A stretch of 64,000 bases of DNA from Bacteroidota bacterium (GCA_014584605.1 JACTMO010000042.1:1-64000), one strand, 5' to 3'. Shown: positions 1 to 64,000, counted from the stretch's first letter. Notes: generated by a model from the letters alone, not told the origin. A program made the numbers and translations.

Positions 1-33
1 GCGACAAGGGACCTGAAAACGGTTGAAAACTCG

Positions 34-93
34 CCATCCCTTTTGTCCATTACCGCACATACGCTCCCAAAACACCATCCCTTTTGTCCATTA
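34..93. repeat. two exact 19-bp direct repeats, 41-bp period
   Basis: CCATCCCTTTTGTCCATTA occurs at 34-52 and again at 75-93, in a stretch visibly less GC-rich than the surrounding genes. On the minus strand each copy carries an ATG followed by the same five codons (M-D-K-R-D-G). The first frame (ATG at 91) ends after 13 codons in a TAA that overlaps the second ATG (at 50), and the second frame is still open at the window edge. It may be a duplicated 5' end of a leftward gene, or a pair of protein-binding sites. The remainder up to position 264 shows nothing I can support. Confidence 0.6.
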
Positions 94-264
94 TACCAAT
101 ATATCAGGAACGGCCGATCCTGACCAACCTCATATCCTATGTGCATTCCACGCCTTAGGCACTCGTTCTTCGAGGCGGCTCCGGGTCCGTTCCGGTCCGT
201 TCGCCCCGATCAGCGTGAACGGGTGCGTTCCATTACGTCCTATCGCAAAGCCCACGGGGGCGAA

Positions 265-2199
265 CTACGGCAGCTGCTCCTGGCGGGTCGCGGTGGGCAC
301 TCCTCCCCCGATGTTCACCAGGATGGGGTCCCGATCGTTGGACCCGCCCGCATACTTCACCTCGCCGTCCAGGTTCATGTCCGTGCCCAGGTATCCGCTC
401 ACGGTGGCGGTGGGAACGGCCCCACCCACGGCCACCAGGATGGGATCGCGGTCGTTGTTGCCGCCCGCATACCGGAGCCGGTCGTCGCTCAGGCAGTTCC
501 CGCCCCACATCACCAGGGTGCCACCGACATCCTTCAGCGCTTCGGTACCGAATGCCGTTATGCTGCCATCGGCAAGGTCGTAGGTGCGTTCGCCGATGCC
601 TATGTGCACCGGTTGGGCGGTCATCACGCCCAGGTGGTTACGATGCCTCACCGCCAGGTACCAGGGCCCGGGCGCCACGTCGAACCGCACAGGGCCGGTG
701 CCGTCCGTGGCCACCACATCGCCGTCGCGTTGCAGCAGGGCGCTCCGGGTGGCCACCACGGTCGCTGGATCATCGGCGTCGCGCAATTCCAGCACCACCC
801 AGTCCACTATGGCGTCCGGCCCGGTGACGGCCAGCACGGAGGCTGCCGCGCTTTCGCCCCCTCCCCCGCCGGCATGGGTGTAGCCCAGGCCGGTGTAGGG
901 CTCGGTGAGCGGGATCAGCCCCTGGGTCCGCAGGTCGTCGCGCATCAGGCCGTCCAGGGCCTGGTATGGCCCTTCCAGAAAGGCATGCACCCGCACCGCC
1001 ACCTTGGGACGCAGCAGGAACAGGCCCTCCCCGAAGGAGCTCACCGCCACCACCCCACTGCCGAAGAAGGGATAGTTGCCCCAGGCACCGTTGTACGTGG
1101 CCCCGTTGTTGGCCAGGTACGTGTCGAAGTGCGCCACCGGCGTCAGCGTGCCCGCGCTCACCCCGGTGGTGTCCAGCACCTGAAGCCCGCTGGTGTAATT
1201 GGCCTCGTACACCGAACCGCGATGCACGTAAAGGTTGTGGTCCACGCTGGGGTTGGGGCCGGTGTAGGCGCCCCGGAAGACCGGCGCGTCCACGTCCAGC
1301 AGGTCGAAGATCCGCGTCCGCGTTCCATGCCCGTAATAGCCCTCATCACCTTCGTCGTTCATCAACAGGTAGCGGTGGTCCTCGGTGAGCCAGCCCTGGT
1401 GGCTGATGCGCGCCCCGGCATAGGTGATGGTGGCCACCGTGCTCATGTCGGTCTTGTCGGTCACGTCCACGATGGTGATCTTGTCCGGGTTGCCGGAGTG
1501 GAAGTTGAAGCTCAGCTGTTTCCCTTGGTGGTCCGGATCGGGACCGGCGTAGGTGTACACCACGTTCTCGTGGATGTACCCGTCGGTGGTGTGGGTGCCG
1601 ACGAGCACCGGGGCCTGTGGGTCGCTGACGTCGAAGACCGTGAGCCCCCCGTTGTTGGTGCTGGTCGCGCCCACCGCGTACACATACGGGTGCTGCTTGT
1701 CGGCGTAAAGGGTGTGGCTGTTGCCGATCACGCCGGTCCACCCGTCCTCGGTGAAGGTGACCGGTGGGTTGGACACCGACCGCAGGCGCGTGAGGTCGAA
1801 CACCTGCAGACCATGCCCCGCCAGCTCCGAGCCGATGTAGCACCAGTTGCCGGCCACGTCCACGTCGCGCCAGAGGTTGCTGGTGGGAAAATGGCTCGGG
1901 AGGTTGCCGATGCGCACCGGGGCCGTCGGCACCGTGATGTCCACGAAGGCGGTGCCGTTGTTGAGCCCGATGAGGACGTACTCGTGCCCGGTGAGGCTGT
2001 CGGTCCAGCCCCACAGGTCGGCGGCGTTGGGCTGGGTGCCCGTTGCTCCCAGTTGCGCCAGGCTCAGGTGGGCCAGCAGGTCGATGTTGTTGCAGGGGTA
2101 AGCGCCTGCGTATCCGTTCACGCAGGGCGTCTGTCCCAGGGATGGCAAGGTGCACAGGGCCCCGGCCGCAAGGACCAGGAGATGGTTCCGAAGCAGCAT
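265..2199 (-). CDS. choice-of-anchor B family secreted protein with dockerin-like C-terminal repeats
   Basis: A 644-aa exported protein. Residues 1-22 are a signal peptide ending near SLGQ. The body (about 40-410) has repeated LVIVD-like beta-propeller blades (NGTAFVDITVP, LQVFDLTRLR, LTVFDVSDPQAPVLVG, ITIVDVTDKT, TRIFDLLDVD, LQVLDTTG), the hallmark of choice-of-anchor B proteins. A middle beta-rich segment follows. The last 70 residues hold two copies of an RYAGGNNDRDPIL / KYAGGSNDRDPIL unit separated by a DMNLDG calcium-loop-like motif, resembling a dockerin. No standard T9SS CTD is seen after it, so this tail may be the surface-attachment module. The gene lies 28 bp behind the T9SS cargo upstream and is probably co-transcribed from the promoter at 3044. 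The propeller family assignment is good; the biological role is unknown. Confidence 0.85.
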   Translation of the reverse strand: MLLRNHLLVLAAGALCTLPSLGQTPCVNGYAGAYPCNNIDLLAHLSLAQLGATGTQPNAADLWGWTDSLTGHEYVLIGLNNGTAFVDITVPTAPVRIGNLPSHFPTSNLWRDVDVAGNWCYIGSELAGHGLQVFDLTRLRSVSNPPVTFTEDGWTGVIGNSHTLYADKQHPYVYAVGATSTNNGGLTVFDVSDPQAPVLVGTHTTDGYIHENVVYTYAGPDPDHQGKQLSFNFHSGNPDKITIVDVTDKTDMSTVATITYAGARISHQGWLTEDHRYLLMNDEGDEGYYGHGTRTRIFDLLDVDAPVFRGAYTGPNPSVDHNLYVHRGSVYEANYTSGLQVLDTTGVSAGTLTPVAHFDTYLANNGATYNGAWGNYPFFGSGVVAVSSFGEGLFLLRPKVAVRVHAFLEGPYQALDGLMRDDLRTQGLIPLTEPYTGLGYTHAGGGGGESAAASVLAVTGPDAIVDWVVLELRDADDPATVVATRSALLQRDGDVVATDGTGPVRFDVAPGPWYLAVRHRNHLGVMTAQPVHIGIGERTYDLADGSITAFGTEALKDVGGTLVMWGGNCLSDDRLRYAGGNNDRDPILVAVGGAVPTATVSGYLGTDMNLDGEVKYAGGSNDRDPILVNIGGGVPTATRQEQLP

Positions 2200-2227
2200 G
2201 GGCTCGAGGTGTGCAGGGTGGACGAGG

Positions 2228-3010
2228 CTACCGCAGGACCACCCGTTCGGTGGTCAACTTCCCGTCGGCGTTGAGCCGCACCAGATAGGTACCCCGCTCC
2301 AGTCGGGAGGCGTCCGTCGCCAGGCGCACGGCCCCACGCCCCGTGATGCGCTCACTCCGCACCACGCGTCCGCTGCCATCCGTCCATTCCAGAACGGCAT
2401 CCTTCACGTCCACCGGGACCGTGAGGTCCAGCACGACCGTACCGGCGGCCGGGTTGGGATGTACCGCCATCCCTGCGGAAAGGGCGCCCTCGACACGTAC
2501 ACCCGTGTTCAACTGGTAGATGACACCGGTACGGTCCTGGCCGTTCAGCGAAACGTAGTAGTCGCCGTTGTTGTTGATGTCGCCGGTCCAGCTGTCGTTG
2601 ACGATCTCGAACATCGAGGTGCCGTTGATCACCGGGATGGTCATCAGGGTCACCTCGGTGCTGGCGGTCCAGCTCTGGCCGAAGGCGTTCAGGGCATTGG
2701 TGCCGAAGCCCGCGAAGATCTGGTAGCGGTAGCCGCCCGCATCCGCTTCAGGGCCCGATTTGATGATCGGCATATACTGGCTCACCGGCGCCACCTGGGC
2801 GATCTGGTCAAGGTTGGCACCGGAGGCGGCATCCCACCGGATGGTGAACACAATGCTGGAGAAGAACTCGTCGAAATCGGTATCGGGGCGCACCCGTACC
2901 TCGAGTTGACCGGCACCGTCGTCCACGAGGGTGATGTCCACCATCGGCAACTGGGCCGGGACCAGGGTGGAGAAGAGCACGGCGAAAGAGGCGAGGATGG
3001 AACGCATCAT
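2228..3010 (-). CDS. secreted protein with T9SS type A sorting domain
   Basis: A 260-aa protein if started at the ATG at 3010 (a second ATG follows immediately). This start places a signal peptide (MMRSILASFAVLFSTLVPAQ) at the N-terminus and lies 33 bp after a -7 box; upstream in-frame codons lie within or before that box. Residues about 25-170 are a beta-rich domain of cohesin-like or general Bacteroidota surface type, with no enzymatic motif. The last 75 residues (VHPNPAAGTVVLDL to GTYLVRLNADGKLTTERVVLR) are a typical T9SS type A C-terminal signal, so export through the outer membrane with tail cleavage is expected. It heads a two-gene unit with the choice-of-anchor B gene. Confidence 0.8.
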   Translation of the reverse strand: MMRSILASFAVLFSTLVPAQLPMVDITLVDDGAGQLEVRVRPDTDFDEFFSSIVFTIRWDAASGANLDQIAQVAPVSQYMPIIKSGPEADAGGYRYQIFAGFGTNALNAFGQSWTASTEVTLMTIPVINGTSMFEIVNDSWTGDINNNGDYYVSLNGQDRTGVIYQLNTGVRVEGALSAGMAVHPNPAAGTVVLDLTVPVDVKDAVLEWTDGSGRVVRSERITGRGAVRLATDASRLERGTYLVRLNADGKLTTERVVLR

Positions 3011-3043
3011 GTTCGGAATTGCCGATGGTCTGTACCGGCGTTC

Positions 3044-3051
3044 CAAAAGTA
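3044..3051 (-). promoter_or_regulatory. Bacteroidota -7 promoter box TACTTTTG
   Basis: Minus-strand TACTTTTG matches the TAnnTTTG consensus. It lies 33 bp before the ATG at 3010 and between the converging end of the methyltransferase-like gene and the T9SS cargo gene. Confidence 0.6.
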
Positions 3052-3073
3052 GGGCATATGACCGGCCTGGACC

Positions 3074-3510
3074 CTACCAGAGCCCAGGTAACAGACGAGC
3101 CCGCCCGTGCATTCGACGGATGCGCTCGGGATAGCGCTCGTTGAGGGCCCTTTCCTCCAACCGCACCTTGGCCACGATCACCGGAAGCAGGAGGCCGGCG
3201 CAGAGGGTGTGCCCCCCGAGGGGCGGGGTGGAGCCCAGTGCGGCGGCGGCCATGAGCACGGCCAGGTACATGGGATGGCGCACCAGGCGGTACGGACCAC
3301 GCAGCACGAGCGCACCCCCGGTCCTGGGCTCCGGGAAGACGCTGAAGGTGCGCCGGCCCATGACCAGTACGGCATGGATCACCAGGACCAGGGAGGCCAC
3401 CAGCAACGCCATCCGCCAGGGACCCAGCACGGCCCAGGGGGTCAGGTACGCCAGCACGGCCAGCAGGGCGAACTGCGCCACCACCAGGGCGACCGAGCGC
3501 GAGGGGTGCC

Positions 3511-3514
<4 letters not shown>
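3074..3514 (-). CDS. isoprenylcysteine/phospholipid methyltransferase-like integral membrane protein
   Basis: A 146-aa membrane protein started at GTG 3514, whose GTGA overlaps the MoxR stop codon. Longer upstream frames would overlap most of the MoxR gene and lack membrane character. Three to four hydrophobic helices are visible (VALVVAQFALLAVL, MALLVASLVLVIHAVLV, PMYLAVLMAAAALG, TLCAGLLLPVIVAKV). The segment RGPYRLVRHPMYLAV is the R-x-P-x-x-x-x-R-H-P-x-Y signature of the ICMT/PEMT methyltransferase superfamily, and the C-terminal ..RLEERALNERYPE.. is also typical (E-R-x-L-x-x-x-Y). S-adenosylmethionine-dependent methylation of a lipid or prenylated substrate is inferred from the family; the substrate is unknown. 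Translational coupling to the MoxR gene is likely. Confidence 0.7.
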
Positions 3515-4479
<965 letters not shown>

Positions 4480-4487
4480 GGGGGGTG

Positions 4488-4495
4488 CGAAAGTA
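4488..4495 (-). promoter_or_regulatory. -7 promoter box TACTTTCG of the MoxR gene
   Basis: Minus-strand TACTTTCG lies in the 31-bp gap after the SurA-like gene and only 8 bp before the MoxR ATG, which suggests a very short or absent 5' leader. Confidence 0.6.
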
Positions 4496-4510
4496 CCGTG
4501 TTCGCCGGGG

Positions 4511-5875
4511 TCATTCGCCTTTGGCGATGTTCCACTCCTGCAGGAACGGGCATCCGGCGTAGGCCGGGTCCACCCGGATGTAGGTGTCCGCCAGCTTCAA
4601 CCGCACCCAGTCGTCCACGGCCTTGGTGCGAAGCCTCCCCTCGGTGGCCTTCAGCAGCAGCTGGTAGTCGTCCTTCAGGTTGGCCCGGTGCGGCTCGGTG
4701 CGGCGCAGCAGCTTGATGATGCGGAAACTACGCGTGCCGTCCTCGGCGGTGATCACCGCCGGGTCGCTCACCTCCTGCACGGCCAGCTTGTCCACCACGA
4801 AGAAGGTCTGCTGGTCCAGGTCACCGACCGACCAGCGTGCGCTGTTCCCATCGGGTTCGATGACGATGCCGTTGGACGACCTGGACTCCTCGTCGTCGCT
4901 GAACTCCCCGGCGGCGGCCCCGAAGTCCAGCGCCCCGCTCCGGATCAGGGTGGCGAGGCTGTCCAGGAAGCGGCGTGCGGCCATCATATCGTCATTGCCC
5001 ACCTGGGGTTTCACCAGGATGTGCCTGGCGTTGTACTGCTCCCCGCGGCGCTCGATGAGCTGCATGAAGTGGTATCCGAAGCTGGTCTTGAACACCTGGC
5101 TCACCTCGCCCTCCTTGAGGCTCATGGCCACGGCATCGAACTCGGGCACCATGGCCCCCAGCGGCACCAGACCGAGCTCCCCGCAGTTGCTGGCCGACCC
5201 GGGATCCTCGCTGTAGAGCACGGCCAGCGTGCAAAAGTCCTTCTCGCCGGTGACCACGCTCTCGCGGAAGCCCTCGATGCGGCGCCGCACGCGGCCGTCC
5301 TCGGCATCGCTCACCCGCGGGGTGCGCACGATCTGGGCGAACTCCACCTGCACGTTGATGTAGGGCAGGCTGTCCGGGGGGATCTGCCGGTAGAAACGTT
5401 CGACGTCGCGGGGGGCTACACGGACCTCGCCTGACACCTGCCCCTCCATGCGCTGCACCAGAAGCTGTTGCTGCACCTGGTCGTGGAAGTCGTCCTTGAT
5501 CTCGGCGATGGACTTGCCGTAGAACTCCTCGAGCTTCTCCTGCGAGCCGAGCTGCATGATGAAGTAGCGGATCCGGCGGTCCAGTTCGGCATTCACCTGG
5601 CCCTCGTCCACCATCACGCTGTCGAGCATGGCCTGGTCCAGGAGCATGCGCTCGTAAAGCAGCCCGCGGAGCTCTTCGCAGGTGTTCGCCCGGGTGACCG
5701 GTTGGCCGTTCTGCTTCAACTGTTCCTGGCGGCCCTGTAGATCACTGAGCAACACCACTTCGCGGCCCACCACGCCCACGATGGCATCCACCACCTCGGC
5801 CACGGGTTGCGCATGGCCGGCGGTCGCCAGCACCAGCATGGTGGCCAGGGCGGAAAGGGTCCGGTCAGTGCGCAT
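4511..5875 (-). CDS. SurA-like periplasmic peptidyl-prolyl isomerase with two parvulin domains
   Basis: A 454-aa protein starting at ATG 5875, chosen because MRTDRTLSALATMLVLATAGHAQ is a good signal peptide; the start lies 11 bp inside the end of the preceding gene. After a SurA N-domain (VVDAIVGVVGREVVLLSDLQGR, about 27-150) come two parvulin domains. The first (VQVEFAQIVRTP to FGYHFMQLIERR) has the conserved ..LGLVPLGAMVPEFDAVAMSLKEGEVSQVFKT.. pattern; the second begins at YNARHILVKP and is more divergent. SurA-type chaperones escort unfolded outer-membrane proteins through the periplasm. It is the last of three consecutive parvulin-family genes. Confidence 0.88.
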   Translation of the reverse strand: MRTDRTLSALATMLVLATAGHAQPVAEVVDAIVGVVGREVVLLSDLQGRQEQLKQNGQPVTRANTCEELRGLLYERMLLDQAMLDSVMVDEGQVNAELDRRIRYFIMQLGSQEKLEEFYGKSIAEIKDDFHDQVQQQLLVQRMEGQVSGEVRVAPRDVERFYRQIPPDSLPYINVQVEFAQIVRTPRVSDAEDGRVRRRIEGFRESVVTGEKDFCTLAVLYSEDPGSASNCGELGLVPLGAMVPEFDAVAMSLKEGEVSQVFKTSFGYHFMQLIERRGEQYNARHILVKPQVGNDDMMAARRFLDSLATLIRSGALDFGAAAGEFSDDEESRSSNGIVIEPDGNSARWSVGDLDQQTFFVVDKLAVQEVSDPAVITAEDGTRSFRIIKLLRRTEPHRANLKDDYQLLLKATEGRLRTKAVDDWVRLKLADTYIRVDPAYAGCPFLQEWNIAKGE

Positions 5876-6725
5876 GGATGTCCCCATTGGCCAGGGCTTG
5901 GCGGTAAAGATCGTCACGCATCCGGGCGATCAGCTTCACCTTGCGCTGGTTGAGCACGATGGAGCGGATGTCCTCGGCCACCAGGGCCAGCGGCGGCTCA
6001 GCACCGGCCGTGCGCAGTTCCAGGACCTCCACGAAGAAGGTACCGCTGCTATCGGGCAGCACCAGCCGTCGGCCGGCCTGCAGGTCCCTTGTGGGAAGGT
6101 CCGCAGCCACCGGGACCTGCGCGGCGAACTGCTCCCTGGTGGCCCAGGCAGGACCGGGATCGTTGATGGGAATGTCCCTTCCGGCCAGCCAGAGCTCCAA
6201 CTGGTGCAATTCGTCCGGCCCGGCCTTGGTGAACCAGCGCTCCACCTGGCGCAGCTCCCGGGGATCGCCCGGGGCGACCTTGAACCAGCGCGCACGCAGG
6301 ATGTCCTCGCGCAGGGCGAAATCCTTGCGGTTGCCTTCGTAGTGCTGCTGCAACTGCTGTTCGGTGACCACGGTGTCCAGCTTCTGCTTCACCACGGCCT
6401 GCTCGTAGGCGAAGATGATGAGGGAGTTGCGGTAGTCGTCGATCCGGGCCTCCACGTCCATGCGGACGTCGGGCAGGTTGCGCTCGGCACTGGCCAGCAG
6501 CACCTGTTCACGCAGCCAGTTGTCCACGAAGCTGCGGGCCAGGGCTGCGCTATCGGCCGGGGCTGCATCCACAGGCACCACCTGCCGCAGGTCGCTCCAG
6601 TACAAGGTGTGGCCGTAGGCCTCGGCGACGGGCGGATCGGCGGTGTCCTGCTCCGGGCCACAGCCCACCACCGGCGCCCAGCAGATCAGCACGGCATGCA
6701 GCGCAAGGCGGGTGCGACGGTGCAA
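5865..6725 (-). CDS. PPIase-like periplasmic lipoprotein
   Basis: A 286-aa protein. The start is TTG at 6725, 3 bp after the stop of the preceding PPIase; it gives an Arg-rich n-region and a lipobox (APVVGC), so the mature protein is predicted to be lipid-anchored at Cys22. The N-terminal region resembles the SurA/PrsA helical domain (ARSFVDNWLREQVLLASAERNL; a 'peptidylprolyl isomerase' N-domain), but I do not see a clear parvulin catalytic core in the C-terminal half. Proteins of this type occur between the two real parvulins in other Bacteroidota and are annotated as PPIases by context. It is probably a folding accessory for outer-membrane proteins. It overlaps the downstream SurA-like gene by 11 bp. 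Confidence 0.75.
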   Translation of the reverse strand: MHRRTRLALHAVLICWAPVVGCGPEQDTADPPVAEAYGHTLYWSDLRQVVPVDAAPADSAALARSFVDNWLREQVLLASAERNLPDVRMDVEARIDDYRNSLIIFAYEQAVVKQKLDTVVTEQQLQQHYEGNRKDFALREDILRARWFKVAPGDPRELRQVERWFTKAGPDELHQLELWLAGRDIPINDPGPAWATREQFAAQVPVAADLPTRDLQAGRRLVLPDSSGTFFVEVLELRTAGAEPPLALVAEDIRSIVLNQRKVKLIARMRDDLYRQALANGDIHAH

Positions 6726-6728
6726 GTG

Positions 6729-8879
6729 TCAGCGGATGGAATAGAGCACGTCCTTGTTGACACGCACCTCGTACTTGCCCCGCAGTTCCTTGATCCAATC
6801 CTTCTCCAGCTGGTCCTGGTAGGCCGCCGTGATCAGGCCGCGCGCCTCGTCCATGGTCTTGGGCGTGGCCGGCAGCACCTCCTGCAGATCGACCATCAGC
6901 ACCCGGCCGTCCACGTTAAAGTTGTCCGAGAGGCCCACGTTGACGATGCCTTTGAGGAAGGGCTTCTCCTCGGCCGTCCAGACGCCGTTGACATGCTCCA
7001 GGTCGAGCGCGGAGGCCTTGGTGAGCTCGGCCTGTATATCGGCACCACGCTTGCCCTTCTTGTACAGGGCGCGGGCCTTCCTGGCCACCTCGGCGTTGGC
7101 GCAGGAGTACAGGTCCGCCTTGTACCGCGTATCCCACATGTGATCGCGTTCGTGGGCCTTGTGGTAGGCCAGCAATCCGGTGGTGTCCTTCACGGCCTTG
7201 CTCCACACCTTCTGGTCGGTGAGCTCGAAGAGCAGGATGCCGTCGCGGTACTCCTTCATCAACAGGCGGAACTCGGGATACTTCTCCTCCAGCCGGCCGT
7301 CCTCGAACTCCATCAGCTTGTCGTCGGAGAACTGCTGGAAGCGCTCCTCGACATAGTCCGCGAAGGAGCGACCGGCCTCGCGGCGTTGCTTGTCCTTGAG
7401 GTAGGCCAGGAAGTCGGCCTGCGTGTACGAGCGGCCATCGATGGTGAACACCGGCTTGGTGAGCCTGGCGGCCTTGGCGGGATCGGGGCTCCAGCCCTCA
7501 TGCACATCACGCACCACCACGGTGTCCGACGGGGTCTGGGCGAGGTCGTCGTGCTTGCGGCTGCGCACGTTCACCAGCTTGCCGTCCTTGATGGTGCCGT
7601 TGATCTCGCGTTTGTAACGGCCGTCCTTGCGCACTTGGGGGCCTTCCACGACATCCTTCCGGATGAGGGTGTCCAGGACCTGTGCGCCCTTGCGGAAGAT
7701 GGTGCTGTCCAGCAGGGCCGTCACGGCCTTCACGGCCTTGGGATCGGCCTTGTAGTGATAGGTGCTGCGCAATTCGCTGAGGAAGGCGCGGCGGGTGATG
7801 TCGGCCCTGCTGTCCCGGCTGATGCGGGTCTTCAGGTCGGCCTTGGCCTGGTCGTAGGTGGGCGGCGGAACGGCATCGAGCCGTTTGACGACGTGCCAGC
7901 CGTAGCGGGTCTTGAAAGGTGCGCTCACCTCGTCGTTGGCCTTGAGCTTGAAAGCCACGTCCTCGAACTCCTCGATCATCTTGCCCGTGCCGAACTGGGG
8001 CAGCTCGCCTCCCTTGGTGCTGGAGCTCTCGTCCTCGCTGTACTTCAGTGCGGCCTCGGCGAAGGGGATGGCGCCGGAGGTCACCTGCTGGTGGATCTCG
8101 CGGATGCGGCGCTCGGTATCGGCCTGGCGCTCCGGGGTGGCGTCGCTGGCGGAGCGCAACATGATGTGCGCCACCTTCACCTGGCCACGTGCCGGCCGCT
8201 TGTCCACGACCTTGATGATATGATAGCCGAAGCGGGTGCGCACCGGCTGGCTCAACTGGCCCACGGGCGTGTTGTACACTGCGGTCTCGAAGGGATAGAC
8301 CATCTGTAGGGCGCTGAACCAGCCCAGGTCTCCCCCGTTGTTCTGCGCGCTGGGGTCGTCGCTGCCGCCCTTGCTCCTGGCCACGGTGGCGAAGTCCTCA
8401 CCCTTGGCCACGCGGTCCCGCAGGGCCATGATCCGCTTCCAGGCCGCCGCCGTGTCCTCCGGGGAGGCTTCCTCGCCCACCTGCACCAGGATGTGCGAGG
8501 CGCGCATCTCCGACTGCGAGCGGTCGTAGGCCTCGCGGATCAGCTGGTCGTTCAGCTCCCGGTCGATCAGGTAGGGCCGTGCCAGTTGCTTGCGGTAACC
8601 GTCAAGCTCGGCGCGGAACTTGGCCACCGTGTCCATGCCCAGCACCTCGGCCTCGCGCACCTTCAACTTGTAATTGATGAAGAGGTCCAGGTACTCGTCC
8701 AAGGCCTGCTGGGTGACGGGCGCGTCCTTGTTGTTCTTCTTGTAGATGGCCTCGAACTCGCTGCGACCCACCGGCCTGCCGTCCACGGTCATCACCACCG
8801 GATCGGCGGAGCCGTCCTGCGCCATTGCCGCACCGGCCAGCATCAGGCCGGTGATCAGTACGAACTTCCTCATTTCCAT
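6729..8879 (-). CDS. PrsA/SurA-like peptidyl-prolyl isomerase, tandem parvulin domains
   Basis: A 716-aa periplasmic protein. ATG 8879 (or the in-frame ATG at 8873) gives the signal peptide MRKFVLITGLMLAGAAMAQ. After an N-terminal helical domain (about 20-120), two parvulin domains follow: MRASHILVQVGEEAS to GYHIIKVVDKRPARG and VKVAHIMLRSASDAT to GYGWHVVKRL-like RYGWHVVKRL, each with the (A/S)HI-L start and F/YG-(Y/W)H-(I/V)-(I/V)K end that define the family. The long C-terminal half is helical and charged, and is seen in Bacteroidota members of this size. The role is folding of envelope proteins. It is the first gene of the three-gene folding operon, preceded by a -7 box at 8908-8915. Confidence 0.88.
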   Translation of the reverse strand: MEMRKFVLITGLMLAGAAMAQDGSADPVVMTVDGRPVGRSEFEAIYKKNNKDAPVTQQALDEYLDLFINYKLKVREAEVLGMDTVAKFRAELDGYRKQLARPYLIDRELNDQLIREAYDRSQSEMRASHILVQVGEEASPEDTAAAWKRIMALRDRVAKGEDFATVARSKGGSDDPSAQNNGGDLGWFSALQMVYPFETAVYNTPVGQLSQPVRTRFGYHIIKVVDKRPARGQVKVAHIMLRSASDATPERQADTERRIREIHQQVTSGAIPFAEAALKYSEDESSSTKGGELPQFGTGKMIEEFEDVAFKLKANDEVSAPFKTRYGWHVVKRLDAVPPPTYDQAKADLKTRISRDSRADITRRAFLSELRSTYHYKADPKAVKAVTALLDSTIFRKGAQVLDTLIRKDVVEGPQVRKDGRYKREINGTIKDGKLVNVRSRKHDDLAQTPSDTVVVRDVHEGWSPDPAKAARLTKPVFTIDGRSYTQADFLAYLKDKQRREAGRSFADYVEERFQQFSDDKLMEFEDGRLEEKYPEFRLLMKEYRDGILLFELTDQKVWSKAVKDTTGLLAYHKAHERDHMWDTRYKADLYSCANAEVARKARALYKKGKRGADIQAELTKASALDLEHVNGVWTAEEKPFLKGIVNVGLSDNFNVDGRVLMVDLQEVLPATPKTMDEARGLITAAYQDQLEKDWIKELRGKYEVRVNKDVLYSIR

Positions 8880-8907
8880 CACAGTATGCATCACAGTTGA
8901 AGGGTCG

Positions 8908-8915
8908 CAAATGTA
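8908..8915 (-). promoter_or_regulatory. -7 promoter box TACATTTG of the folding-factor operon
   Basis: Minus-strand TACATTTG lies 28 bp before the ATG at 8879 and is followed by no other gene until the three PPIase genes. Confidence 0.6.
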
Positions 8916-8951
8916 ACCGGTTCGCCTCAGGGAACACCCGGTTCTGCATGC

Positions 8952-8984
8952 AAAAAAACCTGAACAAGACACCGGCGACCGGTG
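8952..8984 (-). terminator. weak candidate terminator hairpin plus T-tract
   Basis: On the minus strand CACCGG-TCG-CCGGTG (8984 to 8970) is followed 11 bases later by seven T (8958 to 8952), downstream of the secreted-protein gene ending at 9299. The stem is short and the T-run distant, so the call is tentative. The rest of the 8985-9298 gap contains a 13-bp palindrome CCGGTTCAACCGG at 9089-9101 but no supportable gene. Confidence 0.3.
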
Positions 8985-9298
8985 CGGGGGCGTCCTTGGT
9001 GCAGCTGGATCGGGCCAGCCAGGGACCTTCCGCCAGCTTCCGCAGCCTGCCGGCGCATCGGCAGCCCAGGTTCCCCGGGTCTCCCGGACCGGTTCAACCG
9101 GAATGTTCATCGGCGGGCCATCGACGGAGCAGGGAGGCGCCCCTGGGCAGCGGGATGGCTTGAGGCCAATGCGCAAGGATGGGCGGATGGAGCGTCCATG
9201 CATCGCTCCCCTGCCCATCCTCGCTCCTACCCTTGTCCTCGTCCGTTCCCTTGCCGTTCCGCGCAGGTACCGCCGTCCCGACGGACCATCGCTCTACT

Positions 9299-9778
9299 TC
9301 AGCGCTGCAGCGACCGCCGGTCGCAGGCCCGGTCGTGGTAACGCACCTTCATCAGACCGGTCCCTTTCACAAAGGAGATGCTGCCCACCAGCCGGTTGTC
9401 CGCGGTCGCCGGTCGGCTGCCGGCCTCCTCGATCACCACCTCGAAGCGGACGTTCTTGTTCACGCGCCGCGCCTTGGCGCTGCTGTCGGCATTGTGGGTG
9501 TCCACCGCAACGCGCTTGGACAGATGGCCCGGCTTGTGGAAGTAGAGCTCGGTCCGGGAGTCCACCGGTACGCTGAACGCGAAATAGCCGTCGGGCTCGA
9601 GCAGCGCGTACAGGCAGGTCTCTCCTTCCACTTCCACGGAGAGCACGCTCTCGTGCTGGTCCACCTCGGACCCGGTGAGCCATCCGCTGATCATCACATA
9701 CTCCAGCGCATGGCCGACGAAGGGCGCGGCGAGCAGTGCGATGGCGCACAGGAGGCGGAGGGGCATCTGGGGTTTCAT
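9299..9778 (-). CDS. small secreted protein with a regulatory-domain-like beta fold
   Basis: A 159-aa protein of unknown function. ATG 9778 gives a signal peptide (MKPQMPLRLLCAIALLAAPFVGHA). The mature part reads like a single carboxypeptidase-regulatory/transthyretin-like beta-sandwich: SGWLTGSEVDQHESVLSVEVEG, then YALLEPDGYFAFSVPVDSRTELYFHKPGHLSKRVAVDT, where a 'phrase then elaboration' pattern (GYF.F.VP...LYF.KPGH..K) is typical of these domains. No catalytic motif is present. An imperfect -7 box CACTTTTG lies at 9799-9806. It may alternatively be read through from the response regulator 87 bp upstream. Confidence 0.65.
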   Translation of the reverse strand: MKPQMPLRLLCAIALLAAPFVGHALEYVMISGWLTGSEVDQHESVLSVEVEGETCLYALLEPDGYFAFSVPVDSRTELYFHKPGHLSKRVAVDTHNADSSAKARRVNKNVRFEVVIEEAGSRPATADNRLVGSISFVKGTGLMKVRYHDRACDRRSLQR

Positions 9779-9865
9779 GGCGCACGGTATTGTTGGTCCA
9801 AAAGTGGGCGCACGGCAGGCCCGCATCAATACCCACAAGAGGGGGTTTTGGTGCCTGGAACCCGG

Positions 9866-10507
9866 CTACACCCAGCATCGGTCCACGGCGTAGCGCACCA
9901 GTCCCGCAGTGCTGCGCACGTTGAGCTTGGTCATCAGGTTGCGCCGGTGGGTCTTCACGGTGTCCTCACTGATGAAGAGCGCGGCGGAGATCTCGGCGTT
10001 GGTGCGTTCCAGGGCCACCAGGCGGATGATCTCGCGTTCGCGGGCCGTGAGCCCGATGTACTCCCCATCGGGCCGTTTTTCGGTGTACGTGTATCCCTTG
10101 TCCACCGCTTCGCGGGCGGACGGACTGAGGTGCCTGCCGCCGGCCATCACGGTCCGGACCGCCTGCGGCAGTTCCTCGGGCGGACCGTTCTTGACCAGGT
10201 AGCCCGAGGCGCCTTCCAGCAACATGCTGTTGACGTATTCGATGCCGTGCAGGAGCGAATGGGCAAGGGCCTTCACCTGTGGATGCCGCGCGTGGAGGGC
10301 GCGCATGGCGTCAATGCCGTCCATCACCGGCAGGGAGACGTCCAGCAGCACCAGATCGGGCGGGGCTGCAGCCACGTGCAGGAGCATGGTCTCGCCGGTC
10401 GGGGCATAGGCGGACAGGTCGAGCTCAAGGCTTTTCGCATAGCGGGCCTTGAGGCCCTCGTGGACCAGTTCCAGAGCGTCCACCACCAGGATGCGGACGG
10501 GGGCCAT
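9866..10507 (-). CDS. NarL/FixJ-type response regulator
   Basis: A 213-aa two-component regulator starting at ATG 10507. The receiver domain occupies about 5-120, with phospho-acceptor D56 in LVLLDVSLPVMDG, and the conserved lysine is in GYLVKNG. The usual second acidic residue beside VVD is replaced by alanine (VVDALE), so metal binding may be weaker. The C-terminal LuxR-type helix-turn-helix (about 150-205) is complete: LTAREREIIRLVALERTNAEISAALFISEDTVKTH and the following recognition helix. No histidine kinase is encoded nearby, so the partner is unknown. It lies 23 bp after guaB and may be co-transcribed with it. Confidence 0.9.
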   Translation of the reverse strand: MAPVRILVVDALELVHEGLKARYAKSLELDLSAYAPTGETMLLHVAAAPPDLVLLDVSLPVMDGIDAMRALHARHPQVKALAHSLLHGIEYVNSMLLEGASGYLVKNGPPEELPQAVRTVMAGGRHLSPSAREAVDKGYTYTEKRPDGEYIGLTAREREIIRLVALERTNAEISAALFISEDTVKTHRRNLMTKLNVRSTAGLVRYAVDRCWV

Positions 10508-10530
10508 GGAACGAAGTTCGGCGATCGGAA

Positions 10531-12054
10531 CTACATGTGGCTGTAGTTGGGCGCCTCGCGGGAGATGAACACGTCGTGGGGGTGGCTCTCGCGCACCCCG
10601 GCCGTGGTGATGCGGATGAACCGGGCCCGCTGCAAGGCCCCGATGTCCGCCGCACCGCAATAGCCCATGCCGGCGCGCAGGCCGCCCACGAGCTGATGCA
10701 TCACCTCCTCCAGGCGGCCCTTGAAGGGCACCCGCCCACTGATCCCCTCCGGCACCAGCTTCTTGATGTCGTCCTCCATGTCCTGGAAGTAGCGGTCCTT
10801 GCTGCCCTGTTGCATGGCCTCGATGGAGCCCATGCCCCGGTAGGCCTTGAACCGGCGCCCCTCATAGATGATGGTCTCCCCGGGGCTCTCCTCCACACCG
10901 GCGAACATGCTGCCGACCATGACCGTGCTGGCCCCGGCGGCGAGGGCTTTCACCACGTCGCCCGTATAGCGGATGCCGCCATCGGCGATGACCGGCACGT
11001 CGGTGCCCACGAGGCCCGCAGCGCAATCGAGCACGGCGGTGAGCTGGGGCACCCCGACGCCGGCGATGACGCGGGTGGTGCAGATGCTGCCGGGCCCGAT
11101 GCCAACCTTCACCGCGTCGGCCCCGGCATCGGCCAGTGCGCGTGCCGCTTCGGCCGTGGCCACATTGCCCACCACCACGTCCACCTCCGGGTGGGTCTGC
11201 TTGATGCGGCGCAGCATGTCGATCACACCGCGGGTATGCCCGTGCGCGGTGTCGATCACCAGGGCGTCCACCCCGGCGTCCACCAAGGCCCGGGCGCGCT
11301 CCAGGCTGTCCGCGGCAATGCCGATGGCAGCGGCCACCCGCAGCCGGCCCAACTGGTCCTTGCACGCATTGGGGCGTTGCTTGAGCTTCAGGATGTCCTT
11401 GTAGGTGATGAGGCCCGCCAGACGGCCCTCGCCGTCCACCACGGGCAGCTTTTCGATCTTGTGGGCCTGCAGGATCTCCTCGGCCTGCCCCATGGAGGTG
11501 TTGCGCTGGGCCGTGATCAAGCGGTCCTTGGTCATCACCTCGGACACCGGCCGGCCCATGCTCTTCTCGAAGCGCAGGTCGCGGTTGGTGACGATGCCCA
11601 CCAGCCGACCATCGTGCGCCACCACCGGAATGCCCCCGATGCGGTGCTCGGCCATGAGCTTGAGCGCGTCGCCCACCAGGGCCTTCTCGTCGAGCTTCAC
11701 CGGGTCCAGGATCATGCCGCTCTCGCTGCGCTTCACACGGCGCACCTCATTGGCCTGGGCGGCCACGGGCTGGTTCTTGTGCACCACACCGATGCCGCCC
11801 TGTTGCGCGATGGCGATGGCCAGCTCAGCGCCGGTCACCGTGTCCATGGCGGCGCTGACGATGGGGGCATTGAGGGTGATCCGGCGCGTGAACCGGCTGC
11901 GGATGGTGACCTCGCGGGGCAGCACCTCGCTGTAGGCCGGCACCAGCAGGACATCATCGTACGTGAGCCCTTCGCCCACGAACTTCCCGCTGTGTTGATC
12001 GTTGGATCTCCGGGGGGCCTTTTCGGCCACGGCACCGGCAGAGGATCGTTCCAT
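10531..12054 (-). CDS. guaB: IMP dehydrogenase
   Basis: A 507-aa enzyme oxidising IMP to XMP in GTP synthesis. The N-terminal (beta/alpha)8 part begins [20 protein letters not shown]; two CBS domains are inserted at about 120-240 ([19 protein letters not shown] and [19 protein letters not shown]). The catalytic loop GPGSICTTR carries the active cysteine, followed by the DGGIRYTGD phosphate site, the RGMGS segment and the flap Arg-Tyr (KDRYF). The start at ATG 12054 gives about 17 more residues than usual; there is no later in-frame ATG before the conserved region. The -7 box TACCTTTG ends only 3 bases before the ATG, so the mRNA is probably leaderless. Confidence 0.97.
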
Positions 12055-12057
12055 GCA

Positions 12058-12065
12058 CAAAGGTA
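12058..12065 (-). promoter_or_regulatory. -7 promoter box TACCTTTG of guaB, abutting the start codon
   Basis: Minus-strand TACCTTTG at 12065-12058 is separated from the guaB ATG (12054) by three bases. With the usual Bacteroidota spacing the transcript would begin at or next to the start codon. Confidence 0.65.
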
Positions 12066-12145
12066 GCATGCTGGAACGGATCCCGAGGCACAGGCCTGCA
12101 CGCCCCCCGGTCCCTGCGGACGGTTCCACGCGCGCTGCGGGCCTG

Positions 12146-14245
12146 CTACTCCCGGCCCCAGATGAAGGTCACCGTTCCGCGCTTGTCCATCTTGCGACCC
12201 CGCCCGTCCTCGAACGCGCAGTAGTAGCCGTACACCCCCTGCGGTACGTAGCTGCCGCCCACCTTTCCGTCCCAGCCCTGGGCCGGGTCGCTGCTGGACC
12301 AGATGTTCTGCCCCCAGCGGTTGTAGATGATGAGCTGGTAGCTGCTGAACCCCGTGTAGGCCGTCACCGGCCGGAACTCGCGGTTGGCTTCGATGGCGCT
12401 GCCGGCGATGAAGGCATTGGGCAGCCAGAAGCGGGGTTCCTGCACGGCACAGGCCACATTGCTGCGGCTGCTGGCCTGCACACCACTGGGATCCCCCACC
12501 TCGTAGGCCTCCACGTAGTAGCAGAAGCCGCCATCGGTGCCGATCAGGTCCTGCACCGGATCGCTGTGGGTCCATTGCCCGGCCGGCAGCGTGGCCACCG
12601 GTTCCCACGGCCCGCCGGAGATGCTGCGGAACACGGTGTAGGAGCCCACCGCTCCGGCCCAGTCGCCGTATCCGTTCCACGTCAGGTGGCTGATGCCCTC
12701 CAGGTCCGCCTCGGCCCGCAGATGGATGGTGGCCGCCGTGTTCGAGGTCACTGCGAAGCTGCCGCAGCTGTCCTCCACCTGCACGCGATACGCATAGCTG
12801 CGGCGGTCGGCCTCCACTTCGTGGTCGTCGAACACCAGGAGGCCTCCGCTCACCGCGTTGCCCGGGCGCACGGCGATGACCTCGAAGGGTTCGCCGCTGG
12901 CGCTGCGCTCCAGCAGATAGCGCCGGGCCACGGCCGATGCGTCCACCGTGTCCGTGACCTGGATGTGGTCATCGGCCAGCACCGTGGCCGTGCGGATGTA
13001 GTTGGACTGGGGCACCGGTGGGTAGTCCGTGGGGCTGACCACCTTGTTGCTCAACGACCGGTCCGAGCCGTTGGCCCCGACCGCCTTCACCACATGCTGA
13101 TAGGTGGTGAAGGGAAGCACGTTCTCGTGCAGGGCCGAGCCTGCCGAGGGGTTGTGGATGCCCAGCAGGAACCACGAGCCACCGGCGACCTGGGCGTACA
13201 CCTCGTAGTGGGCCACCGGCCATCCGCCGTAAGGCGTCCAGTTCACGGTGAGCGTGGCGGCGCACTCGTCGTACACCGTGGAGGCATGGATGCTGGTGTG
13301 AGGGTCCAGCGTGGCGCTCGTGTTGGGGCTTGGCGGATTGCCCGACCAGCACGTATCGAAGGCCGCCACCGTGAAGGACTCCGGCACTGTGGCCGCATCG
13401 CTCAACAGGTACTGGTAGAAGGTGTTGCCCTGTCCCCACACGGTATCGATGATCGTGTTGCCCATGCCGTCGATGAGCACCACGATGTACCCGTCGGTGT
13501 CGCCTTCCGGGCTGGCGCCCCAGTCGATGGTGGCCTGGCCCGTGGCCGTGTCCACCGATACCGCCGTGACCACCGGCGAGGTGGGCGGCGTGTCGTCGCG
13601 GAAGATGTCGCCATCCCTGCTGCTGAACGAGGTGCACAGGGTGCCGTTGGACTGGCTGACGCGGAAGGTGAGCGAGTCCTCGCAGATGCTGATCACATGC
13701 TCGTAATGGGTGGTGGGGAGGGTCGTGGAACCCACCAGCTGCCAGCTGCCCACGGGGTGTTCCATCCAGATGTTGTACACCGTGTCCGCCGTGGCCAGGG
13801 CCGGCTGGTGTTGCGGGTTCCAATCGAGTACGGCACTGCCCAGGGGACTGCTCTGGGTGACGTCGAGGAAAAGGGTGGCCAAGGTGTCGCTGGGGGCCGA
13901 AGCGTTCGGCGGTGGAGCGGTGGACACGGCCACCACATAGTAGTACTGTGGGGCCAGCTGCGCCGAGGCGCCGAAATGGGTCGTGCTGGTGGTGCCATAC
14001 ACCGGGATCGCCGGCGGCACCAGGGCATAGGGTCCGCCGGGGGCCGAGGCGTGGTACACCTCGTACTGCATGAAAATCCCGTTGGGGTCGGGCGGGGCCA
14101 GCCAGTTGAGGGTGACGTCGCCGGAGACGTTCACCGAGGCGCAGCGCAAGGCGGGTGCGTCGAGCACCTGGGCACGTGCGGGGGCCAGGGTGGCTGCCAG
14201 GAGCAGTGCCAGGCCGCAGGCTCGGTCCGGGATCCGCATGGGCAT
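12146..14245 (-). CDS. large secreted protein with gliding-motility-type (T9SS type B) C-terminal domain
   Basis: A 699-aa exported protein. The start is ATG 14245 (or ATG 14239), giving the signal peptide [26 protein letters not shown]. The body consists of about five fibronectin-type-III-like modules ([99 protein letters not shown]), each ending with paired aromatic strands. The last 90 residues ([18 protein letters not shown] to [15 protein letters not shown]), with YNRWGQNIW and W-DGK, are a clear type B sorting domain. It is likely a surface adhesin or matrix protein. It starts 5 bp after the nitronate monooxygenase-like gene, so the two form one transcript. Confidence 0.88.
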
Positions 14246-14250
14246 GTGTT

Positions 14251-15261
14251 TCACTCGGAGAGACGTTGGCCGGGGCCGGGTTGTTGCCACGGCGCCACCA
14301 TGGAACGCCCGTCGACGCCGATCCTTGCGGCCGCGGCATGGAACTCCTCCACCAGCTCCTGCACGATCCGGGCCGCCGGCAGCACCTCCCGGATGGCCGC
14401 GCTCACCTGGCCGATCTCCAGCTCGCCCTGGTCCAGGTCGCCCTCGAACATGCCGCGCTTGGCCCGCGCCCTGCCGAGCACCTGCCGGAGCTCCTCGACG
14501 CCCGCCCCGCGGGCGTACGCGGCCTGCACTTCCTGGAAGAAGGCGTTCTTCAGGAGCCGCACCGGGGCCAGTTCCTTGAGGGTGAGCATGGTGCCGCCTT
14601 CCTCGGCGCGGGTCACGGCCTGCTTGAAGGCCGGATGCGCGCTGGACTCCTCGCTGCACACAAAGCGGCTGCCCACCTGCACGCCATCGGCCCCCAGCAC
14701 CATGCAGGCCAGCATGGCCCGGCCGTCGGCGATGCCTCCGGCGGCGATCACCGGCACCTGCACCGCATCGCGCACCATCGGCAGCAGCACCAGGGTGGTG
14801 GTCTCCTCGCGGCCGTTGTGCCCGCCGGCCTCGAAGCCTTCGGCCACCACGGCGTCCACCCCGGCATCCTGGGCCTTGCGGGCGAACTTCACGCTGCTGA
14901 CCACGTGCACCACCGTGCGGCCTGCGGCCTTCAGCCGTGGGGTCAGCGCCGCAGGGTTGCCGGCGGAGGTGAAGACCACGGGCACCTCCTCCTCCAGCAC
15001 CACCTCCAGATGCTTGTCCAGGTCCGCGTACAGCAGCGGCACATTGACGCCGAAGGGCCTGTCGGTGGCCGCCTTGCATTTGCGCACCTGTTCGCGCAGC
15101 ACCTCGGGGTACATGGACCCGGCCCCGATGAGGCCCAGGCCACCGGCGTTGCTCACGGCCGCCGCCAGGCGCCAGCCCGAACACCAGATCATGCCCGCCT
15201 GCACCAGCGGGTAGCGGATGCCGAAAAGGCTGCAAAGGGGGCTGGAACCTGCGGCGGCCAA
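14251..15261 (-). CDS. nitronate monooxygenase-like FMN-dependent TIM-barrel oxidoreductase
   Basis: A 336-aa enzyme if started at TTG 15261, the only reasonable start between the -7 box (15282-15289) and the conserved N-terminus CSLFGIRYPLVQAGM. Family motifs are AAAVSNAGGLGLIGAG, the FMN-binding segment DAVVAEGFEAGGHNGREETTTLVLLPMV, and PVIAAGGIADGRAMLACMVLGADGVQVGSRFVCSEES near 200-245. Members oxidise nitronates or act as NAD(P)H:FMN oxidoreductases in fatty-acid-related reactions, and the substrate cannot be told from the sequence. The pairing with a T9SS surface protein has no obvious functional meaning. The TTG start is an inference. Confidence 0.88.
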   Translation of the reverse strand: MAAAGSSPLCSLFGIRYPLVQAGMIWCSGWRLAAAVSNAGGLGLIGAGSMYPEVLREQVRKCKAATDRPFGVNVPLLYADLDKHLEVVLEEEVPVVFTSAGNPAALTPRLKAAGRTVVHVVSSVKFARKAQDAGVDAVVAEGFEAGGHNGREETTTLVLLPMVRDAVQVPVIAAGGIADGRAMLACMVLGADGVQVGSRFVCSEESSAHPAFKQAVTRAEEGGTMLTLKELAPVRLLKNAFFQEVQAAYARGAGVEELRQVLGRARAKRGMFEGDLDQGELEIGQVSAAIREVLPAARIVQELVEEFHAAAARIGVDGRSMVAPWQQPGPGQRLSE

Positions 15262-15281
15262 GACGCGGAGGGAAAGGGCGG

Positions 15282-15289
15282 CGAAGATA
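15282..15289 (-). promoter_or_regulatory. -7 promoter box TATCTTCG (minus strand)
   Basis: TATCTTCG lies 20 bp before the proposed TTG start of the nitronate monooxygenase-like gene and supports that start over longer frames that begin upstream of the promoter. Confidence 0.55.
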
Positions 15290-15371
15290 GGCCGCCCGCC
15301 CGGTCGGGATCGTGGGCAGCTTGTTGATATCCAACACCTTGGACCTTTCGTAGAAGACCGCCGAACTTTGT

Positions 15372-15379
15372 TATGTTTG
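15372..15379 (+). promoter_or_regulatory. -7 promoter box TATGTTTG
   Basis: TATGTTTG at 15372-15379 precedes the DUF6089 gene start at 15424 and is divergent from the -7 box at 15282-15289. The 83 bp between the two boxes presumably hold both upstream elements. Confidence 0.6.
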
Positions 15380-15423
15380 CCCGATGGATCCACGTCGGGT
15401 CCGGACCGCGCTTGCAGAACCTC

Positions 15424-16419
15424 ATGAAAAGATCCCTACTGGCCCTCCTTGTGCTGGTCATGGCCTTCCAAGCCAGGGCCCAATACGCTTGGGACATCGG
15501 CGTCCACCTGGGCGGTGCGAACTATCTGGGTGAGATGGGCGGCAAGGAGAAGACCCGCCGCGACTTCATCTGGGACATGAAACTGGGCCAGACGCGTTGG
15601 AGCGTCGGGGTCTTCGGAAGGCGCAAGCTCAACCGTTCCTTCTCGGTGAGCGCGGGTCTGATGTACCTGCGGCTGCAAGGCGCCGATGCCCTCAGCACCA
15701 ACCGGGAGCGCGTGGGGCGCAACCTGAACTTCCGCAACGACATGTTCGAGCTGTACCTGCGGCCGGAGTTCACCGTGTTCCAGGACAACGACATCGGGGG
15801 CAAGGGCCGCTACCGCACCGACTTCCGCCTGTTCATCTATGCCGGTGCCGCGCTCTTCTACCACAACCCCATGGCCCAGATCAACCGGCAGGGCGCCTTC
15901 TATGCGCTGCAGCCCCTGGAGACCGAAGGCGTGTCCTATTCCAAGTTCGGCTTCGCCGTGCCCGTGGGCCTGGGCATGCACATCACCAAGAAGCGCCGCC
16001 ACCGCTTCGGCTTCGACTTCGGCTGGCGCACCACCTTCACCGACTACCTGGACGACGCGAGCACCATCTACGTGGACGTGCCGTCGCGCGGAGACCCGCT
16101 GGCCACGGCCCTGTACGATCAGCATCCCTACCTGGACGATGTGGACCTGGTGGCCGAAGGAACGCAGGTTCAGACCACCAGCGGTGACGTGGTGACAGTA
16201 CCTGGGGCCGTGCAATACGGTTATCCGGTACTGGACCCGGACGGCCCGAGCAAGAAACCTGAGAACAAGCGCGGCGACCCCACGCACAACGACAGCTACC
16301 TGACGATGACGCTGACGTACAGCTACGTGCTGAAGGGCCAGTCCAACTTCTACCGCCAGCGCTACAGCTGGATCCGTGGCAAGAAGCGCATCGGTCGCAA
16401 GAGCCGGGCGAAGTTCTAA
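15424..16419 (+). CDS. DUF6089 / PorG-like outer-membrane beta-barrel protein
   Basis: A 331-aa protein with signal peptide MKRSLLALLVLVMAFQARAQ (ATG 15424). The mature start YAWDIGVHLGGANYLGEMGGKEKTRRDFI is the DUF6089 signature, and alternating amphipathic strands (FSVSAGLMYLRLQGAD, FRLFIYAGAALFYH, FGFAVPVGLGMHI, RFGFDFGWRTTFTDYLDD) suggest an eight- to ten-stranded barrel. The end is very basic (RGKKRIGRKSRAKF). DUF6089 includes the T9SS component PorG of Porphyromonas. This copy is longer because of a 50-60-residue insertion near 230-300, so it may be PorG or a paralogue. It is monocistronic with its own promoter, ending before a strong hairpin. Confidence 0.85.
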   Translation: MKRSLLALLVLVMAFQARAQYAWDIGVHLGGANYLGEMGGKEKTRRDFIWDMKLGQTRWSVGVFGRRKLNRSFSVSAGLMYLRLQGADALSTNRERVGRNLNFRNDMFELYLRPEFTVFQDNDIGGKGRYRTDFRLFIYAGAALFYHNPMAQINRQGAFYALQPLETEGVSYSKFGFAVPVGLGMHITKKRRHRFGFDFGWRTTFTDYLDDASTIYVDVPSRGDPLATALYDQHPYLDDVDLVAEGTQVQTTSGDVVTVPGAVQYGYPVLDPDGPSKKPENKRGDPTHNDSYLTMTLTYSYVLKGQSNFYRQRYSWIRGKKRIGRKSRAKF

Positions 16420-16440
16420 GCGGGCCGCGCACTGCGCCTT

Positions 16441-16466
16441 GGAACGGGGACCTCGGTCCCCGTTCC
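16441..16466. terminator. strong bidirectional hairpin between convergent genes
   Basis: An 11-bp perfect inverted repeat (GGAACGGGGAC / GTCCCCGTTCC) with a CTCG tetraloop lies 21 bp after the DUF6089 stop and 5 bp before the end of the convergent asparagine synthase gene. The T-run after it is weak, but stem strength and position support use as a two-way terminator. Confidence 0.75.
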
Positions 16467-16471
16467 GCATT

Positions 16472-18355
16472 TCAAGCGATGTCGTTGGTATCCAGCCAGT
16501 CGGCCAGCACCACCAGGCCCCAGACACGGGCCCAGTTCACGCGGCGGTCGCCGGCGAGGAAACGCTTCCACAGGGCTTCCACCCCCGCGGGGCGGAACAT
16601 GGGGCGCGTGCCCAGGTTGCGGAGCCTTGCCTCGCAGAAGCTGCGCAGTTCGTTGCGCATCCAGTGCTCCCACGGCAGGGTGAAGCCCATCTTGGGCCGG
16701 TTCACGATGCGCTCGGGCAGCAGGTCGCCGAGGGCGTCCACCAGCAGCTTCTTGGGGCTGTGCGGGTACTTGTGGGCATCGGCTACGCCCAGCACGAACT
16801 CCACCAGCTCGTGGTCAAGGAAAGGTACGCGCACCTCCAGGGCGTGGGCCATGCTCATCTGGTCGGTGTCGCGGAGCAGCACATCGGGCAGGTAGGTGTC
16901 CAGTTCCGCCACGCTCACCTGGGACAGGAGCGGCAACTCCCCGGCCCCGTCGCGGAAGCGCGCCGCCAGGGACGCGGCCACCGCATTGGGCGGCAGCTTG
17001 GGCAGGTCCACCAGGCGAAGCAGCGCGCGGTCGAGGAAGGTGATGCGCGAGAAGGGGTGGCTGTGGGCCACGCCCAGGCCGGGCGCACCCAACAGGCCGG
17101 GCAGCTTGGCCGTGGCGGCCGAGGGGCGCGCCCACGCCAGCACATCGCCCGCCAGCCCGCGCAGCGCAGGCGGCAGCAGGCCCAGCGCCCGCCAGCGCCA
17201 GAGCGTCGCCGAGCGCGTGAACACGGGATAGCCGGCGAACAGTTCGTCGCCCCCCAGGCCGGAGAGCGCCATGGTGATGCCCGCCTCCTTGGTGACCTTG
17301 GAGACCACGTAGGTGTTGGGGCCGTCGCCACTGGGGTGGTCCATGGCGGCCAGCGCGTGCGGCAGCAGCCGCAGCATGTCGTCCGGGCGGAGGCGGATGG
17401 CCGTGTGGCGCGTGGCGAAGCGCTTGGCCACGATGCGCGCATAGCGTTCCTCGCTGAACTCCTCTTCGTCGAAGACCACCGAGAAGGTGCTCACCGGCGC
17501 GCTGCTCACCTGGGCCATCAACCCCACCACGGCACTGCTGTCGATGCCGCCGCTGAGGAAGGCGCCGAAAGGCACATCGGCCACCAGCCGCCGCTCCACC
17601 GCGCGGGTGAGGCGTTCGCGCACTTCGCGCCGCACCGTTTCCAGCGAGAGGCCGGCCGCTTCGCCGCGCGCATGGCCCACCAGGTCCCAGTACCGGCCTT
17701 GCTCGATGCGGCCGTCGTGCCACGCGAGCCAGTGGCCCGGCAGCAGCATGCGCACCCCGGCCACCAGGGTCCGCGGCGCATGCACCGTCTGGTAGCGCAG
17801 GTGGTCCACCAGGCCTTCGGCATCCAGGGCCTTGGGCACCAGGCCCGAAGCCAGCAGGGCGCGCAGTTCGCTGGCGAAGACCAGCCGGCCGCCGTCCTCG
17901 TGGAGGTACAGCGGTTTGATGCCCAGCCGGTCGCGGGCCAGCAACAGCCGCCGTTCGGTGCGGTCCCACCAGGCGAAGGCGAACATGCCCTGCAGGCGGT
18001 CCAACGCGCCCGGCCCCCAGGCCACCAGCGCGGCCAGCAGCACCTCGGTGTCGGACCCGGTGCGGAAAGGCGGGACCGCCGGCAGGCGCTCCAGCTCGGC
18101 GCGCAGCTCGCGGTAGTTGTAGATCTCGCCGTTGAACACGAGCACGTGGCGGCCGTCGGCGCTGTGGAAGGGCTGGTCCGCCGCGCTGCTCAGGTCGATG
18201 ATCTTCAGGCGGCGGTGCCCCAGGGCCACATTAGCATCGGACCACAGGCCATCGGCATCGGGCCCGCGATGGGCCTGTGCGGCGTTGATCCGGCGCACGG
18301 CCGCAGCGGCTTCCTCCGGCCGGGGATGTCCTGCGATGCCTGCAATGCCGCACAT
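16472..18355 (-). CDS. asnB: asparagine synthase (glutamine-hydrolysing), exopolysaccharide-locus type
   Basis: A 627-aa enzyme starting at MCGIAGIAG (ATG 18355), so Cys2 is the glutaminase nucleophile. The N-terminal class II amidotransferase domain includes AHRGPDADG, GHRRLKIIDLS and FNGEIYNYREL. The synthetase domain carries the PP-loop LSGGIDSSAV, GLGGDELFAGYP and DTDQMSMAHALEVRVPFLDHELVEF. Such proteins in sugar loci amidate a hexuronic acid or amino-acid substituent rather than supply free asparagine; this is inferred from context, since the gene follows an SDR epimerase by 13 bp at the edge of a polysaccharide region. Housekeeping AsnB cannot be excluded. Confidence 0.88.
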   Translation of the reverse strand: MCGIAGIAGHPRPEEAAAAVRRINAAQAHRGPDADGLWSDANVALGHRRLKIIDLSSAADQPFHSADGRHVLVFNGEIYNYRELRAELERLPAVPPFRTGSDTEVLLAALVAWGPGALDRLQGMFAFAWWDRTERRLLLARDRLGIKPLYLHEDGGRLVFASELRALLASGLVPKALDAEGLVDHLRYQTVHAPRTLVAGVRMLLPGHWLAWHDGRIEQGRYWDLVGHARGEAAGLSLETVRREVRERLTRAVERRLVADVPFGAFLSGGIDSSAVVGLMAQVSSAPVSTFSVVFDEEEFSEERYARIVAKRFATRHTAIRLRPDDMLRLLPHALAAMDHPSGDGPNTYVVSKVTKEAGITMALSGLGGDELFAGYPVFTRSATLWRWRALGLLPPALRGLAGDVLAWARPSAATAKLPGLLGAPGLGVAHSHPFSRITFLDRALLRLVDLPKLPPNAVAASLAARFRDGAGELPLLSQVSVAELDTYLPDVLLRDTDQMSMAHALEVRVPFLDHELVEFVLGVADAHKYPHSPKKLLVDALGDLLPERIVNRPKMGFTLPWEHWMRNELRSFCEARLRNLGTRPMFRPAGVEALWKRFLAGDRRVNWARVWGLVVLADWLDTNDIA

Positions 18356-18368
18356 GGCCGGACGGCGC

Positions 18369-19304
18369 TTACTGGATGAAGCGCGTGTCCGCCAGGATGT
18401 GGCCGATGCCTTCGCGCAAGGGCAGGAGCTCACGGCCCAGCAACTGCCGCATGCGGCTGATGTCGGGCATCCGCCGCGTCATGTCGCCCTCCTCCAGCGG
18501 GGGCAGGTGCACGATGCGGCTGCCGCTCCCGGTGAGCTCGATGATGAGCCGCGCCAGCTCGAGGATGCTGATCTCCACATCGCTGCCGATGTTGACCACA
18601 TCGTTCACCACCAGGCCCCGGGTGAACGCGTTCACGCAGGCCTCGATGTTGTCGTCGATGTAGCAGAAGGTGCGCGTCTGGCCGCCGTCGCCGTAAACGG
18701 TGATGTCCTCACCCTGCAGCGCAGCCCGGATGAACTTGCTCACCACGAAATCCTTGCTCTGCTTGGGCCCGTACGTATTGAAGAAGCGGAACACGGTGTA
18801 GTCCAGGCCGTACTCGCGCTGGTAGCTGCGCAGGAAGGCCTCCCCCACGTTCTTGACGATGGCATAGGGCAGCTTGCTGTTCAGCGGGGTGGTGCGCTCG
18901 TTCTGCGGGATCTCCACCGGCTCGCCGTACACCTCGCTGCTGCTGCTGAAGAGCACGCGCTTCACGCCGGTGTTCTTGCTCAGGTCGAGCACGTTGCGGA
19001 TGCCGTCGAGGTCGCGCAGCACCATCACGGGGTTGTCGGTGGTGCGCTTCACCCCCACCACGGCGGCGTAGTGGAACACGTATTCGAAGTGGTGGGCGTA
19101 GAACACGCTGCTGATGTCCTCGAACCGGTTGACGTCGCACTTGATGAAGTGCAGGTTGGGCCGCCCGTCCAGGGGCAGCTTGCGCAGGTCGCCGGTGAGC
19201 AGGTTGTCCACCGCCACCACCTCGTTGGTCGGGTCGGCGGACAGGCGTGCGGCCAGTTCACTGGGGATGAATCCGGCACCGCCGGTGACAAGGATCCGGG
19301 CCAT
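18369..19304 (-). CDS. NAD-dependent SDR epimerase/decarboxylase of sugar nucleotides
   Basis: A 311-aa extended SDR. The Rossmann glycine motif is GGAGFIP, with proline at the position usually occupied by the third glycine. The active site has SSSSEVYG with YAIVK (Tyr-x-x-x-Lys) and RFFNTYGP. The C-terminal region GDGGQTRTFCYIDDNIEACVNAF and VVNIGSDVEISILELA resembles UDP-glucuronate decarboxylases and UDP-glucose 4-epimerases. The substrate is likely a UDP-sugar feeding the neighbouring glycan genes. It is followed by the asparagine synthase gene after 13 bp and preceded by a -7 box 9 bp before its ATG. Confidence 0.85.
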   Translation of the reverse strand: MARILVTGGAGFIPSELAARLSADPTNEVVAVDNLLTGDLRKLPLDGRPNLHFIKCDVNRFEDISSVFYAHHFEYVFHYAAVVGVKRTTDNPVMVLRDLDGIRNVLDLSKNTGVKRVLFSSSSEVYGEPVEIPQNERTTPLNSKLPYAIVKNVGEAFLRSYQREYGLDYTVFRFFNTYGPKQSKDFVVSKFIRAALQGEDITVYGDGGQTRTFCYIDDNIEACVNAFTRGLVVNDVVNIGSDVEISILELARLIIELTGSGSRIVHLPPLEEGDMTRRMPDISRMRQLLGRELLPLREGIGHILADTRFIQ

Positions 19305-19313
19305 GTTGGGCGG

Positions 19314-19321
19314 CGAAGCTA
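19314..19321 (-). promoter_or_regulatory. -7 promoter box TAGCTTCG
   Basis: Minus-strand TAGCTTCG lies 9 bp before the ATG of the SDR gene at 19304, in the short gap after the metallophosphoesterase-like gene. Confidence 0.5.
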
Positions 19322-19346
19322 CGTGCGCCCGATGGATGGACGATGC

Positions 19347-20339
19347 TCAGCGCCGAAGGATGCGTCGCACGAGCCACAGCAGCACGAGCATGAGGCCCGC
19401 CCCCCACCAGAAGGCCCGGTGGCGCACGGTGGCCTTGATCAAGTACGGCAGCAGGCGCCAGTTGAAGCCCCCGGTTCCGCCCCGCCGGGCCCGCCACCAG
19501 GCCGCATCGTAGACCTGTGGGGGCTCCATCCGCCCACCGGTGAGCGAGAGGGCGCTCCACCGCACGGTGTCCGGGTACACATCGGCGATCAGCAGGGCGT
19601 CGCGCGGTTCGTTGCGGATGGCGCACTGGATGAAGGTGATGTTCGGCGCATGGGGCTGGAAGAAGATGCTGCTCGGCGCACTTCCGCCCAGGCTGCCGCT
19701 GACCCAGTACACCCGGGTGTGCCGCGCGATCCGCTCGAGCACGGGCCGCACCTCCTTCTGGAAACCGGTGCCGAAGGCGGAGCGCGTGTTGTCCTTGAAC
19801 AGGTCGCTGTACGCGGGATCCTCCTCGGCCCAGATGGGGCGGTGCGAGACGATGAAGAGGGTCTTCACCCCTTCGGCGGCGGCCTCCACGCGGGCCAGCT
19901 GCGCGGCGTCCAGCCGCCCGTCCTGCCGCTCGGTGTCCAGGATGACGAACGCCCATGGGCCGTGCCTGCCCTCGGCCAGCACCGTTCCCCCGGCGTCCCG
20001 CCCGGCCAGGTCGTGGTTGCCCGGGGCGTTGAACAGGGGCATCCGCAGCTTGTGGAAGAGGGCGCGCCCGTAGCGGGGCAGGTCCGCCACCGGGTCCATG
20101 AACAGGTCGCCGGTGCTGAGGAGAAGGTGCGCGCCCAGGCGGTTGAGGGTGTCGATGCTGGCCAGGAGCGTGGCCGCCGGGTAGCCGCTGCGGTTGCTGC
20201 TCTCCCCGTGGAAATGACCGCCGATGAGGATGCGGTGATGACCCGCGCTGTCCGCCGGCGGCACCTCCAGCCCGTTGAAGGGCGAACGCTGCGCGTGTGC
20301 CGTCGCCGTGAGCAGCAGCACGCCCAGGAAGAGGAGCAT
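19347..20339 (-). CDS. membrane-anchored metallophosphoesterase-like protein with altered metal ligands
   Basis: A 330-aa protein started at ATG 20339, giving signal peptide MLLFLGVLLLTATAHAQ. An in-frame ATG at 20423 overlaps the CotH stop by ATGA and would add 28 Arg-rich residues, so the start is uncertain. The calcineurin-like core is recognisable: LLLSTGDLFMD, NAPGNHDL and FIVSHRPIW match motifs II, III and IV. The first motif reads GGHFHGES where DxH is expected, and the last reads SGSLGG where GHxH is expected, so a normal two-metal site looks incomplete. A C-terminal helix (WWGAGLMLVLLWLVRRILRR) should tether it to the inner membrane facing the periplasm. It is the last gene of the CotH/polymerase operon; the function may be structural or altered hydrolase activity. 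Confidence 0.7.
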   Translation of the reverse strand: MLLFLGVLLLTATAHAQRSPFNGLEVPPADSAGHHRILIGGHFHGESSNRSGYPAATLLASIDTLNRLGAHLLLSTGDLFMDPVADLPRYGRALFHKLRMPLFNAPGNHDLAGRDAGGTVLAEGRHGPWAFVILDTERQDGRLDAAQLARVEAAAEGVKTLFIVSHRPIWAEEDPAYSDLFKDNTRSAFGTGFQKEVRPVLERIARHTRVYWVSGSLGGSAPSSIFFQPHAPNITFIQCAIRNEPRDALLIADVYPDTVRWSALSLTGGRMEPPQVYDAAWWRARRGGTGGFNWRLLPYLIKATVRHRAFWWGAGLMLVLLWLVRRILRR

Positions 20340-20419
20340 GGACCGGTGACCCTCGCGGTCCCAGGCCCGCCTCCGCAAAAGGCGATGGGGGCGCTCGCTC
20401 CGGGTCGCTCCCGCCTGGC

Positions 20420-22909
20420 TCATGTGCCCAGAGCGGCCTTGGTGCTGCCCACCGCCCGGCCGTTGAGGCGGATGCTGCTGCCCTGGCCGGTCTTGAACGC
20501 GGCGTCGTCGGGCACGGTCACCTCCTGCAGCTCGATGCTCACCGGACCGTACCGCACTTCATCCTTGCCGGCATGCGCCGCACGGCCCGCGTCGATCCGG
20601 CCGGCGACCACCGCCACCGTGGAGCCCTCGCGCGCCTCCACACCCGTTCCGCAACGGGCGATGGTGAGGTCCTTGAGCTGCATCTGCGCCCGGTCGGTGG
20701 CCTTCACCCCCATCCCCGTCGCGCCTTCGATCCGCACCCCGGTGAAGTGCCCACCGCCCCCGTGGAAGCTCGCCGCATCGTCGGCGGCCCCGAGGAACCG
20801 CAGCTCCGAGCCCTGGACCGCGGCATGCACGGACTGCAACTGGTCGAGACCGCCGACGAAGGTGCTCTGCCGCAGCTGGAGCTCCCCCTCGGACACCGCG
20901 AGCAGGGCCGCACCCGTTCCGCTGAACACGGCGTGGCCGATGGTGGCAGGCGAGCGGTGGAGGATCAGGTCGGCCTGCACACGCGGGTCCGCCTGGCGCC
21001 TGGTGAGCCCCTCGAACCGCACGTGGTCCAGCTCGGAGCGCCCACCGGCCTCCAGCACCTGCACCCCCCTGCTGCTGCTGTCCGGACTGGCCAGCACGAT
21101 GGGCAGGTCGGCGGTGCCGGTCCAGCGCAGGGGCGACCGGCTCACGATGGCGGCACCGCCGGTGAGGTCGAGGCGCAGGGGCGGCAGCGCCACCACGGTG
21201 TAGCCTGCGGGCAGCACCATGCGCTCGGTGATGGACCATCGGCCCGGTTTGAAGGTGATGGTGCGCTGCGCCTCATCGCGCACCAGGAAGGGGAAACGCT
21301 CCACGTTGGGCGCGGCCAGTGCATCGAGGTCCAGGGCGCTGAGGGCGAACAGGGCGAAGGGCGACACCGGGGCCGGCTTGCGCCGGGTGCTTCCCAGGAA
21401 GCCCGCGCGCACCGCAGCATCGGCCAGGGCGCTGTCGTTCACGGCACCCACGACGAAGCGCAGGATCCGCGGTCGGCCCACGCCACCGCGGGGCCGGGGC
21501 GGCAGCAGGGCCGAACCCACCGGGGCGATGCGACGACCGTCGGCCAGCAGGAGGCTGTCCACCTGCACGGGCAGCGCCTCCAACGGTACGGCCACCAGCT
21601 CCAGCGTGTCGCCGTTGCGGCGGCCCAGGTGGAAATGGGCGTGCTTGGGCGGGTCGAGGAGCGCACGGATGGCGCGCTGATTGGCGCGGTAGATCGAGCG
21701 GTCGAGCTCCTTGTAGGGGAACTCGCGGTAAAGGGTGGCGCTGGCGGTGTCCAGGGGGCCCTTCAGCGCGGCGAAGGCGCTGTCCAGGAAGGCGGGTTCG
21801 GCGTAGCGCTCCAGGTGATGCACGTAGGCCGCCATGATCAGCGTGTCGCTGAACAACTGGGTGTGCAGCTCGTCCTGTTCGCGCATCCGCAGGCGGTATC
21901 GATAGGCACCGGCCAGCTCCCGGATGCGGAAGGCGCTGAAGCTCTCGTAGCTCACCGGTTCCAGGCGCTTGAGCACGGGATCGAAGTGGAACTTGACGTC
22001 GCTCCAGTCCATGCTGTGGTGGCCGCCCACCAGGTCGAGCAGGGCCAGCCGGCGGGCGGTGCGGTCGGCGTCGAACACGGCCGAGGCGGGCCGCTCGCCC
22101 CGGCGGAAGGCGTCCACCAGGGCCAGGGCCTCTTCGAAGAGGCGTCGCCCCTGGGGATCGGCGGCCAGGTCGCTGGTGCCGTAGGCGTCGAGCTCGGCGG
22201 CCTGGTAGGCGGCGTAGGCCTCGTCCAGGGGCAGGCCCTGCATGCCGTTGAGCCGGTGCTGCCAGAACAGGCCGGGGTCGAAGCGCAGCAGCGGACCGGC
22301 CGCCCGTCCGTTGTTCTCGGCGAGCTCCTTTTCGAAATGCTCCTCGTAGGCATACACGCCGAGGTCCTCCCCGTTGAAGAGCACGCGACAGAAGCCGTAG
22401 CGCAAGGCGATCAGGTCTTCGCCCGCCATCAAGCGGTGGTAGAACCAGTCGCAGAGGTAGTTGCGCGTGCCGGGGTGCTGCAGGCTGAAGCGCTTCATGC
22501 CCAGGAAACCGCCGTCCTTGCGGGCCAGCACGCGGAAGCTCCACTTCTCGCCCTGCACGTGGTCGCTGAGCTTGCCCTTGATGCGCACCCGCCCCTTGAA
22601 GGTGCGGCCGTCCACGGTGAAGCGTGCCTCCACCGGATCGTTGCCCTCGGGCATGATGACGCCCCGTTCGCGCGCCAGCCGGACCACATCGGTCAGCCGG
22701 GCCATCTCCGCCTCGTCCACCTCGATGGCGATCACGGGCGGCTCGACGGCGAAGCTGGCCGGGTAGTTCACGGCCCACTGCCGCAGGAAGACCGCAAGGC
22801 CCGGATGGCCCCGGTGGACCAGTGCCCGATGCGCACCCCACGCCGCTGCGGCCAGCAGGGCGACCATCACGGCCGCCACGGCCAGCCAACGTTTCAACCG
22901 CTTGCTCAT
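20420..22909 (-). CDS. CotH-like protein with C-terminal right-handed beta-helix
   Basis: An 829-aa protein starting at ATG 22909. An N-terminal membrane helix (RWLAVAAVMVALLAAAAWGA) is followed by a CotH-related domain at about 60-430: FKGRVRIKGKLSDH, WSFRV..GMKRFSLQHPGTRNYLCDWFYHRLM, RVLFNGEDLGVYAYEEHFEKEL and MDWSDVKFHFDPVLKRLEPVSYESFS. Where true CotH kinases have a D-x-D motif before F-G, this one has YESFS, so kinase activity is doubtful. Residues about 560-800 show beta-helix spacing (RSELDHVRFEG, ATIGHAVFSGTG, GELQLRQSTFVGG, GHFTGVRIEGA, QMQLKDLTIARCG). The gene overlaps both neighbours by ATGA. A role in cell-surface polymer handling is inferred from the polymerase-like neighbour. 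Confidence 0.75.
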   Translation of the reverse strand: MSKRLKRWLAVAAVMVALLAAAAWGAHRALVHRGHPGLAVFLRQWAVNYPASFAVEPPVIAIEVDEAEMARLTDVVRLARERGVIMPEGNDPVEARFTVDGRTFKGRVRIKGKLSDHVQGEKWSFRVLARKDGGFLGMKRFSLQHPGTRNYLCDWFYHRLMAGEDLIALRYGFCRVLFNGEDLGVYAYEEHFEKELAENNGRAAGPLLRFDPGLFWQHRLNGMQGLPLDEAYAAYQAAELDAYGTSDLAADPQGRRLFEEALALVDAFRRGERPASAVFDADRTARRLALLDLVGGHHSMDWSDVKFHFDPVLKRLEPVSYESFSAFRIRELAGAYRYRLRMREQDELHTQLFSDTLIMAAYVHHLERYAEPAFLDSAFAALKGPLDTASATLYREFPYKELDRSIYRANQRAIRALLDPPKHAHFHLGRRNGDTLELVAVPLEALPVQVDSLLLADGRRIAPVGSALLPPRPRGGVGRPRILRFVVGAVNDSALADAAVRAGFLGSTRRKPAPVSPFALFALSALDLDALAAPNVERFPFLVRDEAQRTITFKPGRWSITERMVLPAGYTVVALPPLRLDLTGGAAIVSRSPLRWTGTADLPIVLASPDSSSRGVQVLEAGGRSELDHVRFEGLTRRQADPRVQADLILHRSPATIGHAVFSGTGAALLAVSEGELQLRQSTFVGGLDQLQSVHAAVQGSELRFLGAADDAASFHGGGGHFTGVRIEGATGMGVKATDRAQMQLKDLTIARCGTGVEAREGSTVAVVAGRIDAGRAAHAGKDEVRYGPVSIELQEVTVPDDAAFKTGQGSSIRLNGRAVGSTKAALGT

Positions 22910-24300
22910 GAAGGGCGCAAAGTAAGCCCCTGGTCGCCGGACCCCGGGTGCAGCACGCGCAGCTCGTCGTCCGGCAGCGCGGTCTCCGCATCGAGCGCGG
23001 CCCGCTCGCGCTCTTCGTGCTCCACGATCTCGGGCTCGGTCACCACGGTCATGATGGCCACCAGGATGATCGTGAAGGGGTTGAGCGAACCGGTGAGCCA
23101 CGATTCGTAAAGCACGCTGAACATCACGGCGAACATGGCGGCGAAGGCCATGGGCACGCGCTTGCTGGCCTTGAAGAAGATCAGGAAGTAGCTGCGGAAA
23201 TAGATGAGGATGCCCACGATGCCCACGTTGAACCACATGGTGAGGTAGCTGTTGTGCACCCCACCGTGGTGACCCAGGGTGCGGAGGTAGGCGTAGTTGT
23301 GGCGCATGATGTACTCGTCGTTGCCGAAGCCGCCACCGAGCATGAAGTAGTCCTGGATCTTGCCCCAGGCGAAGCGCCAGGCGATGTAGCGGCCGGACCC
23401 GTCGTCGAGGGTCTCCACACGGAAGTACTCCTGCAGACCCAGGCTGATGACGATGGCCGAAAGGTTGGCGCTCACCATTTCCACCACGCCCAGGAAGGCG
23501 ACGAAGCCGATGAAGCCGAGGAAGGGCGACAAGCGGAAGAAGCGGCTGAACACGAGGAACATGCCCGTGGCCACCAGGGAGGTGCGCGACCCGCACAGCA
23601 CCAGGAAGAACACGATCACCGCATAGTTGATCATCCGCTGCCGGAAGGGGAAGAGATCCTTCTTGAGGTGATTGAGGATGGTGTACAGCGTGAAGACCAG
23701 GAAGGTGAAGATGCCCAGGCCGTTGGGGTTGCCGAACAGGCCGCGGAAGCGCCCGGCGATGAAGACCGGCACCACCCGGATGAACTTCATCAGCCACATC
23801 ACCACCAGCAGCGCCACCAGGAACCGCACCAGGTCGCGGAAGAAATCCCAGCCCCGCTGGCGGTAGTTGAGCAGTATGTAATTGGGCACCACCAGGTACA
23901 GCAGCGCGTAGCTCAGGGTCTTCTGGATGCCGGTGATGGGATCGTTGCCGAACACCAGGGGGAAGAAGGCGTAGGCGAAGAAGGGCAGGAAGACCTTGAA
24001 CACGCCGGCCAGTGGCGCGAAGCGATGCTGCTCGGCCAGCAGGATGAGCGAGAGCGCGATGATGTATGCGTACTTGGCCGTCTTGATCTTCCGCATGCTG
24101 AAGACATCGGGCGTCATGTCCGACAGGACCAGGATGAGGATGAAGCCGAAGAGGATGTCGCCGAAGGACTCGCGCCGGTAGAACAGGAACACGGTGAGCG
24201 GGAGCAGGGCGTAGATGGCCGGACCGGCGTACACGGTGGCCAGCACCCAGATCAGGGCGAGCAGGATGAACTGCAGTTCGTTGCGGAGGAATCCCAGCAT
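22906..24300 (-). CDS. O-antigen ligase/polymerase-like (Wzy/WaaL) membrane protein
   Basis: A 464-aa protein with about 11 hydrophobic helices. A large hydrophilic loop (about 290-350: LGLQEYFRVETLDDGSGRYIAWRFAWGKIQDYFMLGGGFGNDEYIMRHNYAYLRT..HHGGVHNSYLTMWF) has the R-x-x-x-W...G-x-G...H-N-x-(Y/F) pattern of the Wzy_C superfamily, including the catalytic-type loop histidine. The family polymerises or ligates undecaprenyl-linked glycans at the periplasmic face of the inner membrane. It is sandwiched between two CotH-type genes with ATGA overlap downstream and 3 bp spacing upstream, an unusual context. Confidence 0.82.
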   Translation of the reverse strand: MLGFLRNELQFILLALIWVLATVYAGPAIYALLPLTVFLFYRRESFGDILFGFILILVLSDMTPDVFSMRKIKTAKYAYIIALSLILLAEQHRFAPLAGVFKVFLPFFAYAFFPLVFGNDPITGIQKTLSYALLYLVVPNYILLNYRQRGWDFFRDLVRFLVALLVVMWLMKFIRVVPVFIAGRFRGLFGNPNGLGIFTFLVFTLYTILNHLKKDLFPFRQRMINYAVIVFFLVLCGSRTSLVATGMFLVFSRFFRLSPFLGFIGFVAFLGVVEMVSANLSAIVISLGLQEYFRVETLDDGSGRYIAWRFAWGKIQDYFMLGGGFGNDEYIMRHNYAYLRTLGHHGGVHNSYLTMWFNVGIVGILIYFRSYFLIFFKASKRVPMAFAAMFAVMFSVLYESWLTGSLNPFTIILVAIMTVVTEPEIVEHEERERAALDAETALPDDELRVLHPGSGDQGLTLRPS

Positions 24301-24303
24301 GGT

Positions 24304-25935
24304 TCAGCGGGCCGGGAAATGACGGTCCAGATGGGCGCGCACGGCGGCCGGACGGGCGTTCGCGAAGGCACGGAGCTCCTCCACCCGGTCGGCCCATTCG
24401 GCCACGGAGGCGGGCCGTCTCCAGCGCCCCACGTGCAGCGCCATCTCCGGCCCCAGGGTGGCGGCCTCCGCATCGATGACCGCACGCATGGCGGCCTCGG
24501 ACAAGGCCCCTTCCAACAACCCGATCACGATGGACCGGAAGCGTGCGCGGAGCGCAGGTGCACGAAGCACGGCCTCGTACAGCTGGGCCACCGGCCCCGC
24601 GTGGCGTTCCACATGGCTGAAGGGATCCGCCGTGGCGGGAGCGGCATAGCCCATACCCATGTCGCTGTCGCCCATGATGAAGCGCCAGCGCCCGTCGTGC
24701 GGGCGGCCCAGGGTGTCCCGCGTGCCGGTCCATCGCCAGTACTTGACGTTCTGGTCCGGCCAGTCGAGGTTGCCCAGGATCATCTGCGCGGCCATGTACG
24801 TCAGGAAGCCCTCCACATCGAGCCGCCGCTCCAGGCTGTCCACATAGTGCGGGGCCTGAGGGTCCCAGCGTTCGGCCATGGTGATGAGGCGTTCAAAGCG
24901 CTTGACCTCGGACCGGTCGCCGTCGTGCAGCAGCAGGCGGTCCTCCAGGATGCTGTAGCTCTTGGGGCCGCCGCCATGCCGGCGGGCAAGTTCATCGGCG
25001 TCGATACGCTCGCGCACGTGGTGGAGCCCCCAGTAGGCGCCGTTGATGTACAGCACCACGGCGCTGCCCGCCATGGTCTGAAAAGGCAGCGCCGCACAGA
25101 GCCGGTGCTGCACCACATCGCGCATGAAGCTGTCGGCCTGGTCGTTGCCTCCGGCACGCAGGACCACGGTGCGGTGGCCCGTTCCGCGATCCTCCCCGGT
25201 CCAGGGCACTGCGGAAGGGGGCAGCTTCATCCGCAGGGCATGCTGCGGGAAGCCCCGGGTGTTGTTGCCGTTGATGCGGAGCCCCACCGGCCCCGACCAG
25301 CGCGGGGTGCCGCCCACGGCGAAAAGCTCGGCGTGGGCCTGGCGCTCCCAGTCCTTTCCGCGGAACTGGAAGTTGCCCGGGTACTTCCACCAGCGGTGGT
25401 CGCCCGGGAACCGTTGCACGGCCTCCTCATCGGTGCGGAAGATCCCATGCCCCATCGCGTAGATGCCCGTGTCCGGGTCGAAGAACGCGCCCGGGTCCGC
25501 TGTAAGCGCGAGCACCGGCAGGGGATGTGGATGCCGCAGCAGGGTCCGCGTGGTCACCGGTCCGCAGATCCGGTCCGCACAGGCGCTGGCCCGCACCACC
25601 GCCGCCGTGGGCAGCCCCGGCAACGGAGGTCGCCATTGAACGGAGGTGGGGATCCGCATCAGGGCATGGGCGTTCCGATCATCGGTCCCGGGCCGCAACA
25701 CACCGGTCTCCACCGGATCGTCCGCAGCAGGCACGCCACCATCGCGGGTCACATGAACGGTCGCCCCGTCCACGGTCCCGATGCGAAAGGCCCCGCCTTC
25801 AACCTCCACGGGCACCGCCGGGGCGGTCGGGGAATGCAAGGTGGGAAGAGCCCGGGGCAGGGCCGCACGCCAACCGGCGACCACGGCGACCAACGCGGCC
25901 CAAAGGAGGAAGGGACGGAGGGCCGTGCCGTTCAT
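24304..25935 (-). CDS. CotH family kinase, secreted
   Basis: A 543-aa protein with an N-terminal signal or anchor (MNGTALRPFLLWAALVAVVAGW). CotH motifs are intact: PVGLRINGNNTRGFPQHALRMKL; VVLYINGAYWGLHHVRERID; the GNLDWPDQNVKYWR segment; and WRFIMGDSDMGMG, where the two aspartates match the metal-binding D-x-D of CotH kinases. CotH of Bacillus and CotH proteins of Bacteroidota phosphorylate secreted substrates. The substrate here is unknown and might be the adjacent CotH/beta-helix or surface proteins. It starts inside the stop of the 135-aa membrane gene (ATGA) and is followed after 3 bp by the polymerase-like gene. Confidence 0.85.
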   Translation of the reverse strand: MNGTALRPFLLWAALVAVVAGWRAALPRALPTLHSPTAPAVPVEVEGGAFRIGTVDGATVHVTRDGGVPAADDPVETGVLRPGTDDRNAHALMRIPTSVQWRPPLPGLPTAAVVRASACADRICGPVTTRTLLRHPHPLPVLALTADPGAFFDPDTGIYAMGHGIFRTDEEAVQRFPGDHRWWKYPGNFQFRGKDWERQAHAELFAVGGTPRWSGPVGLRINGNNTRGFPQHALRMKLPPSAVPWTGEDRGTGHRTVVLRAGGNDQADSFMRDVVQHRLCAALPFQTMAGSAVVLYINGAYWGLHHVRERIDADELARRHGGGPKSYSILEDRLLLHDGDRSEVKRFERLITMAERWDPQAPHYVDSLERRLDVEGFLTYMAAQMILGNLDWPDQNVKYWRWTGTRDTLGRPHDGRWRFIMGDSDMGMGYAAPATADPFSHVERHAGPVAQLYEAVLRAPALRARFRSIVIGLLEGALSEAAMRAVIDAEAATLGPEMALHVGRWRRPASVAEWADRVEELRAFANARPAAVRAHLDRHFPAR

Positions 25936-26339
25936 CGGGCCGACGGGGCATCACGCAACGCCCACCGTGCGATGAGCGCCACGGGGACCAGGCCCACCAG
26001 CACCGGCAGGGCCGCGCCCGTGCCGCATCCACCGCCCACCACCACGGCCAGGGCCTTCAACAGCCGCTGGCGCGGATCCGCTCCCGCCTCGGCGCGCACC
26101 AACAGCGCCAGCGCCACCAACGCGATGCTGAAGGGGACGGAACCTTTCACCAGCGCCACGCCCAAAGCGGCCACCGCCGCCCAGAGCGCCAGCTGCCTGG
26201 CCTCCCGGGTGCCGGCCCCGGCCAGGCGTGCCGCCCCGAAGGCCATGGCAGTGGCCAGCAGCACGGCCAGCACAAGGCCCGGCAGGTCCTGTGGCGTGAA
26301 AAAACCCAGTTGGTCGGCGAGCAGGCCCATCAGATCCAT
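25932..26339 (-). CDS. small integral membrane protein of unknown function
   Basis: A 135-aa hydrophobic protein, first gene of the CotH/polymerase operon (ATG 26339, 16 bp after a -7 box at 26356-26363). Four helices can be read: LPGLVLAVLLATAMAFGAARLA, RQLALWAAVAALGVALVKG, VPFSIALVALALLVRA and the glycine-rich KALAVVVGGGCGTGAALPVLVGLVPVALIARWAL. It resembles in position the small membrane proteins that accompany CotH genes in other bacteria, but I do not recognise a named family. Translational coupling to the CotH kinase (ATGA) suggests they work together, for example as a membrane anchor or transporter subunit. Confidence 0.65.
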   Translation of the reverse strand: MDLMGLLADQLGFFTPQDLPGLVLAVLLATAMAFGAARLAGAGTREARQLALWAAVAALGVALVKGSVPFSIALVALALLVRAEAGADPRQRLLKALAVVVGGGCGTGAALPVLVGLVPVALIARWALRDAPSAR

Positions 26340-26355
26340 GGCAGTAGCGTTGCGG

Positions 26356-26363
26356 CGAAGGTA
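26356..26363 (-). promoter_or_regulatory. -7 promoter box TACCTTCG of the CotH/polymerase operon
   Basis: Minus-strand TACCTTCG lies 16 bp before the ATG at 26339. It is back to back with the plus-strand box at 26400-26407, so two divergent operons share a 73-bp intergenic region. Confidence 0.55.
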
Positions 26364-26399
26364 CTGGCCGGGACTGCACAGGGCATCTGGTGGCCCTGC

Positions 26400-26407
26400 T
26401 ACTTTTG
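26400..26407 (+). promoter_or_regulatory. -7 promoter box TACTTTTG of the tail-fibre/lectin-like operon
   Basis: TACTTTTG at 26400-26407 is a full consensus match and ends 5 bases before the ATG at 26413, consistent with a leaderless or near-leaderless transcript. Confidence 0.65.
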
Positions 26408-26412
26408 CCCGT

Positions 26413-27300
26413 ATGCGCACCGCGGTGACCGTGTTCCTGCTCGTCGCCCTGTGGTCGGGGGAGCTGGCTGCGCAGGCGGTGCTGCGCTCGGGCTCCACCT
26501 TGCAGGTGCTCCCGGGCACCACCCTGCACGTCCCGGACGGGCTCAGCCTTGGCGTGGAACCCGGTGCATCGCTGGTCAACGACGGGACCGTGGTGCTGGC
26601 CCCCACGGCCACCGTGATCGAGGCGCCTGGGTCGCCCATCACGGGCCTGGGCACCGAACGGATCGACCTGCTGGTAGCGGCACCGCCCGTGGGCCTGGAG
26701 CCCGGCGGCCTCGGCTTCCGCATCGATGCGGCCATCGCTCCGGACAGCCTGACGGTGCTGCGCGGACACACCGTGCTCACGGACACCAGCGGGGCCTCGG
26801 GGATCGCCCGTTGGTACCGCGTCACCGCCGGCAACAACAGTGGTCTGGCCGCCGCCATCGGGTTGCGCTACGACCTGACCGAGCTGCAGGGCATCGCGGA
26901 AGCGGTCCTGATGATCTACACGGCCCATCCGGGCGACAGCATCTGGCTGGGCATCCCCAGCGCGGTGAACATGCCCCAGACCACCGTATCCGCCATCGCG
27001 CTGGACAGCCTGGGCACCTTCACCCTGTTCGACGGGAGCCTGGGCACGGCGGCGCATGCCACGGCGCCCCATGCCGGGCTGCACGCCGGGCCCATACCGG
27101 CCACGGACCACTTGGAGCTGAACGACAGCGGCCCGGGGTTCAGCGGCTTGGTGGTGATGGATGCCGCCGGCCGGGTGCTGCTTCGCCAACGCCTGCCGCA
27201 TCGCACCAAGCGCCACCGCATCCTGCTGTCCGGTCTGGCCTCCGGCCTTCACCTGTTGCGCACCGACGACGGCCGCAGCCTGCGATTCATGCATCGATGA
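26413..27300 (+). CDS. secreted beta-rich protein with T9SS-type C-terminus
   Basis: A 295-aa protein with signal peptide MRTAVTVFLLVALWSGELAAQ. The first 60 mature residues form short beta-repeats (STLQVLPGTTLHVPDGLSLGVEPGASLVNDGTVVL), typical of Bacteroidota surface proteins with stacked turns. A second beta domain (about 120-215) follows. The end, GPIPATDHLEL to GLHLLRTDDGRSLRFMHR, fits a T9SS type A sorting domain, although the N-terminal NP motif is degenerate. It is the first of four genes joined by ATGA overlaps; the other three are paralogues of one another. The role is unknown; a shared surface assembly with those proteins is plausible. Confidence 0.7.
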   Translation: MRTAVTVFLLVALWSGELAAQAVLRSGSTLQVLPGTTLHVPDGLSLGVEPGASLVNDGTVVLAPTATVIEAPGSPITGLGTERIDLLVAAPPVGLEPGGLGFRIDAAIAPDSLTVLRGHTVLTDTSGASGIARWYRVTAGNNSGLAAAIGLRYDLTELQGIAEAVLMIYTAHPGDSIWLGIPSAVNMPQTTVSAIALDSLGTFTLFDGSLGTAAHATAPHAGLHAGPIPATDHLELNDSGPGFSGLVVMDAAGRVLLRQRLPHRTKRHRILLSGLASGLHLLRTDDGRSLRFMHR

Positions 27301-28082
27301 CCCGAGCCCTCGCCCTCGCCCTGTCGCTGCTCCCGGTCTCGCTGACCCGGGGCCAGTGGGACCTGCCCGTGCGGCTGGAGCTCGCGGGTGACAGCGTCGT
27401 TGACCGCCACATCACCGGCCTGGCCGCACCGCTGGAAGCCACCGATGGGGCGGCTGCCGTGGTCCTGCGCGAACAGCAGGCGACCTGGGTCCACGCACAC
27501 GGGGTGAACGCGCTGACGGGCGACTGGCCGCAGGTGCCCCTTCCCCTGGCGGGCGACCATCCGCTGATCACCGTGGTGCCCGACAGCACCAATACCGGGC
27601 CGGTGACCCTGTCGCTGCCGGGGACCGGTGCGGTTCCCGTCGTGAAATACGCGACCGCCCCCCTGGACAGCGCCGACCTCACCGCCGGCCTTCCCGTGGA
27701 CCTGGCGTTCGACGGCACGGCCTGGCAGGTCATCTCACCACTTCCGCGTCCGTGCCCGCCCGGCATGTTCCCGGCCTCACGGGATGTCTGCATCGAACGG
27801 CAGCCCACGGATTCGGCCAACTTCTACGCGGCCGCCAACGGGTGCGCGAACCGGCAACGGCGCATGTGCACGTTCGGTGAGTGGATCGCTGCGTGCACCA
27901 TGCCGAACGGCATCCTCCTCAACAGCATCGTGGACTACGAATGGGTGGACCACGCCGCCAACAGCGGCAATGACGCCAAGTCCATCGGGCTCAACAACAA
28001 CACCTTCCTGCCCGATTGCCTATCCGGCGGGACCCGCGTGCCCCTCACCGTGCTCTCCTATCGATGCTGCTCCGACCGATGA
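27297..28082 (+). CDS. secreted tail-fibre-like/lectin-like protein, paralogue 1
   Basis: A 261-aa protein with signal peptide MTRALALALSLLPVSLTRGQ; its ATG overlaps the preceding stop (ATGA). Residues about 25-155 are a beta-rich domain comparable to repeated domains of phage tail fibres, though this is the most diverged of the three copies (PVTLSLPGTGAVPVV, LTAGLPVDLAFDGTAWQVI). Residues about 160-261 form a Cys-rich module: CPPGMF, ..FYAAANGCANRQRRMCTFGEWIAACT, YEWVDHAAN and a terminal YRCC. The pattern of EW and paired cysteines resembles the short C-type-lectin/FGE-like fold used for binding. No enzyme motif is present. There is no sorting domain, so it may be periplasmic, released, or held by partner proteins. 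Confidence 0.7.
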   Translation: MTRALALALSLLPVSLTRGQWDLPVRLELAGDSVVDRHITGLAAPLEATDGAAAVVLREQQATWVHAHGVNALTGDWPQVPLPLAGDHPLITVVPDSTNTGPVTLSLPGTGAVPVVKYATAPLDSADLTAGLPVDLAFDGTAWQVISPLPRPCPPGMFPASRDVCIERQPTDSANFYAAANGCANRQRRMCTFGEWIAACTMPNGILLNSIVDYEWVDHAANSGNDAKSIGLNNNTFLPDCLSGGTRVPLTVLSYRCCSDR

Positions 28083-28846
28083 GGACCCGATGGGCCATGG
28101 CCGCACTGCTGGTGGCCTCCGCGCTGCCGGCCCAGGTGGACCTTTCCGCGCCGCTTCGGTTCACCGCGACGGACAGCAACCTTCGCCAGGTGGACGGCCT
28201 GGCCGCGCCCGACGCGGAAACGGACCTGATCGACCTGGCCACGGCCCGAACGGGCACGGTGCATTGGGCCGCAGCGGGCGGCACGGCCAACGCCATCACC
28301 CTCGCGGCACGCCCGCCGGTGACGGCATACCGCGAGGGGCTGCGGCTCCGGTTCCTTCCCACGGTCTCCGCCGGAGCAGCACCCACGATCAATGTAGACG
28401 GCCTCGGCCCGGTGCCCGTGCTGGGTCCGGAGCTCACTCCACCATCGGCCGGAAGCCTGGTGCCCGGACGCCTCGCCGAAGTGGTGTGGAGCGACAGCGT
28501 GTTCCGGCTGGTGCCCCGCCCCGTGGACGGATGCCCGCAGGGCTTCCTTCAGGTGCATGACGGCCTCTGCCTGCAGCAGGACCAGGGCACCAACGTCACG
28601 GTATTCACCGCCATCCGCCAATGTGCCGATCGGGGCGCACGCCTGTGCACCTGGGACGAATACCTCTACGCCTGTACGTTGCTCAACGGCCAGCTCACCG
28701 GTCTGTTCGACGACTGGGAGTGGATCGACGATACCAGCGACCACACCCACACCGGCAACCAGGCCGGGCGCTACTTCTGTGCCCAGCAACGGTCGCAACC
28801 CACCAACGTGAACGGCCGCGTGCGCTGCTGCCACCGCATCCGATGA
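28079..28846 (+). CDS. secreted tail-fibre-like/lectin-like protein, paralogue 2
   Basis: A 255-aa protein, ATG 28079 overlapping the previous stop by ATGA. An N-terminal signal peptide (MRTRWAMAALLVASALPAQ) is present. The first domain closely follows phage tail-fibre wording: AAGGTANAITLAARPPVTAYREGLRLRF (about 55-83), then APTINVDGLGPVPVLG and a closing LVPGRLAEVVWSDSVFRLV. The C-terminal module shares with its neighbours CPQGF, GLCL, CADRGARLCTWDEYLYACT, DWEWIDDT, the FC and a terminal RCC motif, giving eight conserved cysteines likely in disulphides. The best guess is a ligand-binding surface or secreted protein built by fusing a phage-fibre domain to a lectin-like domain. Confidence 0.72.
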   Translation: MRTRWAMAALLVASALPAQVDLSAPLRFTATDSNLRQVDGLAAPDAETDLIDLATARTGTVHWAAAGGTANAITLAARPPVTAYREGLRLRFLPTVSAGAAPTINVDGLGPVPVLGPELTPPSAGSLVPGRLAEVVWSDSVFRLVPRPVDGCPQGFLQVHDGLCLQQDQGTNVTVFTAIRQCADRGARLCTWDEYLYACTLLNGQLTGLFDDWEWIDDTSDHTHTGNQAGRYFCAQQRSQPTNVNGRVRCCHRIR

Positions 28847-29634
28847 ACCCCTTCGCACGCCCCCTGCTCGCCACCGTGCTCCTGGCCTCGCCGGCCCTGG
28901 CCCAGGTCCAGGTGGACCGTTCCGTGCGGCTCACCGCACCTGTGGACAGCGCACGCCGCGTGACGGGCCTTGCGGACGCCACCAGCGAGGCGGAAGCCTT
29001 GAACCTCCGGACCGCTGCGATGGGCCGGTTCCGGACCGCCACGGCAGGCGGAACGCCCGATGCCTGGACCATCGCCCTGGCGCCCGCCCTGACGGACACA
29101 CTCCCCGCCGGTTCCGAACTGCTGCTGCGGATCCCGGCCTCGAACACCACGGCGGTCACCCTCACGATCGATGGGCTCGGGCCCTTCGCCGTGGAGGAGG
29201 CCCCGGGCGACCCGCTGGACAGCGCCGATGTCCCCGCCGGCCTGATGGCCCGGCTGCTCTTCGACGGCACGGCCTTCCAGCTCATGAACGGACGCCCCTC
29301 CCGCACCCGCCCCTGCCCCTCCGGCTTCGTTGCCGTGACGGACCAGTTCTGCATGGAGCCCGGTCAGCGCGACACGCTCGACTTCCGCGAGGCCGCCATG
29401 GCATGCGGCGCCCTGGGCGCCCGGCTGTGCACCTGGGGCGAGTTCTACACCGCGTGCACACGCGCCGCACAGCTCGGCCTGAACGACATGACGGGGGACT
29501 GGGAATGGACCAACAACTCGGCCAATGCGGACATGGGCGTGCGGGTGGTCGGCTATTCCTCCTGCACCGTCGCGGCCACCTCCGGGGCGTTGGACCCTCC
29601 GGCGCGGAACTTCCGCTGCTGCTTCAGGCACTGA
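28843..29634 (+). CDS. secreted tail-fibre-like/lectin-like protein, paralogue 3
   Basis: A 263-aa protein, again joined to its predecessor by ATGA, with signal peptide MNPFARPLLATVLLASPALAQ. The tail-fibre-like domain reads ATAGGTPDAWTIALAPALTDTLPAGSELLLRI, then TLTIDGLGPFAVEE and VPAGLMARLLFDGTAFQLM. The Cys-rich module has CPSGF, FCMEP, CGALGARLCTWGEFYTACT, DWEWTNNSAN, a GYSSC and FRCCF. The three paralogues are clearly related in order of motifs but differ at most exposed positions, as expected for diversified binding modules. The MBOAT gene starts 36 bp downstream and may be transcribed with this operon. Confidence 0.72.
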   Translation: MNPFARPLLATVLLASPALAQVQVDRSVRLTAPVDSARRVTGLADATSEAEALNLRTAAMGRFRTATAGGTPDAWTIALAPALTDTLPAGSELLLRIPASNTTAVTLTIDGLGPFAVEEAPGDPLDSADVPAGLMARLLFDGTAFQLMNGRPSRTRPCPSGFVAVTDQFCMEPGQRDTLDFREAAMACGALGARLCTWGEFYTACTRAAQLGLNDMTGDWEWTNNSANADMGVRVVGYSSCTVAATSGALDPPARNFRCCFRH

Positions 29635-29670
29635 GGCCCGCAGCGATCTCGCATTTTCGCGCGCCGCCCC

Positions 29671-31131
29671 ATGCTGTTCAACAGCTTCACCTTCGCGCTC
29701 TTCCTGCCGGTGGTCTTCGCCCTGTACTGGGGCGTATGCCGGTCGGTGACCGCCCGCAACCTGCTGCTGATCGCCGCCGGATGCGTGTTCTACGGCTGGT
29801 GGGACTGGCGCTTCCTGTTGCTGCTCGCCGCCACCAGCATGACGGACTACGGTGTGTCCATCGCGATGGACCGGGTGGAGAGCCCGCGCAAGCGCAAGGC
29901 CTGGCTGTGGGTGAGCCTGCTGGGCAACCTCGGAACGCTCGGGACCTTCAAGTACCACGATTTCTTCGCCTCCTCCCTGGCCGACGCCCTGGCCCAGGTC
30001 GGCATCGCCACCCAGCCCGTGCTCCTGCACGTGGTGCTCCCCGTGGGCATCAGCTTCTACACGTTCCAGGCGCTGAGCTACACCATCGACGTGTACCGCC
30101 GCCGCATCGCACCGGTGCGCGACCTGCCCACCTACCTGGCCTTCATCACTTTCTTCCCGCAGCTGTGCGCCGGCCCCATCGAGCGCGCGAGCCACATGCT
30201 GCCCCAGTTCGCCCGGCCACGGCGTTTCGAGCCGGACCAGGCCACCGACGGGTTGCGCCAGATGCTGTGGGGCCTGTTCAAGAAGGTGGTGGTGGCCGAC
30301 AACTGCGCCACGCTGGTGGACCGCATCTTCGCCGGCACGGACCATCTGCCGGGCCCCGTGCTCGCCCTGGGCGCCGTGCTCTTCGCCCTGCAGATCTATG
30401 GCGACTTCAGCGGCTACAGCGACATCGCCATCGGCTGCGCACGCCTCTTCGGCTTCGAGCTGATGCGCAACTTCGCCTTCCCCTACTTCAGCCGCGACAT
30501 CGCCGAGTTCTGGCGGCGCTGGCACATCAGCCTCAGCAGCTGGTTCCGCGACTACGTGTACATCCCCCTGGGCGGAAGCCGTGGCGGCACATGGATGAGC
30601 GTGCGCAACACCTTCGCCATCTTCCTGCTCAGCGGCTTCTGGCACGGCGCCAACTGGACCTTCCTGGTGTGGGGTTTCCTGAACGCCCTTTACTTCCTGC
30701 CGTTGCTGTTGGGCGGGCGCCACCGGAGCAACCTCGGCACCGTGGCCCCGGGCCGGGCGCTGCCCTCGGCGGGTGATGCGCTGCGCATGGTCACCACCTT
30801 CGCGCTCACGTGCCTGGCATGGGTCTTCTTCCGCGCAGCGGACCTGGACCACGCCTTCCGCCACCTGGCCCGCATGACCGACGGCTGGCTGCGTCCCGGG
30901 GCCTGGCAGCGCAGCGCGGCCTTCCTGGTCGACCACCTCCTGCTGGCGCCCGCCATGGCCTGCGCCGTCGGGCTCTTCGCCGTGGAGTGGGTGCAACGCG
31001 AACAGGCCCATGGCCTGCAACGGCTCCCGGTGCAGCGCCCCCTGCGCTGGGCCATCTACCTGGCCGTGCTGGCCGCCGTGGTCTTCGCCGGCGATCATGG
31101 CGAACAGCAGTTCATCTACTTCCAGTTCTGA
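29671..31131 (+). CDS. MBOAT O-acyltransferase (AlgI/DltB-like), copy 1
   Basis: A 486-aa polytopic membrane protein. The start MLFNSFTFALFLPVVFALYW is typical of Bacteroidota AlgI-like proteins. Signature segments are LPVGISFYTFQALSYTIDVYR, FFPQLCAGPIERASHMLPQF, LFKKVVVADNCA, QIYGDFSGYSDIAIG, FWRRWHISLSSWFRDYVYIPLGG and the catalytic histidine segment LLSGFWHGANWTFLVWG. It ends in QQFIYFQF like copy 2. These enzymes pass acyl groups across the membrane to periplasmic glycans with a partner esterase or transferase, here the adjacent SGNH-like gene 3 bp downstream. Confidence 0.93.
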   Translation: MLFNSFTFALFLPVVFALYWGVCRSVTARNLLLIAAGCVFYGWWDWRFLLLLAATSMTDYGVSIAMDRVESPRKRKAWLWVSLLGNLGTLGTFKYHDFFASSLADALAQVGIATQPVLLHVVLPVGISFYTFQALSYTIDVYRRRIAPVRDLPTYLAFITFFPQLCAGPIERASHMLPQFARPRRFEPDQATDGLRQMLWGLFKKVVVADNCATLVDRIFAGTDHLPGPVLALGAVLFALQIYGDFSGYSDIAIGCARLFGFELMRNFAFPYFSRDIAEFWRRWHISLSSWFRDYVYIPLGGSRGGTWMSVRNTFAIFLLSGFWHGANWTFLVWGFLNALYFLPLLLGGRHRSNLGTVAPGRALPSAGDALRMVTTFALTCLAWVFFRAADLDHAFRHLARMTDGWLRPGAWQRSAAFLVDHLLLAPAMACAVGLFAVEWVQREQAHGLQRLPVQRPLRWAIYLAVLAAVVFAGDHGEQQFIYFQF

Positions 31132-31134
31132 GCC

Positions 31135-32115
31135 ATGGCCCGCTTCCTTCGTCGCTTCCTGTGGTCCGCCCTGCTCGTGGCGGCGCTGGCGCTGGCGCTG
31201 GACGCGCTGCTGATGCACGGCCTGCGCCGCCGCACCACCGACGTGTTCGGCGTGTGGAACGATGTGGTGCACGGCCGTGCCGGGGCCGACGTGCTCTTCA
31301 CCGGCAGCAGCCGCAGCCTGGTGCACTTCGACGCGGCCGCCATCGCCGCACGCACCGGCCTTCGCTGCTACAACATCGGCATGGACGGCACCCAGCTCGA
31401 CCTGCAGCTGGGCCGCCTGCGCACCTACCTGGCCCATCATCCAGCCCCGCGCCTGGTGGTGCAGGAGGTGGACATCATCAGCCTGGAGCCCGACAGCGGC
31501 CTCTACTTCGCGCAGCAGTACGCGCCGTACCTGGGTGAGCCCGCCGTGTACGAGGCCGTGCGCAAGGTGGCCCCCGACCATTGGAAGGACCGCTGGCTGC
31601 CGCTGTACCCCTTCATGCGGCACGGGCCGGGCCTCACCGCACTGGCCGTGCAGGGCCTGCTGGGGCTGGAGGACACGCTGCACGACCCCGTTCACCTGGG
31701 CTTCGAGCTGCGCGACTGGAAGTGGGAGGGCTCGTTCGACAACTTCCTGAAGGACCATCCCGACGGCGTACGCTACCCCGAGAGCCCGCACGCCGTGGCC
31801 ACGCTGCGTACGCTGATCCGCAGCGCCCGCGAGGCGGGCTCCATGGTCGCACTGTGCTACACGCCCGAGCTCGTCGAGAACCAGCGCATCACCCTCAACC
31901 GGGCCTCGGTGCTGGGGACCTTCGTCCGCGTGGCGCGCGAGGAAGGCGTGCCGTTCTGGGACTTCTCGCAGGCCCCGTTCTGCCACGACCGCAGCTTCTT
32001 CTACAACTCGCAGCACCTGAACGCGCGCGGTGTGGCGGAGCTCACCCCCCTGGTCGCGGACAGCGTGGAGGCCCTGCTGCAACGCGGCGTTCAGCCGCCG
32101 AGCGCCCGGCCGTAG
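31135..32115 (+). CDS. SGNH-like periplasmic partner of MBOAT, copy 1
   Basis: A 326-aa protein with an N-terminal helix (FLWSALLVAALALALDALLM). The block VLFTGSSRSLVHFDAAAIA has the GSS nucleophile-type motif of SGNH hydrolase-like acyltransferase partners (AlgX/AlgJ or DUF1574 type), and NIGMDGTQLDLQLG fits the second block. The C-terminal YNSQHLNARGV corresponds to the usual D-x-x-H-L-N-x-x-G, but with a serine-glutamine in front of the histidine, so the catalytic acid is not in its normal place. It probably completes O-acylation begun by the MBOAT. Its 3' end overlaps the convergent glycosyltransferase by 25 bp. Confidence 0.78.
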   Translation: MARFLRRFLWSALLVAALALALDALLMHGLRRRTTDVFGVWNDVVHGRAGADVLFTGSSRSLVHFDAAAIAARTGLRCYNIGMDGTQLDLQLGRLRTYLAHHPAPRLVVQEVDIISLEPDSGLYFAQQYAPYLGEPAVYEAVRKVAPDHWKDRWLPLYPFMRHGPGLTALAVQGLLGLEDTLHDPVHLGFELRDWKWEGSFDNFLKDHPDGVRYPESPHAVATLRTLIRSAREAGSMVALCYTPELVENQRITLNRASVLGTFVRVAREEGVPFWDFSQAPFCHDRSFFYNSQHLNARGVAELTPLVADSVEALLQRGVQPPSARP

Positions 32116-33131
32116 AGCTCGATGAGGCGGGCGTTACGCACGCGGATGTCGAACTTCTCCCGGACGACCTCCAGGGAGGCATCGCCCATGCGGAGCAGCA
32201 GCGCGGCATCGTCCATCAGCCGGCGAAGGTGCAGCACGATGTCGTCCGCGATGCTGTCGCTGTCGCGGCCCTCCACCTCCAGCAGCCAGCCGTTGCGGTC
32301 GTGCTGCACGATCTCGGGAAGGGAGCTGATGCGCGAACCGATCACCGGCAGCTGTGCGCCCATGGCTTCCAGGATGGTGTTGTTGAACGGGTCGGCGAAG
32401 GTGGTGCTGACGAAGACGTCGGCCTTGCGCATATGCTGGAGCAGTTCCTGGTGGGGCAGGCCCCGGTGCAGGGTGATGCGCGCATCGGCGGCGATGCGCT
32501 GCTCAGCCCACTGCCGGTCGGCGTCCGTGGGGAACACGCCCCAGTCCACCTCAAGGCCGCTGACGATCACCAGCCGGGCCTCGGGCCGACCCAGCCGTTG
32601 GAAAGCCTTCAGCAGTTCGATGCCACCCTTGCGGTAGAAACCGTTGCCGGCGAACAGGATGGTGAAGGTGTCGGGGTCCTTCCGGGCCCGCGTGTACTGT
32701 TCCACCGCCCGATACACCACGTGCATCTTGGCCGGGTCCACGCCGGCGGCCACCAGCTTGTCCCGGTTCATGCGGAAGGTGTGCTCGCTGGTGTAGAACA
32801 GGGCCCGGCAATCCTTCGAGGCCAGGCGTGCGAGCCCCCAGCGGAACAGCAGATGGTCCTCGCGCATGGGCTTGTAGCGCGGCAGGTAGCTCTCCACCTC
32901 GACCACCCACGGATGCCGGTTGGCCACGATGCAGTTGTAGGTGTGGAACAGGTCGCAGCGCTTCACCGGGAAGAAGTACCGCGTGTGCCACAGGAAGGCG
33001 CTCACGATGCCCGTCATGTGCCACGGGAAGTCCACCATCCGCGAATAGCGGTGGCCTTCCGGAGGATGGCTGAACACGTAGTGCTGCCAATAGCGGGTCT
33101 TGTGCGAGATGCCGATGACACGCGTGCCCAT
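32091..33131 (-). CDS. GT4-like glycosyltransferase
   Basis: A 346-aa protein of GT-B fold. The N-terminal half contains a probable acceptor domain (HKTRYWQHYVFSHPPEGHRYSR..). The C-terminal half has the nucleotide-sugar signature TILFAGNGFYRKGGIELLKAFQRL, LHRGLPHQELLQHMRKADVFVSTTFADPFNNTILEAMGAQLPVIGS, with the E-x7-E-like region in place of the classical EGFG..LEAMA. The donor and acceptor are unknown. It is 3 bp downstream of the SDR epimerase gene and at the end of that short operon, overlapping the plus-strand SGNH gene tail-to-tail. Confidence 0.85.
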   Translation of the reverse strand: MGTRVIGISHKTRYWQHYVFSHPPEGHRYSRMVDFPWHMTGIVSAFLWHTRYFFPVKRCDLFHTYNCIVANRHPWVVEVESYLPRYKPMREDHLLFRWGLARLASKDCRALFYTSEHTFRMNRDKLVAAGVDPAKMHVVYRAVEQYTRARKDPDTFTILFAGNGFYRKGGIELLKAFQRLGRPEARLVIVSGLEVDWGVFPTDADRQWAEQRIAADARITLHRGLPHQELLQHMRKADVFVSTTFADPFNNTILEAMGAQLPVIGSRISSLPEIVQHDRNGWLLEVEGRDSDSIADDIVLHLRRLMDDAALLLRMGDASLEVVREKFDIRVRNARLIELYGRALGG

Positions 33132-33134
33132 GGC

Positions 33135-34106
33135 TCAGCGGGCGGCCACCGCCTCGTTGCGGAACCACGCGTGGAATCGCGCCAGCCCCTGGGCGAGCGG
33201 TGTGGCCGGATGGAAGTCCAGGTCGCGGGCGGCCTTGCTGACGTCGGCGAAGGTGCGCGGCACATCGCCAGGCTGCTCGGGCCGCCGATCCACCACCGCC
33301 TTTCGCCCCACCTCGTGCTCGATGGCCGTGATCAGGTCGCGCAGCATCACCGTACCGCTGTTCCCCAGGTTGTACACCTCGAAGCGGCCGCCCCGGGCTC
33401 GGTCCATCGCCCCACGAACGCCCGCCACGATGTCGTCCACGTAGGTGTAGTCGCGCTGTGTGGTACCGTCGCCGAACTGCAGGACCACCTCCCCGGCGGC
33501 CACCTTGCGGAAGAACTGGTGGATGGCCAGGTCGGGCCGCTGGCGCGGGCCATAGACGGTGAAAAAGCGCAGGACGGTGACCTGCATGCCGTGCAGGTCG
33601 GAGTGCACCCGTGCGAACTGCTCGGCGGCCAGTTTGGTGGCCGCGTAGGGGCTGATGGGCACCAGTCCACGCTCGCTCTCCTTCCAGGGCACGTTCGGGT
33701 TCTCGCCGTACACGCTGCTGCTGCTGGCCAGGATGAAATGCGGCACCCGACGGCGGCGCGCCATCTCCAGCAGGGACAGGGTGCCGGTGACGTTGACCCT
33801 GTGGTAACCGATGGGGTCGGCGATGCTGGGCCGCACCCCGGCCTTGGCCGCGATGTGCACGATGAGGTCGATGCGATCGTCGCCGAGCCTGTCCTCCAGG
33901 TCCGACGCCAACAGGTCCGCCTCCACCAGGCGCAGCCGGGGATGGCCCAGCGCCCCCGCCAGGTTCCGCTCCTTCACCGCCCGCGGATAGAAGGGGTCGA
34001 AGTTGTCCAGCACGGTGATCCGCCAGCCGCCCTCGGCGAGCAGCCGGTCCACGAGGTGGCTTCCGATGAAGCCCGCCCCGCCCGTGATGAGCACGTGCCT
34101 GTCCAT
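33135..34106 (-). CDS. NAD-dependent sugar-nucleotide epimerase, UDP-glucuronate 4-epimerase-like
   Basis: A 323-aa extended SDR starting at ATG 34106 (an upstream in-frame TTG is less likely). The glycine-rich motif GGAGFIGSHL is complete. LDNFDPFYPRAVKERNL matches the N-terminal loop of the UDP-glucuronate epimerase group. The active site has SSSSVYGENPNVP, YAATK (Tyr-x-x-x-Lys) and RFFTVYGPRQRPDLAIHQF. FGDGTTQRDYTYVDDIVAG is also typical. It probably supplies a galacturonate-type or related sugar nucleotide for the glycan. It is transcribed with the downstream glycosyltransferase from a -7 box at 34123-34130. Confidence 0.88.
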   Translation of the reverse strand: MDRHVLITGGAGFIGSHLVDRLLAEGGWRITVLDNFDPFYPRAVKERNLAGALGHPRLRLVEADLLASDLEDRLGDDRIDLIVHIAAKAGVRPSIADPIGYHRVNVTGTLSLLEMARRRRVPHFILASSSSVYGENPNVPWKESERGLVPISPYAATKLAAEQFARVHSDLHGMQVTVLRFFTVYGPRQRPDLAIHQFFRKVAAGEVVLQFGDGTTQRDYTYVDDIVAGVRGAMDRARGGRFEVYNLGNSGTVMLRDLITAIEHEVGRKAVVDRRPEQPGDVPRTFADVSKAARDLDFHPATPLAQGLARFHAWFRNEAVAAR

Positions 34107-34122
34107 GGTGCGCAAAGGCCCG

Positions 34123-34130
34123 CAAAGCTA
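34123..34130 (-). promoter_or_regulatory. -7 promoter box TAGCTTTG (minus strand)
   Basis: TAGCTTTG lies 16 bp before the ATG at 34106 and 15 bp from the plus-strand box at 34146-34153, forming a compact divergent promoter pair. Confidence 0.55.
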
Positions 34131-34145
34131 ACCGGCCCGGGCCGA

Positions 34146-34153
34146 TACCTTCG
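34146..34153 (+). promoter_or_regulatory. -7 promoter box TACCTTCG (plus strand)
   Basis: TACCTTCG ends 8 bases before the ATG at 34162 of the plus-strand glycosyltransferase gene, giving at most a very short leader. Confidence 0.6.
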
Positions 34154-34161
34154 CCCAGCCC

Positions 34162-35433
34162 ATGCCCCGCCCCCTGCTCATCGTCTCCCACACCTTTCCG
34201 CCCTACAAGGGCATCGGGGGCAGACGCTGGATGAAGTTCGCCAAGGCCCTGGCCCGTCGCGGGCATGCCGTGCACGTGATCCACAGCGCAGGACCGGAGG
34301 AGCTGAAGGGCTCGCCGTGGGCCGATGACCTGGCCACCCCCGGCATCACCTGCCATCCGCTACCCCAGCGCTACCCGACCGTGCTCTTCAAGCGGCCGCT
34401 GACGCGCGTGCTGGACAAGGTGATGTACCGCGTGTGGTGCCGTGTGCTGCCGTTGCTGGTGCGCGGCAACTGGTTCGACAAGGCGGTGTTCTGGGAACGT
34501 CCCTTCCTGGACCTCGCCTGCGCGCTGATCGACCGTCACGGCATCCGCGATGTGCTCATCACCGGTGCGCCCTTCCGGCTTTTATATTTCGGCACGCTGC
34601 TGAAGGAACGGCGGCCCATCCATCTGGTGAGCGACCTGCGCGACACCTGGACCTGGCAGGACGGTTACGGCGGCGCGCTGCTCAGCCCGGAGCGAAAGGC
34701 CCATGAGCGCCGCCTGGAGGAAGCGGTCATGGCGGGCAGCGATCGGATCAGCACCCCGCACCCCGCTGTGGTGGAGCACCTCAAACGCACCTATACGCAG
34801 TTCGCCGACAAGGTGCGCCTGCTGGGGCATGCCATCGACCCGGACGAGCTGGGACCGCCTCGTCCGGACCCATCCCCCGCACTGCGGCGCCTGATCTACG
34901 CGGGCAGCATGTACGGCGCCCAGGAGGCCGACCGCTACTTCGACCAGGTGCTCGCCGCCTTCGCGCAATTGCGCGACGATGCACCCGCCGCCTTCGCGGC
35001 AGCCTCGCTCGACCTGTACATCACGGGCCACGGCACCGAGAGCCACCGCCAGCTGGTGGAGGCCCGCGGGTTGCAACAGCACATCCGTTTCCACGCCCCG
35101 CTGCCGGCCAAGGCCATCTTTCCGCGCATCGCCGCCGCCGACGCCGTGCTCCTTTTCATCCCCAGCATGAACAAGGATGTGCTCGGCACCAAGTTCACCG
35201 AGGTGTTCCACCTGCGGCGACCGGTGATCCACGTGGGCGATGCCGGCCTGGTGAGCCGCCATATCGAGGAGAACCGCCTGGGCGTGTCGATCCGGGTGGA
35301 GGATCTGGCCGCGCGGCTCCCGGAACTGATGATCGGGGCAAGGCGTGTGACGATCGACACGGGCTACGACCTAAGCCCCCACCTGCTCGACCGGATCGCC
35401 GAAGGCCTCGAACACGACCTGCTTTCGGCTTGA
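34162..35433 (+). CDS. glycosyltransferase, GT-B fold
   Basis: A 423-aa protein. The N-terminus PLLIVSHTFPPYKGIGGRRWMKFAKALARRGHAVHVI is the classic GT4-type opening, in which a PPxxGIGG(R/E) loop binds donor. The middle holds a putative acceptor domain, and the second Rossmann domain runs from LRRLIYAGSMYGAQEADRYFDQVLAAFAQL to FTEVFHLRRPVIHVGDAGLVSRHIEENRLGVSIR; the usual E-x7-E is replaced by a K-F-x-E-V-F-H arrangement seen in many sugar-locus glycosyltransferases. It is a single plus-strand gene with its own promoter inserted between minus-strand genes; its stop codon directly abuts that of the convergent deacetylase-like gene. Confidence 0.85.
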   Translation: MPRPLLIVSHTFPPYKGIGGRRWMKFAKALARRGHAVHVIHSAGPEELKGSPWADDLATPGITCHPLPQRYPTVLFKRPLTRVLDKVMYRVWCRVLPLLVRGNWFDKAVFWERPFLDLACALIDRHGIRDVLITGAPFRLLYFGTLLKERRPIHLVSDLRDTWTWQDGYGGALLSPERKAHERRLEEAVMAGSDRISTPHPAVVEHLKRTYTQFADKVRLLGHAIDPDELGPPRPDPSPALRRLIYAGSMYGAQEADRYFDQVLAAFAQLRDDAPAAFAAASLDLYITGHGTESHRQLVEARGLQQHIRFHAPLPAKAIFPRIAAADAVLLFIPSMNKDVLGTKFTEVFHLRRPVIHVGDAGLVSRHIEENRLGVSIRVEDLAARLPELMIGARRVTIDTGYDLSPHLLDRIAEGLEHDLLSA

Positions 35434-36480
35434 TCAGGCCGTCGCAACCCCGGTCCGGGGCAGCAACGCCCCCAGGTCCGAGCTCAAGCGGTAGCGGGCC
35501 GCACAGCGGTCCAACAGGCGCTCGAGCATGTGCAGGTTATGCCGGGAGATCATCTTGGGGTGGCTGATGAACTGCACGAACGGGCTGCGGTCGATGAGGT
35601 CGGCGTAAGCCCTGTACCGCATCACGGTGAGCAGTTCGATGGCCACCATCTCGCGGTCCTTGGTGCCCATGCTGCCATCGGGCCCCGGCACGTCGACGAA
35701 GGCCACGCCCATGCCGTCGCCGATCTGTCTTCCGTAGGGGATCCGCCACAACACCTTGTCCACCAGAGCGCCCACCGGTCCTCGCGGTCGCGTAGGGATG
35801 CTGGAGATGGTCACCTCGGTGAACGGACCCGCCGGGTCCGGCCGCATCACATCGTCGAAGAAACGGTACACCGGTCCGGGAAGCGGTGCGGTGAAGTCGT
35901 AATCCACGGCATTGCTGTGCCGGCGCATACCTGCCAGCACGCTCATGTCCCGGTCAATGCCGCAACGTTCGAAATGGGGCAGGAAATCCGTGAAAGGCTG
36001 GATGCACCAACCACCGGCCCGGTAGGCCGAGACGCGGTAGGCCGGCGCCACCGGGGCCAGCATGCGGCGCAACAGGTCCACCGAACCGTCGAACACCGCG
36101 ATGCGCGCGGCCCCGTCCAGCGCCGACAACCGGTAACGCTTGAGCTCCTGCAGGTTCCACTCATGCCGGGCCTCGTCGTAGATGGCATCGGCCCAGTGCG
36201 GGTGGATGTGCGGGTACACATGATGCCCGCGCTGCACCAGTTCGCGCAGCTGCCGTGCAATGCGGTCCAGGTCCGCACGGCACCGCACATTGGTGGCCGA
36301 CCGCCGTTCCAGTTCCAGCAGGAAGGTGGTGTCCACGAAGAAGGTCATCGACAGGCCGTGGTGCTCCAGGATGGGCAGCACGCGATCCACGGGACGGATC
36401 ATGCACTGCTCCACTGAGCCGCTGCGCCGGCCCAGGAAAAGTTCGTGATCGAAGGTGAAGAGGAGGTGCCGCAGCTCCAT
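35434..36480 (-). CDS. polysaccharide deacetylase-like (NodB/CE4-type barrel) protein
   Basis: A 348-aa protein. The N-terminal LLFTFDHELFLGRRSGSVEQ aligns with the metal-binding start of carbohydrate esterase barrels (TFDHE, compare TFDDG), followed by MTFFVDTTFLLEL and, at about 95-102, HVYPHIHPHW, which supplies the H-x-x-x-H-type ligands. A later SAYRAGGWCIQPF corresponds to the R-x-x-x-G-W-x region. Several Bacteroidota sugar loci carry this DUF-like variant. De-N- or de-O-acetylation of a glycan intermediate is a reasonable inference; no signal peptide is visible, so it would act in the cytosol. Confidence 0.72.
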   Translation of the reverse strand: MELRHLLFTFDHELFLGRRSGSVEQCMIRPVDRVLPILEHHGLSMTFFVDTTFLLELERRSATNVRCRADLDRIARQLRELVQRGHHVYPHIHPHWADAIYDEARHEWNLQELKRYRLSALDGAARIAVFDGSVDLLRRMLAPVAPAYRVSAYRAGGWCIQPFTDFLPHFERCGIDRDMSVLAGMRRHSNAVDYDFTAPLPGPVYRFFDDVMRPDPAGPFTEVTISSIPTRPRGPVGALVDKVLWRIPYGRQIGDGMGVAFVDVPGPDGSMGTKDREMVAIELLTVMRYRAYADLIDRSPFVQFISHPKMISRHNLHMLERLLDRCAARYRLSSDLGALLPRTGVATA

Positions 36481-36517
36481 GGCGGAGCGGCAAAGTAACG
36501 CGGGATCGGGCCGCCCC

Positions 36518-36525
36518 TACTTTTA
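36518..36525 (+). promoter_or_regulatory. near-consensus -7 box TACTTTTA
   Basis: TACTTTTA (last base A in place of G) ends 5 bases before the ATG at 36531, the same geometry as the other short-leader promoters in this window. Confidence 0.5.
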
Positions 36526-36530
36526 CCGCC

Positions 36531-37784
36531 ATGGACCTGATAGGCAAGCTTCGTTTCCATTACGACATGAAGGTGCGTCCGCGCATCAACCCTGACCTGC
36601 GGCGCTTGACCGCACTGGCACAAAGACCGCTGCCCTTCGAGGCGTTGGATGCACGCACCCATCTGCAGTTGGGCATGCAATGGATGTGGGACGCCCACCT
36701 GGCCGTGGACCGCCAGGGCCTGCCCACCAAGTTCTCCATCGGCCCGCAATACGGGGTGGGCGTGCCCTATCCAGAGACCACCGGCTACACCTTGAACACC
36801 TTCCTGGCCGCACTTCCGCGCGTTCAGGAACTCGGTCTGGACCAGGAGCGGCTGCACGCGCTGATCGGGAACTGCACCCGGTTCCTTCTGGGTGAGCAAC
36901 TGCCGAACGGCGCTTTCACCGGTGGCCATAGGAACCTGCGGAACTATGGCAGACCGAGCATCTTCAACACAGGCCAGATCCTTCTGGGCCTGAGCGCCGT
37001 ACTGGAGCGTTGCACCACGCACACACCACCGGCATCCTGGCAGCTGGACGTGGAGCGCCTGCGCGAGGCCGTGAACGGTGCCGGTGACTTCCTGGCCGAC
37101 CAGGTGTCCACCGCCGGTCCCTACGACCCGGCGCACAGCTTCCGCAACAAGGTGCGCACCTACTACAGCCGCGCCACCTACGGTCTCATGCGCGCCGGGC
37201 AGGTCACCGGCCATGGGCGCTTGCTCGACGCGGCTCGACGCCACTTCGACTGGGTGGCCGACCAGCAACGCCCGGATGGGTGGATCGATCACTGGGGCTT
37301 CGACGAGGACCTCGCCGTGCTGCACACCATCGCCTACACGTTGCGCGGCCTGGTGGAGGCCGGCCATGGCCTTGAAGACCCGCGATACTTCGCAGTGGTG
37401 CGCCGTGCGCTGGACCGGCTGGCCAGCTTTAACCGGGCGCGCTTCGCGTATCCCGATCTTGTCCCGTCGCACTACCGCGCGGATGGCAGCTTTCTGAACG
37501 AACTGTGCATCACGGGCATGAGCCAGCTAAGCCTGGTCATCCTGAAGCTGCCCGAGGAGCATCGCGGCGAAGCACACAGCGCTTGGGCGGGCCGCCTGAT
37601 CGAAGCCACCAGGCACTTCCAACTGCGCGGTTTCAAGGAACCTCTGATGAACGGTGTGTTGCCGGCCTCCCATCCAGTGCGAGGCACATACCAGCCCGGC
37701 GATCTGATCGAATGGGGCACCAAGTTCTTCTTGGACACCATGCTCGTGGAGCTGGGGGTGCCGCCCGACGCGATCACTGGTTGA
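36531..37784 (+). CDS. alpha/alpha-toroid-like protein of unknown function in the glycan locus
   Basis: A 417-aa protein without signal peptide. Helical pairs carrying G-x-F / D-x-D-like turns recur (LLGEQLPNGAFTGGH, YGRPSIFNTGQILLGLSAVLE, ATYGLMRAGQVTGHGRLLDAARRHFDWVADQQRPDGWIDHW, TIAYTLRGLVEAGHGL, LIEWGTKFFLDTMLVE), as in the (alpha/alpha)6 toroids of uronate epimerases, glycoside hydrolases and prenyltransferase-like repeats. I do not recognise a specific family or catalytic residues. Its placement beside a glycosyltransferase and a deacetylase-like gene suggests modification of a glycan or lipid-linked intermediate. It overlaps the convergent GT4 gene by 11 bp. Confidence 0.6.
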   Translation: MDLIGKLRFHYDMKVRPRINPDLRRLTALAQRPLPFEALDARTHLQLGMQWMWDAHLAVDRQGLPTKFSIGPQYGVGVPYPETTGYTLNTFLAALPRVQELGLDQERLHALIGNCTRFLLGEQLPNGAFTGGHRNLRNYGRPSIFNTGQILLGLSAVLERCTTHTPPASWQLDVERLREAVNGAGDFLADQVSTAGPYDPAHSFRNKVRTYYSRATYGLMRAGQVTGHGRLLDAARRHFDWVADQQRPDGWIDHWGFDEDLAVLHTIAYTLRGLVEAGHGLEDPRYFAVVRRALDRLASFNRARFAYPDLVPSHYRADGSFLNELCITGMSQLSLVILKLPEEHRGEAHSAWAGRLIEATRHFQLRGFKEPLMNGVLPASHPVRGTYQPGDLIEWGTKFFLDTMLVELGVPPDAITG

Positions 37785-38952
37785 TACCGCTGGCCACCGC
37801 GCTGAACAGCTGAAGGAACCGTTCCGTGACCACCGGCCAGCTGAACCGCTCCCGCACACGGTCGTAGCTGCAGGCGCCCATCCTCGCGCGTTCCCCGGGC
37901 GCTTGTTCCGCGAAAGCCACCACCGCCCGGTGCAGCGCCTCCGCATCCCCGGGAGGGAGCAGGTGGCCGTTGTGCGCGTTCACCAGCTCGCCGCTGGCGC
38001 CCACATCGCTCACGATGATCGGTTTCGCACGGGCCATGGCCTCCAGCACCACCGTGGGCATGCCCTCGAAGCGCGTGGGCAGCACCAGCGCGGCACATTC
38101 CGCGTACAGCGCGTCCAGCCGGGCATCGTCCACGCGGCCCAGCAGCTCCACGTTCCACGGAAGGTCGCGCTTCAGGTCCTCCAGCAACGGACCATCACCG
38201 GCCAACTGGAAACGCACCAGCTCCCCACGCCCCTCGGCCACCAGCCGCCGCGCCACGCCCAGCAACACATCGAGCCCCTTGTTGAAGGCGAAACGACCAA
38301 CGAAGAGGATCGGGAGCGGGGTAGGTGGTGAGGGTGGTGAGGGTGGTGAGGGTGGTGAGGGTGGTGAGAGTGGTGAGGGTGGTGAGGGTGGTGAGAGTGG
38401 TGAGGGTGGTGCCGGTGGAACGTCGGTGGCGTTGGGGATCACCACCACCTGGCAGCCGCTGCCCCGGGCGAGACCGTTCAGGATGCCGGTGAGCTTGCCC
38501 CCCAGGCTGACCACCACCGCGCTGCGCCGTACGATGTACCGCAGTCCGGCCCGGAACGGCCAGCCCAACAGGCGCTCCCTGGGCGTGAGCATCTGGAACA
38601 TCTCCAGTCCGTGCGGGTGAACGATCAAGCGGTCGCTGAAGCGGGCGATGCCTTCCCACACGCAAAAGCCCTGCGACAGGACCACGTCCGGCCGGATGCG
38701 TTCCAGCTCCCTCCCCACCCGCGCGCTGTAGCGCCAGAGCTCACGGAGGTACAGCTTCCCCTTGTCGATGTCCGGCACATGCACCTCTTCAATGCCCAGC
38801 GCGGGATCGAAGATGCCCACCGGATGGGGGTGCAGCACGGTGAGCCGCACCCTGCCACTGCGCGCCAGGTGCTCGGCCAGGAGCCGTGAATGCCGCTGCA
38901 TGCCGCCCATGGCCTGGGGGAAGACACCGTCGGTGCAGAGGGCCACATGCAC
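37774..38952 (-). CDS. GT4 glycosyltransferase with an in-frame Ser-Pro-Pro repeat linker
   Basis: A 392-aa protein if started at GTG 38952 (MHVALCTDGVFPQAMGGMQRH, the natural GT4 opening); a TTG at 38976 would add eight residues. Both GT-B domains are complete: the N-domain ends near IPNATDVPP and the donor domain begins at ILFVGRFAFNKGLDVLLGVARRL and includes the E-x7-E segment (RFEGMPTVVLEAMARAKPIIVSDVG). Between them lies a low-complexity SPP/SPL run of about 30 residues encoded by a 9-bp repeat. The repeat is in frame and sits at the interdomain hinge, where its length may be tolerated. It is the terminal gene of the SDR/GT group. Confidence 0.85.
   Translation of the reverse strand: MHVALCTDGVFPQAMGGMQRHSRLLAEHLARSGRVRLTVLHPHPVGIFDPALGIEEVHVPDIDKGKLYLRELWRYSARVGRELERIRPDVVLSQGFCVWEGIARFSDRLIVHPHGLEMFQMLTPRERLLGWPFRAGLRYIVRRSAVVVSLGGKLTGILNGLARGSGCQVVVIPNATDVPPAPPSPLSPPSPPSPLSPPSPPSPPSPPSPPTPLPILFVGRFAFNKGLDVLLGVARRLVAEGRGELVRFQLAGDGPLLEDLKRDLPWNVELLGRVDDARLDALYAECAALVLPTRFEGMPTVVLEAMARAKPIIVSDVGASGELVNAHNGHLLPPGDAEALHRAVVAFAEQAPGERARMGACSYDRVRERFSWPVVTERFLQLFSAVASGINQ
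38324..38413 (+). repeat. 9-bp minisatellite (GGTGGTGAG)x~10 inside a glycosyltransferase gene
   Basis: Nine consecutive 9-bp units starting at 38324 (seven GGTGGTGAG, two AGTGGTGAG) plus one partial GGTGGTGCC. On the coding minus strand each unit encodes Ser-Pro-Pro or Ser-Pro-Leu, so gain or loss of units keeps the frame. Confidence 0.9.
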
Positions 38953-39033
38953 AGGCGGTCGGGATGCGGGGCGCAAGGCGGGTCGGGTCAGGGATCGGGA
39001 AGCCCGGCGGGGTCGCAGGGTGCGGCCGCGGGC

Positions 39034-39996
39034 TCAGGTCGTTACATGCTCCTTCAGCAGCGTGGCCACGCCCTCGTCGATCCCCCAGCGGGGCTCCCAG
39101 CCGGTGGCCGCCTTCAACTTGCGCACATCGGCCAGCAGGTGCATGCGCTCCACTTTGCGCACGCGCGCCGGATCCACCGTGATGCGCAGTTCCTCCCCCA
39201 GCTGGCGCCCGAAGGCCTCCACCACCTCGCGCACGCTGTACTCGATGCCGCGACCGATGTTGAACGTGTCGAAACCCGCGACCCCGGCGCCGAGCAACGC
39301 GCTCATGGCGCGGCTCATGTCCTCGGTGTGGATGTAGTCCCGCTTGGGGTCCAGGTTGCCCAGCTTCAGCGTGCGGGCCCCGTCGAGCACCTGCCGCTGG
39401 ATGGTGGGGAACAGGTGCGGGTTGGTCTCGTTGGGGCCGAAGGCGTTGAAGAAACGGCCGACGATGGTCGGGATCCGCGTCCGCAGGTGGAACTCGCTCG
39501 CCAGCTTCTCGGTGGCCAGCTTGGTGGTGCCGTAGATGTCCATCGGCCCCGGTTCATGGTCCTCGGCCATGGCACCATCGGCGATGGGGTACACCGCGGC
39601 GGTGCTGGCCACGAAGACCTGCTCCACGCCGGCGGTGGCCTGCGCGGCGTCGAGCACGCTCACCGTGCCGTTGATGTTGATGTCGGCGGCCTCGGCGGGG
39701 TGCTCGTTGCAGTAGGGGATGAAATGCACCGCCGCCAGGTGCAGCACCCATGCGGGGCGTGTGGCCGCGAAGACCTCCTGTGTGGCCCGGCGGTCGCGGA
39801 TGTCCACCTTGAAGAAGCACGCATCGGGCACGCCGGCCAGCGGCCTGCGGCCGAAGCTCAGGTCGTCGAGCACGAAGACCTCGTGGCCCAGCTCCTGCAG
39901 ATGCCTGCTGAGGGCCGAACCGATGAAGCCCGCGCCACCGGTGATCAGGACCTTTCTTGTGCCCGCCGAAGCGGTCGCGAAGGCTGGGTTCGCCAT
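39034..39996 (-). CDS. NAD-dependent epimerase of the UDP-glucose 4-epimerase group
   Basis: A 320-aa extended SDR starting at ATG 39996, 7 bp after a -7 box. The N-terminus has VLITGGAGFIGSALSRHL with the full glycine motif. The active site is VFVASTAAVYP with YGTTK (Tyr-x-x-x-Lys) and RFFNAFGPNETNPHLFP. The C-terminal DPKRDYIHTEDMSRAMSALL and FNIGRGIEYSVREVVEAFG are typical. It probably makes a C4-epimerised or related UDP-sugar for the locus. It is followed 53 bp later (leftwards) by the GT4 gene with the SPP linker. Confidence 0.88.
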   Translation of the reverse strand: MANPAFATASAGTRKVLITGGAGFIGSALSRHLQELGHEVFVLDDLSFGRRPLAGVPDACFFKVDIRDRRATQEVFAATRPAWVLHLAAVHFIPYCNEHPAEAADININGTVSVLDAAQATAGVEQVFVASTAAVYPIADGAMAEDHEPGPMDIYGTTKLATEKLASEFHLRTRIPTIVGRFFNAFGPNETNPHLFPTIQRQVLDGARTLKLGNLDPKRDYIHTEDMSRAMSALLGAGVAGFDTFNIGRGIEYSVREVVEAFGRQLGEELRITVDPARVRKVERMHLLADVRKLKAATGWEPRWGIDEGVATLLKEHVTT

Positions 39997-40003
39997 GGGA
40001 CCG

Positions 40004-40011
40004 CGAAAATA
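40004..40011 (-). promoter_or_regulatory. -7 promoter box TATTTTCG (minus strand)
   Basis: TATTTTCG lies 7 bp before the ATG at 39996, in a 133-bp gap after the upstream glycosyltransferase gene. The remainder of that gap (40012-40129) holds nothing I can support. Confidence 0.6.
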
Positions 40012-40129
40012 GGGCGAAGCCTGCTGAAGGCCCGATCTCCCGCGGGGGGCCACGAGGCCGCCCGGCGTGCACGACCGCGCGGATCACCACGGCGGGAAGC
40101 CGGTGGTGCGCGCCGGACCGGGCCGTCGT

Positions 40130-41245
40130 TCAACCGAGCGCACGCAACACCGCGCGGTAGCTCGCATCGTGCACGGCCTTGGTGAAGTGCCGCAACGCGA
40201 AGGCCCGCAGGCGCTCACGCTCCTCCGGCGGCACCGCATGGAACTCCGGCAGCGGCCTCCCCTCCTCCACCACGAACCCGAGGTCATTCGCCTTCACCAG
40301 CGCGCTGAGGTCGCCGAGGCCCTCGTTGGTGATCACACGCAGGCCGCTGGCCAGGTATTCCGCGAACTTGGTGGGGCTGGCCACGCGGTTGGTGAGGGTC
40401 CGCTCCCGCACCATGATCCCGTAGTCGCATCCGGCCAGGGCGGCGGCCACCTGGGCGTGGTCGAGCCAGCGCACCGCCACGCGCCCTGGATACGCGGCCT
40501 CGAGCGCGCCGTTGTTCGCATCCCGACGGCTCAGGAAGAGCACCTCCACATCGGCCCGCGCGTCGAGCACTTGCGTCAGCGACCGCTTCAGCAGGTCGAA
40601 GGACTGCCAGCCCGCCGTGCTGCCGCTGTACACCAGGCGCACCGCTCCATCCCTGCGTGCCACGGCGGGCACCGCGGACCGCTCCACCTCCCTTCCCAGG
40701 GTGCAGGGGATCACCACATGCGCATCGCCCGTGTATCCGTAGCGTTCCCGCCAGTGGTCCACCAGCGCCTGGCTCACCGCGATGCGCATGTCGCTGGCGT
40801 TCACCGCCTCGTGCTCCAGCGGGCGGAACTGGGCGATCAAGGCATCGTCGTCGATGATGCGGTACTCCTCCCATTCGGCCGCATAGGCGCCGCGCCCATC
40901 GAAGCACACCTTCCGCGTGAGCCCGCGTTCCCGCATGCGCAGCGCCATCCACGCCGCGAAGGGGCCCCGGCACACGATGCCGGTGGGGCGCAACAGCCGG
41001 CAGACCCAGGCCAGGAGCGCCGTGTTCCGCTTCCAGCGCTTCATGGTGGGCACCATGGGCAGCACCCAGGCCGAAGGGCTGTACGCCTTGATCCTCCGCC
41101 GCGTGGCCAGGAAGTCACGCCCGCTCACCAGGGCCACCAGCCTCACCTTCGGACCACCGAGGCCGTTGAGGTGCTCCACCACGTCGGTCACCTGGCTCCA
41201 GTAGACGCCGCTGGGCTGGTCGTTGTAGGTGAGGTAGAGGAGCAT
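40130..41245 (-). CDS. glycosyltransferase, GT-B fold
   Basis: A 371-aa protein starting at ATG 41245 (a GTG three codons upstream is the alternative). The N-terminus LLYLTYNDQPSGVYWSQVTDVVEHLNG corresponds to the donor-loop region of GT4-like enzymes, and the central part carries AVRLVYSGSTAGWQSFDLLKRSLTQVLDARADVEVLFLSR and SPTKFAEYLASGLRVITNEGLGDLSALV, matching the C-terminal donor-binding domain (K-F-x-E-Y-L-A-S-G). Its linkage is unknown. It lies 54 bp after wecB in the same direction. Confidence 0.82.
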   Translation of the reverse strand: MLLYLTYNDQPSGVYWSQVTDVVEHLNGLGGPKVRLVALVSGRDFLATRRRIKAYSPSAWVLPMVPTMKRWKRNTALLAWVCRLLRPTGIVCRGPFAAWMALRMRERGLTRKVCFDGRGAYAAEWEEYRIIDDDALIAQFRPLEHEAVNASDMRIAVSQALVDHWRERYGYTGDAHVVIPCTLGREVERSAVPAVARRDGAVRLVYSGSTAGWQSFDLLKRSLTQVLDARADVEVLFLSRRDANNGALEAAYPGRVAVRWLDHAQVAAALAGCDYGIMVRERTLTNRVASPTKFAEYLASGLRVITNEGLGDLSALVKANDLGFVVEEGRPLPEFHAVPPEERERLRAFALRHFTKAVHDASYRAVLRALG

Positions 41246-41299
41246 GGGGATCACGCAGCAGCACCAGGGTGCAAAGGAAGGAGGCCACCCCTGAACGCC

Positions 41300-42394
41300 C
41301 TACAGCACCCGCTCCAGCACCTCCAGGATCCGCTCGGTGGCGTGCCCGTCCCACAACGGCGGTACCGTACCCTTCTTGAAGGTGCCGTTCTCGATCCGGG
41401 CGATGGCGGCGCGCACGGCATCCATGTCCAGCGGTACCAGTTCATTGCTGCCCAGGGTGATGGTGACCGGGCGCTCGGTGTTGGGCCGCAGGGTGAGGCA
41501 GGGCACACGACGATAGGTGCTCTCCTCCTGGATGCCACCGCTGTCCGTGAGGATGAAGCCGCAGGTGGCCACCAGCTTCTGGAAGGCGAAGTAGTCCAGC
41601 GGCTCGGTACGTACCAGGCCCCGGATCGCGTCGGCCCTGACCTTCAGCCCGAAGGCCTCGATGTGCTTCACCGTGCGCGGGTGGATGGGGAAGACCACCT
41701 TGCGACCGGAGGTGCAAACGTCCGCGATCAGGTCCAGCAAGGCCGAGAGCCGGTCGGGCACGTCCACGGTGGCCGGGCGGTGGATGGTCATGAGCACGTG
41801 CCCGCCCTCGCCCAGGCCGAGCTGCTCCAGCACCGGCGAGGCCTGCACCTGCGGCTCGAAGGCCACCAGCGTGTCGATCATGGTGTTGCCCACGAAATGG
41901 AGCGCCTCCCCGGGCCGCCCCTCCTTCCGCAGGTTGTCCAGTCCGCTCTGCTCGGTAATGAAGAAATGGTCGGTCAGGGCGTCGGCCAGCACCCGGTTGT
42001 GCTCCTCGGGCATCGTGCGGTCGTGGCTGCGCAGGCCGCTCTCCAGGTGCCCGATGCGCACGCCCATCTTGTTGGCGGTGATGGCCGCCGCCAGCGTGCT
42101 GTTCACATCGCCCACCACCATCACCAGGTCGGGCCGCTCCTCGGCGATCACCGCCTCCAGCCCGAGCATCACCTGGGCCATCTGCGTGTTGGGGCTTCCG
42201 GCGCCGATGTTCAGGAAACGGTCGGGCACCAGGCCGAACTGCTCGAAGAACACATCGGCCATGTTGGCGCTGAAATGCTGGCCGGTGTGCACGATGCGCA
42301 CCGCGACCGTTCCGCGCTGCGCGGCCACCTGCTTGAAGCGTGTGACCTTGATGAAGTTGGGGCGTGTGCCGACGACGATGAGGATCTTCTTCAT
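41300..42394 (-). CDS. wecB: non-hydrolysing UDP-GlcNAc 2-epimerase
   Basis: A 364-aa enzyme giving UDP-ManNAc. The sequence follows the family closely: ILIVVGTRPNFIKVTRF at the start, MVVGDVNSTLAAAI, HLESGLRSHDRTMPEEHNRVLADALTDHFFITEQSG, FVGNTMIDTL, MTIHRP and ILTDSGGIQEESTYRRVPCLTLRPNTERPVTI. Length is normal. The product would be the precursor of ManNAc or ManNAcA residues in the glycan. It is translationally coupled to the serine acetyltransferase-like gene (ATGA, 42391-42394). Confidence 0.95.
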   Translation of the reverse strand: MKKILIVVGTRPNFIKVTRFKQVAAQRGTVAVRIVHTGQHFSANMADVFFEQFGLVPDRFLNIGAGSPNTQMAQVMLGLEAVIAEERPDLVMVVGDVNSTLAAAITANKMGVRIGHLESGLRSHDRTMPEEHNRVLADALTDHFFITEQSGLDNLRKEGRPGEALHFVGNTMIDTLVAFEPQVQASPVLEQLGLGEGGHVLMTIHRPATVDVPDRLSALLDLIADVCTSGRKVVFPIHPRTVKHIEAFGLKVRADAIRGLVRTEPLDYFAFQKLVATCGFILTDSGGIQEESTYRRVPCLTLRPNTERPVTITLGSNELVPLDMDAVRAAIARIENGTFKKGTVPPLWDGHATERILEVLERVL

Positions 42395-42981
42395 CCGAGG
42401 GATTTCAGGGGGCTGCGGGTGGCGATGATGAACTCGCGCGAGTCGGTGTCGCTCACCTTGCGTGCCGGGGTGCCGGCGATGGTCATGTGCCCTTCGGTGA
42501 ACGAGCGGTTCACCACGCTGTTGGCGCCGATGGCGATGTTGGGACCGATGACGATGTCGCCGAAGACCTTGGCCCCCGGGCCGATGTAGCAGTTGTCGCC
42601 GATGGTGGGCACCAGCTCGAAGGGGCCCGGGCGGGTGCCGATCACCACCCCCACGTGCAGGCGGCAGTTGCGACCGATGCGTGCATCGGGATGCACCACG
42701 ATGGTGCCCCTGTGGGCGATGCTGAGGCCGGGCCCGAAGGTGTTGGGCGGGATGTCGAAGCCGCAGCGCAACGAGAGGCGGTGCAGGCGGAAGGTGGCGA
42801 TGATGTACCGCAACCGCCAGAGCGGCCCCTGGTGCTTGCGGCAGTTCATGAGGTACTCCACGCGGCGCAGCGCCCGCTGGAACCGCCACACCTCGTCGAA
42901 CCACAGCACCCGGTCCCCGCGCCGCAGGGCGATGCGGTCGGCCTCGAGGTATTCCAGGTACTCCTTGTGCGAACGGATCAT
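42391..42981 (-). CDS. serine O-acetyltransferase-like hexapeptide protein
   Basis: A 196-aa protein starting at ATG 42981. An N-terminal helical portion (SHKEYLEYLEADRIAL..WRFQRALRRVEYLMNCRK) is followed by left-handed beta-helix repeats (GLSIAHRGTIVVHPDARIGRNCRLHVGVVIGTRPG, PTIGDNCYIGPGAKVFGDIVIGPNIAIGANSVVNRSF). The histidine in LSIAHRGTIVVH is the usual catalytic position of serine acetyltransferases. Within a sugar locus it more likely acetylates a glycan residue than makes O-acetylserine. It overlaps both neighbouring genes by ATGA. Confidence 0.87.
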   Translation of the reverse strand: MIRSHKEYLEYLEADRIALRRGDRVLWFDEVWRFQRALRRVEYLMNCRKHQGPLWRLRYIIATFRLHRLSLRCGFDIPPNTFGPGLSIAHRGTIVVHPDARIGRNCRLHVGVVIGTRPGPFELVPTIGDNCYIGPGAKVFGDIVIGPNIAIGANSVVNRSFTEGHMTIAGTPARKVSDTDSREFIIATRSPLKSLG

Positions 42982-43925
42982 AGTGTGGCCTGCCGGTGCC
43001 TGTGGACCAGGCTCAGGACCCGCTCCGCTCCGGCGAACCCGAGCAAGGTAAAGAGCGCGACGTAGCGCTCGGTGATGGCCGGCCCCACCTCGGGACGGAA
43101 CCCCCGGCCGATGCAGGTGCGGTAGCGCTTCACGGCATCCCGCAGGTCGTAGGTGGCCAGGATCCGCAGGGCCATGAAGAGGTACTGGTCCAGCGCCGCC
43201 AGCTCGTCCGCGTACCGATCCCTGCCCTGCGCGACAAGGTGCTGCTTGATGGCCCGGCGCAGGTCCACGTACCGCTCCCAGTTGGCGCGGACATCGGTGC
43301 GGCTGATGCTCCCTGCGGCACGCTTGAGCACCTCGGTGCGCTCGCGCCCGTCCCAGGCCACGCGAGCCCCGTGCTTCAGCAGGTTGAACAGCAGCGCGTA
43401 GTCCTGGCTGCTGGCCAGCTCCTCGGGCCAGCCGCCCACGGCCAGCAAGGCCTCCCGGGCCCACAGGTTGGCGCTGGTGGTGCCCATGCGTGTGCGCACC
43501 AGGGCCATCCAGGGCCTGCCGTACAGCGCCTGCACGCGGTCCATGAGGCCGTTGGGCTGCACCGCGCGGTAGTCGCCCACCAGCACTTCGGGCAGGCCCT
43601 CGCGCCCGGCCAGCGCCACCTGCCCGGAGATCTTGTCGGGCAGCAGCAGGTCGTCCGCGTCCAGGAACTGCACATAGACCCCGGTCGCATGGCGCAAGCC
43701 CTCGTTGCGCGCTGCGGAAGCCCCGCGGTTGGGCTGCTGCAGCAGGCGCACGCGCCCGTCCGCCACCGCCGGATGCCGGCGAAGCACGTCCACTGTACCG
43801 TCCGTGCTCCCATCGTCCACCACGGTCCACTCCAGGTCGCGATGGTCCTGCGCCAGGGCGGAATCGAGCGCCCGGCCCACCAGGTCGGCCACGTTGTGGC
43901 AGGGGATGACGACGCTGACCCGCAT
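42978..43925 (-). CDS. GT2 glycosyltransferase
   Basis: A 315-aa GT-A enzyme. VSVVIPCHNVADLVGRALDSALAQ is the canonical start, with WTVVDDGSTDGTVDVL (nucleotide binding), ASAARNEGLRHATGVYVQFLDADDLL (D-x-D metal site DAD) and ASSQDYALLFNLLK after the putative acceptor loop. A -7 box TAGTTTCG lies at 43931-43938, 5 bp before the ATG, making it the first gene of the five-gene wecB group. Substrates are unknown. Confidence 0.92.
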   Translation of the reverse strand: MRVSVVIPCHNVADLVGRALDSALAQDHRDLEWTVVDDGSTDGTVDVLRRHPAVADGRVRLLQQPNRGASAARNEGLRHATGVYVQFLDADDLLLPDKISGQVALAGREGLPEVLVGDYRAVQPNGLMDRVQALYGRPWMALVRTRMGTTSANLWAREALLAVGGWPEELASSQDYALLFNLLKHGARVAWDGRERTEVLKRAAGSISRTDVRANWERYVDLRRAIKQHLVAQGRDRYADELAALDQYLFMALRILATYDLRDAVKRYRTCIGRGFRPEVGPAITERYVALFTLLGFAGAERVLSLVHRHRQATL

Positions 43926-43930
43926 CGGCG

Positions 43931-43938
43931 CGAAACTA
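43931..43938 (-). promoter_or_regulatory. -7 promoter box TAGTTTCG
   Basis: Minus-strand TAGTTTCG ends 5 bp before the GT2 ATG at 43925. The box lies partly within the last codons of the upstream SGNH gene, so the promoter is internal to the gene string. Confidence 0.5.
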
Positions 43939-44877
43939 CTGGCCCTGCCGATGCAGGAGGCCCATGGCCTCCAGTTCGGGGAGCAGGGTCGCGTTGAAGC
44001 GCTCCACTCCGGCCTGGTTCAAGTGGTTGTGGTCGTAGAAATGGTCCTCGTCATCCAACGTGTGGCGGTAGGCGAAGTCCAGGTACGGCACGTGGAAGCG
44101 CCGGGCGATCGCACCCAGCTCGGCGTTGAACGCCGCGTGCTTGGCGCGGTCGCTCTGCCAGGGATAGGGATGGTTCACCAGCACCACCGGGATGCCGGCC
44201 TTGGCACAGTGCTCCAGGGTGCGTTCGAAGAAACACAACTGGTCCGGGTCCAGCTTCAGAGGTCGGCCCTGCACGTAATGCAGCGGCTTCTCCACCCGGT
44301 CGGTCCGCACCGAATACCCGCCGGGCCGGTAGGTGCTGTCCACAAAAGTGGGCGGCCTGTCGCGGGTGAGGAAGCGGAGCGCGAGCATGTTGATCCCGCG
44401 CGGGTCCTTCAAGGCCAGTGCCATGGCCACCGCGGCGCGGTCGTCCACCAGGTTCCGGGTCAGGTCGGAGGTGCTCTCCAGGCCGTCGCGCTCCATCGCC
44501 CCTTCGTACACATCGAGGAGCAGCAGCCGCGTGTTGCGGGCGTTCAGGTGCGTGCGCACGATGTGGTAGGTGTTCAAGGGACCCTGGCCGCTGGTGCCCA
44601 GGTTGAAGGCGCTCCACCCGTGCTGCGTGAAGATCCGCGGGTCGTAGCCCCGGTAGGCGTGGCTGGACCCGATGAAGACCACGTCGTACACGCTGTCCGC
44701 CCTGAACTCGCGGAACTTGCGGTAACTGTTCCCGCCCTTGAGCTTGAAATAGTCGCCCGTGCGATGGATCAGCGGGGCCCCGCCCACCTCCACCCGGCAA
44801 AGCACCAGCATCGCCGCAGCATAGGCCAGCGCGAAGCTGAGGCCCAGCAGCAGGGTGGCGGTGAGGAAGCGGCGCAT
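43936..44877 (-). CDS. SGNH-like periplasmic partner of MBOAT, copy 2
   Basis: A 313-aa protein with an N-terminal signal-anchor (FLTATLLLGLSFALAYAAAMLVL). VVFIGSSHAYRGYDPRIF supplies the GSS(H) nucleophile block, FNLGTSGQGPLNTY the second block, and YDHNHLNQAGVERF the D-x-x-H-L-N-x-x-G catalytic dyad, here complete, unlike copy 1. It is thus a good candidate for active esterase or acyltransferase. It overlaps the MBOAT gene stop by one base (TGATG), which couples their translation. Confidence 0.85.
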   Translation of the reverse strand: MRRFLTATLLLGLSFALAYAAAMLVLCRVEVGGAPLIHRTGDYFKLKGGNSYRKFREFRADSVYDVVFIGSSHAYRGYDPRIFTQHGWSAFNLGTSGQGPLNTYHIVRTHLNARNTRLLLLDVYEGAMERDGLESTSDLTRNLVDDRAAVAMALALKDPRGINMLALRFLTRDRPPTFVDSTYRPGGYSVRTDRVEKPLHYVQGRPLKLDPDQLCFFERTLEHCAKAGIPVVLVNHPYPWQSDRAKHAAFNAELGAIARRFHVPYLDFAYRHTLDDEDHFYDHNHLNQAGVERFNATLLPELEAMGLLHRQGQ

Positions 44878-46325
44878 CAGAACTGGAAGTAGATGAACAT
44901 GGCCGCCCCGTACTGGCCCAGCACCAGGCTGGCCGCCAGCAGGGTGCCGAAGTAGGCGTAGCGCAACGGCCGCCGCGCGATCCGCCGCTCGCCCTTGGCC
45001 ACGGCGTCCGCCCAGGGGTCCAGGCCGAGGAAGGCGACGGACAGCAGCACGGTGGTGAGCACCATGCCGGCGCCCAGCTCACGCAAAAGGCCGTTGAAGC
45101 CCTTCCAGCATCCTTCGGGGCTCACCCACGAACCCAGCACCGCCCACGCATCGGCGAAGGTGGTGGCGCGGAAGAAGACCCAGCCCACCACCACCAGCAG
45201 CACCGTGACCAGTACGGCCAGCGCATGGTCGAGCCCGGGTCGGCGGTGCAGGCCCAGGAGGTGGCGCAACTGTTCACGCGGGCCCGCCAGCACAAGGGCG
45301 CCCACCAGGTAGAGGCCGTGGAGCCCGCCCCAGGCCACGTAGGTCCAGCTGGCCCCATGCCACAGCCCGCTCAGCAGGAACACCAGCAGCAGGTTCATGT
45401 ACCAGCGCCACTTCACCACCCTGTTGCCGCCCAGGGGGATGTACACGTAGTCGCGGAACCAGCTGCTGAGGCTGATGTGCCAGCGGCTCCAGAACTCGCT
45501 GATGGAGGCCGAGCGGTAGGGCGTGCGGAAGTTGACCATCAGGTTGAATCCCATCACCCGCGCCGCGCCCAGGGCAATGTCCGTGTAGCCGCTGAAGTCG
45601 CAGTAGATCTGCAGGGCGAACAGGCTCGTGGCCAGCAGGGTGGCGACGCCGCCGAAGCCGGACGGGTCGGCGTACACGTGGTCCACCACCACGGCGCAGC
45701 GGTCGGCGATGACGAGCTTCTTGAAGAAGCCCCACAACATCTGCTGCAGCCCGTGCACCACGCGCGCATGGTCCCACCGATGCACATGGTCCAGCTGGTT
45801 GAGCAGGTTGCCCGGCCGTTCGATGGGGCCGGCCACCAGCTGGGGATAGAACATCACGTAGAGCGCGAAGATGCCCGGACGGCGTTCGGCCCGCTGGTGG
45901 CCCCGGTACACCTCGATGGTGTAGCTGAGGCTCTGGAAGGTGTGGAAGCTCAGCCCGATGGGGAGCAGGATGCCGAGGTCGGTGGGCGTGTACGCGATGC
46001 CTGCGGCCTGCATGAGGGCCGCGATGGTCCCGTCCAGAAAGGCGTAGTACTTGAAGAAGGCCAGCACGCCGAGGTTGGCCACGATGCTGGCCACCAGCCA
46101 GGCCTTGCGCCGCTGCCCGCTGCTGCCCTCGATCAGCAGGCCCGCCGCATAGTCCACCGCGATGGTGAAGGCCAGGATGAGGATGTACGCCGGCACGAAG
46201 GTCATGTAGAACCAGCAGCTGGCGGCCAGCAACAGGGCCCAGCGGAACCGATGCGGCAGCAGGAAATAGCCGACCGTCACCAGCGGGAAGAACACGAAGC
46301 AGAACGCGAAGGAGTTGAAGAGCAT
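44877..46325 (-). CDS. MBOAT O-acyltransferase (AlgI/DltB-like), copy 2
   Basis: A 482-aa polytopic protein whose sequence parallels copy 1 throughout (MLFNSFAFCFVFFPLV; LPIGLSFHTFQSLSYTIEVYR; FYPQLVAGPIERPGNLL; FFKKLVIADRCAVVVD; QIYCDFSGYTDIALG; WSRWHISLSSWFRDYVYIPLGG; LLSGLWHGASWTYVAWGG; ending AMFIYFQF). The catalytic histidine in LWHGAS is present. With the following SGNH gene it forms a second O-acylation pair, likely acting on a different position or chain. It lies 12 bp after a glycosyltransferase gene. Confidence 0.93.
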   Translation of the reverse strand: MLFNSFAFCFVFFPLVTVGYFLLPHRFRWALLLAASCWFYMTFVPAYILILAFTIAVDYAAGLLIEGSSGQRRKAWLVASIVANLGVLAFFKYYAFLDGTIAALMQAAGIAYTPTDLGILLPIGLSFHTFQSLSYTIEVYRGHQRAERRPGIFALYVMFYPQLVAGPIERPGNLLNQLDHVHRWDHARVVHGLQQMLWGFFKKLVIADRCAVVVDHVYADPSGFGGVATLLATSLFALQIYCDFSGYTDIALGAARVMGFNLMVNFRTPYRSASISEFWSRWHISLSSWFRDYVYIPLGGNRVVKWRWYMNLLLVFLLSGLWHGASWTYVAWGGLHGLYLVGALVLAGPREQLRHLLGLHRRPGLDHALAVLVTVLLVVVGWVFFRATTFADAWAVLGSWVSPEGCWKGFNGLLRELGAGMVLTTVLLSVAFLGLDPWADAVAKGERRIARRPLRYAYFGTLLAASLVLGQYGAAMFIYFQF

Positions 46326-46337
46326 CCGGTGTCCTGC

Positions 46338-47570
46338 TCAGCGCGCACGCCCGGCGGCGCCCAGGAGGCGGTCGCAAAAATGCCCAAAATTGACCTCGGC
46401 CTTGAAGCCCGCCGCCCATGCCGCGCGCACACCGGCGCGGAAGGCGGCCGTGTGCTGCGGACCTTCGGGGAAGTGCTCCAGATGCGCCGCGACGACCGCC
46501 GCCTCCGGCCGGTGCGGCAGCAGCACACCGGTCGCCGGGCCCACGATCTCGCGCACGCCACCAGCATCAGCCGCCAGGAGCGGGATGCCGAAGCTCGCCG
46601 CCTCCTGCAGCGCGACGGGCACGCCGCCCTCCGTGCTGCTGAGATGTACGAAGAGGTCCACCGGTGTGCTCCGGTACCAGGCCAGCAGGTCCCGGTTGGC
46701 GATGTTGCCGGGCATCCCGACCTGCACATGGGGCGGCAGCGTGGCCACGGCGGCCTCCAGGGCGGCGCGCTCGGGACCTTCGCCGAAGTGCGTCCAGCGC
46801 ACCGGCCTGCGCACCAGCCGCAAGGCCTCCACCAGCAGCCCCACGCGCTTGATGGGCACCAGGTGGGACGCCGAGACGATGCGCAGCACTTCCGCAGGCG
46901 ACCAGGGGCCCGGGCCATGGTCGTGGGTGCCCAGACGGGCCAGCTCGCAGCGCGCCGCCTGCGCCGGATGGCGCGCCTTGATGTCGTCGAGCCCGGCCTG
47001 CGACACCAGGAAGAGCCGCTGCACATGCGCCATCTGCAAGGCCTGGAAGGGAGGCCAATCGCCGGGCCAGCGGTGGGCATAGAGGTCGAAGCCGTGCATG
47101 CGGCCCACGAAGCCGATGCGCGGATCGTTCAGGTGCAGCAAGGCCAGCGCCGTGGCGTGGTCGGCCATCCAGTAGCTGTACAGCAGCACGCGTCGGGGAT
47201 CGTAGTCGCGGAACAGGCCCGTCCGGTAGCGGTGCATGCGCTCCAGGGCCTGCCGCATGGCCGCACGCACGTCGGGCCACAGGCGCCGACGTACCGCCGC
47301 ATCGGGCGCCGAGGCGCGCACCACCCGCCGCATGCGCCACCAGGTGCGTGCGTAGGCCAGCATCCGCAGCGGCGGGGCCACGGCGTAAGGATCGGCCGGG
47401 GGCTCCACCACCTCCACGTTCGGTGGCAGCACCCGGATGCCCTGGTCGCGCACCAAGGGGATCAAGCGGATGCGCGCGAACCGTTCCGCCAGGAAAGGCA
47501 GCTCGTTCTCCAGGAAGGGCTCGCCCTGCCCGTAAGGGAAGCGCGTGGTGAACAGCCAGAGCTCCTTCAT
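46338..47570 (-). CDS. GT4 glycosyltransferase
   Basis: A 410-aa protein starting at ATG 47570. The C-terminal donor domain is well defined: LRIVSASHLVPIKRVGLLVEALRLV, THFGEGPERAALEAAVATL, PVDLFVHLSSTEGGVPVALQEAASFGIPLLAADAGGVREIV, which contains the E-x7-E motif (EGGVPVALQE). The N-terminal domain begins LWLFTTRFPYGQGEPFLENELPFLAERF and includes GRMHGFDLYAHRWPGDW. It resembles colanic-acid type WcaL enzymes. The stop of the next GT2 gene upstream overlaps its ATG by ATGA. Confidence 0.88.
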   Translation of the reverse strand: MKELWLFTTRFPYGQGEPFLENELPFLAERFARIRLIPLVRDQGIRVLPPNVEVVEPPADPYAVAPPLRMLAYARTWWRMRRVVRASAPDAAVRRRLWPDVRAAMRQALERMHRYRTGLFRDYDPRRVLLYSYWMADHATALALLHLNDPRIGFVGRMHGFDLYAHRWPGDWPPFQALQMAHVQRLFLVSQAGLDDIKARHPAQAARCELARLGTHDHGPGPWSPAEVLRIVSASHLVPIKRVGLLVEALRLVRRPVRWTHFGEGPERAALEAAVATLPPHVQVGMPGNIANRDLLAWYRSTPVDLFVHLSSTEGGVPVALQEAASFGIPLLAADAGGVREIVGPATGVLLPHRPEAAVVAAHLEHFPEGPQHTAAFRAGVRAAWAAGFKAEVNFGHFCDRLLGAAGRAR

Positions 47571-48571
47571 CCGCGACGGGCTGGTGGGCGTGTGCCCGTG
47601 GCCTTGCGCATCAGGTACCACAGGCGGTCCGGGGCCCAGCTGCGGCTCAGGCGCAAGTGGGCCCAGGCGGCGCGTGCGTCGCGGTCGGCCAGCACATGGA
47701 ACAGGCCGTCCCACGCCTGGCTGACGCGCGCGGCGAAGGCCTCCGCCGGAAAGGTGCGCTCCCGGTCGTTCCAGGCCAGCAGCCGGTCCAGCCAGGCCCG
47801 CAGGCCCCGCACGTCGGCCGCCGTGGGCGTGCCGTCGAACAGGCGGAGCGCCATCAGGTGCAGGCGCACGTCCGCATCGGTGTGCGGCACGTGGAACCAG
47901 GCGAACACGGCGCGCACCAGATGATCGTGGTCGGCGTGCTTGTCGCGCCCGTGACTGATGTTCTGCTCGCCGCGCCGGTACAGGGTGATCGGCGCATCGA
48001 GGTTGCCGAAGGCCGACACCCGGGCCAGCCGCGTCCAGAAGAGCCAGTCCTCCCCCACCCGCGGCCAGGCCGGGTCGTAGCGCAACGCATGGGCCTCCAG
48101 CACCGACCGGCGCAGGATGGAGGCGCCTTGCGACACGGGCACCCCGAACAGGAGCTGCGCCCTGCATGCGGCGTCGTGCAGCGGGAACTTCCACGTCCGG
48201 TCGCGTGCACCGAAGAGCTGCAGCCATCCACCGCTGGCGCCCACTTCGGGATGGGCCTCCATGTACGCCACCTGCCGCTCGATGCGGTCGGGCACCATCA
48301 GGTCGTCGGCATCGAGGCGCACCACGTATGCGCCGGTGCACGCATCGAGCCCGGCGTTGGCGGCGCCCGCCGGCCCGCGGTTCTCCGGCAGGGCGATGAT
48401 GCGCAGCCGCGGATCGGTCTCGGCGCGCAGCAGGTCCAGGCTGCCGTCCGTGCTGTGGTCGTCCACGGCCACCACCTCCAGGTCCGCATGACCCTGGGCG
48501 TACACGCTGTCCAGGCACTCCCGCAGGAAGGGCGCCTTGTTGTACACGGGAATGAGCACGCTGACCTTCAT
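47567..48571 (-). CDS. GT2 glycosyltransferase
   Basis: A 334-aa GT-A enzyme starting at ATG 48571 (MKVSVLIPVYNKAPFLRECLDSVYAQ). It carries VVAVDDHSTDGSLDLL, PAGAANAGLDACTGAYVVRLDADDLM (DAD metal site) and, after the acceptor region, WPRVGEDWLFWTRLARV (the ED-W catalytic base region of GT2). A longer upstream start would only add a poorly conserved 14-residue tail. It is coupled to both neighbours by ATGA overlaps, forming a chain of three glycosyltransferases with the genes ending at 46338 and 48568. Confidence 0.92.
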   Translation of the reverse strand: MKVSVLIPVYNKAPFLRECLDSVYAQGHADLEVVAVDDHSTDGSLDLLRAETDPRLRIIALPENRGPAGAANAGLDACTGAYVVRLDADDLMVPDRIERQVAYMEAHPEVGASGGWLQLFGARDRTWKFPLHDAACRAQLLFGVPVSQGASILRRSVLEAHALRYDPAWPRVGEDWLFWTRLARVSAFGNLDAPITLYRRGEQNISHGRDKHADHDHLVRAVFAWFHVPHTDADVRLHLMALRLFDGTPTAADVRGLRAWLDRLLAWNDRERTFPAEAFAARVSQAWDGLFHVLADRDARAAWAHLRLSRSWAPDRLWYLMRKATGTRPPARRG

Positions 48572-49575
48572 GGGCGCAGGTGCCGCCACTTGCGCCGCAG
48601 GCGGAAGGTCCACCAGGTGGGTGCCCTCAGCTGGGTGTCCAGCTGGGCCCAGCGGTGCAGCAACATGTCGTCGAGGTCCTTCATGTCGCGCAGGGCCACC
48701 ACACGTTTCAGGGCCTTCATCATGCGGTACTGCTCACGGCGATGGATGGTGCCGTGCCACTTCAGCAGGAAGTGCAGCACCATGCCGCGCACGGTGGCGC
48801 GGTGGGCGGCATCCACCGGGATGCCGCGCAAACCCTCGCGCATGTGGTGCCCGATGGCCAGCACCCGGGCCAGCTCGGGCTGCCCCGTGGCCAGGCACAG
48901 GCCGTGCAGCAGGCTGGCCAGCTCGTCGAGGAAACCGTGGTGGGCGGTGACGGTCTTGCTCTCCTCGTGCAGACGGAACACGGCCAGGTCCAGCGGCTCG
49001 AAGCGCAGGTGCGCGGCCCCGTGACGGAACAGCACCTGCCACCAGAGCTCCACATCCATCACGTAGCGGAGCGCCGGGTCCACCCCGCCCAGGGCCTTCA
49101 CCACGTCGCTGCGATAGAAGGTGGCCGGTTGGTTGATGACCGGATCGCGGAAAAGCCGTTGCTCCTGGTCCGCATCGTTCTGGCGCTCGAAGGGACGATC
49201 CCCCCCGGCCGTGCGATGCCGCACCCGGCCTCCGTACACCAGCAGGTCCGGATCCGCAGCGAAGGCCTCGGCCACATGGTGCAGGGCGTCCGGCAGCAGG
49301 AGGTCGTCGCTGTTGAGCCAGTTGAGGACGGTGCCGGTGGCGTGGGACAGGCCCTTGTTGATGGCGTCGCTCTGCCCGCGGTCGGGCTCGCTGCACCACC
49401 AGTGCAAACGGTCGGCGTGCTTCGCGATCAACTCCTTCGAGCCGTCCCTGCTGCCGCCGTCCACCACGATGTGCTGCACGGGCACGGGCTGGCCGGCCAC
49501 CGAAGCGAGGCATTCCTCCACGTAGGCGGCCTGCCCGAAGCTCGGCGTGATGATGGAGATGAGGGGCAGCTTCAT
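48568..49575 (-). CDS. GT2 glycosyltransferase
   Basis: A 335-aa GT-A enzyme starting at ATG 49575 (MKLPLISIITPSFGQAAYVEECLASV). The donor region has QHIVVDGGSRDGSKELI and SEPDRGQSDAINKGLSHATGTVLNWLNSDDLL (SDD metal site), typical of the WcaA/KfoC-like subgroup that begins ISIITPSFNQ. RYVMDVELWWQVLFR follows as the acceptor-side segment. A 120-residue helical tail probably contacts the membrane or acceptor. It starts 1 bp after the stop of the upstream GT4 gene. Confidence 0.92.
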   Translation of the reverse strand: MKLPLISIITPSFGQAAYVEECLASVAGQPVPVQHIVVDGGSRDGSKELIAKHADRLHWWCSEPDRGQSDAINKGLSHATGTVLNWLNSDDLLLPDALHHVAEAFAADPDLLVYGGRVRHRTAGGDRPFERQNDADQEQRLFRDPVINQPATFYRSDVVKALGGVDPALRYVMDVELWWQVLFRHGAAHLRFEPLDLAVFRLHEESKTVTAHHGFLDELASLLHGLCLATGQPELARVLAIGHHMREGLRGIPVDAAHRATVRGMVLHFLLKWHGTIHRREQYRMMKALKRVVALRDMKDLDDMLLHRWAQLDTQLRAPTWWTFRLRRKWRHLRP

Positions 49576-49576
49576 G

Positions 49577-50776
49577 TCAGCGCGCGTCCGAAAGTACCGC
49601 ACGGTACACATCATGCACTTCGTCGGCATAGCGCTCCACACTGAACCGACCTGCGGCATTGCGGGCCGCCTCGCTGCCAAGCCGCCGTGCCAGGCCGCCG
49701 TCGGTCACGAGCCGGGCCATGCGTTCCGCCAGGGCTTCAGCGCCACCGGGATAGAGGAGCCCGTTCACCCCATCGTTCACCAGCTCGAGCGTGCCGCCCG
49801 AGGCATGCCCCACGACCGGGAGCCCGCAGGCCATGCCTTCCACGGTGACGCGGCCCATGGCCTCGTTCCGCGAACACATCAACAGGGCGTGCGCTCCGCG
49901 GAACAACGGAAAGGGGTCCTTCACGAAGCCCTTCAGGTCCACCACATCGTCCACGCCAAGCTCGGCGATCCGCTGCCGCAGGGCGCTGTCGCGACCGTCG
50001 CCGACGATCACCAGACGCACCGGATGCCCCTGCCGCCTCAGCAGGGCCAGGGCCTCCACCGCCTCCACCTGGCCCTTGGAGGGATGGATGAGACCGACCT
50101 GCAGGAAGGTGAACGGAACGGTGGCTGACCAGCGCGCCCCCAGGTCCCGGGCGAGCTCGGCGTAGCGCGCAGCACGCAGTACGCCGTTGTACACCACGGT
50201 GACCTTGGCGCCCGGACCTGTATAACGCAGGATGTCCTCGCGCACGGCCTGGGAAATGGCGATGATCCGGTCCGCACGGCGCAAGGCCCGCCCATAGGCG
50301 CGCGTTCCGGCATCGAGGTGCAACAAATATTGCCGCTCGGGCATCTCGCGGATGTGCCACACCAGCGGAAGCCCGGTGGCGGCCTTGAGCGCGGGGGCCA
50401 CGCCCACCACGGCGCTGTTCGCGTGCAGCAGCTGCACCTGCCAGCCGCGCACCCGCTCGACCAGCGCGGGAAGGATGGCGCGGTTGGCCGCCGCGCGCTC
50501 GCGTGCCTGCCGCTCCTGCTGCCAGTACTGCCGGATGCGGTGATGGAGCCGGCCGCTGTAATGGCGTTCGCTCATCCACGGGCGGAAGGGGACCACCGCG
50601 TGGGCGATGTCTTCGCGCTGGAGCGCCTGCACGAGGTCGCCCTCGCGCGGCAGCAGCACATGGGGCCGCACCGCGCCGCGGTCGCGCAGCTCGAGCATCA
50701 GGTCGAGCAGGCTGCGGTTGGCACCGTAGAGCTCGGGGTAGTGCGTGATGTAGGCGACTGGGACGGGGACGGCCAT
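49577..50776 (-). CDS. GT4 glycosyltransferase
   Basis: A 399-aa GT-B enzyme, first of the chain 50776 to 43936. The N-domain has VAYITHYPELYGANRSLLDLMLEL and LLHANSAVVGVAPALKAATGLPLVWHIREMPE. The donor domain shows VTVVYNGV, FLQVGLIHPSKGQVEAVEALALL, RLVIVGDGRDSALRQRI and LLMCSRNEAMGRVTVEGMACGLPVVGHASGGTLELV, with the E-x7-E (EAMGRVTVE). A -7 box at 50786-50793 precedes the ATG by 9 bp. Confidence 0.92.
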   Translation of the reverse strand: MAVPVPVAYITHYPELYGANRSLLDLMLELRDRGAVRPHVLLPREGDLVQALQREDIAHAVVPFRPWMSERHYSGRLHHRIRQYWQQERQARERAAANRAILPALVERVRGWQVQLLHANSAVVGVAPALKAATGLPLVWHIREMPERQYLLHLDAGTRAYGRALRRADRIIAISQAVREDILRYTGPGAKVTVVYNGVLRAARYAELARDLGARWSATVPFTFLQVGLIHPSKGQVEAVEALALLRRQGHPVRLVIVGDGRDSALRQRIAELGVDDVVDLKGFVKDPFPLFRGAHALLMCSRNEAMGRVTVEGMACGLPVVGHASGGTLELVNDGVNGLLYPGGAEALAERMARLVTDGGLARRLGSEAARNAAGRFSVERYADEVHDVYRAVLSDAR

Positions 50777-50785
50777 GGTCGCCGG

Positions 50786-50793
50786 CGAAAGTA
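50786..50793 (-). promoter_or_regulatory. -7 promoter box TACTTTCG
   Basis: Minus-strand TACTTTCG lies 9 bp before the GT4 ATG at 50776, in the short gap after the next glycosyltransferase gene. Confidence 0.6.
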
Positions 50794-50797
50794 CCGT

Positions 50798-51907
50798 TCA
50801 CCGGCGCGCCGCCCCGGCGAGGATGGCGGCCAGACGGGCCAGGCTGTCCTCCACCCGGTGGCGCTGCTCGGCGTGCGTGCGCCCGGCCTGCCCCATGCGC
50901 AAGGCCAGGGCCGGGTCGGCGGCGATGCGCAGCAGGTGCCCGGCCATGGCCTCCAGGTCGCGCTCGGCGCACAGCAGCCCGCTCACCTCATGTTCCACCA
51001 CATCGGGGATCCCGGCGTGCCGCGTGGACAGCACCGGCAGACCGCTGGCCATGGCCTCCAGCACACTGAGCGGGGTGCCCTCATGGTCGTTGTCCGCGGT
51101 GATGACGCTGTGCTGCACGAAGGCCCTGGCGGTGGCCATGCGCCCGGCCACCTGCTCGGGGGTGAGCACACCGGGCAGGTCCACCACACCCTCCAGGCCC
51201 AGGGCGGCCACGAGCTGCCGTGTGCTGTCCCACAGCGGTCCGTTGCCGGCCATGGTCAGCCGCATGCGGGGGTCGCGCCGCCATGCCTGATGGAAGGCCA
51301 GCAGGGTGAGATGGGGCGCCTTCTTGTCCACGAAGCGCCCCACGGCCAGGAAGTGCGGCGGCGCCTCGTCGGGCCGCCCGGCGCGGAAGCGCTCCACATC
51401 GATGCCGTAGCAGTTGTAGTGCAGGCGGGCGCGGTCGGCGCCAAGGTCGAGCAGTTGCCGTTCCATCTCCCGGCTCACCACCACCACCGCGGCGGCATGT
51501 TCCAGGATGCGCCGGTAGCGCGCGTGGTCCTCCAGCAGCTTCACGTGGAAGGCGTCCACCCCGTGGAAGTGCACCACGAGCGGAACGCCGGCGCGGCGGC
51601 AGGGCTCCAGCATGGCCTCGCCGGTGGGTCCGTACTCGGCGAGCAGCACCTGGATGCGATGCCGCTGCAGCTGCCGCGCGATGCGCCGCTCCAGCAACGC
51701 CACAGGCGAGGCGCCCAGAAGGCGCGAGGCCACGCGCCGCGCCAGCGTGGGCGGCAGCAGGAGCGCCCCCCCGGCATCGCGGCGCGGCAGATGGCCGTCC
51801 GTGAGCACCAGCGCCGCACCGGGCAGGTGCCGCAGGTGCGCCGCGATGAAGGTCTCGCTCCAGGCGTCGCGGTTGGGGGAAACGATGCAGAGGCGCGCGG
51901 CGGTCAT
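50798..51907 (-). CDS. GT4 glycosyltransferase (WcaL-like)
   Basis: A 369-aa GT-B enzyme starting at ATG 51907, overlapped by the methyltransferase stop (ATGA). The N-domain runs LCIVSPNRDAWSETFIAAHLRHLPG (the SETFI opening common in colanic-acid-type enzymes) and VHFHGVDAFHVKLLEDHARYRRILEHAAAVVVVSREME. The donor domain shows FLAVGRFVDKKAPHLTLLAFHQAW, TMAGNGPLWDSTRQL and FVQHSVITADNDHEGTPLSVLEAMASGLPVLSTRHAGIPDVVEHEVSGLL, with E-x7-E intact. Function within the glycan is unknown. Confidence 0.92.
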   Translation of the reverse strand: MTAARLCIVSPNRDAWSETFIAAHLRHLPGAALVLTDGHLPRRDAGGALLLPPTLARRVASRLLGASPVALLERRIARQLQRHRIQVLLAEYGPTGEAMLEPCRRAGVPLVVHFHGVDAFHVKLLEDHARYRRILEHAAAVVVVSREMERQLLDLGADRARLHYNCYGIDVERFRAGRPDEAPPHFLAVGRFVDKKAPHLTLLAFHQAWRRDPRMRLTMAGNGPLWDSTRQLVAALGLEGVVDLPGVLTPEQVAGRMATARAFVQHSVITADNDHEGTPLSVLEAMASGLPVLSTRHAGIPDVVEHEVSGLLCAERDLEAMAGHLLRIAADPALALRMGQAGRTHAEQRHRVEDSLARLAAILAGAARR

Positions 51908-52617
51908 GCGCGGGGTTTGTGGGCCACGGCCATCAACCCGGTGATCATCGGCGCGCTCATCGGGTCGGGCAGGTGGTCGTGCCGTAGCAACCATCGCACC
52001 ACCGGCAGGGTGATGCGCTTGGTGAGGCTGCGTTTCCACCCGGGCATCGGGCGCCGCAGGGTCCACAGGCCGATCATCTGGGCCAGGCTCGCATCCCAAC
52101 CACCGAGAGGCCGTATGGCAAGGTCGGTGAAGCCCGCCCCTTCCAGCAGCCGACGCATGGCGAACGGGGTATACCGATACTCGTCGTACGGCACATCGTG
52201 GAGCGGCCACAGGAAAGGCACGGTGATGAAGAGGGGTGCTCCGGGCCGCAGGACGCGGAACACCTCATGCAACACAGCGGACGGATCGGGGCAGTGTTCG
52301 AGCACCTCGGTGGCCATCGCGCTGTCCACGCTCGCGGCCTCGAGCGGGATGCGTCGGCCGTCCCACGTCAGGTCGGGCCGCACCGATAAGTAACCTTTCA
52401 CCGCGTTGGCCTCCAGGTCCATGCCCAGGTATCGGTCCACCCTGGACGGGGGGGCGCTCAGGAGCGCGCGATAGGGCTGGACACCGCAGCCGATATCGAG
52501 GAAGGTACCGTGGAAGCGGTGCAGCTGGCTGCGCAAGGCCTGGCGGATCGACGTACGCACCGCGTACAGGTCCTGGGTGTCGGCCGTGAGCGGCAGGTTG
52601 AGGAAGGGATCGGCCAT
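51904..52617 (-). CDS. class I SAM-dependent methyltransferase
   Basis: A 237-aa protein. Motif I FLDIGCGVQPYRALL binds SAM, followed by YLGMDLEAN (acidic loop), TWDGRRIPLEAASVDSAMATEVLEHCPDPSAVLHEVFRVLRPGAPLFITVPFLWPLHDVPYDEYRYT. The P-F-x-x-x-H-D-x-P-x-D-(F/Y)-x-R-(Y/F)-T block is common in sugar-locus methyltransferases. It probably methylates a glycan residue or a terminal group; terminal methylation would suit an ABC-exported glycan. It is coupled by ATGA to the GT4 gene downstream. Confidence 0.88.
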   Translation of the reverse strand: MADPFLNLPLTADTQDLYAVRTSIRQALRSQLHRFHGTFLDIGCGVQPYRALLSAPPSRVDRYLGMDLEANAVKGYLSVRPDLTWDGRRIPLEAASVDSAMATEVLEHCPDPSAVLHEVFRVLRPGAPLFITVPFLWPLHDVPYDEYRYTPFAMRRLLEGAGFTDLAIRPLGGWDASLAQMIGLWTLRRPMPGWKRSLTKRITLPVVRWLLRHDHLPDPMSAPMITGLMAVAHKPRA

Positions 52618-52683
52618 CGGGCCGGAAAGTTCGGCATTGTGGCACGAAGCCCTCCACGCCGGCGGGCGGCTTTCCCGGCACGC

Positions 52684-53667
52684 TCAGGCCGTGGGCGCCG
52701 ACCGCACCGCGCCGAGGACCCGGGCCCAGCGCCTCCGGCCCAGGAAGTAGCGCGGCGCCTCGACCAGGGCCTGGCACCAGCGCCGCCGGTCCGTCCCGGT
52801 CATCGCCTGGCCGGTCACCTGGTCCAGGTGCTTGTCGCACAGGCCATCGATGTGGCTGCGCCAACGGCCCGCCGTCAGCCGGTCGAACCGCTGCCATTGC
52901 AGGATGCGCAGCCGGTGGATGTTGGTGCGCGCGAACAGGCCCCGCGACGAAAGGCCCTGCCCATGGCGCGTGTAATAGCTCAACAGCCCGTCCACCCTCC
53001 GCAGGGGGCCTTGTGCGGCGGCGCTGGCGTAGAACCACATGTCCCCGCTCCCGGCCTTCCATCCTTCCGCACCGGTGATCATGGCGCGGACCGCCGGGGT
53101 GTTGCGCCAGATGAAACTGCCGGGATGGAACGGGGCGCGAAGGCCCACCACCTGCTCGATGCCCATCCTTTCGGGCAGCTGGTCGCGCCAGGGATCCGTC
53201 AATGCACCGGACCCGTCCTTCACCGCGGTCTGGTGGTAGCTGCCCATGCACGCGGGATCGGCCTCCAGCAGGTCCACCTGGCGCTGTAGCTTCATGGGGT
53301 CGAGCCAGCCGTCGTCGCCGTCGATGAAGTGCACGTAGCGGCCACGGGCCATGGCGTACAGCCGCATGAAGTTGCGCCGCCCCGTGGGGCAGCCTTCGAT
53401 GCACCAGCGCCGGCCTTCACCCCAGTGATACACCATAATACGCGGATCTCCCGCCGTCACGCGGTCGCACACGCTCCCGGTGTCGTCGGTGGACCCGTCC
53501 TCGCCCACGAGCACCTCGAAGGGGAAGTCGGTGCGCTGGGCCTTGATGCTCTCCAGGCATCCGGCGATCCACGGACCGTGCTGGTACGTGCAGACCAGCA
53601 CCGAGACCAGAGGGTCCTTCACCGCCGGCCGCACGGTGGGAAGGGGCTCTTGGAAGGGGGCCATCAT
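52684..53667 (-). CDS. GT2 glycosyltransferase
   Basis: A 327-aa GT-A enzyme. VSVLVCTYQHGPWIAGCLESIKAQRTDFPFEVLVGEDGSTDDTGSVC is the subgroup start of GTs related to those that begin VSVxxxTYNHxxxI. RLYAMARGRYVHFIDGDDGWLDPMKLQRQVDLL carries the D-x-D (DGDD), and HPGSFIWRNT the acceptor-side motif. A weak -7-like CACCTTCG lies just upstream. A 66-bp gap separates it from the methyltransferase gene downstream; the gap has no further feature. Confidence 0.9.
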   Translation of the reverse strand: MMAPFQEPLPTVRPAVKDPLVSVLVCTYQHGPWIAGCLESIKAQRTDFPFEVLVGEDGSTDDTGSVCDRVTAGDPRIMVYHWGEGRRWCIEGCPTGRRNFMRLYAMARGRYVHFIDGDDGWLDPMKLQRQVDLLEADPACMGSYHQTAVKDGSGALTDPWRDQLPERMGIEQVVGLRAPFHPGSFIWRNTPAVRAMITGAEGWKAGSGDMWFYASAAAQGPLRRVDGLLSYYTRHGQGLSSRGLFARTNIHRLRILQWQRFDRLTAGRWRSHIDGLCDKHLDQVTGQAMTGTDRRRWCQALVEAPRYFLGRRRWARVLGAVRSAPTA

Positions 53668-53710
53668 GCGCCTGCGAAGGTGGCCACAAGATGCGACTTG
53701 GCCCTCCGAG

Positions 53711-53725
53711 CCGCTATCTTAGCGG
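53711..53725 (+). promoter_or_regulatory. palindrome overlapping a probable -7 box (TATCTTAG)
   Basis: CCGCTA-TCT-TAGCGG is a perfect 6-bp inverted repeat with a 3-base centre at 53711-53725. The -7-like TATCTTAG (53715-53722) lies inside it, 20 bp before the ATG of the hexapeptide acyltransferase. It could be an operator that blocks the promoter. Confidence 0.4.
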
Positions 53726-53742
53726 ACCAACACCCGGCATCC

Positions 53743-54330
53743 ATGGGCAACAACATCCTCGCGGACGACCTCCGCACGGGCGCCAACTTCAAGATCGGCC
53801 ATTTCACCATCATCGGCAAGGGCTGCGTGTTCGGCGACAACGTCACCATCGGTAGTCATGCGGTGATCGGCGACAACGTGCATCTGGGCGACGGCAGCGT
53901 GGTGGGCAACTACTGCGAGATCGGCAGCGGGCTCAGGGCGGGGAACCGCGTGGTCCTTCAGGGCCGCATCCGCACGGCCGAGGGCTGCGTGATCGAGGAC
54001 GAGGCCACGCTCAAGTACGGCACGATCCTCACCAGCAAGGTGCTGATCAAGAAGAAGGCCTTCCTGGGCCCCAACGTGATCACGCTGGGCAGCACGCACC
54101 TGCACGAGACCAAGCACGGCACGGTGATCGGCGAGCGCTGCTACATCGGCGCAGGCAGCAAGATCGCCGCCAGCGTGGCCATCGGTGACGACATCACGAT
54201 CGGCGCCATGGGCTTCGTGAACAAGGACCTCACCGAAAGTGGGATCTACGTCGGTGTGCCGGTGAAGCCCCTCCGGCAGAAGGACTACTGGAAGAGCAAG
54301 GACTTCGTGGAGGGCGGTTTCGAGCAGTAG
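53743..54330 (+). CDS. hexapeptide-repeat acyltransferase (left-handed beta-helix)
   Basis: A 195-aa protein. Contiguous hexapeptide turns run from NFKIGHFTIIGKGCVFGDNVTIGSHAVIGDNVHLG through IGSGLRAGNRVVLQGRI to IGAGSKIAASVAIGDDITIGAMGFVNKDL, ending with IYVGVPVKPLRQ. The H-L-H-E-T region after LGSTHLHE may carry the catalytic histidine. The family acetylates sugar nucleotides or glycans; WbbJ/WlbB-type enzymes that N-acetylate amino sugars are likely relatives. It is a single plus-strand gene between two minus-strand genes, 7 bp from the convergent LpxD-like gene, which belongs to the same functional set. Confidence 0.85.
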   Translation: MGNNILADDLRTGANFKIGHFTIIGKGCVFGDNVTIGSHAVIGDNVHLGDGSVVGNYCEIGSGLRAGNRVVLQGRIRTAEGCVIEDEATLKYGTILTSKVLIKKKAFLGPNVITLGSTHLHETKHGTVIGERCYIGAGSKIAASVAIGDDITIGAMGFVNKDLTESGIYVGVPVKPLRQKDYWKSKDFVEGGFEQ

Positions 54331-54337
54331 GCGGAGC

Positions 54338-55282
54338 TCATCGCTGCGGGCGGGGCATGCCGGAAGGCCGCTCCTTGTCCGGCATGCGCCTGGCGGGCAC
54401 CCCGGCCAGGATGGCGCCCGGTGCGGAGGAATCGCCGACCACGGCCGCGCCAACGCCCACGATCGTGGACTCGGCCAGCACAGTGTGCGGCCGGATGCTG
54501 CATCCGGCGCCCAGGAAGGAGCGCCCCCCGATGCGCACCGAACCTGCGATGCTCACATTGTTGGCCAGGTGGCAATGCGGCCCGAGCACGGCACTATGCC
54601 CGATCTTGCTCCCATGAGCCACCATGCATCCCTCGCCAATGGTGGTCTCCTCGTTGATCATCCCGCGGACCACCGTCACATCCGTGCCGATGAACACGTC
54701 GTCCCCGATGCGCACTCCACCCAACTGCGGCAGGACGATGCGCTTCCCGTCGGCGTCCCAGACCCAGGCCACGCCGGTGGCCCCGATGCAACTGTTGGGC
54801 TCGATCCGCACGCGCCTGCCGATCACCGAACCGTCCATCACCACCACATGGGCCTCCAACACGGTGCCCTCCCCGATCTCGCATGCGCCGATGACCGCGT
54901 AGGGCCCGATGTGAACACCCGGACCGATCACCGCATCCGGATCGATCACCGCCGTGGGATGCACGGAACCGGCCGGTTCTTCTCCGAACAGATGTGCACA
55001 GAGCCGATAGAAGGCGATCTGTACATCTCCTTCCGTGGCGATCGCGGAACAGGAAGCCGTGGAACGGGCCACCTCAGGCCGGCACATCACCACGGAGCCT
55101 TCCAGTGCATCGAACGGGCCAGGAGCATCACCGGTATAGTAGTAGAGCCCGTTCGGTTCCTTGTGCAGCAGGCTGCACACCTTGTTCACGGGCCGGGCCG
55201 GGCCGATCAGTTCGTGCCGAACGTCCAGTGCCCTCAGCGCCTTGAGCACCTGGTCCAGTGTGCAGCGGTTCCTGGTTCTCAT
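54338..55282 (-). CDS. LpxD-like N-acyltransferase of an amino sugar
   Basis: A 314-aa protein starting at ATG 55282. The N-terminal 90 residues form an LpxD-like uridine/ligand domain (..PVNKVCSLLHKEPNGLYYYTG.., SVVMCRPEV), and from SVHPTAVIDPDAVIGPGVHIGPYAVIGACEIGEGTVLEAH onward hexapeptide repeats continue to VSIAGSVRIGGRSFLGAGCSIRPHTVLAEST. The motif MVAHGSKIGHSAVLGPHCHLANNVSIAGSV has the conserved H-G-x-x-I-G-H catalytic region of LpxD. Its partner upstream is a DegT aminotransferase (31 bp gap), so together they should make and N-acylate an amino sugar rather than lipid A. Confidence 0.82.
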   Translation of the reverse strand: MRTRNRCTLDQVLKALRALDVRHELIGPARPVNKVCSLLHKEPNGLYYYTGDAPGPFDALEGSVVMCRPEVARSTASCSAIATEGDVQIAFYRLCAHLFGEEPAGSVHPTAVIDPDAVIGPGVHIGPYAVIGACEIGEGTVLEAHVVVMDGSVIGRRVRIEPNSCIGATGVAWVWDADGKRIVLPQLGGVRIGDDVFIGTDVTVVRGMINEETTIGEGCMVAHGSKIGHSAVLGPHCHLANNVSIAGSVRIGGRSFLGAGCSIRPHTVLAESTIVGVGAAVVGDSSAPGAILAGVPARRMPDKERPSGMPRPQR

Positions 55283-55313
55283 CTCGGGTCCGATCCTCTG
55301 GGCCGTCCGTCCC

Positions 55314-56444
55314 TCAGCGAAGCGTTCGGGACACGATCTCGCTGATCCGGTCGATCCAACTATCTTCCAGGTCATGGTACAACGGCAGGCACAATACGCG
55401 GGAAGCCACGTCCTCGGCCACGGGGCAGCTCCCGGCTCGGGCCACATAGGGAAGCGTGTTCAAGGCCGGATAGAAATAGCGCCGGGGCAGCACCCCGATC
55501 CTTCCCAGAGCCTCCACCACGGCGAGCAACCGGGCCTCCGACGGTAGTACAACGGGGAAATACGCATGGTTGTACACCGTTCCCTCAGGGACCGTTGCAC
55601 AACGCACCGGCACATCCGCGAGCAGCCCGGCATACCTCATCCATTGGTCGCGACGACGGTCCAGGACCTCCTCGAACCGGCGCAATACCAAAAGTCCCAT
55701 CGCCGCATGCATCTCACTGTTCTTGCCGTTGATCCCGGGGATGTGATGCACGTCGCCCACATGCCCGAACGCGCGCATCAGCCGCATGCGTTCATGGAGG
55801 GCATCGTCGTTGCAGGCCACCGAGCCGCCCTCCACCGTATGGAAGATCTTGGTGGCGTGAAAGCTGCAGGAGCTGACATCGCCGTACGACAGCAACGGTC
55901 GGCCCCGGAACATGGTTCCGAACGCATGTGCCGCATCGTAGATGACCTTGAGCCCATGGCGCTGTGCAATGCGTTCAATGGCATCCACGTCGCAAGGAAG
56001 GCCGTACACGTGCGTGGCGAGCACTGCCGTGGTCCGCGGGGTGATGGCCGCTTCGATCGCAGCCGGATCGATGTTGAAGCCGTCCGGGGCGATATCCGCG
56101 AAGACGGGCACACAGCGCTCCCACAGCACGGCCGTGGTGGAAGCCACGTAGCTGAACGGGGTGGTGATGACCTCGCCGTCAAGGTCCAGGGCCCGGATGG
56201 CGATCTGGAGGGTGATGGTACCGTTGCCCATCAGCAACACATGGCGCGTACCGTGGTACGGTAGCAGCGCCTGCTCCAGCTCCTGGCAGAGCGGTCCGTT
56301 ATTGGTCACCTGCCCACGGTCCCAGATACCTCGCAGCAGCTTCGCGTAGTCTTCGATCCCGGGCAGAAAGGTGCGGGTGACGAAAACCGACGGGACCGCG
56401 GGCTTCGAGCGCCCTTCCGTTCCATCCACCCGCCGCTCCCTCAT
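55314..56444 (-). CDS. DegT/DnrJ/EryC1/StrS sugar aminotransferase
   Basis: A 376-aa PLP enzyme. The first domain has YHGTRHVLLMGNGTITLQIAIRALDLDGEVITTPFSYVAS, then DGFNIDPAAIEAAITPRTTAVLATHVYG and VIYDAAHAFGT, with the catalytic lysine in SFHATKIFHTVEGG. NGKNSEMHAAMGLLVLRRFEEVLDRR is the dimer-contact region. It transaminates a keto sugar nucleotide. The -7 box TACATTTG at 56452-56459 lies 7 bp before the ATG. It and the LpxD-like gene form a two-gene unit, possibly acquired as one block. Confidence 0.93.
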   Translation of the reverse strand: MRERRVDGTEGRSKPAVPSVFVTRTFLPGIEDYAKLLRGIWDRGQVTNNGPLCQELEQALLPYHGTRHVLLMGNGTITLQIAIRALDLDGEVITTPFSYVASTTAVLWERCVPVFADIAPDGFNIDPAAIEAAITPRTTAVLATHVYGLPCDVDAIERIAQRHGLKVIYDAAHAFGTMFRGRPLLSYGDVSSCSFHATKIFHTVEGGSVACNDDALHERMRLMRAFGHVGDVHHIPGINGKNSEMHAAMGLLVLRRFEEVLDRRRDQWMRYAGLLADVPVRCATVPEGTVYNHAYFPVVLPSEARLLAVVEALGRIGVLPRRYFYPALNTLPYVARAGSCPVAEDVASRVLCLPLYHDLEDSWIDRISEIVSRTLR

Positions 56445-56451
56445 GATCGTT

Positions 56452-56459
56452 CAAATGTA
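56452..56459 (-). promoter_or_regulatory. -7 promoter box TACATTTG
   Basis: Minus-strand TACATTTG lies 7 bp before the aminotransferase ATG at 56444, in the 36-bp gap behind the sulfotransferase gene. Confidence 0.65.
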
Positions 56460-56480
56460 CATGGATGGCCTCCGCGTGCA

Positions 56481-57284
56481 TCACCGCCCCTCCCGGAGGT
56501 CCAGGGGTTCCCCGAGCACCTCGTCCAGCTCGCGCAGATGCGGGGCGTAGTAGGCGCGCAGGCGCTCCTCCAGCGCCGCGTCCACGGGTTCGGCATAGGC
56601 CCGCACGTTGGCCTTCACCTCGCGGATGCGATCGGGGAAGAGGCCGGGGTCCAGCCCCGCAGCCCCGGCGATACGGCGCAGCACCGCCTCCGGTGATGCT
56701 TTCAGCTCCGGGTAGCCGATGATGAGCACACGGTCGCGGCCGAAGAGGCTGAAGTAGCGCTCCACCTGCGGGGCGTAGTGGCCGCGGGCGAGATAGCCGA
56801 AGGGCGGCGGGTCGGCCAGTTCGTCGGCCATGGCCTCGGCGAAGGAGCGCGGGTCGTACAGGTGCGCGTAGCGCGGATGGGCCTGGAACTGGTGGAACAT
56901 GTTCCAGTCGGAGCGGGCGCGCTTCACCGGGTCGCGCAGCACGGCCACGATCTGCGCGCCGGGCAGGTGCCTGCGGATGCGCCCGGCCGCGGCCGGACGG
57001 TAGAGGTAGTTGGGCGTGGCGTCCAGGGTGGCCCAGCCCGATCCGCGCAAGGGGCGGAGGGGCAGCATGCGGCGGTAGTGCGCCATGCCCAGGGCGTAGG
57101 TGTTGTCGTTGCCGAAGAAGGTGAGCTCCTTCTCCACGGGGGCGATCACCCGGGGGTGGCGCACCAGCATGCTGAACAGCGCCGAGGTGCCGGCCTTCTG
57201 CGCCCCCACGATCACGATGGAGGGCAGCAGGCGCGGCCGGAGCGGTGCGGCCAACCTCTTGGCCAGCTGGAACAAGCTGCTCAT
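56481..57284 (-). CDS. PAPS-dependent sulfotransferase
   Basis: A 267-aa protein starting at ATG 57284. The 5'-phosphosulfate loop is SIVIVGAQKAGTSALFSML, and the 3'-phosphate region is IVAVLRDPVKRARSDWNMFHQF with the conserved R-D-P. LTFFGNDNTYALGMAHYRRML corresponds to the acceptor loop, and VLIIGYPELKASPEAVLRRI closes the core. It resembles heparan-type N/O-sulfotransferases. A sulfated glycan is thus likely. Translation is coupled to the Wzt gene (ATGA). No PAPS-synthesis genes are in the window. Confidence 0.9.
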   Translation of the reverse strand: MSSLFQLAKRLAAPLRPRLLPSIVIVGAQKAGTSALFSMLVRHPRVIAPVEKELTFFGNDNTYALGMAHYRRMLPLRPLRGSGWATLDATPNYLYRPAAAGRIRRHLPGAQIVAVLRDPVKRARSDWNMFHQFQAHPRYAHLYDPRSFAEAMADELADPPPFGYLARGHYAPQVERYFSLFGRDRVLIIGYPELKASPEAVLRRIAGAAGLDPGLFPDRIREVKANVRAYAEPVDAALEERLRAYYAPHLRELDEVLGEPLDLREGR

Positions 57285-58564
57285 GTCGCCTGGTCCATGG
57301 GTCCGATGCTCCAGCTGAGCCGCGGGCGCACCAGACCGGCCTGCCTGCCGAACCAGGCCCCGCGGCGTTCGCCCGCGTGCACGGTGAAGCTCAGCACGCG
57401 TTCGGTGATGAAGTGCAGGCGCGCCCCGCGGAAGGCCGTGACCACCACGTGGTAGCTGCCTTCGTTCAGCAGGTCGCCGGGGATGCGGCATTCCACCTCG
57501 AAGCGACCGTGCGGCACCGGGGGGCGGTCGGTGCCGGCGTCGGCCTGGGTGCTGGCGAAGAGCACCAGGTCGTGGTCGTTGAGCACGCGGAGGCCGATGT
57601 TGAGGTCGTCGTCCTTGACCCCGATGTTCTCCAGGCCGATGCGGATGCCGAAGGGGCTGCGCATGGTGAGCGGGGCGCCCGGGTCCTGGGGCAGCACCGC
57701 CGCGTGGGTGAGGCGCACCAGGTCGGTGCCCGGGCCTTCGCCGGGCGCCCAGGCCACCTCGTCGCCGCTCTGGGCGTAGGAACCCAGGTAGGCGGCCACC
57801 ACCTCCTCGGGCGGGCCATCGGCCGCCACACGCCCGGCATCGATCCACACCACGCGCGAACACAGGCTGAGCACGGCGGTCATGTTGTGGCTCACGAACA
57901 GGATGGTGCGCCCGCTGGAGCTCACGTCCTTCATCTTGCCCAGGCACTTGCGCTGGAACTCCGCATCGCCCACGGCGAGCACCTCGTCCACGATCAGGAT
58001 CTCCGGTTCCAGGTGGGCGGCCACGGCGAAGCCCAGGCGCACCTTCATGCCCGAGCTGTACCGCTTCACCGGGGTGTCGATGTGGTGCTCGATGCCGCTG
58101 AAGGCGATGATCTCATCGAGCTTGGCGGCGATCTCGCGGCGCTGCATGCCGAGGATGGCGCCGTTGAGGTGGATGTTCTCCCGGCCGGTGAGGTCGGGAT
58201 GGAAGCCGGTGCCCACCTCCAGCAGGCTGGCCACGCGGCCTTTCATGCGGATGCGGCCCTGCGTGGGCGTGGTGATGCGCGAGAGCAGCTTCAGCAGGGT
58301 GCTCTTGCCGGCGCCGTTGCGGCCGATGATGCCCAGCACCTCGCCCTCGCGCAACCGGAAGGACACCCCGCAGAGCGCATGGAAGGTGCGGCCCTGTGCG
58401 CGCCCGGGCGAGGCCGTGTCCACCGGGGCATCGGGGTCGGGCCGGCCGCGCAGGCGGGCCCAACCGCGGCGCAGCTCATCGGCGATGGTACCGCCGCCGA
58501 TGGCGCCCAGGCGGTAGCTCTTGCCCAGGTCCTCCACGCTGATCACCACCGGTCCCTGGCTCAT
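57281..58564 (-). CDS. wzt: ABC transporter ATP-binding subunit for polysaccharide export, with C-terminal glycan-recognition domain
   Basis: A 427-aa protein. The ATPase domain has Walker A GIIGRNGAGKSTLLKLL, the Q-loop region, signature YSSGMKVRLGFAVA, Walker B ILIVDEVLAVGD and H-loop FVSHNM. A loop rich in proline and aspartate (RLRGRPDPDAPVDTASPG) is inserted before HALCGVSF. From about 265 to the end, a beta-rich domain (FGIRIGLENIGVKDDDLNIGLRVL, GRFEVECRIPGDLLNEGSYHVVVTAFRGARLHFI) matches the Wzt_C module that recognises chain-terminating groups before export. It pairs with the Wzm gene (ATGA). Confidence 0.93.
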   Translation of the reverse strand: MSQGPVVISVEDLGKSYRLGAIGGGTIADELRRGWARLRGRPDPDAPVDTASPGRAQGRTFHALCGVSFRLREGEVLGIIGRNGAGKSTLLKLLSRITTPTQGRIRMKGRVASLLEVGTGFHPDLTGRENIHLNGAILGMQRREIAAKLDEIIAFSGIEHHIDTPVKRYSSGMKVRLGFAVAAHLEPEILIVDEVLAVGDAEFQRKCLGKMKDVSSSGRTILFVSHNMTAVLSLCSRVVWIDAGRVAADGPPEEVVAAYLGSYAQSGDEVAWAPGEGPGTDLVRLTHAAVLPQDPGAPLTMRSPFGIRIGLENIGVKDDDLNIGLRVLNDHDLVLFASTQADAGTDRPPVPHGRFEVECRIPGDLLNEGSYHVVVTAFRGARLHFITERVLSFTVHAGERRGAWFGRQAGLVRPRLSWSIGPMDQAT

Positions 58565-59442
58565 ACGATGTCGGCGAAGGAGCGCTCCACCTTGTTGAAG
58601 GTCATCATCCCCACCAGCAGCACCACCGCGGTGACGGCCGCGGAGTACGCCAGCCCGTCCCAGGGCACCGCGCCGCCGAAGAGCATGGCGCGGAAGGCCT
58701 CGATCACGGCGGTCATGGGGTTGAGCTCGAACACGCGCAGCAGGGTGGGGAACTTCTGCAGGCGGCTCAGGGGCAGGATCACGGGGCTGGCGTACATCAG
58801 CAGCTGCACGCCGAAGCCCACCAGGAAGCTGAGGTCGCGGTACTTGGTGGTGGCCGCCGAGATGAGGATGCCGGTGCCCAGGCCGAGCGCGCCCATCAGC
58901 AGCACCAGCAGCGGCAGGCCCAGCAGCTGCGGCCCGGGCGACCAGGCCATGCCGCCGGCGAGGGCGTAGCCGGCGATCATCACCGCCAGGGCGACGAACT
59001 GCACCAGGAAGGTGAAGCCGTTGCTGAGGGTGGTGCTGATGGGCATCACCAGGCGCGGGAAATAGACCTTGGTCATCACGTGCGCGCCGCCGGTGAGGGT
59101 GCGCGAGGTCTTGGTGACCTGGCCGCTGAAGAAGAACCAGGGCACCAGGCCGGACATGTAGAACAGGGGGCCGGGCATGCCGGGCGGCGCCAGGCCTGCG
59201 GCCTTGCCGAAGACCAGCGCGAAGGTGAAGGTGGTGATCAGGGGCTGCAACAGCACCCAGAGGGGCCCGAGCAGCGTCTGGGCGTACACGGTGACGATGT
59301 CGCGCCGGGTGAGCAGCAGCACCAGGTCGCGGTAGCGCCAGAGCTCGCGGAGGTCGATGGCGAGCAACGAGCGCTGCGGGCCGATCTCGGTGGTGAAGCC
59401 GCCCTCGGGGTCCGGAGCGGTCGCGTTGGGGATCGCGCTCAT
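58561..59442 (-). CDS. wzm: ABC transporter permease for polysaccharide export
   Basis: A 293-aa ABC-2 type permease. A cytosolic N-terminal helix (LAIDLRELWRYRDLVLLLTRRDIVTVYAQT) is followed by six membrane segments, including LLGPLWVLLQPLITTFTFALVFG, FVQFVALAVMIAGYALAGG, LGLPLLVLLMGALGLGTGILI and the last FNKVER tail. LGPLWVLLQPL and YRDLSFLVGFGVQLLMYASPVI are standard Wzm sequences. It translocates undecaprenyl-linked glycan to the periplasm with Wzt. It lies 9 bp after the Wzc-like gene in one operon. Confidence 0.93.
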   Translation of the reverse strand: MSAIPNATAPDPEGGFTTEIGPQRSLLAIDLRELWRYRDLVLLLTRRDIVTVYAQTLLGPLWVLLQPLITTFTFALVFGKAAGLAPPGMPGPLFYMSGLVPWFFFSGQVTKTSRTLTGGAHVMTKVYFPRLVMPISTTLSNGFTFLVQFVALAVMIAGYALAGGMAWSPGPQLLGLPLLVLLMGALGLGTGILISAATTKYRDLSFLVGFGVQLLMYASPVILPLSRLQKFPTLLRVFELNPMTAVIEAFRAMLFGGAVPWDGLAYSAAVTAVVLLVGMMTFNKVERSFADIV

Positions 59443-59451
59443 GGCACGGGT

Positions 59452-61878
59452 TCAGGCCTCGGTGTCCGCACCGCCCCCGGCCTTGCCGCCACGCTTGCGA
59501 CGCCCATAGCCGTAGCCATAGCCGTAACCATAGCCGCTGCCGTACCCATAGGCGTAGCGGTAGCCGTAGCCGTAGTTGGTGTTGTAGTAATACTTGCTCT
59601 TCTTCATCCGCACGCCGTTCAGGATGAAGCCGAAGTTGCGCACCGGGTTGCTCTGGATCACCTCCATGGCGCTGCTGAGGTGGTCCTTGTTCGCGAAGCG
59701 CGTGTTCACCACGAAGAGAGTGGCGTCCACGTGCTTCATCATCACCAGGGCGTCCGTGATGAGACCCACCGGCGGGGTGTCGATGAGCACATAGTCGTAG
59801 TGCTGGCGGCCGAAGAGGAACAGCTCCTCGAGGTGGCGGCTCAGCACCAGTTCCGAGGCGTTCGGCGGTGTGGGGCCGCTCAGGATCACGTGGAAGTTCT
59901 CCACCTGCGTGGGCAGCACCACCGCCGCCGGTTCCACGTGGCCCACCAGCAGGTTGCTCAGGCCCTGTGCCGAGGTCATGTTCAGGCCCTTGCCCACCTT
60001 GGGCTTGTGCAGGTCGAGCTCCAGCAGCAGCACGCGCTTGCCGGCCTTGGCCAGGATGGCGCTGAGGTTCACGCTGCAGAAGGTCTTGCCCTCGTTGGGC
60101 CGGTAACTGGTGACCAGCACCACGCGGCCGGTGCGCTCCGGCCCGGGCAGGTACTCCAGGTTGGTGCGCACCGTGCGGAAGCTCTCGGTGATGGCGCTCT
60201 TGGGGTCGCTGTCCACCACCACGTAGTTCTCCTCGGCCTTGTCGCTGGCGATGATCTCCCCGAACACCGGCATGTGCACCATGGCCTTCAGCTGGTCGGC
60301 GTTCTCGATGCGGTCGTAGAACATCACGCGGATGAACACGATGACGAGCGACACCACCATGCCCCCCACCAGGAAGGCATAGAGGATCTTCACCTTGTCC
60401 GGCCGCACCACCCCGATGGAACGCGCCAGTTCGATCACCTTGGTCTGGGGCACGATGCCGGCCCGGGCGATCACCGTGTTGGCCCGCTTCTCCAGCAGGA
60501 AGATGTACAGCTTCTCGTTCACCTGCAGGCGCCGCTCGATGTTCAGGATGTCGCGCTGGCTCAACGGCACCGTGCGGATCAGGCGCTCGTAGTCGTCCAT
60601 CTGCGCCTGCACATCCTGGATCTTGGCCCGGATGGCCTCGCGCGAGTTCTTCACGTACAGCAGCAGGTTGCCGCGGTTGAGCATGATGGTGCTGTCCAGC
60701 CGGTTCACGCTGAGGTTCTCCGGCGTGGCGTCGAACAGCATGCTGTTGCGGTTCATCTGCATGGTGTACAGCTCGCTCAGCGTGCTGCGCAGGAACACAT
60801 CGTCCTCCAGGATGTACAACGAGGGCGGCAGCAGCTTCTCGTCGCCCAGGCCCAGCACGTAGTTCTCCAGGTCGTTGAGCGACTGGATCTTCAGCTCCAG
60901 CTTGCGCCGCTCGTTGTCGAAGCGCACCAGCTCATTGAAATAGCGGTCCTCCTCACGGCTCAGGTCCAGGATGTTCCGGTTCTCCTTGTAGTGCTGCAGC
61001 TCGTCCTCGAAGCGATTGAGGATCACGGTCACCTCCTCGAGCTGCTTGTCGATGTAGTTGAGCGTGTTCTGGTTGATGTCGAACTCGCTCTGGAGGGTGT
61101 AAGTGATGTACTCCCGGCTCAGGGTGTCCAGGAACATCTTGGCCCGGGCCGGGATCTCGTCCTCCACGGTGACCTGCAGGATGGTGGTGTACTCCAGGTT
61201 CTCCACCTGCATGCCGCTCTTGTACTTGTTCACCAGCCAGGAACGGCTGTGGCGCACGAACTGGTAGTCGCTGGCGGTGACCTTCTCGAAGCTGCTGGAG
61301 GTCAACTGCGCGCTCTTGTCCACCCGCAGCAGGAAGTCGTTCTCCACCACGTCCTGTCCGAAGCGGTACACCTTGGACACGATGCCCGAGCCCCCGTCGT
61401 AGCTCAGCTCGAAGTGATCGGGGTCCACCACGCGCAGGTCGAACGGCCGTTCGTAGTACCGCGGGTTCAACAGGTCCATCTTCACCGTGAAGGGCAGCGA
61501 CCCGTACACCTGGGTCACCTTGAAGCGCCCGATGATGTAGTACGAGATGTCGAAGTCCAGCTTGCTGAGCGCCTTGTCCACCAGGTCGTAGGAGGTGAGC
61601 ACGCGCTTCTGGTTCACGATGTCGCTGTAGGCCGCGACGTAACCGATGCTCTGGTAGACCTGGGTCTGGTAGTTGTACACCTCGCGGTCCTTGAGCAGGA
61701 TCTGCGCGCTGGCGCCGTGGACCTCGGGGATCTTGTAGGAGTACAGGTAGCTCAAGGCGGCGGAGAGCACCAAGGCCACCACCACGAAGTACCAGTTCTT
61801 GGAGAAGATCCGCGCGAAATACCGCAGGTCGTTGACGTCGATGATGCCGCCTTTCGCCTGACTTCCGGGAGTGGCCAT
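59452..61878 (-). CDS. Wzc-like polysaccharide copolymerase with tyrosine kinase domain and Tyr/Gly tail
   Basis: An 808-aa protein starting at ATG 61878. The N-terminal Wzz domain opens with WYFVVVALVLSAALSYLYSYKIPEVHGASAQILL and returns to the membrane near YAFLVGGMVVSLVIVFIRVMFYDRI (about 510-540), with a long periplasmic coiled-coil between. The cytosolic BY-kinase domain has Walker A SYRPNEGKTF near 600, Walker A' LLLELDLHKP and Walker B VLIDTPP. The C-terminus carries about 14 tyrosines in a Y-G repeat followed by RRKRGG, the place where BY-kinases autophosphorylate. It governs chain length or export of polymer, yet is encoded with ABC exporter genes. A -7 box lies at 61945-61952. Confidence 0.9.
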   Translation of the reverse strand: MATPGSQAKGGIIDVNDLRYFARIFSKNWYFVVVALVLSAALSYLYSYKIPEVHGASAQILLKDREVYNYQTQVYQSIGYVAAYSDIVNQKRVLTSYDLVDKALSKLDFDISYYIIGRFKVTQVYGSLPFTVKMDLLNPRYYERPFDLRVVDPDHFELSYDGGSGIVSKVYRFGQDVVENDFLLRVDKSAQLTSSSFEKVTASDYQFVRHSRSWLVNKYKSGMQVENLEYTTILQVTVEDEIPARAKMFLDTLSREYITYTLQSEFDINQNTLNYIDKQLEEVTVILNRFEDELQHYKENRNILDLSREEDRYFNELVRFDNERRKLELKIQSLNDLENYVLGLGDEKLLPPSLYILEDDVFLRSTLSELYTMQMNRNSMLFDATPENLSVNRLDSTIMLNRGNLLLYVKNSREAIRAKIQDVQAQMDDYERLIRTVPLSQRDILNIERRLQVNEKLYIFLLEKRANTVIARAGIVPQTKVIELARSIGVVRPDKVKILYAFLVGGMVVSLVIVFIRVMFYDRIENADQLKAMVHMPVFGEIIASDKAEENYVVVDSDPKSAITESFRTVRTNLEYLPGPERTGRVVLVTSYRPNEGKTFCSVNLSAILAKAGKRVLLLELDLHKPKVGKGLNMTSAQGLSNLLVGHVEPAAVVLPTQVENFHVILSGPTPPNASELVLSRHLEELFLFGRQHYDYVLIDTPPVGLITDALVMMKHVDATLFVVNTRFANKDHLSSAMEVIQSNPVRNFGFILNGVRMKKSKYYYNTNYGYGYRYAYGYGSGYGYGYGYGYGRRKRGGKAGGGADTEA

Positions 61879-61944
61879 CGCTGTGCAACGCGTCCCGGTC
61901 CGGCGCACACCATGATGCGGCCCCGGCCTCCGGAACAAGGGCGG

Positions 61945-61952
61945 CAAATATA
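61945..61952 (-). promoter_or_regulatory. -7 promoter box TATATTTG of the wzc-wzm-wzt-sulfotransferase operon
   Basis: Minus-strand TATATTTG lies 66 bp before the Wzc-like ATG, giving a longer leader than other promoters here. It is divergent to the exosortase promoter at 62070-62077. Confidence 0.6.
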
Positions 61953-61955
61953 CAT

Positions 61956-62018
61956 GCCCGATGCGATGGTCCGCCCATCGGGCCTGCGCCCATCGGCAAA
62001 GAGCGCGGCTTTGCCGAT
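61956..62018. promoter_or_regulatory. two adjacent inverted repeats between divergent promoters, candidate operators
   Basis: The first inverted repeat is GCCCGATG (61956-61963) with CATCGGGC (61976-61983), 12 bases apart. The second is a perfect 10-bp stem ATCGGCAAAG (61992-62001) / CTTTGCCGAT (62009-62018) with a 7-base centre. Both lie between the wzc -7 box and the exosortase -7 box, where transcription-factor sites are expected; no gene ends here that would need a terminator. Confidence 0.45.
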
Positions 62019-62069
62019 CGATCGGAAATGTTCATCTTCGCCAACCGCACTTTGTTCGACGCGGAACGC

Positions 62070-62077
62070 TACATTTG
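62070..62077 (+). promoter_or_regulatory. -7 promoter box TACATTTG of the exosortase module
   Basis: TACATTTG at 62070-62077 is a full match and lies 27 bp before the ATG at 62105. A TTTG at 62051-62054 could belong to the upstream element although the spacing is short. Confidence 0.6.
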
Positions 62078-62104
62078 CCCCCCGACCGAACCGCCCCGCT
62101 CAGG

Positions 62105-62317
62105 ATGTCCCTTCACCGCATCGCCGCCCTCCTCGTACTGGTCGCGCTGCCTTTGGCCGGTGGGCTGCTGGCGCAGCCGCCCGTCGGAGGCCCTCCCCCC
62201 TGCTGGCCCCCGCCCTGCATCCCCATCGACGGTGGTGTCGGCCTGCTGATGGCCGCAGGCGCCGTCATCGGTGGCCGCACCGCGCTGTCGCTGCGTCGTC
62301 GCCGCAACGGTCAGTGA
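62105..62317 (+). CDS. 70-aa exported protein with PIDGG (PID-CTERM-like) sorting signal
   Basis: A 70-aa protein. Residues 1-24 are a signal peptide (MSLHRIAALLVLVALPLAGGLLAQ). A Pro/Cys-rich stretch (PPVGGPPPCWPPPC) is followed by PIDGG, a hydrophobic helix (VGLLMAAGAVIGGRTALSL) and a basic RRRR tail. That three-part layout equals a Bacteroidota PIDGG C-terminal sorting signal, the analogue of PEP-CTERM. Nearly the whole mature protein is sorting signal, so this is either a dedicated tiny substrate or a marker peptide for the exosortase encoded 3 bp downstream. The two cysteines may form a disulphide or be modified. Confidence 0.8.
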   Translation: MSLHRIAALLVLVALPLAGGLLAQPPVGGPPPCWPPPCIPIDGGVGLLMAAGAVIGGRTALSLRRRRNGQ

Positions 62318-62320
62318 TCC

Positions 62321-62881
62321 ATGGCCGGACCACCGGCATCGTCCCGCCCGCTCTGGCGTGACCCCCTCGTCCGTTTTCTCGCTGTCGCCGGCATCCTCTT
62401 CGTGGGCTGGTACCTGCTGTATGAGCTGGTGCTTCACCCCTGGGGCGCGCTGGACCGTGCGGTGATCAACAACCTCATCGACCTCAGCGGTGCCCTGCTC
62501 ACGGCCCTGGGCCATACCCTGCTGCCCGAACCGGCCAACGCCGAGATGATCCGCACCATCGGCGTACAGGGCGGCCACCTGCTGTGGATCGGCGACCCCT
62601 GCAACGGGGTGAGCCTCTTCGCCGTCTTCGCCCTCTTTCTGATCACCTACCCCGGCCCCTGGCGCCACAAGCTCTGGTTCATCCCCCTGGGCCTGCTGAG
62701 CATCCACCTCATCAACGTGGTGCGCATCGCTGCGCTGTGCATCGTGGTCTCCATCGACTACGAGCTGCTGAACTTCAACCACGACTACACCTTCTATGTG
62801 GTGGTGTACGGCTGGGTCTTCCTGTTGTGGTACCTGTGGGTGAAGCGGTTCGCCCGCACCGACCCCGCCCCGGCGCCATGA
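62321..62881 (+). CDS. exosortase/archaeosortase family transpeptidase
   Basis: A 186-aa membrane protein with about six helices. The catalytic triad of exosortases is visible: Cys94 in GDPCNGVSLFAVFALFL, Arg135 in INVVRIAALC and His154 in NFNHDYTFYVVVYGW. The family cleaves C-terminal PEP/PIDGG-type signals in the inner membrane and attaches the protein to an acceptor, possibly a glycan or lipid. It is close to the Bacteroidota XrtF/XrtX type. It follows its probable substrate by 3 bp and overlaps the next gene by ATGA, making a compact three-gene unit adjoining the polysaccharide export operon. Confidence 0.9.
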   Translation: MAGPPASSRPLWRDPLVRFLAVAGILFVGWYLLYELVLHPWGALDRAVINNLIDLSGALLTALGHTLLPEPANAEMIRTIGVQGGHLLWIGDPCNGVSLFAVFALFLITYPGPWRHKLWFIPLGLLSIHLINVVRIAALCIVVSIDYELLNFNHDYTFYVVVYGWVFLLWYLWVKRFARTDPAPAP

Positions 62882-63336
62882 ACCGCCGCCTCGCCGCCGG
62901 CCTGCTCGTGGCCGTGGGGGTGCTGCTGGGCGCCCTGCGCGAGTTCCTCTTCCTGAACCTCAACTACCAGATCGACCACCTGCGGCGCGCCACCCCATAC
63001 TCCTACGCCCACTCGCGTTTCCAGGCGTGGACCGCCGACGCCGACCTCGGGGACCTGCTGCTGCTCAAGTGGGTGCTGGCCGTCGCCTTCGTGGGGGCCA
63101 TGCTCGGGCTGGCCGTGCTGCTGGCGCACAACCTCACGGGCCACCACGGCCACCGCCGTGTTCTGGTGGTCGGCACGGCCGTTGCGACGGCCGCCGCCCT
63201 GCTGCTGCACCTGGCCGCCCGTGCACTGCCTCCCCTGGAGGGCGTGGCCGTGAAACTGCTGCATGCCCTGCAATACCCGGTGCTCTTGCTGGTGCTGCTG
63301 CTGGTGCTCCCCCGGACCGACCGGCGACAGACCTGA
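62878..63336 (+). CDS. exosortase-associated membrane protein
   Basis: A 152-aa protein coupled to the exosortase by ATGA. Four helices are visible (AAGLLVAVGVLLGALREFLFLNLNYQ, LLLLKWVLAVAFVGAMLGLAVLLAHNL, RRVLVVGTAVATAAALLLHLAA, LLHALQYPVLLLVLLLVLP). The N-terminal LREFLFLNLNYQIDHL..YSYAHSRFQAW resembles the small protein that commonly accompanies Bacteroidota exosortases (XrtF/XrtX-associated). It is thought to be a partner or chaperone; no catalytic residues are visible. Confidence 0.75.
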   Translation: MNRRLAAGLLVAVGVLLGALREFLFLNLNYQIDHLRRATPYSYAHSRFQAWTADADLGDLLLLKWVLAVAFVGAMLGLAVLLAHNLTGHHGHRRVLVVGTAVATAAALLLHLAARALPPLEGVAVKLLHALQYPVLLLVLLLVLPRTDRRQT

Positions 63337-63352
63337 AGGCACCGCGCCCGGT

Positions 63353-63360
63353 TATCTTCG
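63353..63360 (+). promoter_or_regulatory. -7 promoter box TATCTTCG of glyA
   Basis: TATCTTCG lies 18 bp before the glyA ATG at 63379 and starts 16 bp after the exosortase-associated gene stop. Confidence 0.6.
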
Positions 63361-63378
63361 CCGCTCACCCACCCCACC

Positions 63379-64000
63379 ATGGAGCGCGACCCACAGGTCT
63401 TCGAGATCATCGACAAGGAAAAATGGCGCCAGACCAAGGGCCTGGAGCTGATCGCCAGCGAGAACTACGTGAGCGACCAGGTGATGGAGGCCATGGGCTC
63501 GGTGCTCACCAACAAGTACGCCGAGGGCCTGCCCGGCAAACGGTACTACGGCGGTTGCGAACATGTGGACGAGGTGGAGCAGCTGGCCATCGACCGGGTG
63601 AAGCGCCTGTTCGGCGCGGCCTGGGCCAATGTGCAGCCCCACAGCGGCGCACAGGCCAATGCTGCCGTGATGCTCGCCGCGCTCCGCCCCGGGGACACCA
63701 TCCTGGGCTTCGATCTGAGCCATGGCGGCCACCTCACCCACGGCAGCCCCGTCAACTTCAGCGGCAAGCTCTACCGCGCCACCTTCTACGGCGTGGACAA
63801 GGCCACCGGCCGCGTGGACATGGACACCGTGCGCGACATCGCCAGGCGCGAGAAGCCCCGGCTCATCATCTGCGGGGCCAGCGCCTACAGCCGCGACTGG
63901 GACTTTGCCGCCTTCCGCGCCGTGGCCGACGAGGTGGGCGCCGTGCTGCTGGCCGACATCAGCCATCCCGCCGGCCTCATCGCCGCACACCTGCTCAACG
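63379..64000 (+). CDS. glyA: serine hydroxymethyltransferase, 5' part
   Basis: The first 207 codons of the enzyme interconverting serine and glycine with tetrahydrofolate; the gene runs off the window. The start is at ATG 63379. [39 protein letters not shown] is the nearly invariant opening (substrate and folate contacts). [38 protein letters not shown], and [41 protein letters not shown] (PLP contacts D and H) follow. The PLP lysine lies beyond the window. It has its own promoter and is not part of the exosortase unit. Confidence 0.97.

Follow-up and report, generated by a model that had tools for sequence, protein, structure and literature searches.

Why should a bacterium keep three related secreted proteins, each joining a domain that resembles phage tail fibres to a cysteine-rich head, side by side in one operon? 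The question is raised by a window of 64,000 nucleotides (the whole stretch of DNA that was analysed) from a Bacteroidota genome (G000; 3.7 Mb, assembly 99.9% complete) belonging to a genus whose members are uncultured. The sequence-only reading of the window described four genes linked by ATGA overlaps, and all three junctions are indeed ATGA, with the operon running from 26413 to 29634 on the plus strand. We call the four genes D, A, B and C, in their order:

26400..26407, plus strand: TACTTTTG, a promoter-like motif near the start of D that fits the Bacteroidota -7 consensus
26413..27300, plus strand: gene D (gene 1), secreted, with a short beta-repeat N terminus, a beta-rich middle and a C-terminal T9SS type A sorting domain (about residues 221-295)
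27297..28082, plus strand: gene A (gene 2), with a signal peptide, a neck-like segment, a tail-fibre beta domain and a C-type-lectin/FGE-like head ending in YRCCSDR
28079..28846, plus strand: gene B (gene 3), of the same architecture as A, with a conserved loop seen in B only (WEWIDDTSDHTH) and R238
28843..29634, plus strand: gene C (gene 4), of the same architecture as A; predicted structure (pLDDT 91) with residues 51-154 gp47-like and 157-263 like the tip of Bd2740

The -7 promoter consensus of Bacteroidota is TAnnTTTG. Motifs of the TACTTTTG type stand 13-16 bases ahead of the start of D in seven sister loci, and the motif is likely a single promoter for D-A-B-C. The paralogy of A, B and C, proposed from their common architecture, is borne out by BLASTP between the window's chains (B/C, E 6e-32; A/C, 1e-31; A/B, 2e-21) and by eight invariant cysteines, at a pairwise identity of 26-34% over about 260 residues each. 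Gene D was considered as a fourth paralogue and rejected: its sequence is unrelated, beta-rich and ends in a T9SS C-terminal sorting domain.

Domains and predicted folds of A, B and C

The three proteins begin with a signal-peptide-like stretch followed by Q. Behind it lies a 40-residue segment with DRQV-GL wording, weakly similar to the necks of trimeric adhesins (PDB 2yo0, E 0.06), and then come the beta domain and the head. The tail-fibre-like wording noticed at the outset reflects a genuine match. PHROG 4900 (phrog_4900, “tail protein”) matches gene C at E 1.1e-9, gene B at 2e-5 and gene A at 0.003, and sequence profile searches relate the beta domain to gp47 of phage Pa193 (9b45, E 2e-12) and the head to Bd2740 of Bdellovibrio (E 1e-5). 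The cysteines that are invariant throughout the family all lie in the head, at positions 158, 170, 188, 196, 205, 241, 259 and 260 in the numbering of gene C.

Of the three paralogues, we predicted the structure of C alone with AlphaFold2 (74 sequences; pLDDT 91, pTM 0.66), and the folds of A and B are read from it by homology. A Foldseek search with this model placed gp47 (E 6.6e-6) and Bd2740 on top. In VIA-align comparisons, the beta domain (51-154) aligned with gp47 at Z 10.8, and the head (157-263) with Bd2740 at Z 13.5, Legionella Lcl at 12.6, Mtd and TvpA at 11.7 each and FGE at about 11. The C model and these matches uphold the assignment of the cysteine-rich module to the C-type-lectin/FGE fold, which is predicted for gene C and expected by homology for A and B. 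The Pfam family of FGE itself (PF03781, sulfatase-modifying factor) gave weak matches in 9 of the 74 members, with a best E of 0.00043. In the B-only loop (B residues 213-238), two histidines come after the WEW motif: H222 is invariant, H224 is present in 22 of 25 sequences, and together with R238 they may form a ligand or metal site specific to B.

The closest described parallel is Bd2740 (PDB 8OKS), a mosaic adhesive trimer (MAT) protein that forms a trimeric predation fibre in Bdellovibrio (PMC10769870). It too is a secreted phage-fibre-like protein, and its C-type-lectin tip belongs to the same subfamily; the head of C superposes on it at 2.1 A over 100 residues, with 23% identity. The differences are in build: Bd2740 is a single-chain trimer of 627 residues, whereas A, B and C have about 260 residues each and form a set of three paralogues accompanied by a T9SS protein; right behind the signal peptide, MATs share a beta-rich domain some 130 residues long, where A, B and C have the 40-residue neck and a gp47-type domain. 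Their C-terminal C-type-lectin fold is of the kind seen in Bd2740, and A, B and C would work like short MAT-type fibre lectins, which is no claim of membership in the MAT family.

Other relatives each share one of the two domains. Pa193 gp47 (PDB 9B45), a Pseudomonas phage tail fibre that is trimeric in the phage (PMC11042391), is homologous in the beta domain, with 29% identity across 103 aligned residues, but it is a baseplate fibre, whereas A, B and C lie in a chromosomal polysaccharide locus; in the fetched loci their context is that of polysaccharide genes and not of a phage structural module. The C-terminal domain of Legionella Lcl (PDB 8Q4E) is a trimeric C-type-lectin-like, glycan-binding head of a secreted adhesin (PMC11162425). 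It resembles the head of C in fold (Z 12.6) and differs in its collagen stalk, its homotrimeric state, its lack of disulphides and an identity of only 10%. The head also superposes on Bordetella phage Mtd (PDB 1YU3; 1.6 A over 108 residues) and on TvpA (PDB 2Y3C), which differ in that the window's genome has no reverse transcriptase. Compared with the FGE family, the heads are much shorter, have a cysteine pattern of their own and cap a fibre, and we see no sign of an enzyme role in them, judged without reference to catalytic residues.

A, B and C across the genus

Our survey covered 45 genomes of the genus, and 31 of them carry the family. One complete A-B-C triplet is found in 17 genomes, two separate triplets in one (G007) and a contiguous ABCABC array in five (G004, G023, G025, G038 and G040), so that complete arrays, known from 23 genomes, are all ABC or ABCABC and never change in order. 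Arrays cut by contig ends in 7 further genomes are consistent with the triplet pattern. The sole departure is G036 (72% complete), in which D-A-C and B-C stand 10 kb apart and all three chains are still present. Conservation of the ATGA-linked array among sister genomes, which the sequence-only reading had named as support for its case, is well beyond chance.

In a maximum-likelihood tree of 74 proteins, A, B and C form one clade each, with support of 100/98 or better. The two copies of each chain in double arrays differ by 51-65%, which makes the duplications old. Judging by these sequences, A, B and C are three old, fixed and separate lineages. The retention of whole A-B-C triplets as a set is the main new finding of this analysis, and the fact that the three genes are nearly always together in the same order suggests a single three-part surface fibre.

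Two of these arrays deserve a separate remark. In G036, the two parts lie at 896-3365 and 13433-15145 of one contig (L107, G036:C85), a split that is either a rearrangement or an assembly chimera. The second triplet of G007 (L045, G007:C13) lies about 15 kb from the first and is without D.

The idea, put forward from the sequence, that the set may be a diversified recognition or adhesion system is not supported in its first part, diversification. A search of the whole genome of the window for reverse transcriptase (PF00078, RVT_1) gave no match, conservation of the head at least equals that of the stalk (mean within-chain identity of 0.42-0.49 in the head versus 0.36-0.41 in the beta domain), and the three lineages are old and fixed. 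Rapid diversification of the tips is not supported. Mtd and TvpA are diversified by diversity-generating retroelements (DGRs), and the head fold shared with these known targets is what could make A, B and C appear as DGR targets or other hypervariable proteins of recognition. The lack of RVT_1, heads as conserved as the stalk or more so and a constant array composition leave this idea scarcely credible. A diversity-generating retroelement was rejected, being largely refuted for the window's genome by the missing RVT_1 in a 99.9% complete assembly.

Gene D and the polysaccharide locus

Gene D gives the operon a possible route to the cell surface. The T9SS sorting-domain profile TIGR04183 matches 13 of 17 members of the D family (E up to 0.1; best 4.4e-5), with the window's own copy scoring below the curated cut-off, and residues 221-295 of the D model align with T9SS C-terminal domains (8qb1, Z 10.9; 8gl6, Z 10.0). 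SprA of the T9SS is encoded in the window's genome. Given the sorting domain in the family and in the model, and SprA in the genome, D is probably exported by the T9SS. A fold search with the middle of the D model (about residues 80-210) gave no reliable match. Where D is present, there is one copy of it, directly upstream of A, even ahead of six-gene arrays; G012 and the second G007 triplet do without it, and hence it is not strictly needed. A, B and C gave no profile match to a T9SS C-terminal sorting domain and end with the lectin-like head.

The operon was said to lie next to glycan genes, and it sits in fact inside a polysaccharide locus with a Wzy ligase, glycosyltransferases, epimerases and MBOAT. 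On its left, the window holds:

19347..20423, minus strand: metallophosphatase-like protein, grouped with CotH2 in one accessory module and assigned by sequence reading; no Pfam match
20420..22828 (start approximate), minus strand: second CotH-like protein (CotH2), assigned by sequence reading, to the left of the Wzy ligase
22906..24300, minus strand: Wzy_C/O-antigen ligase (PF04932, E 5.3e-14), part of the locus backbone with or without the operon
24304..25935, minus strand: CotH kinase family protein 1 (CotH1; PF08757, E 2.2e-40), divergent from the operon
25932..26342, minus strand: small membrane protein between CotH1 and D; no Pfam match

The position of the operon is mostly constant among the fetched sister genomes. 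The usual order of their loci is epimerase, phosphatase-like protein, CotH2, Wzy_C ligase, CotH1 and small membrane protein, followed by the divergent D-A-B-C, by MBOAT and SGNH in some genomes, and then by a glycosyltransferase and an epimerase. In the window, a second MBOAT-like gene (44880-46325, minus strand) shares 43% identity with that at 29671-31131.

The CotH genes appear to be inherited together with the operon. A close CotH1 orthologue is present in 29 of the 31 operon genomes (in the other two, the operon contig is broken nearby) and was found in none of the 14 operon-less genomes. Wzy_C, by comparison, occurs in 41 of 45 genomes. Eleven operon-less loci that we inspected keep the epimerase and Wzy_C, and usually the glycosyltransferase and the second epimerase too, with neither CotH gene nor D-A-B-C. 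The absence of D-A-B-C needs about two changes on the Wzy tree, so the correlation with CotH is suggestive only. Since the locus core is found without the operon, the polysaccharide does not require it. One operon-less genome, G043 (L097), branches within the operon carriers in the Wzy tree; it has kept Wzy_C in a locus of changed orientation and is without both CotH genes.

CotH proteins of other bacteria act as kinases of secreted proteins, and by analogy CotH could modify the fibre; our literature search on CotH in Bacteroidota found nothing relevant. The CotH pair and the metallophosphatase-like gene flank Wzy_C, share the operon's presence or absence, and may be a kinase/phosphatase pair whose substrates are surface proteins or the polymer.

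Assembly, ligand and relatives beyond the genus

What, then, could three such proteins do together? Our favoured reading, to which we give an even chance, is that A, B and C are secreted, trimeric, glycan-binding fibre lectins that work with the assistance of D, either as an A:B:C complex or as a fixed set of fibres. It starts from features seen directly: the paralogy, the domain folds of the C model, the A-B-C order, the lineages, the T9SS domain of D and the locus. The neck-like segment and the phage-tail-fibre beta domain would form a three-stranded stalk on which each chain bears a cysteine-rich C-type-lectin/FGE-like head. A trimeric state is expected by analogy, because the homologues Bd2740, gp47 and Lcl are trimers. 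The three chains would most likely assemble together, as an A:B:C heterotrimer or as three fibres acting jointly, and D, as T9SS cargo, would most likely be an anchor that helps to position the complex at the cell surface. The heads would bind glycan, probably the polysaccharide of the surrounding locus or a surface touched by the cell or the polymer. The predicted location is the cell surface or the cell's polysaccharide, and the lack of a sorting domain in A, B and C counts against it, as do, for the reading as a whole, the split array of G036 and the absence of D in G012 and from the second G007 array.

A more specific form of this reading is an obligate A:B:C heterotrimer with three differing heads, displayed through the T9SS partner and possibly modified by CotH. 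We hold it tentatively, a little short of even. Its support is genetic, namely the retention of the set, and against it, fixed order and co-duplication would suit three co-required homotrimers too. Distance correlations among A, B and C fail to tell a heterotrimer from linked homotrimers, and net charge, compared by chain, revealed no clear complementarity. Chain-specific W/Y/F residues in a helix of the head could belong to the core rather than to an interface and are not counted as evidence. In vertebrate C1q, three clustered paralogous genes encode chains that each combine a stalk with a recognition head and form a heterotrimer, with a collagen stalk and TNF-like heads; the likeness to A, B and C is an analogy of logic only, with no homology claimed. 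Our literature search for a heterotrimeric bacterial fibre of the A-B-C kind found nothing relevant. The phage-like chimeric fibres described so far are single-chain trimers. If the heterotrimer is real, it would be a bacterial adhesin with three different heads and a test case for the combination of specificities in one fibre. The finding also ties MAT-like fibres to the T9SS, CotH kinases and a polysaccharide locus in Bacteroidota.

The three genes could instead encode separate homotrimeric adhesins with differing ligands, a small MAT-like repertoire kept since all its members are useful. The described relatives are homotrimeric (MAT fibres, PMC10769870; Lcl, PMC11162425; gp47, PMC11042391), other Bacteroidia have the head in single-chain form, and B is set apart by a conserved HxH loop, as though for a ligand of its own. 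Such a repertoire should at times have 2, 4 or 5 members or an altered order, of which there are 0 cases among the 23 genomes with complete arrays, and the old duplications comprise whole triplets; we regard it as rather unlikely. Compatible with either state of assembly, and a variant on the ligand, is a scaffold for matrix or capsule, in which the fibres tie the cell's own polysaccharide to its surface and do not recognise foreign cells. The fixed place beside the Wzy ligase, glycosyltransferases, epimerases and MBOAT argues for it, and the conservation of the heads, which equals or exceeds that of the stalk, fits a constant ligand, but the locus core is also present in operon-less genomes. 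We consider a scaffold a serious possibility, though improbable on balance. Finally, the phage-tail-fibre likeness of the beta domain might recall genes left behind by a prophage. The N-termini, however, are signal-peptide-like, the partner is a T9SS protein, the chromosomal locus is fixed in some 30 genomes, none of the neighbouring genes that were tested was recognised as a phage gene, and phage matches span only about half of the protein. We rejected a cryptic prophage remnant as very improbable, from the polysaccharide-locus context and the half-length phage matches.

The sequence-only reading knew of no described system of this form. This stands for the fixed A-B-C set, which we did not find described, and fails for its building plan, since adhesins that join phage-fibre-like parts to a C-type-lectin tip have been described (Bd2740, PMC10769870) and, in other Bacteroidia, heads of the A/B/C type are carried by long fibres of one chain. 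We scanned the collection with an alignment of the B chain as the query, a profile of all three chains being too diverse. Outside the genus, searches that scored six candidates per genome found no A-B-C triplet, and one of them, run at a stricter limit, also missed the single-domain relatives; the architecture is seen only in this genus as far as these weak outside searches reach. In the phage collection, matches cover about half of the protein, chiefly the beta domain. In other Bacteroidia the beta domain occurs separately from the head, and the head forms the end of long fibre-like proteins containing NVGIGT-type repeats, or of a short protein (a 214-residue open frame). In L062-L070, the lectin-like head ends NVGIGT-repeat fibres as if replacing the S74 chaperone that is frequent there.
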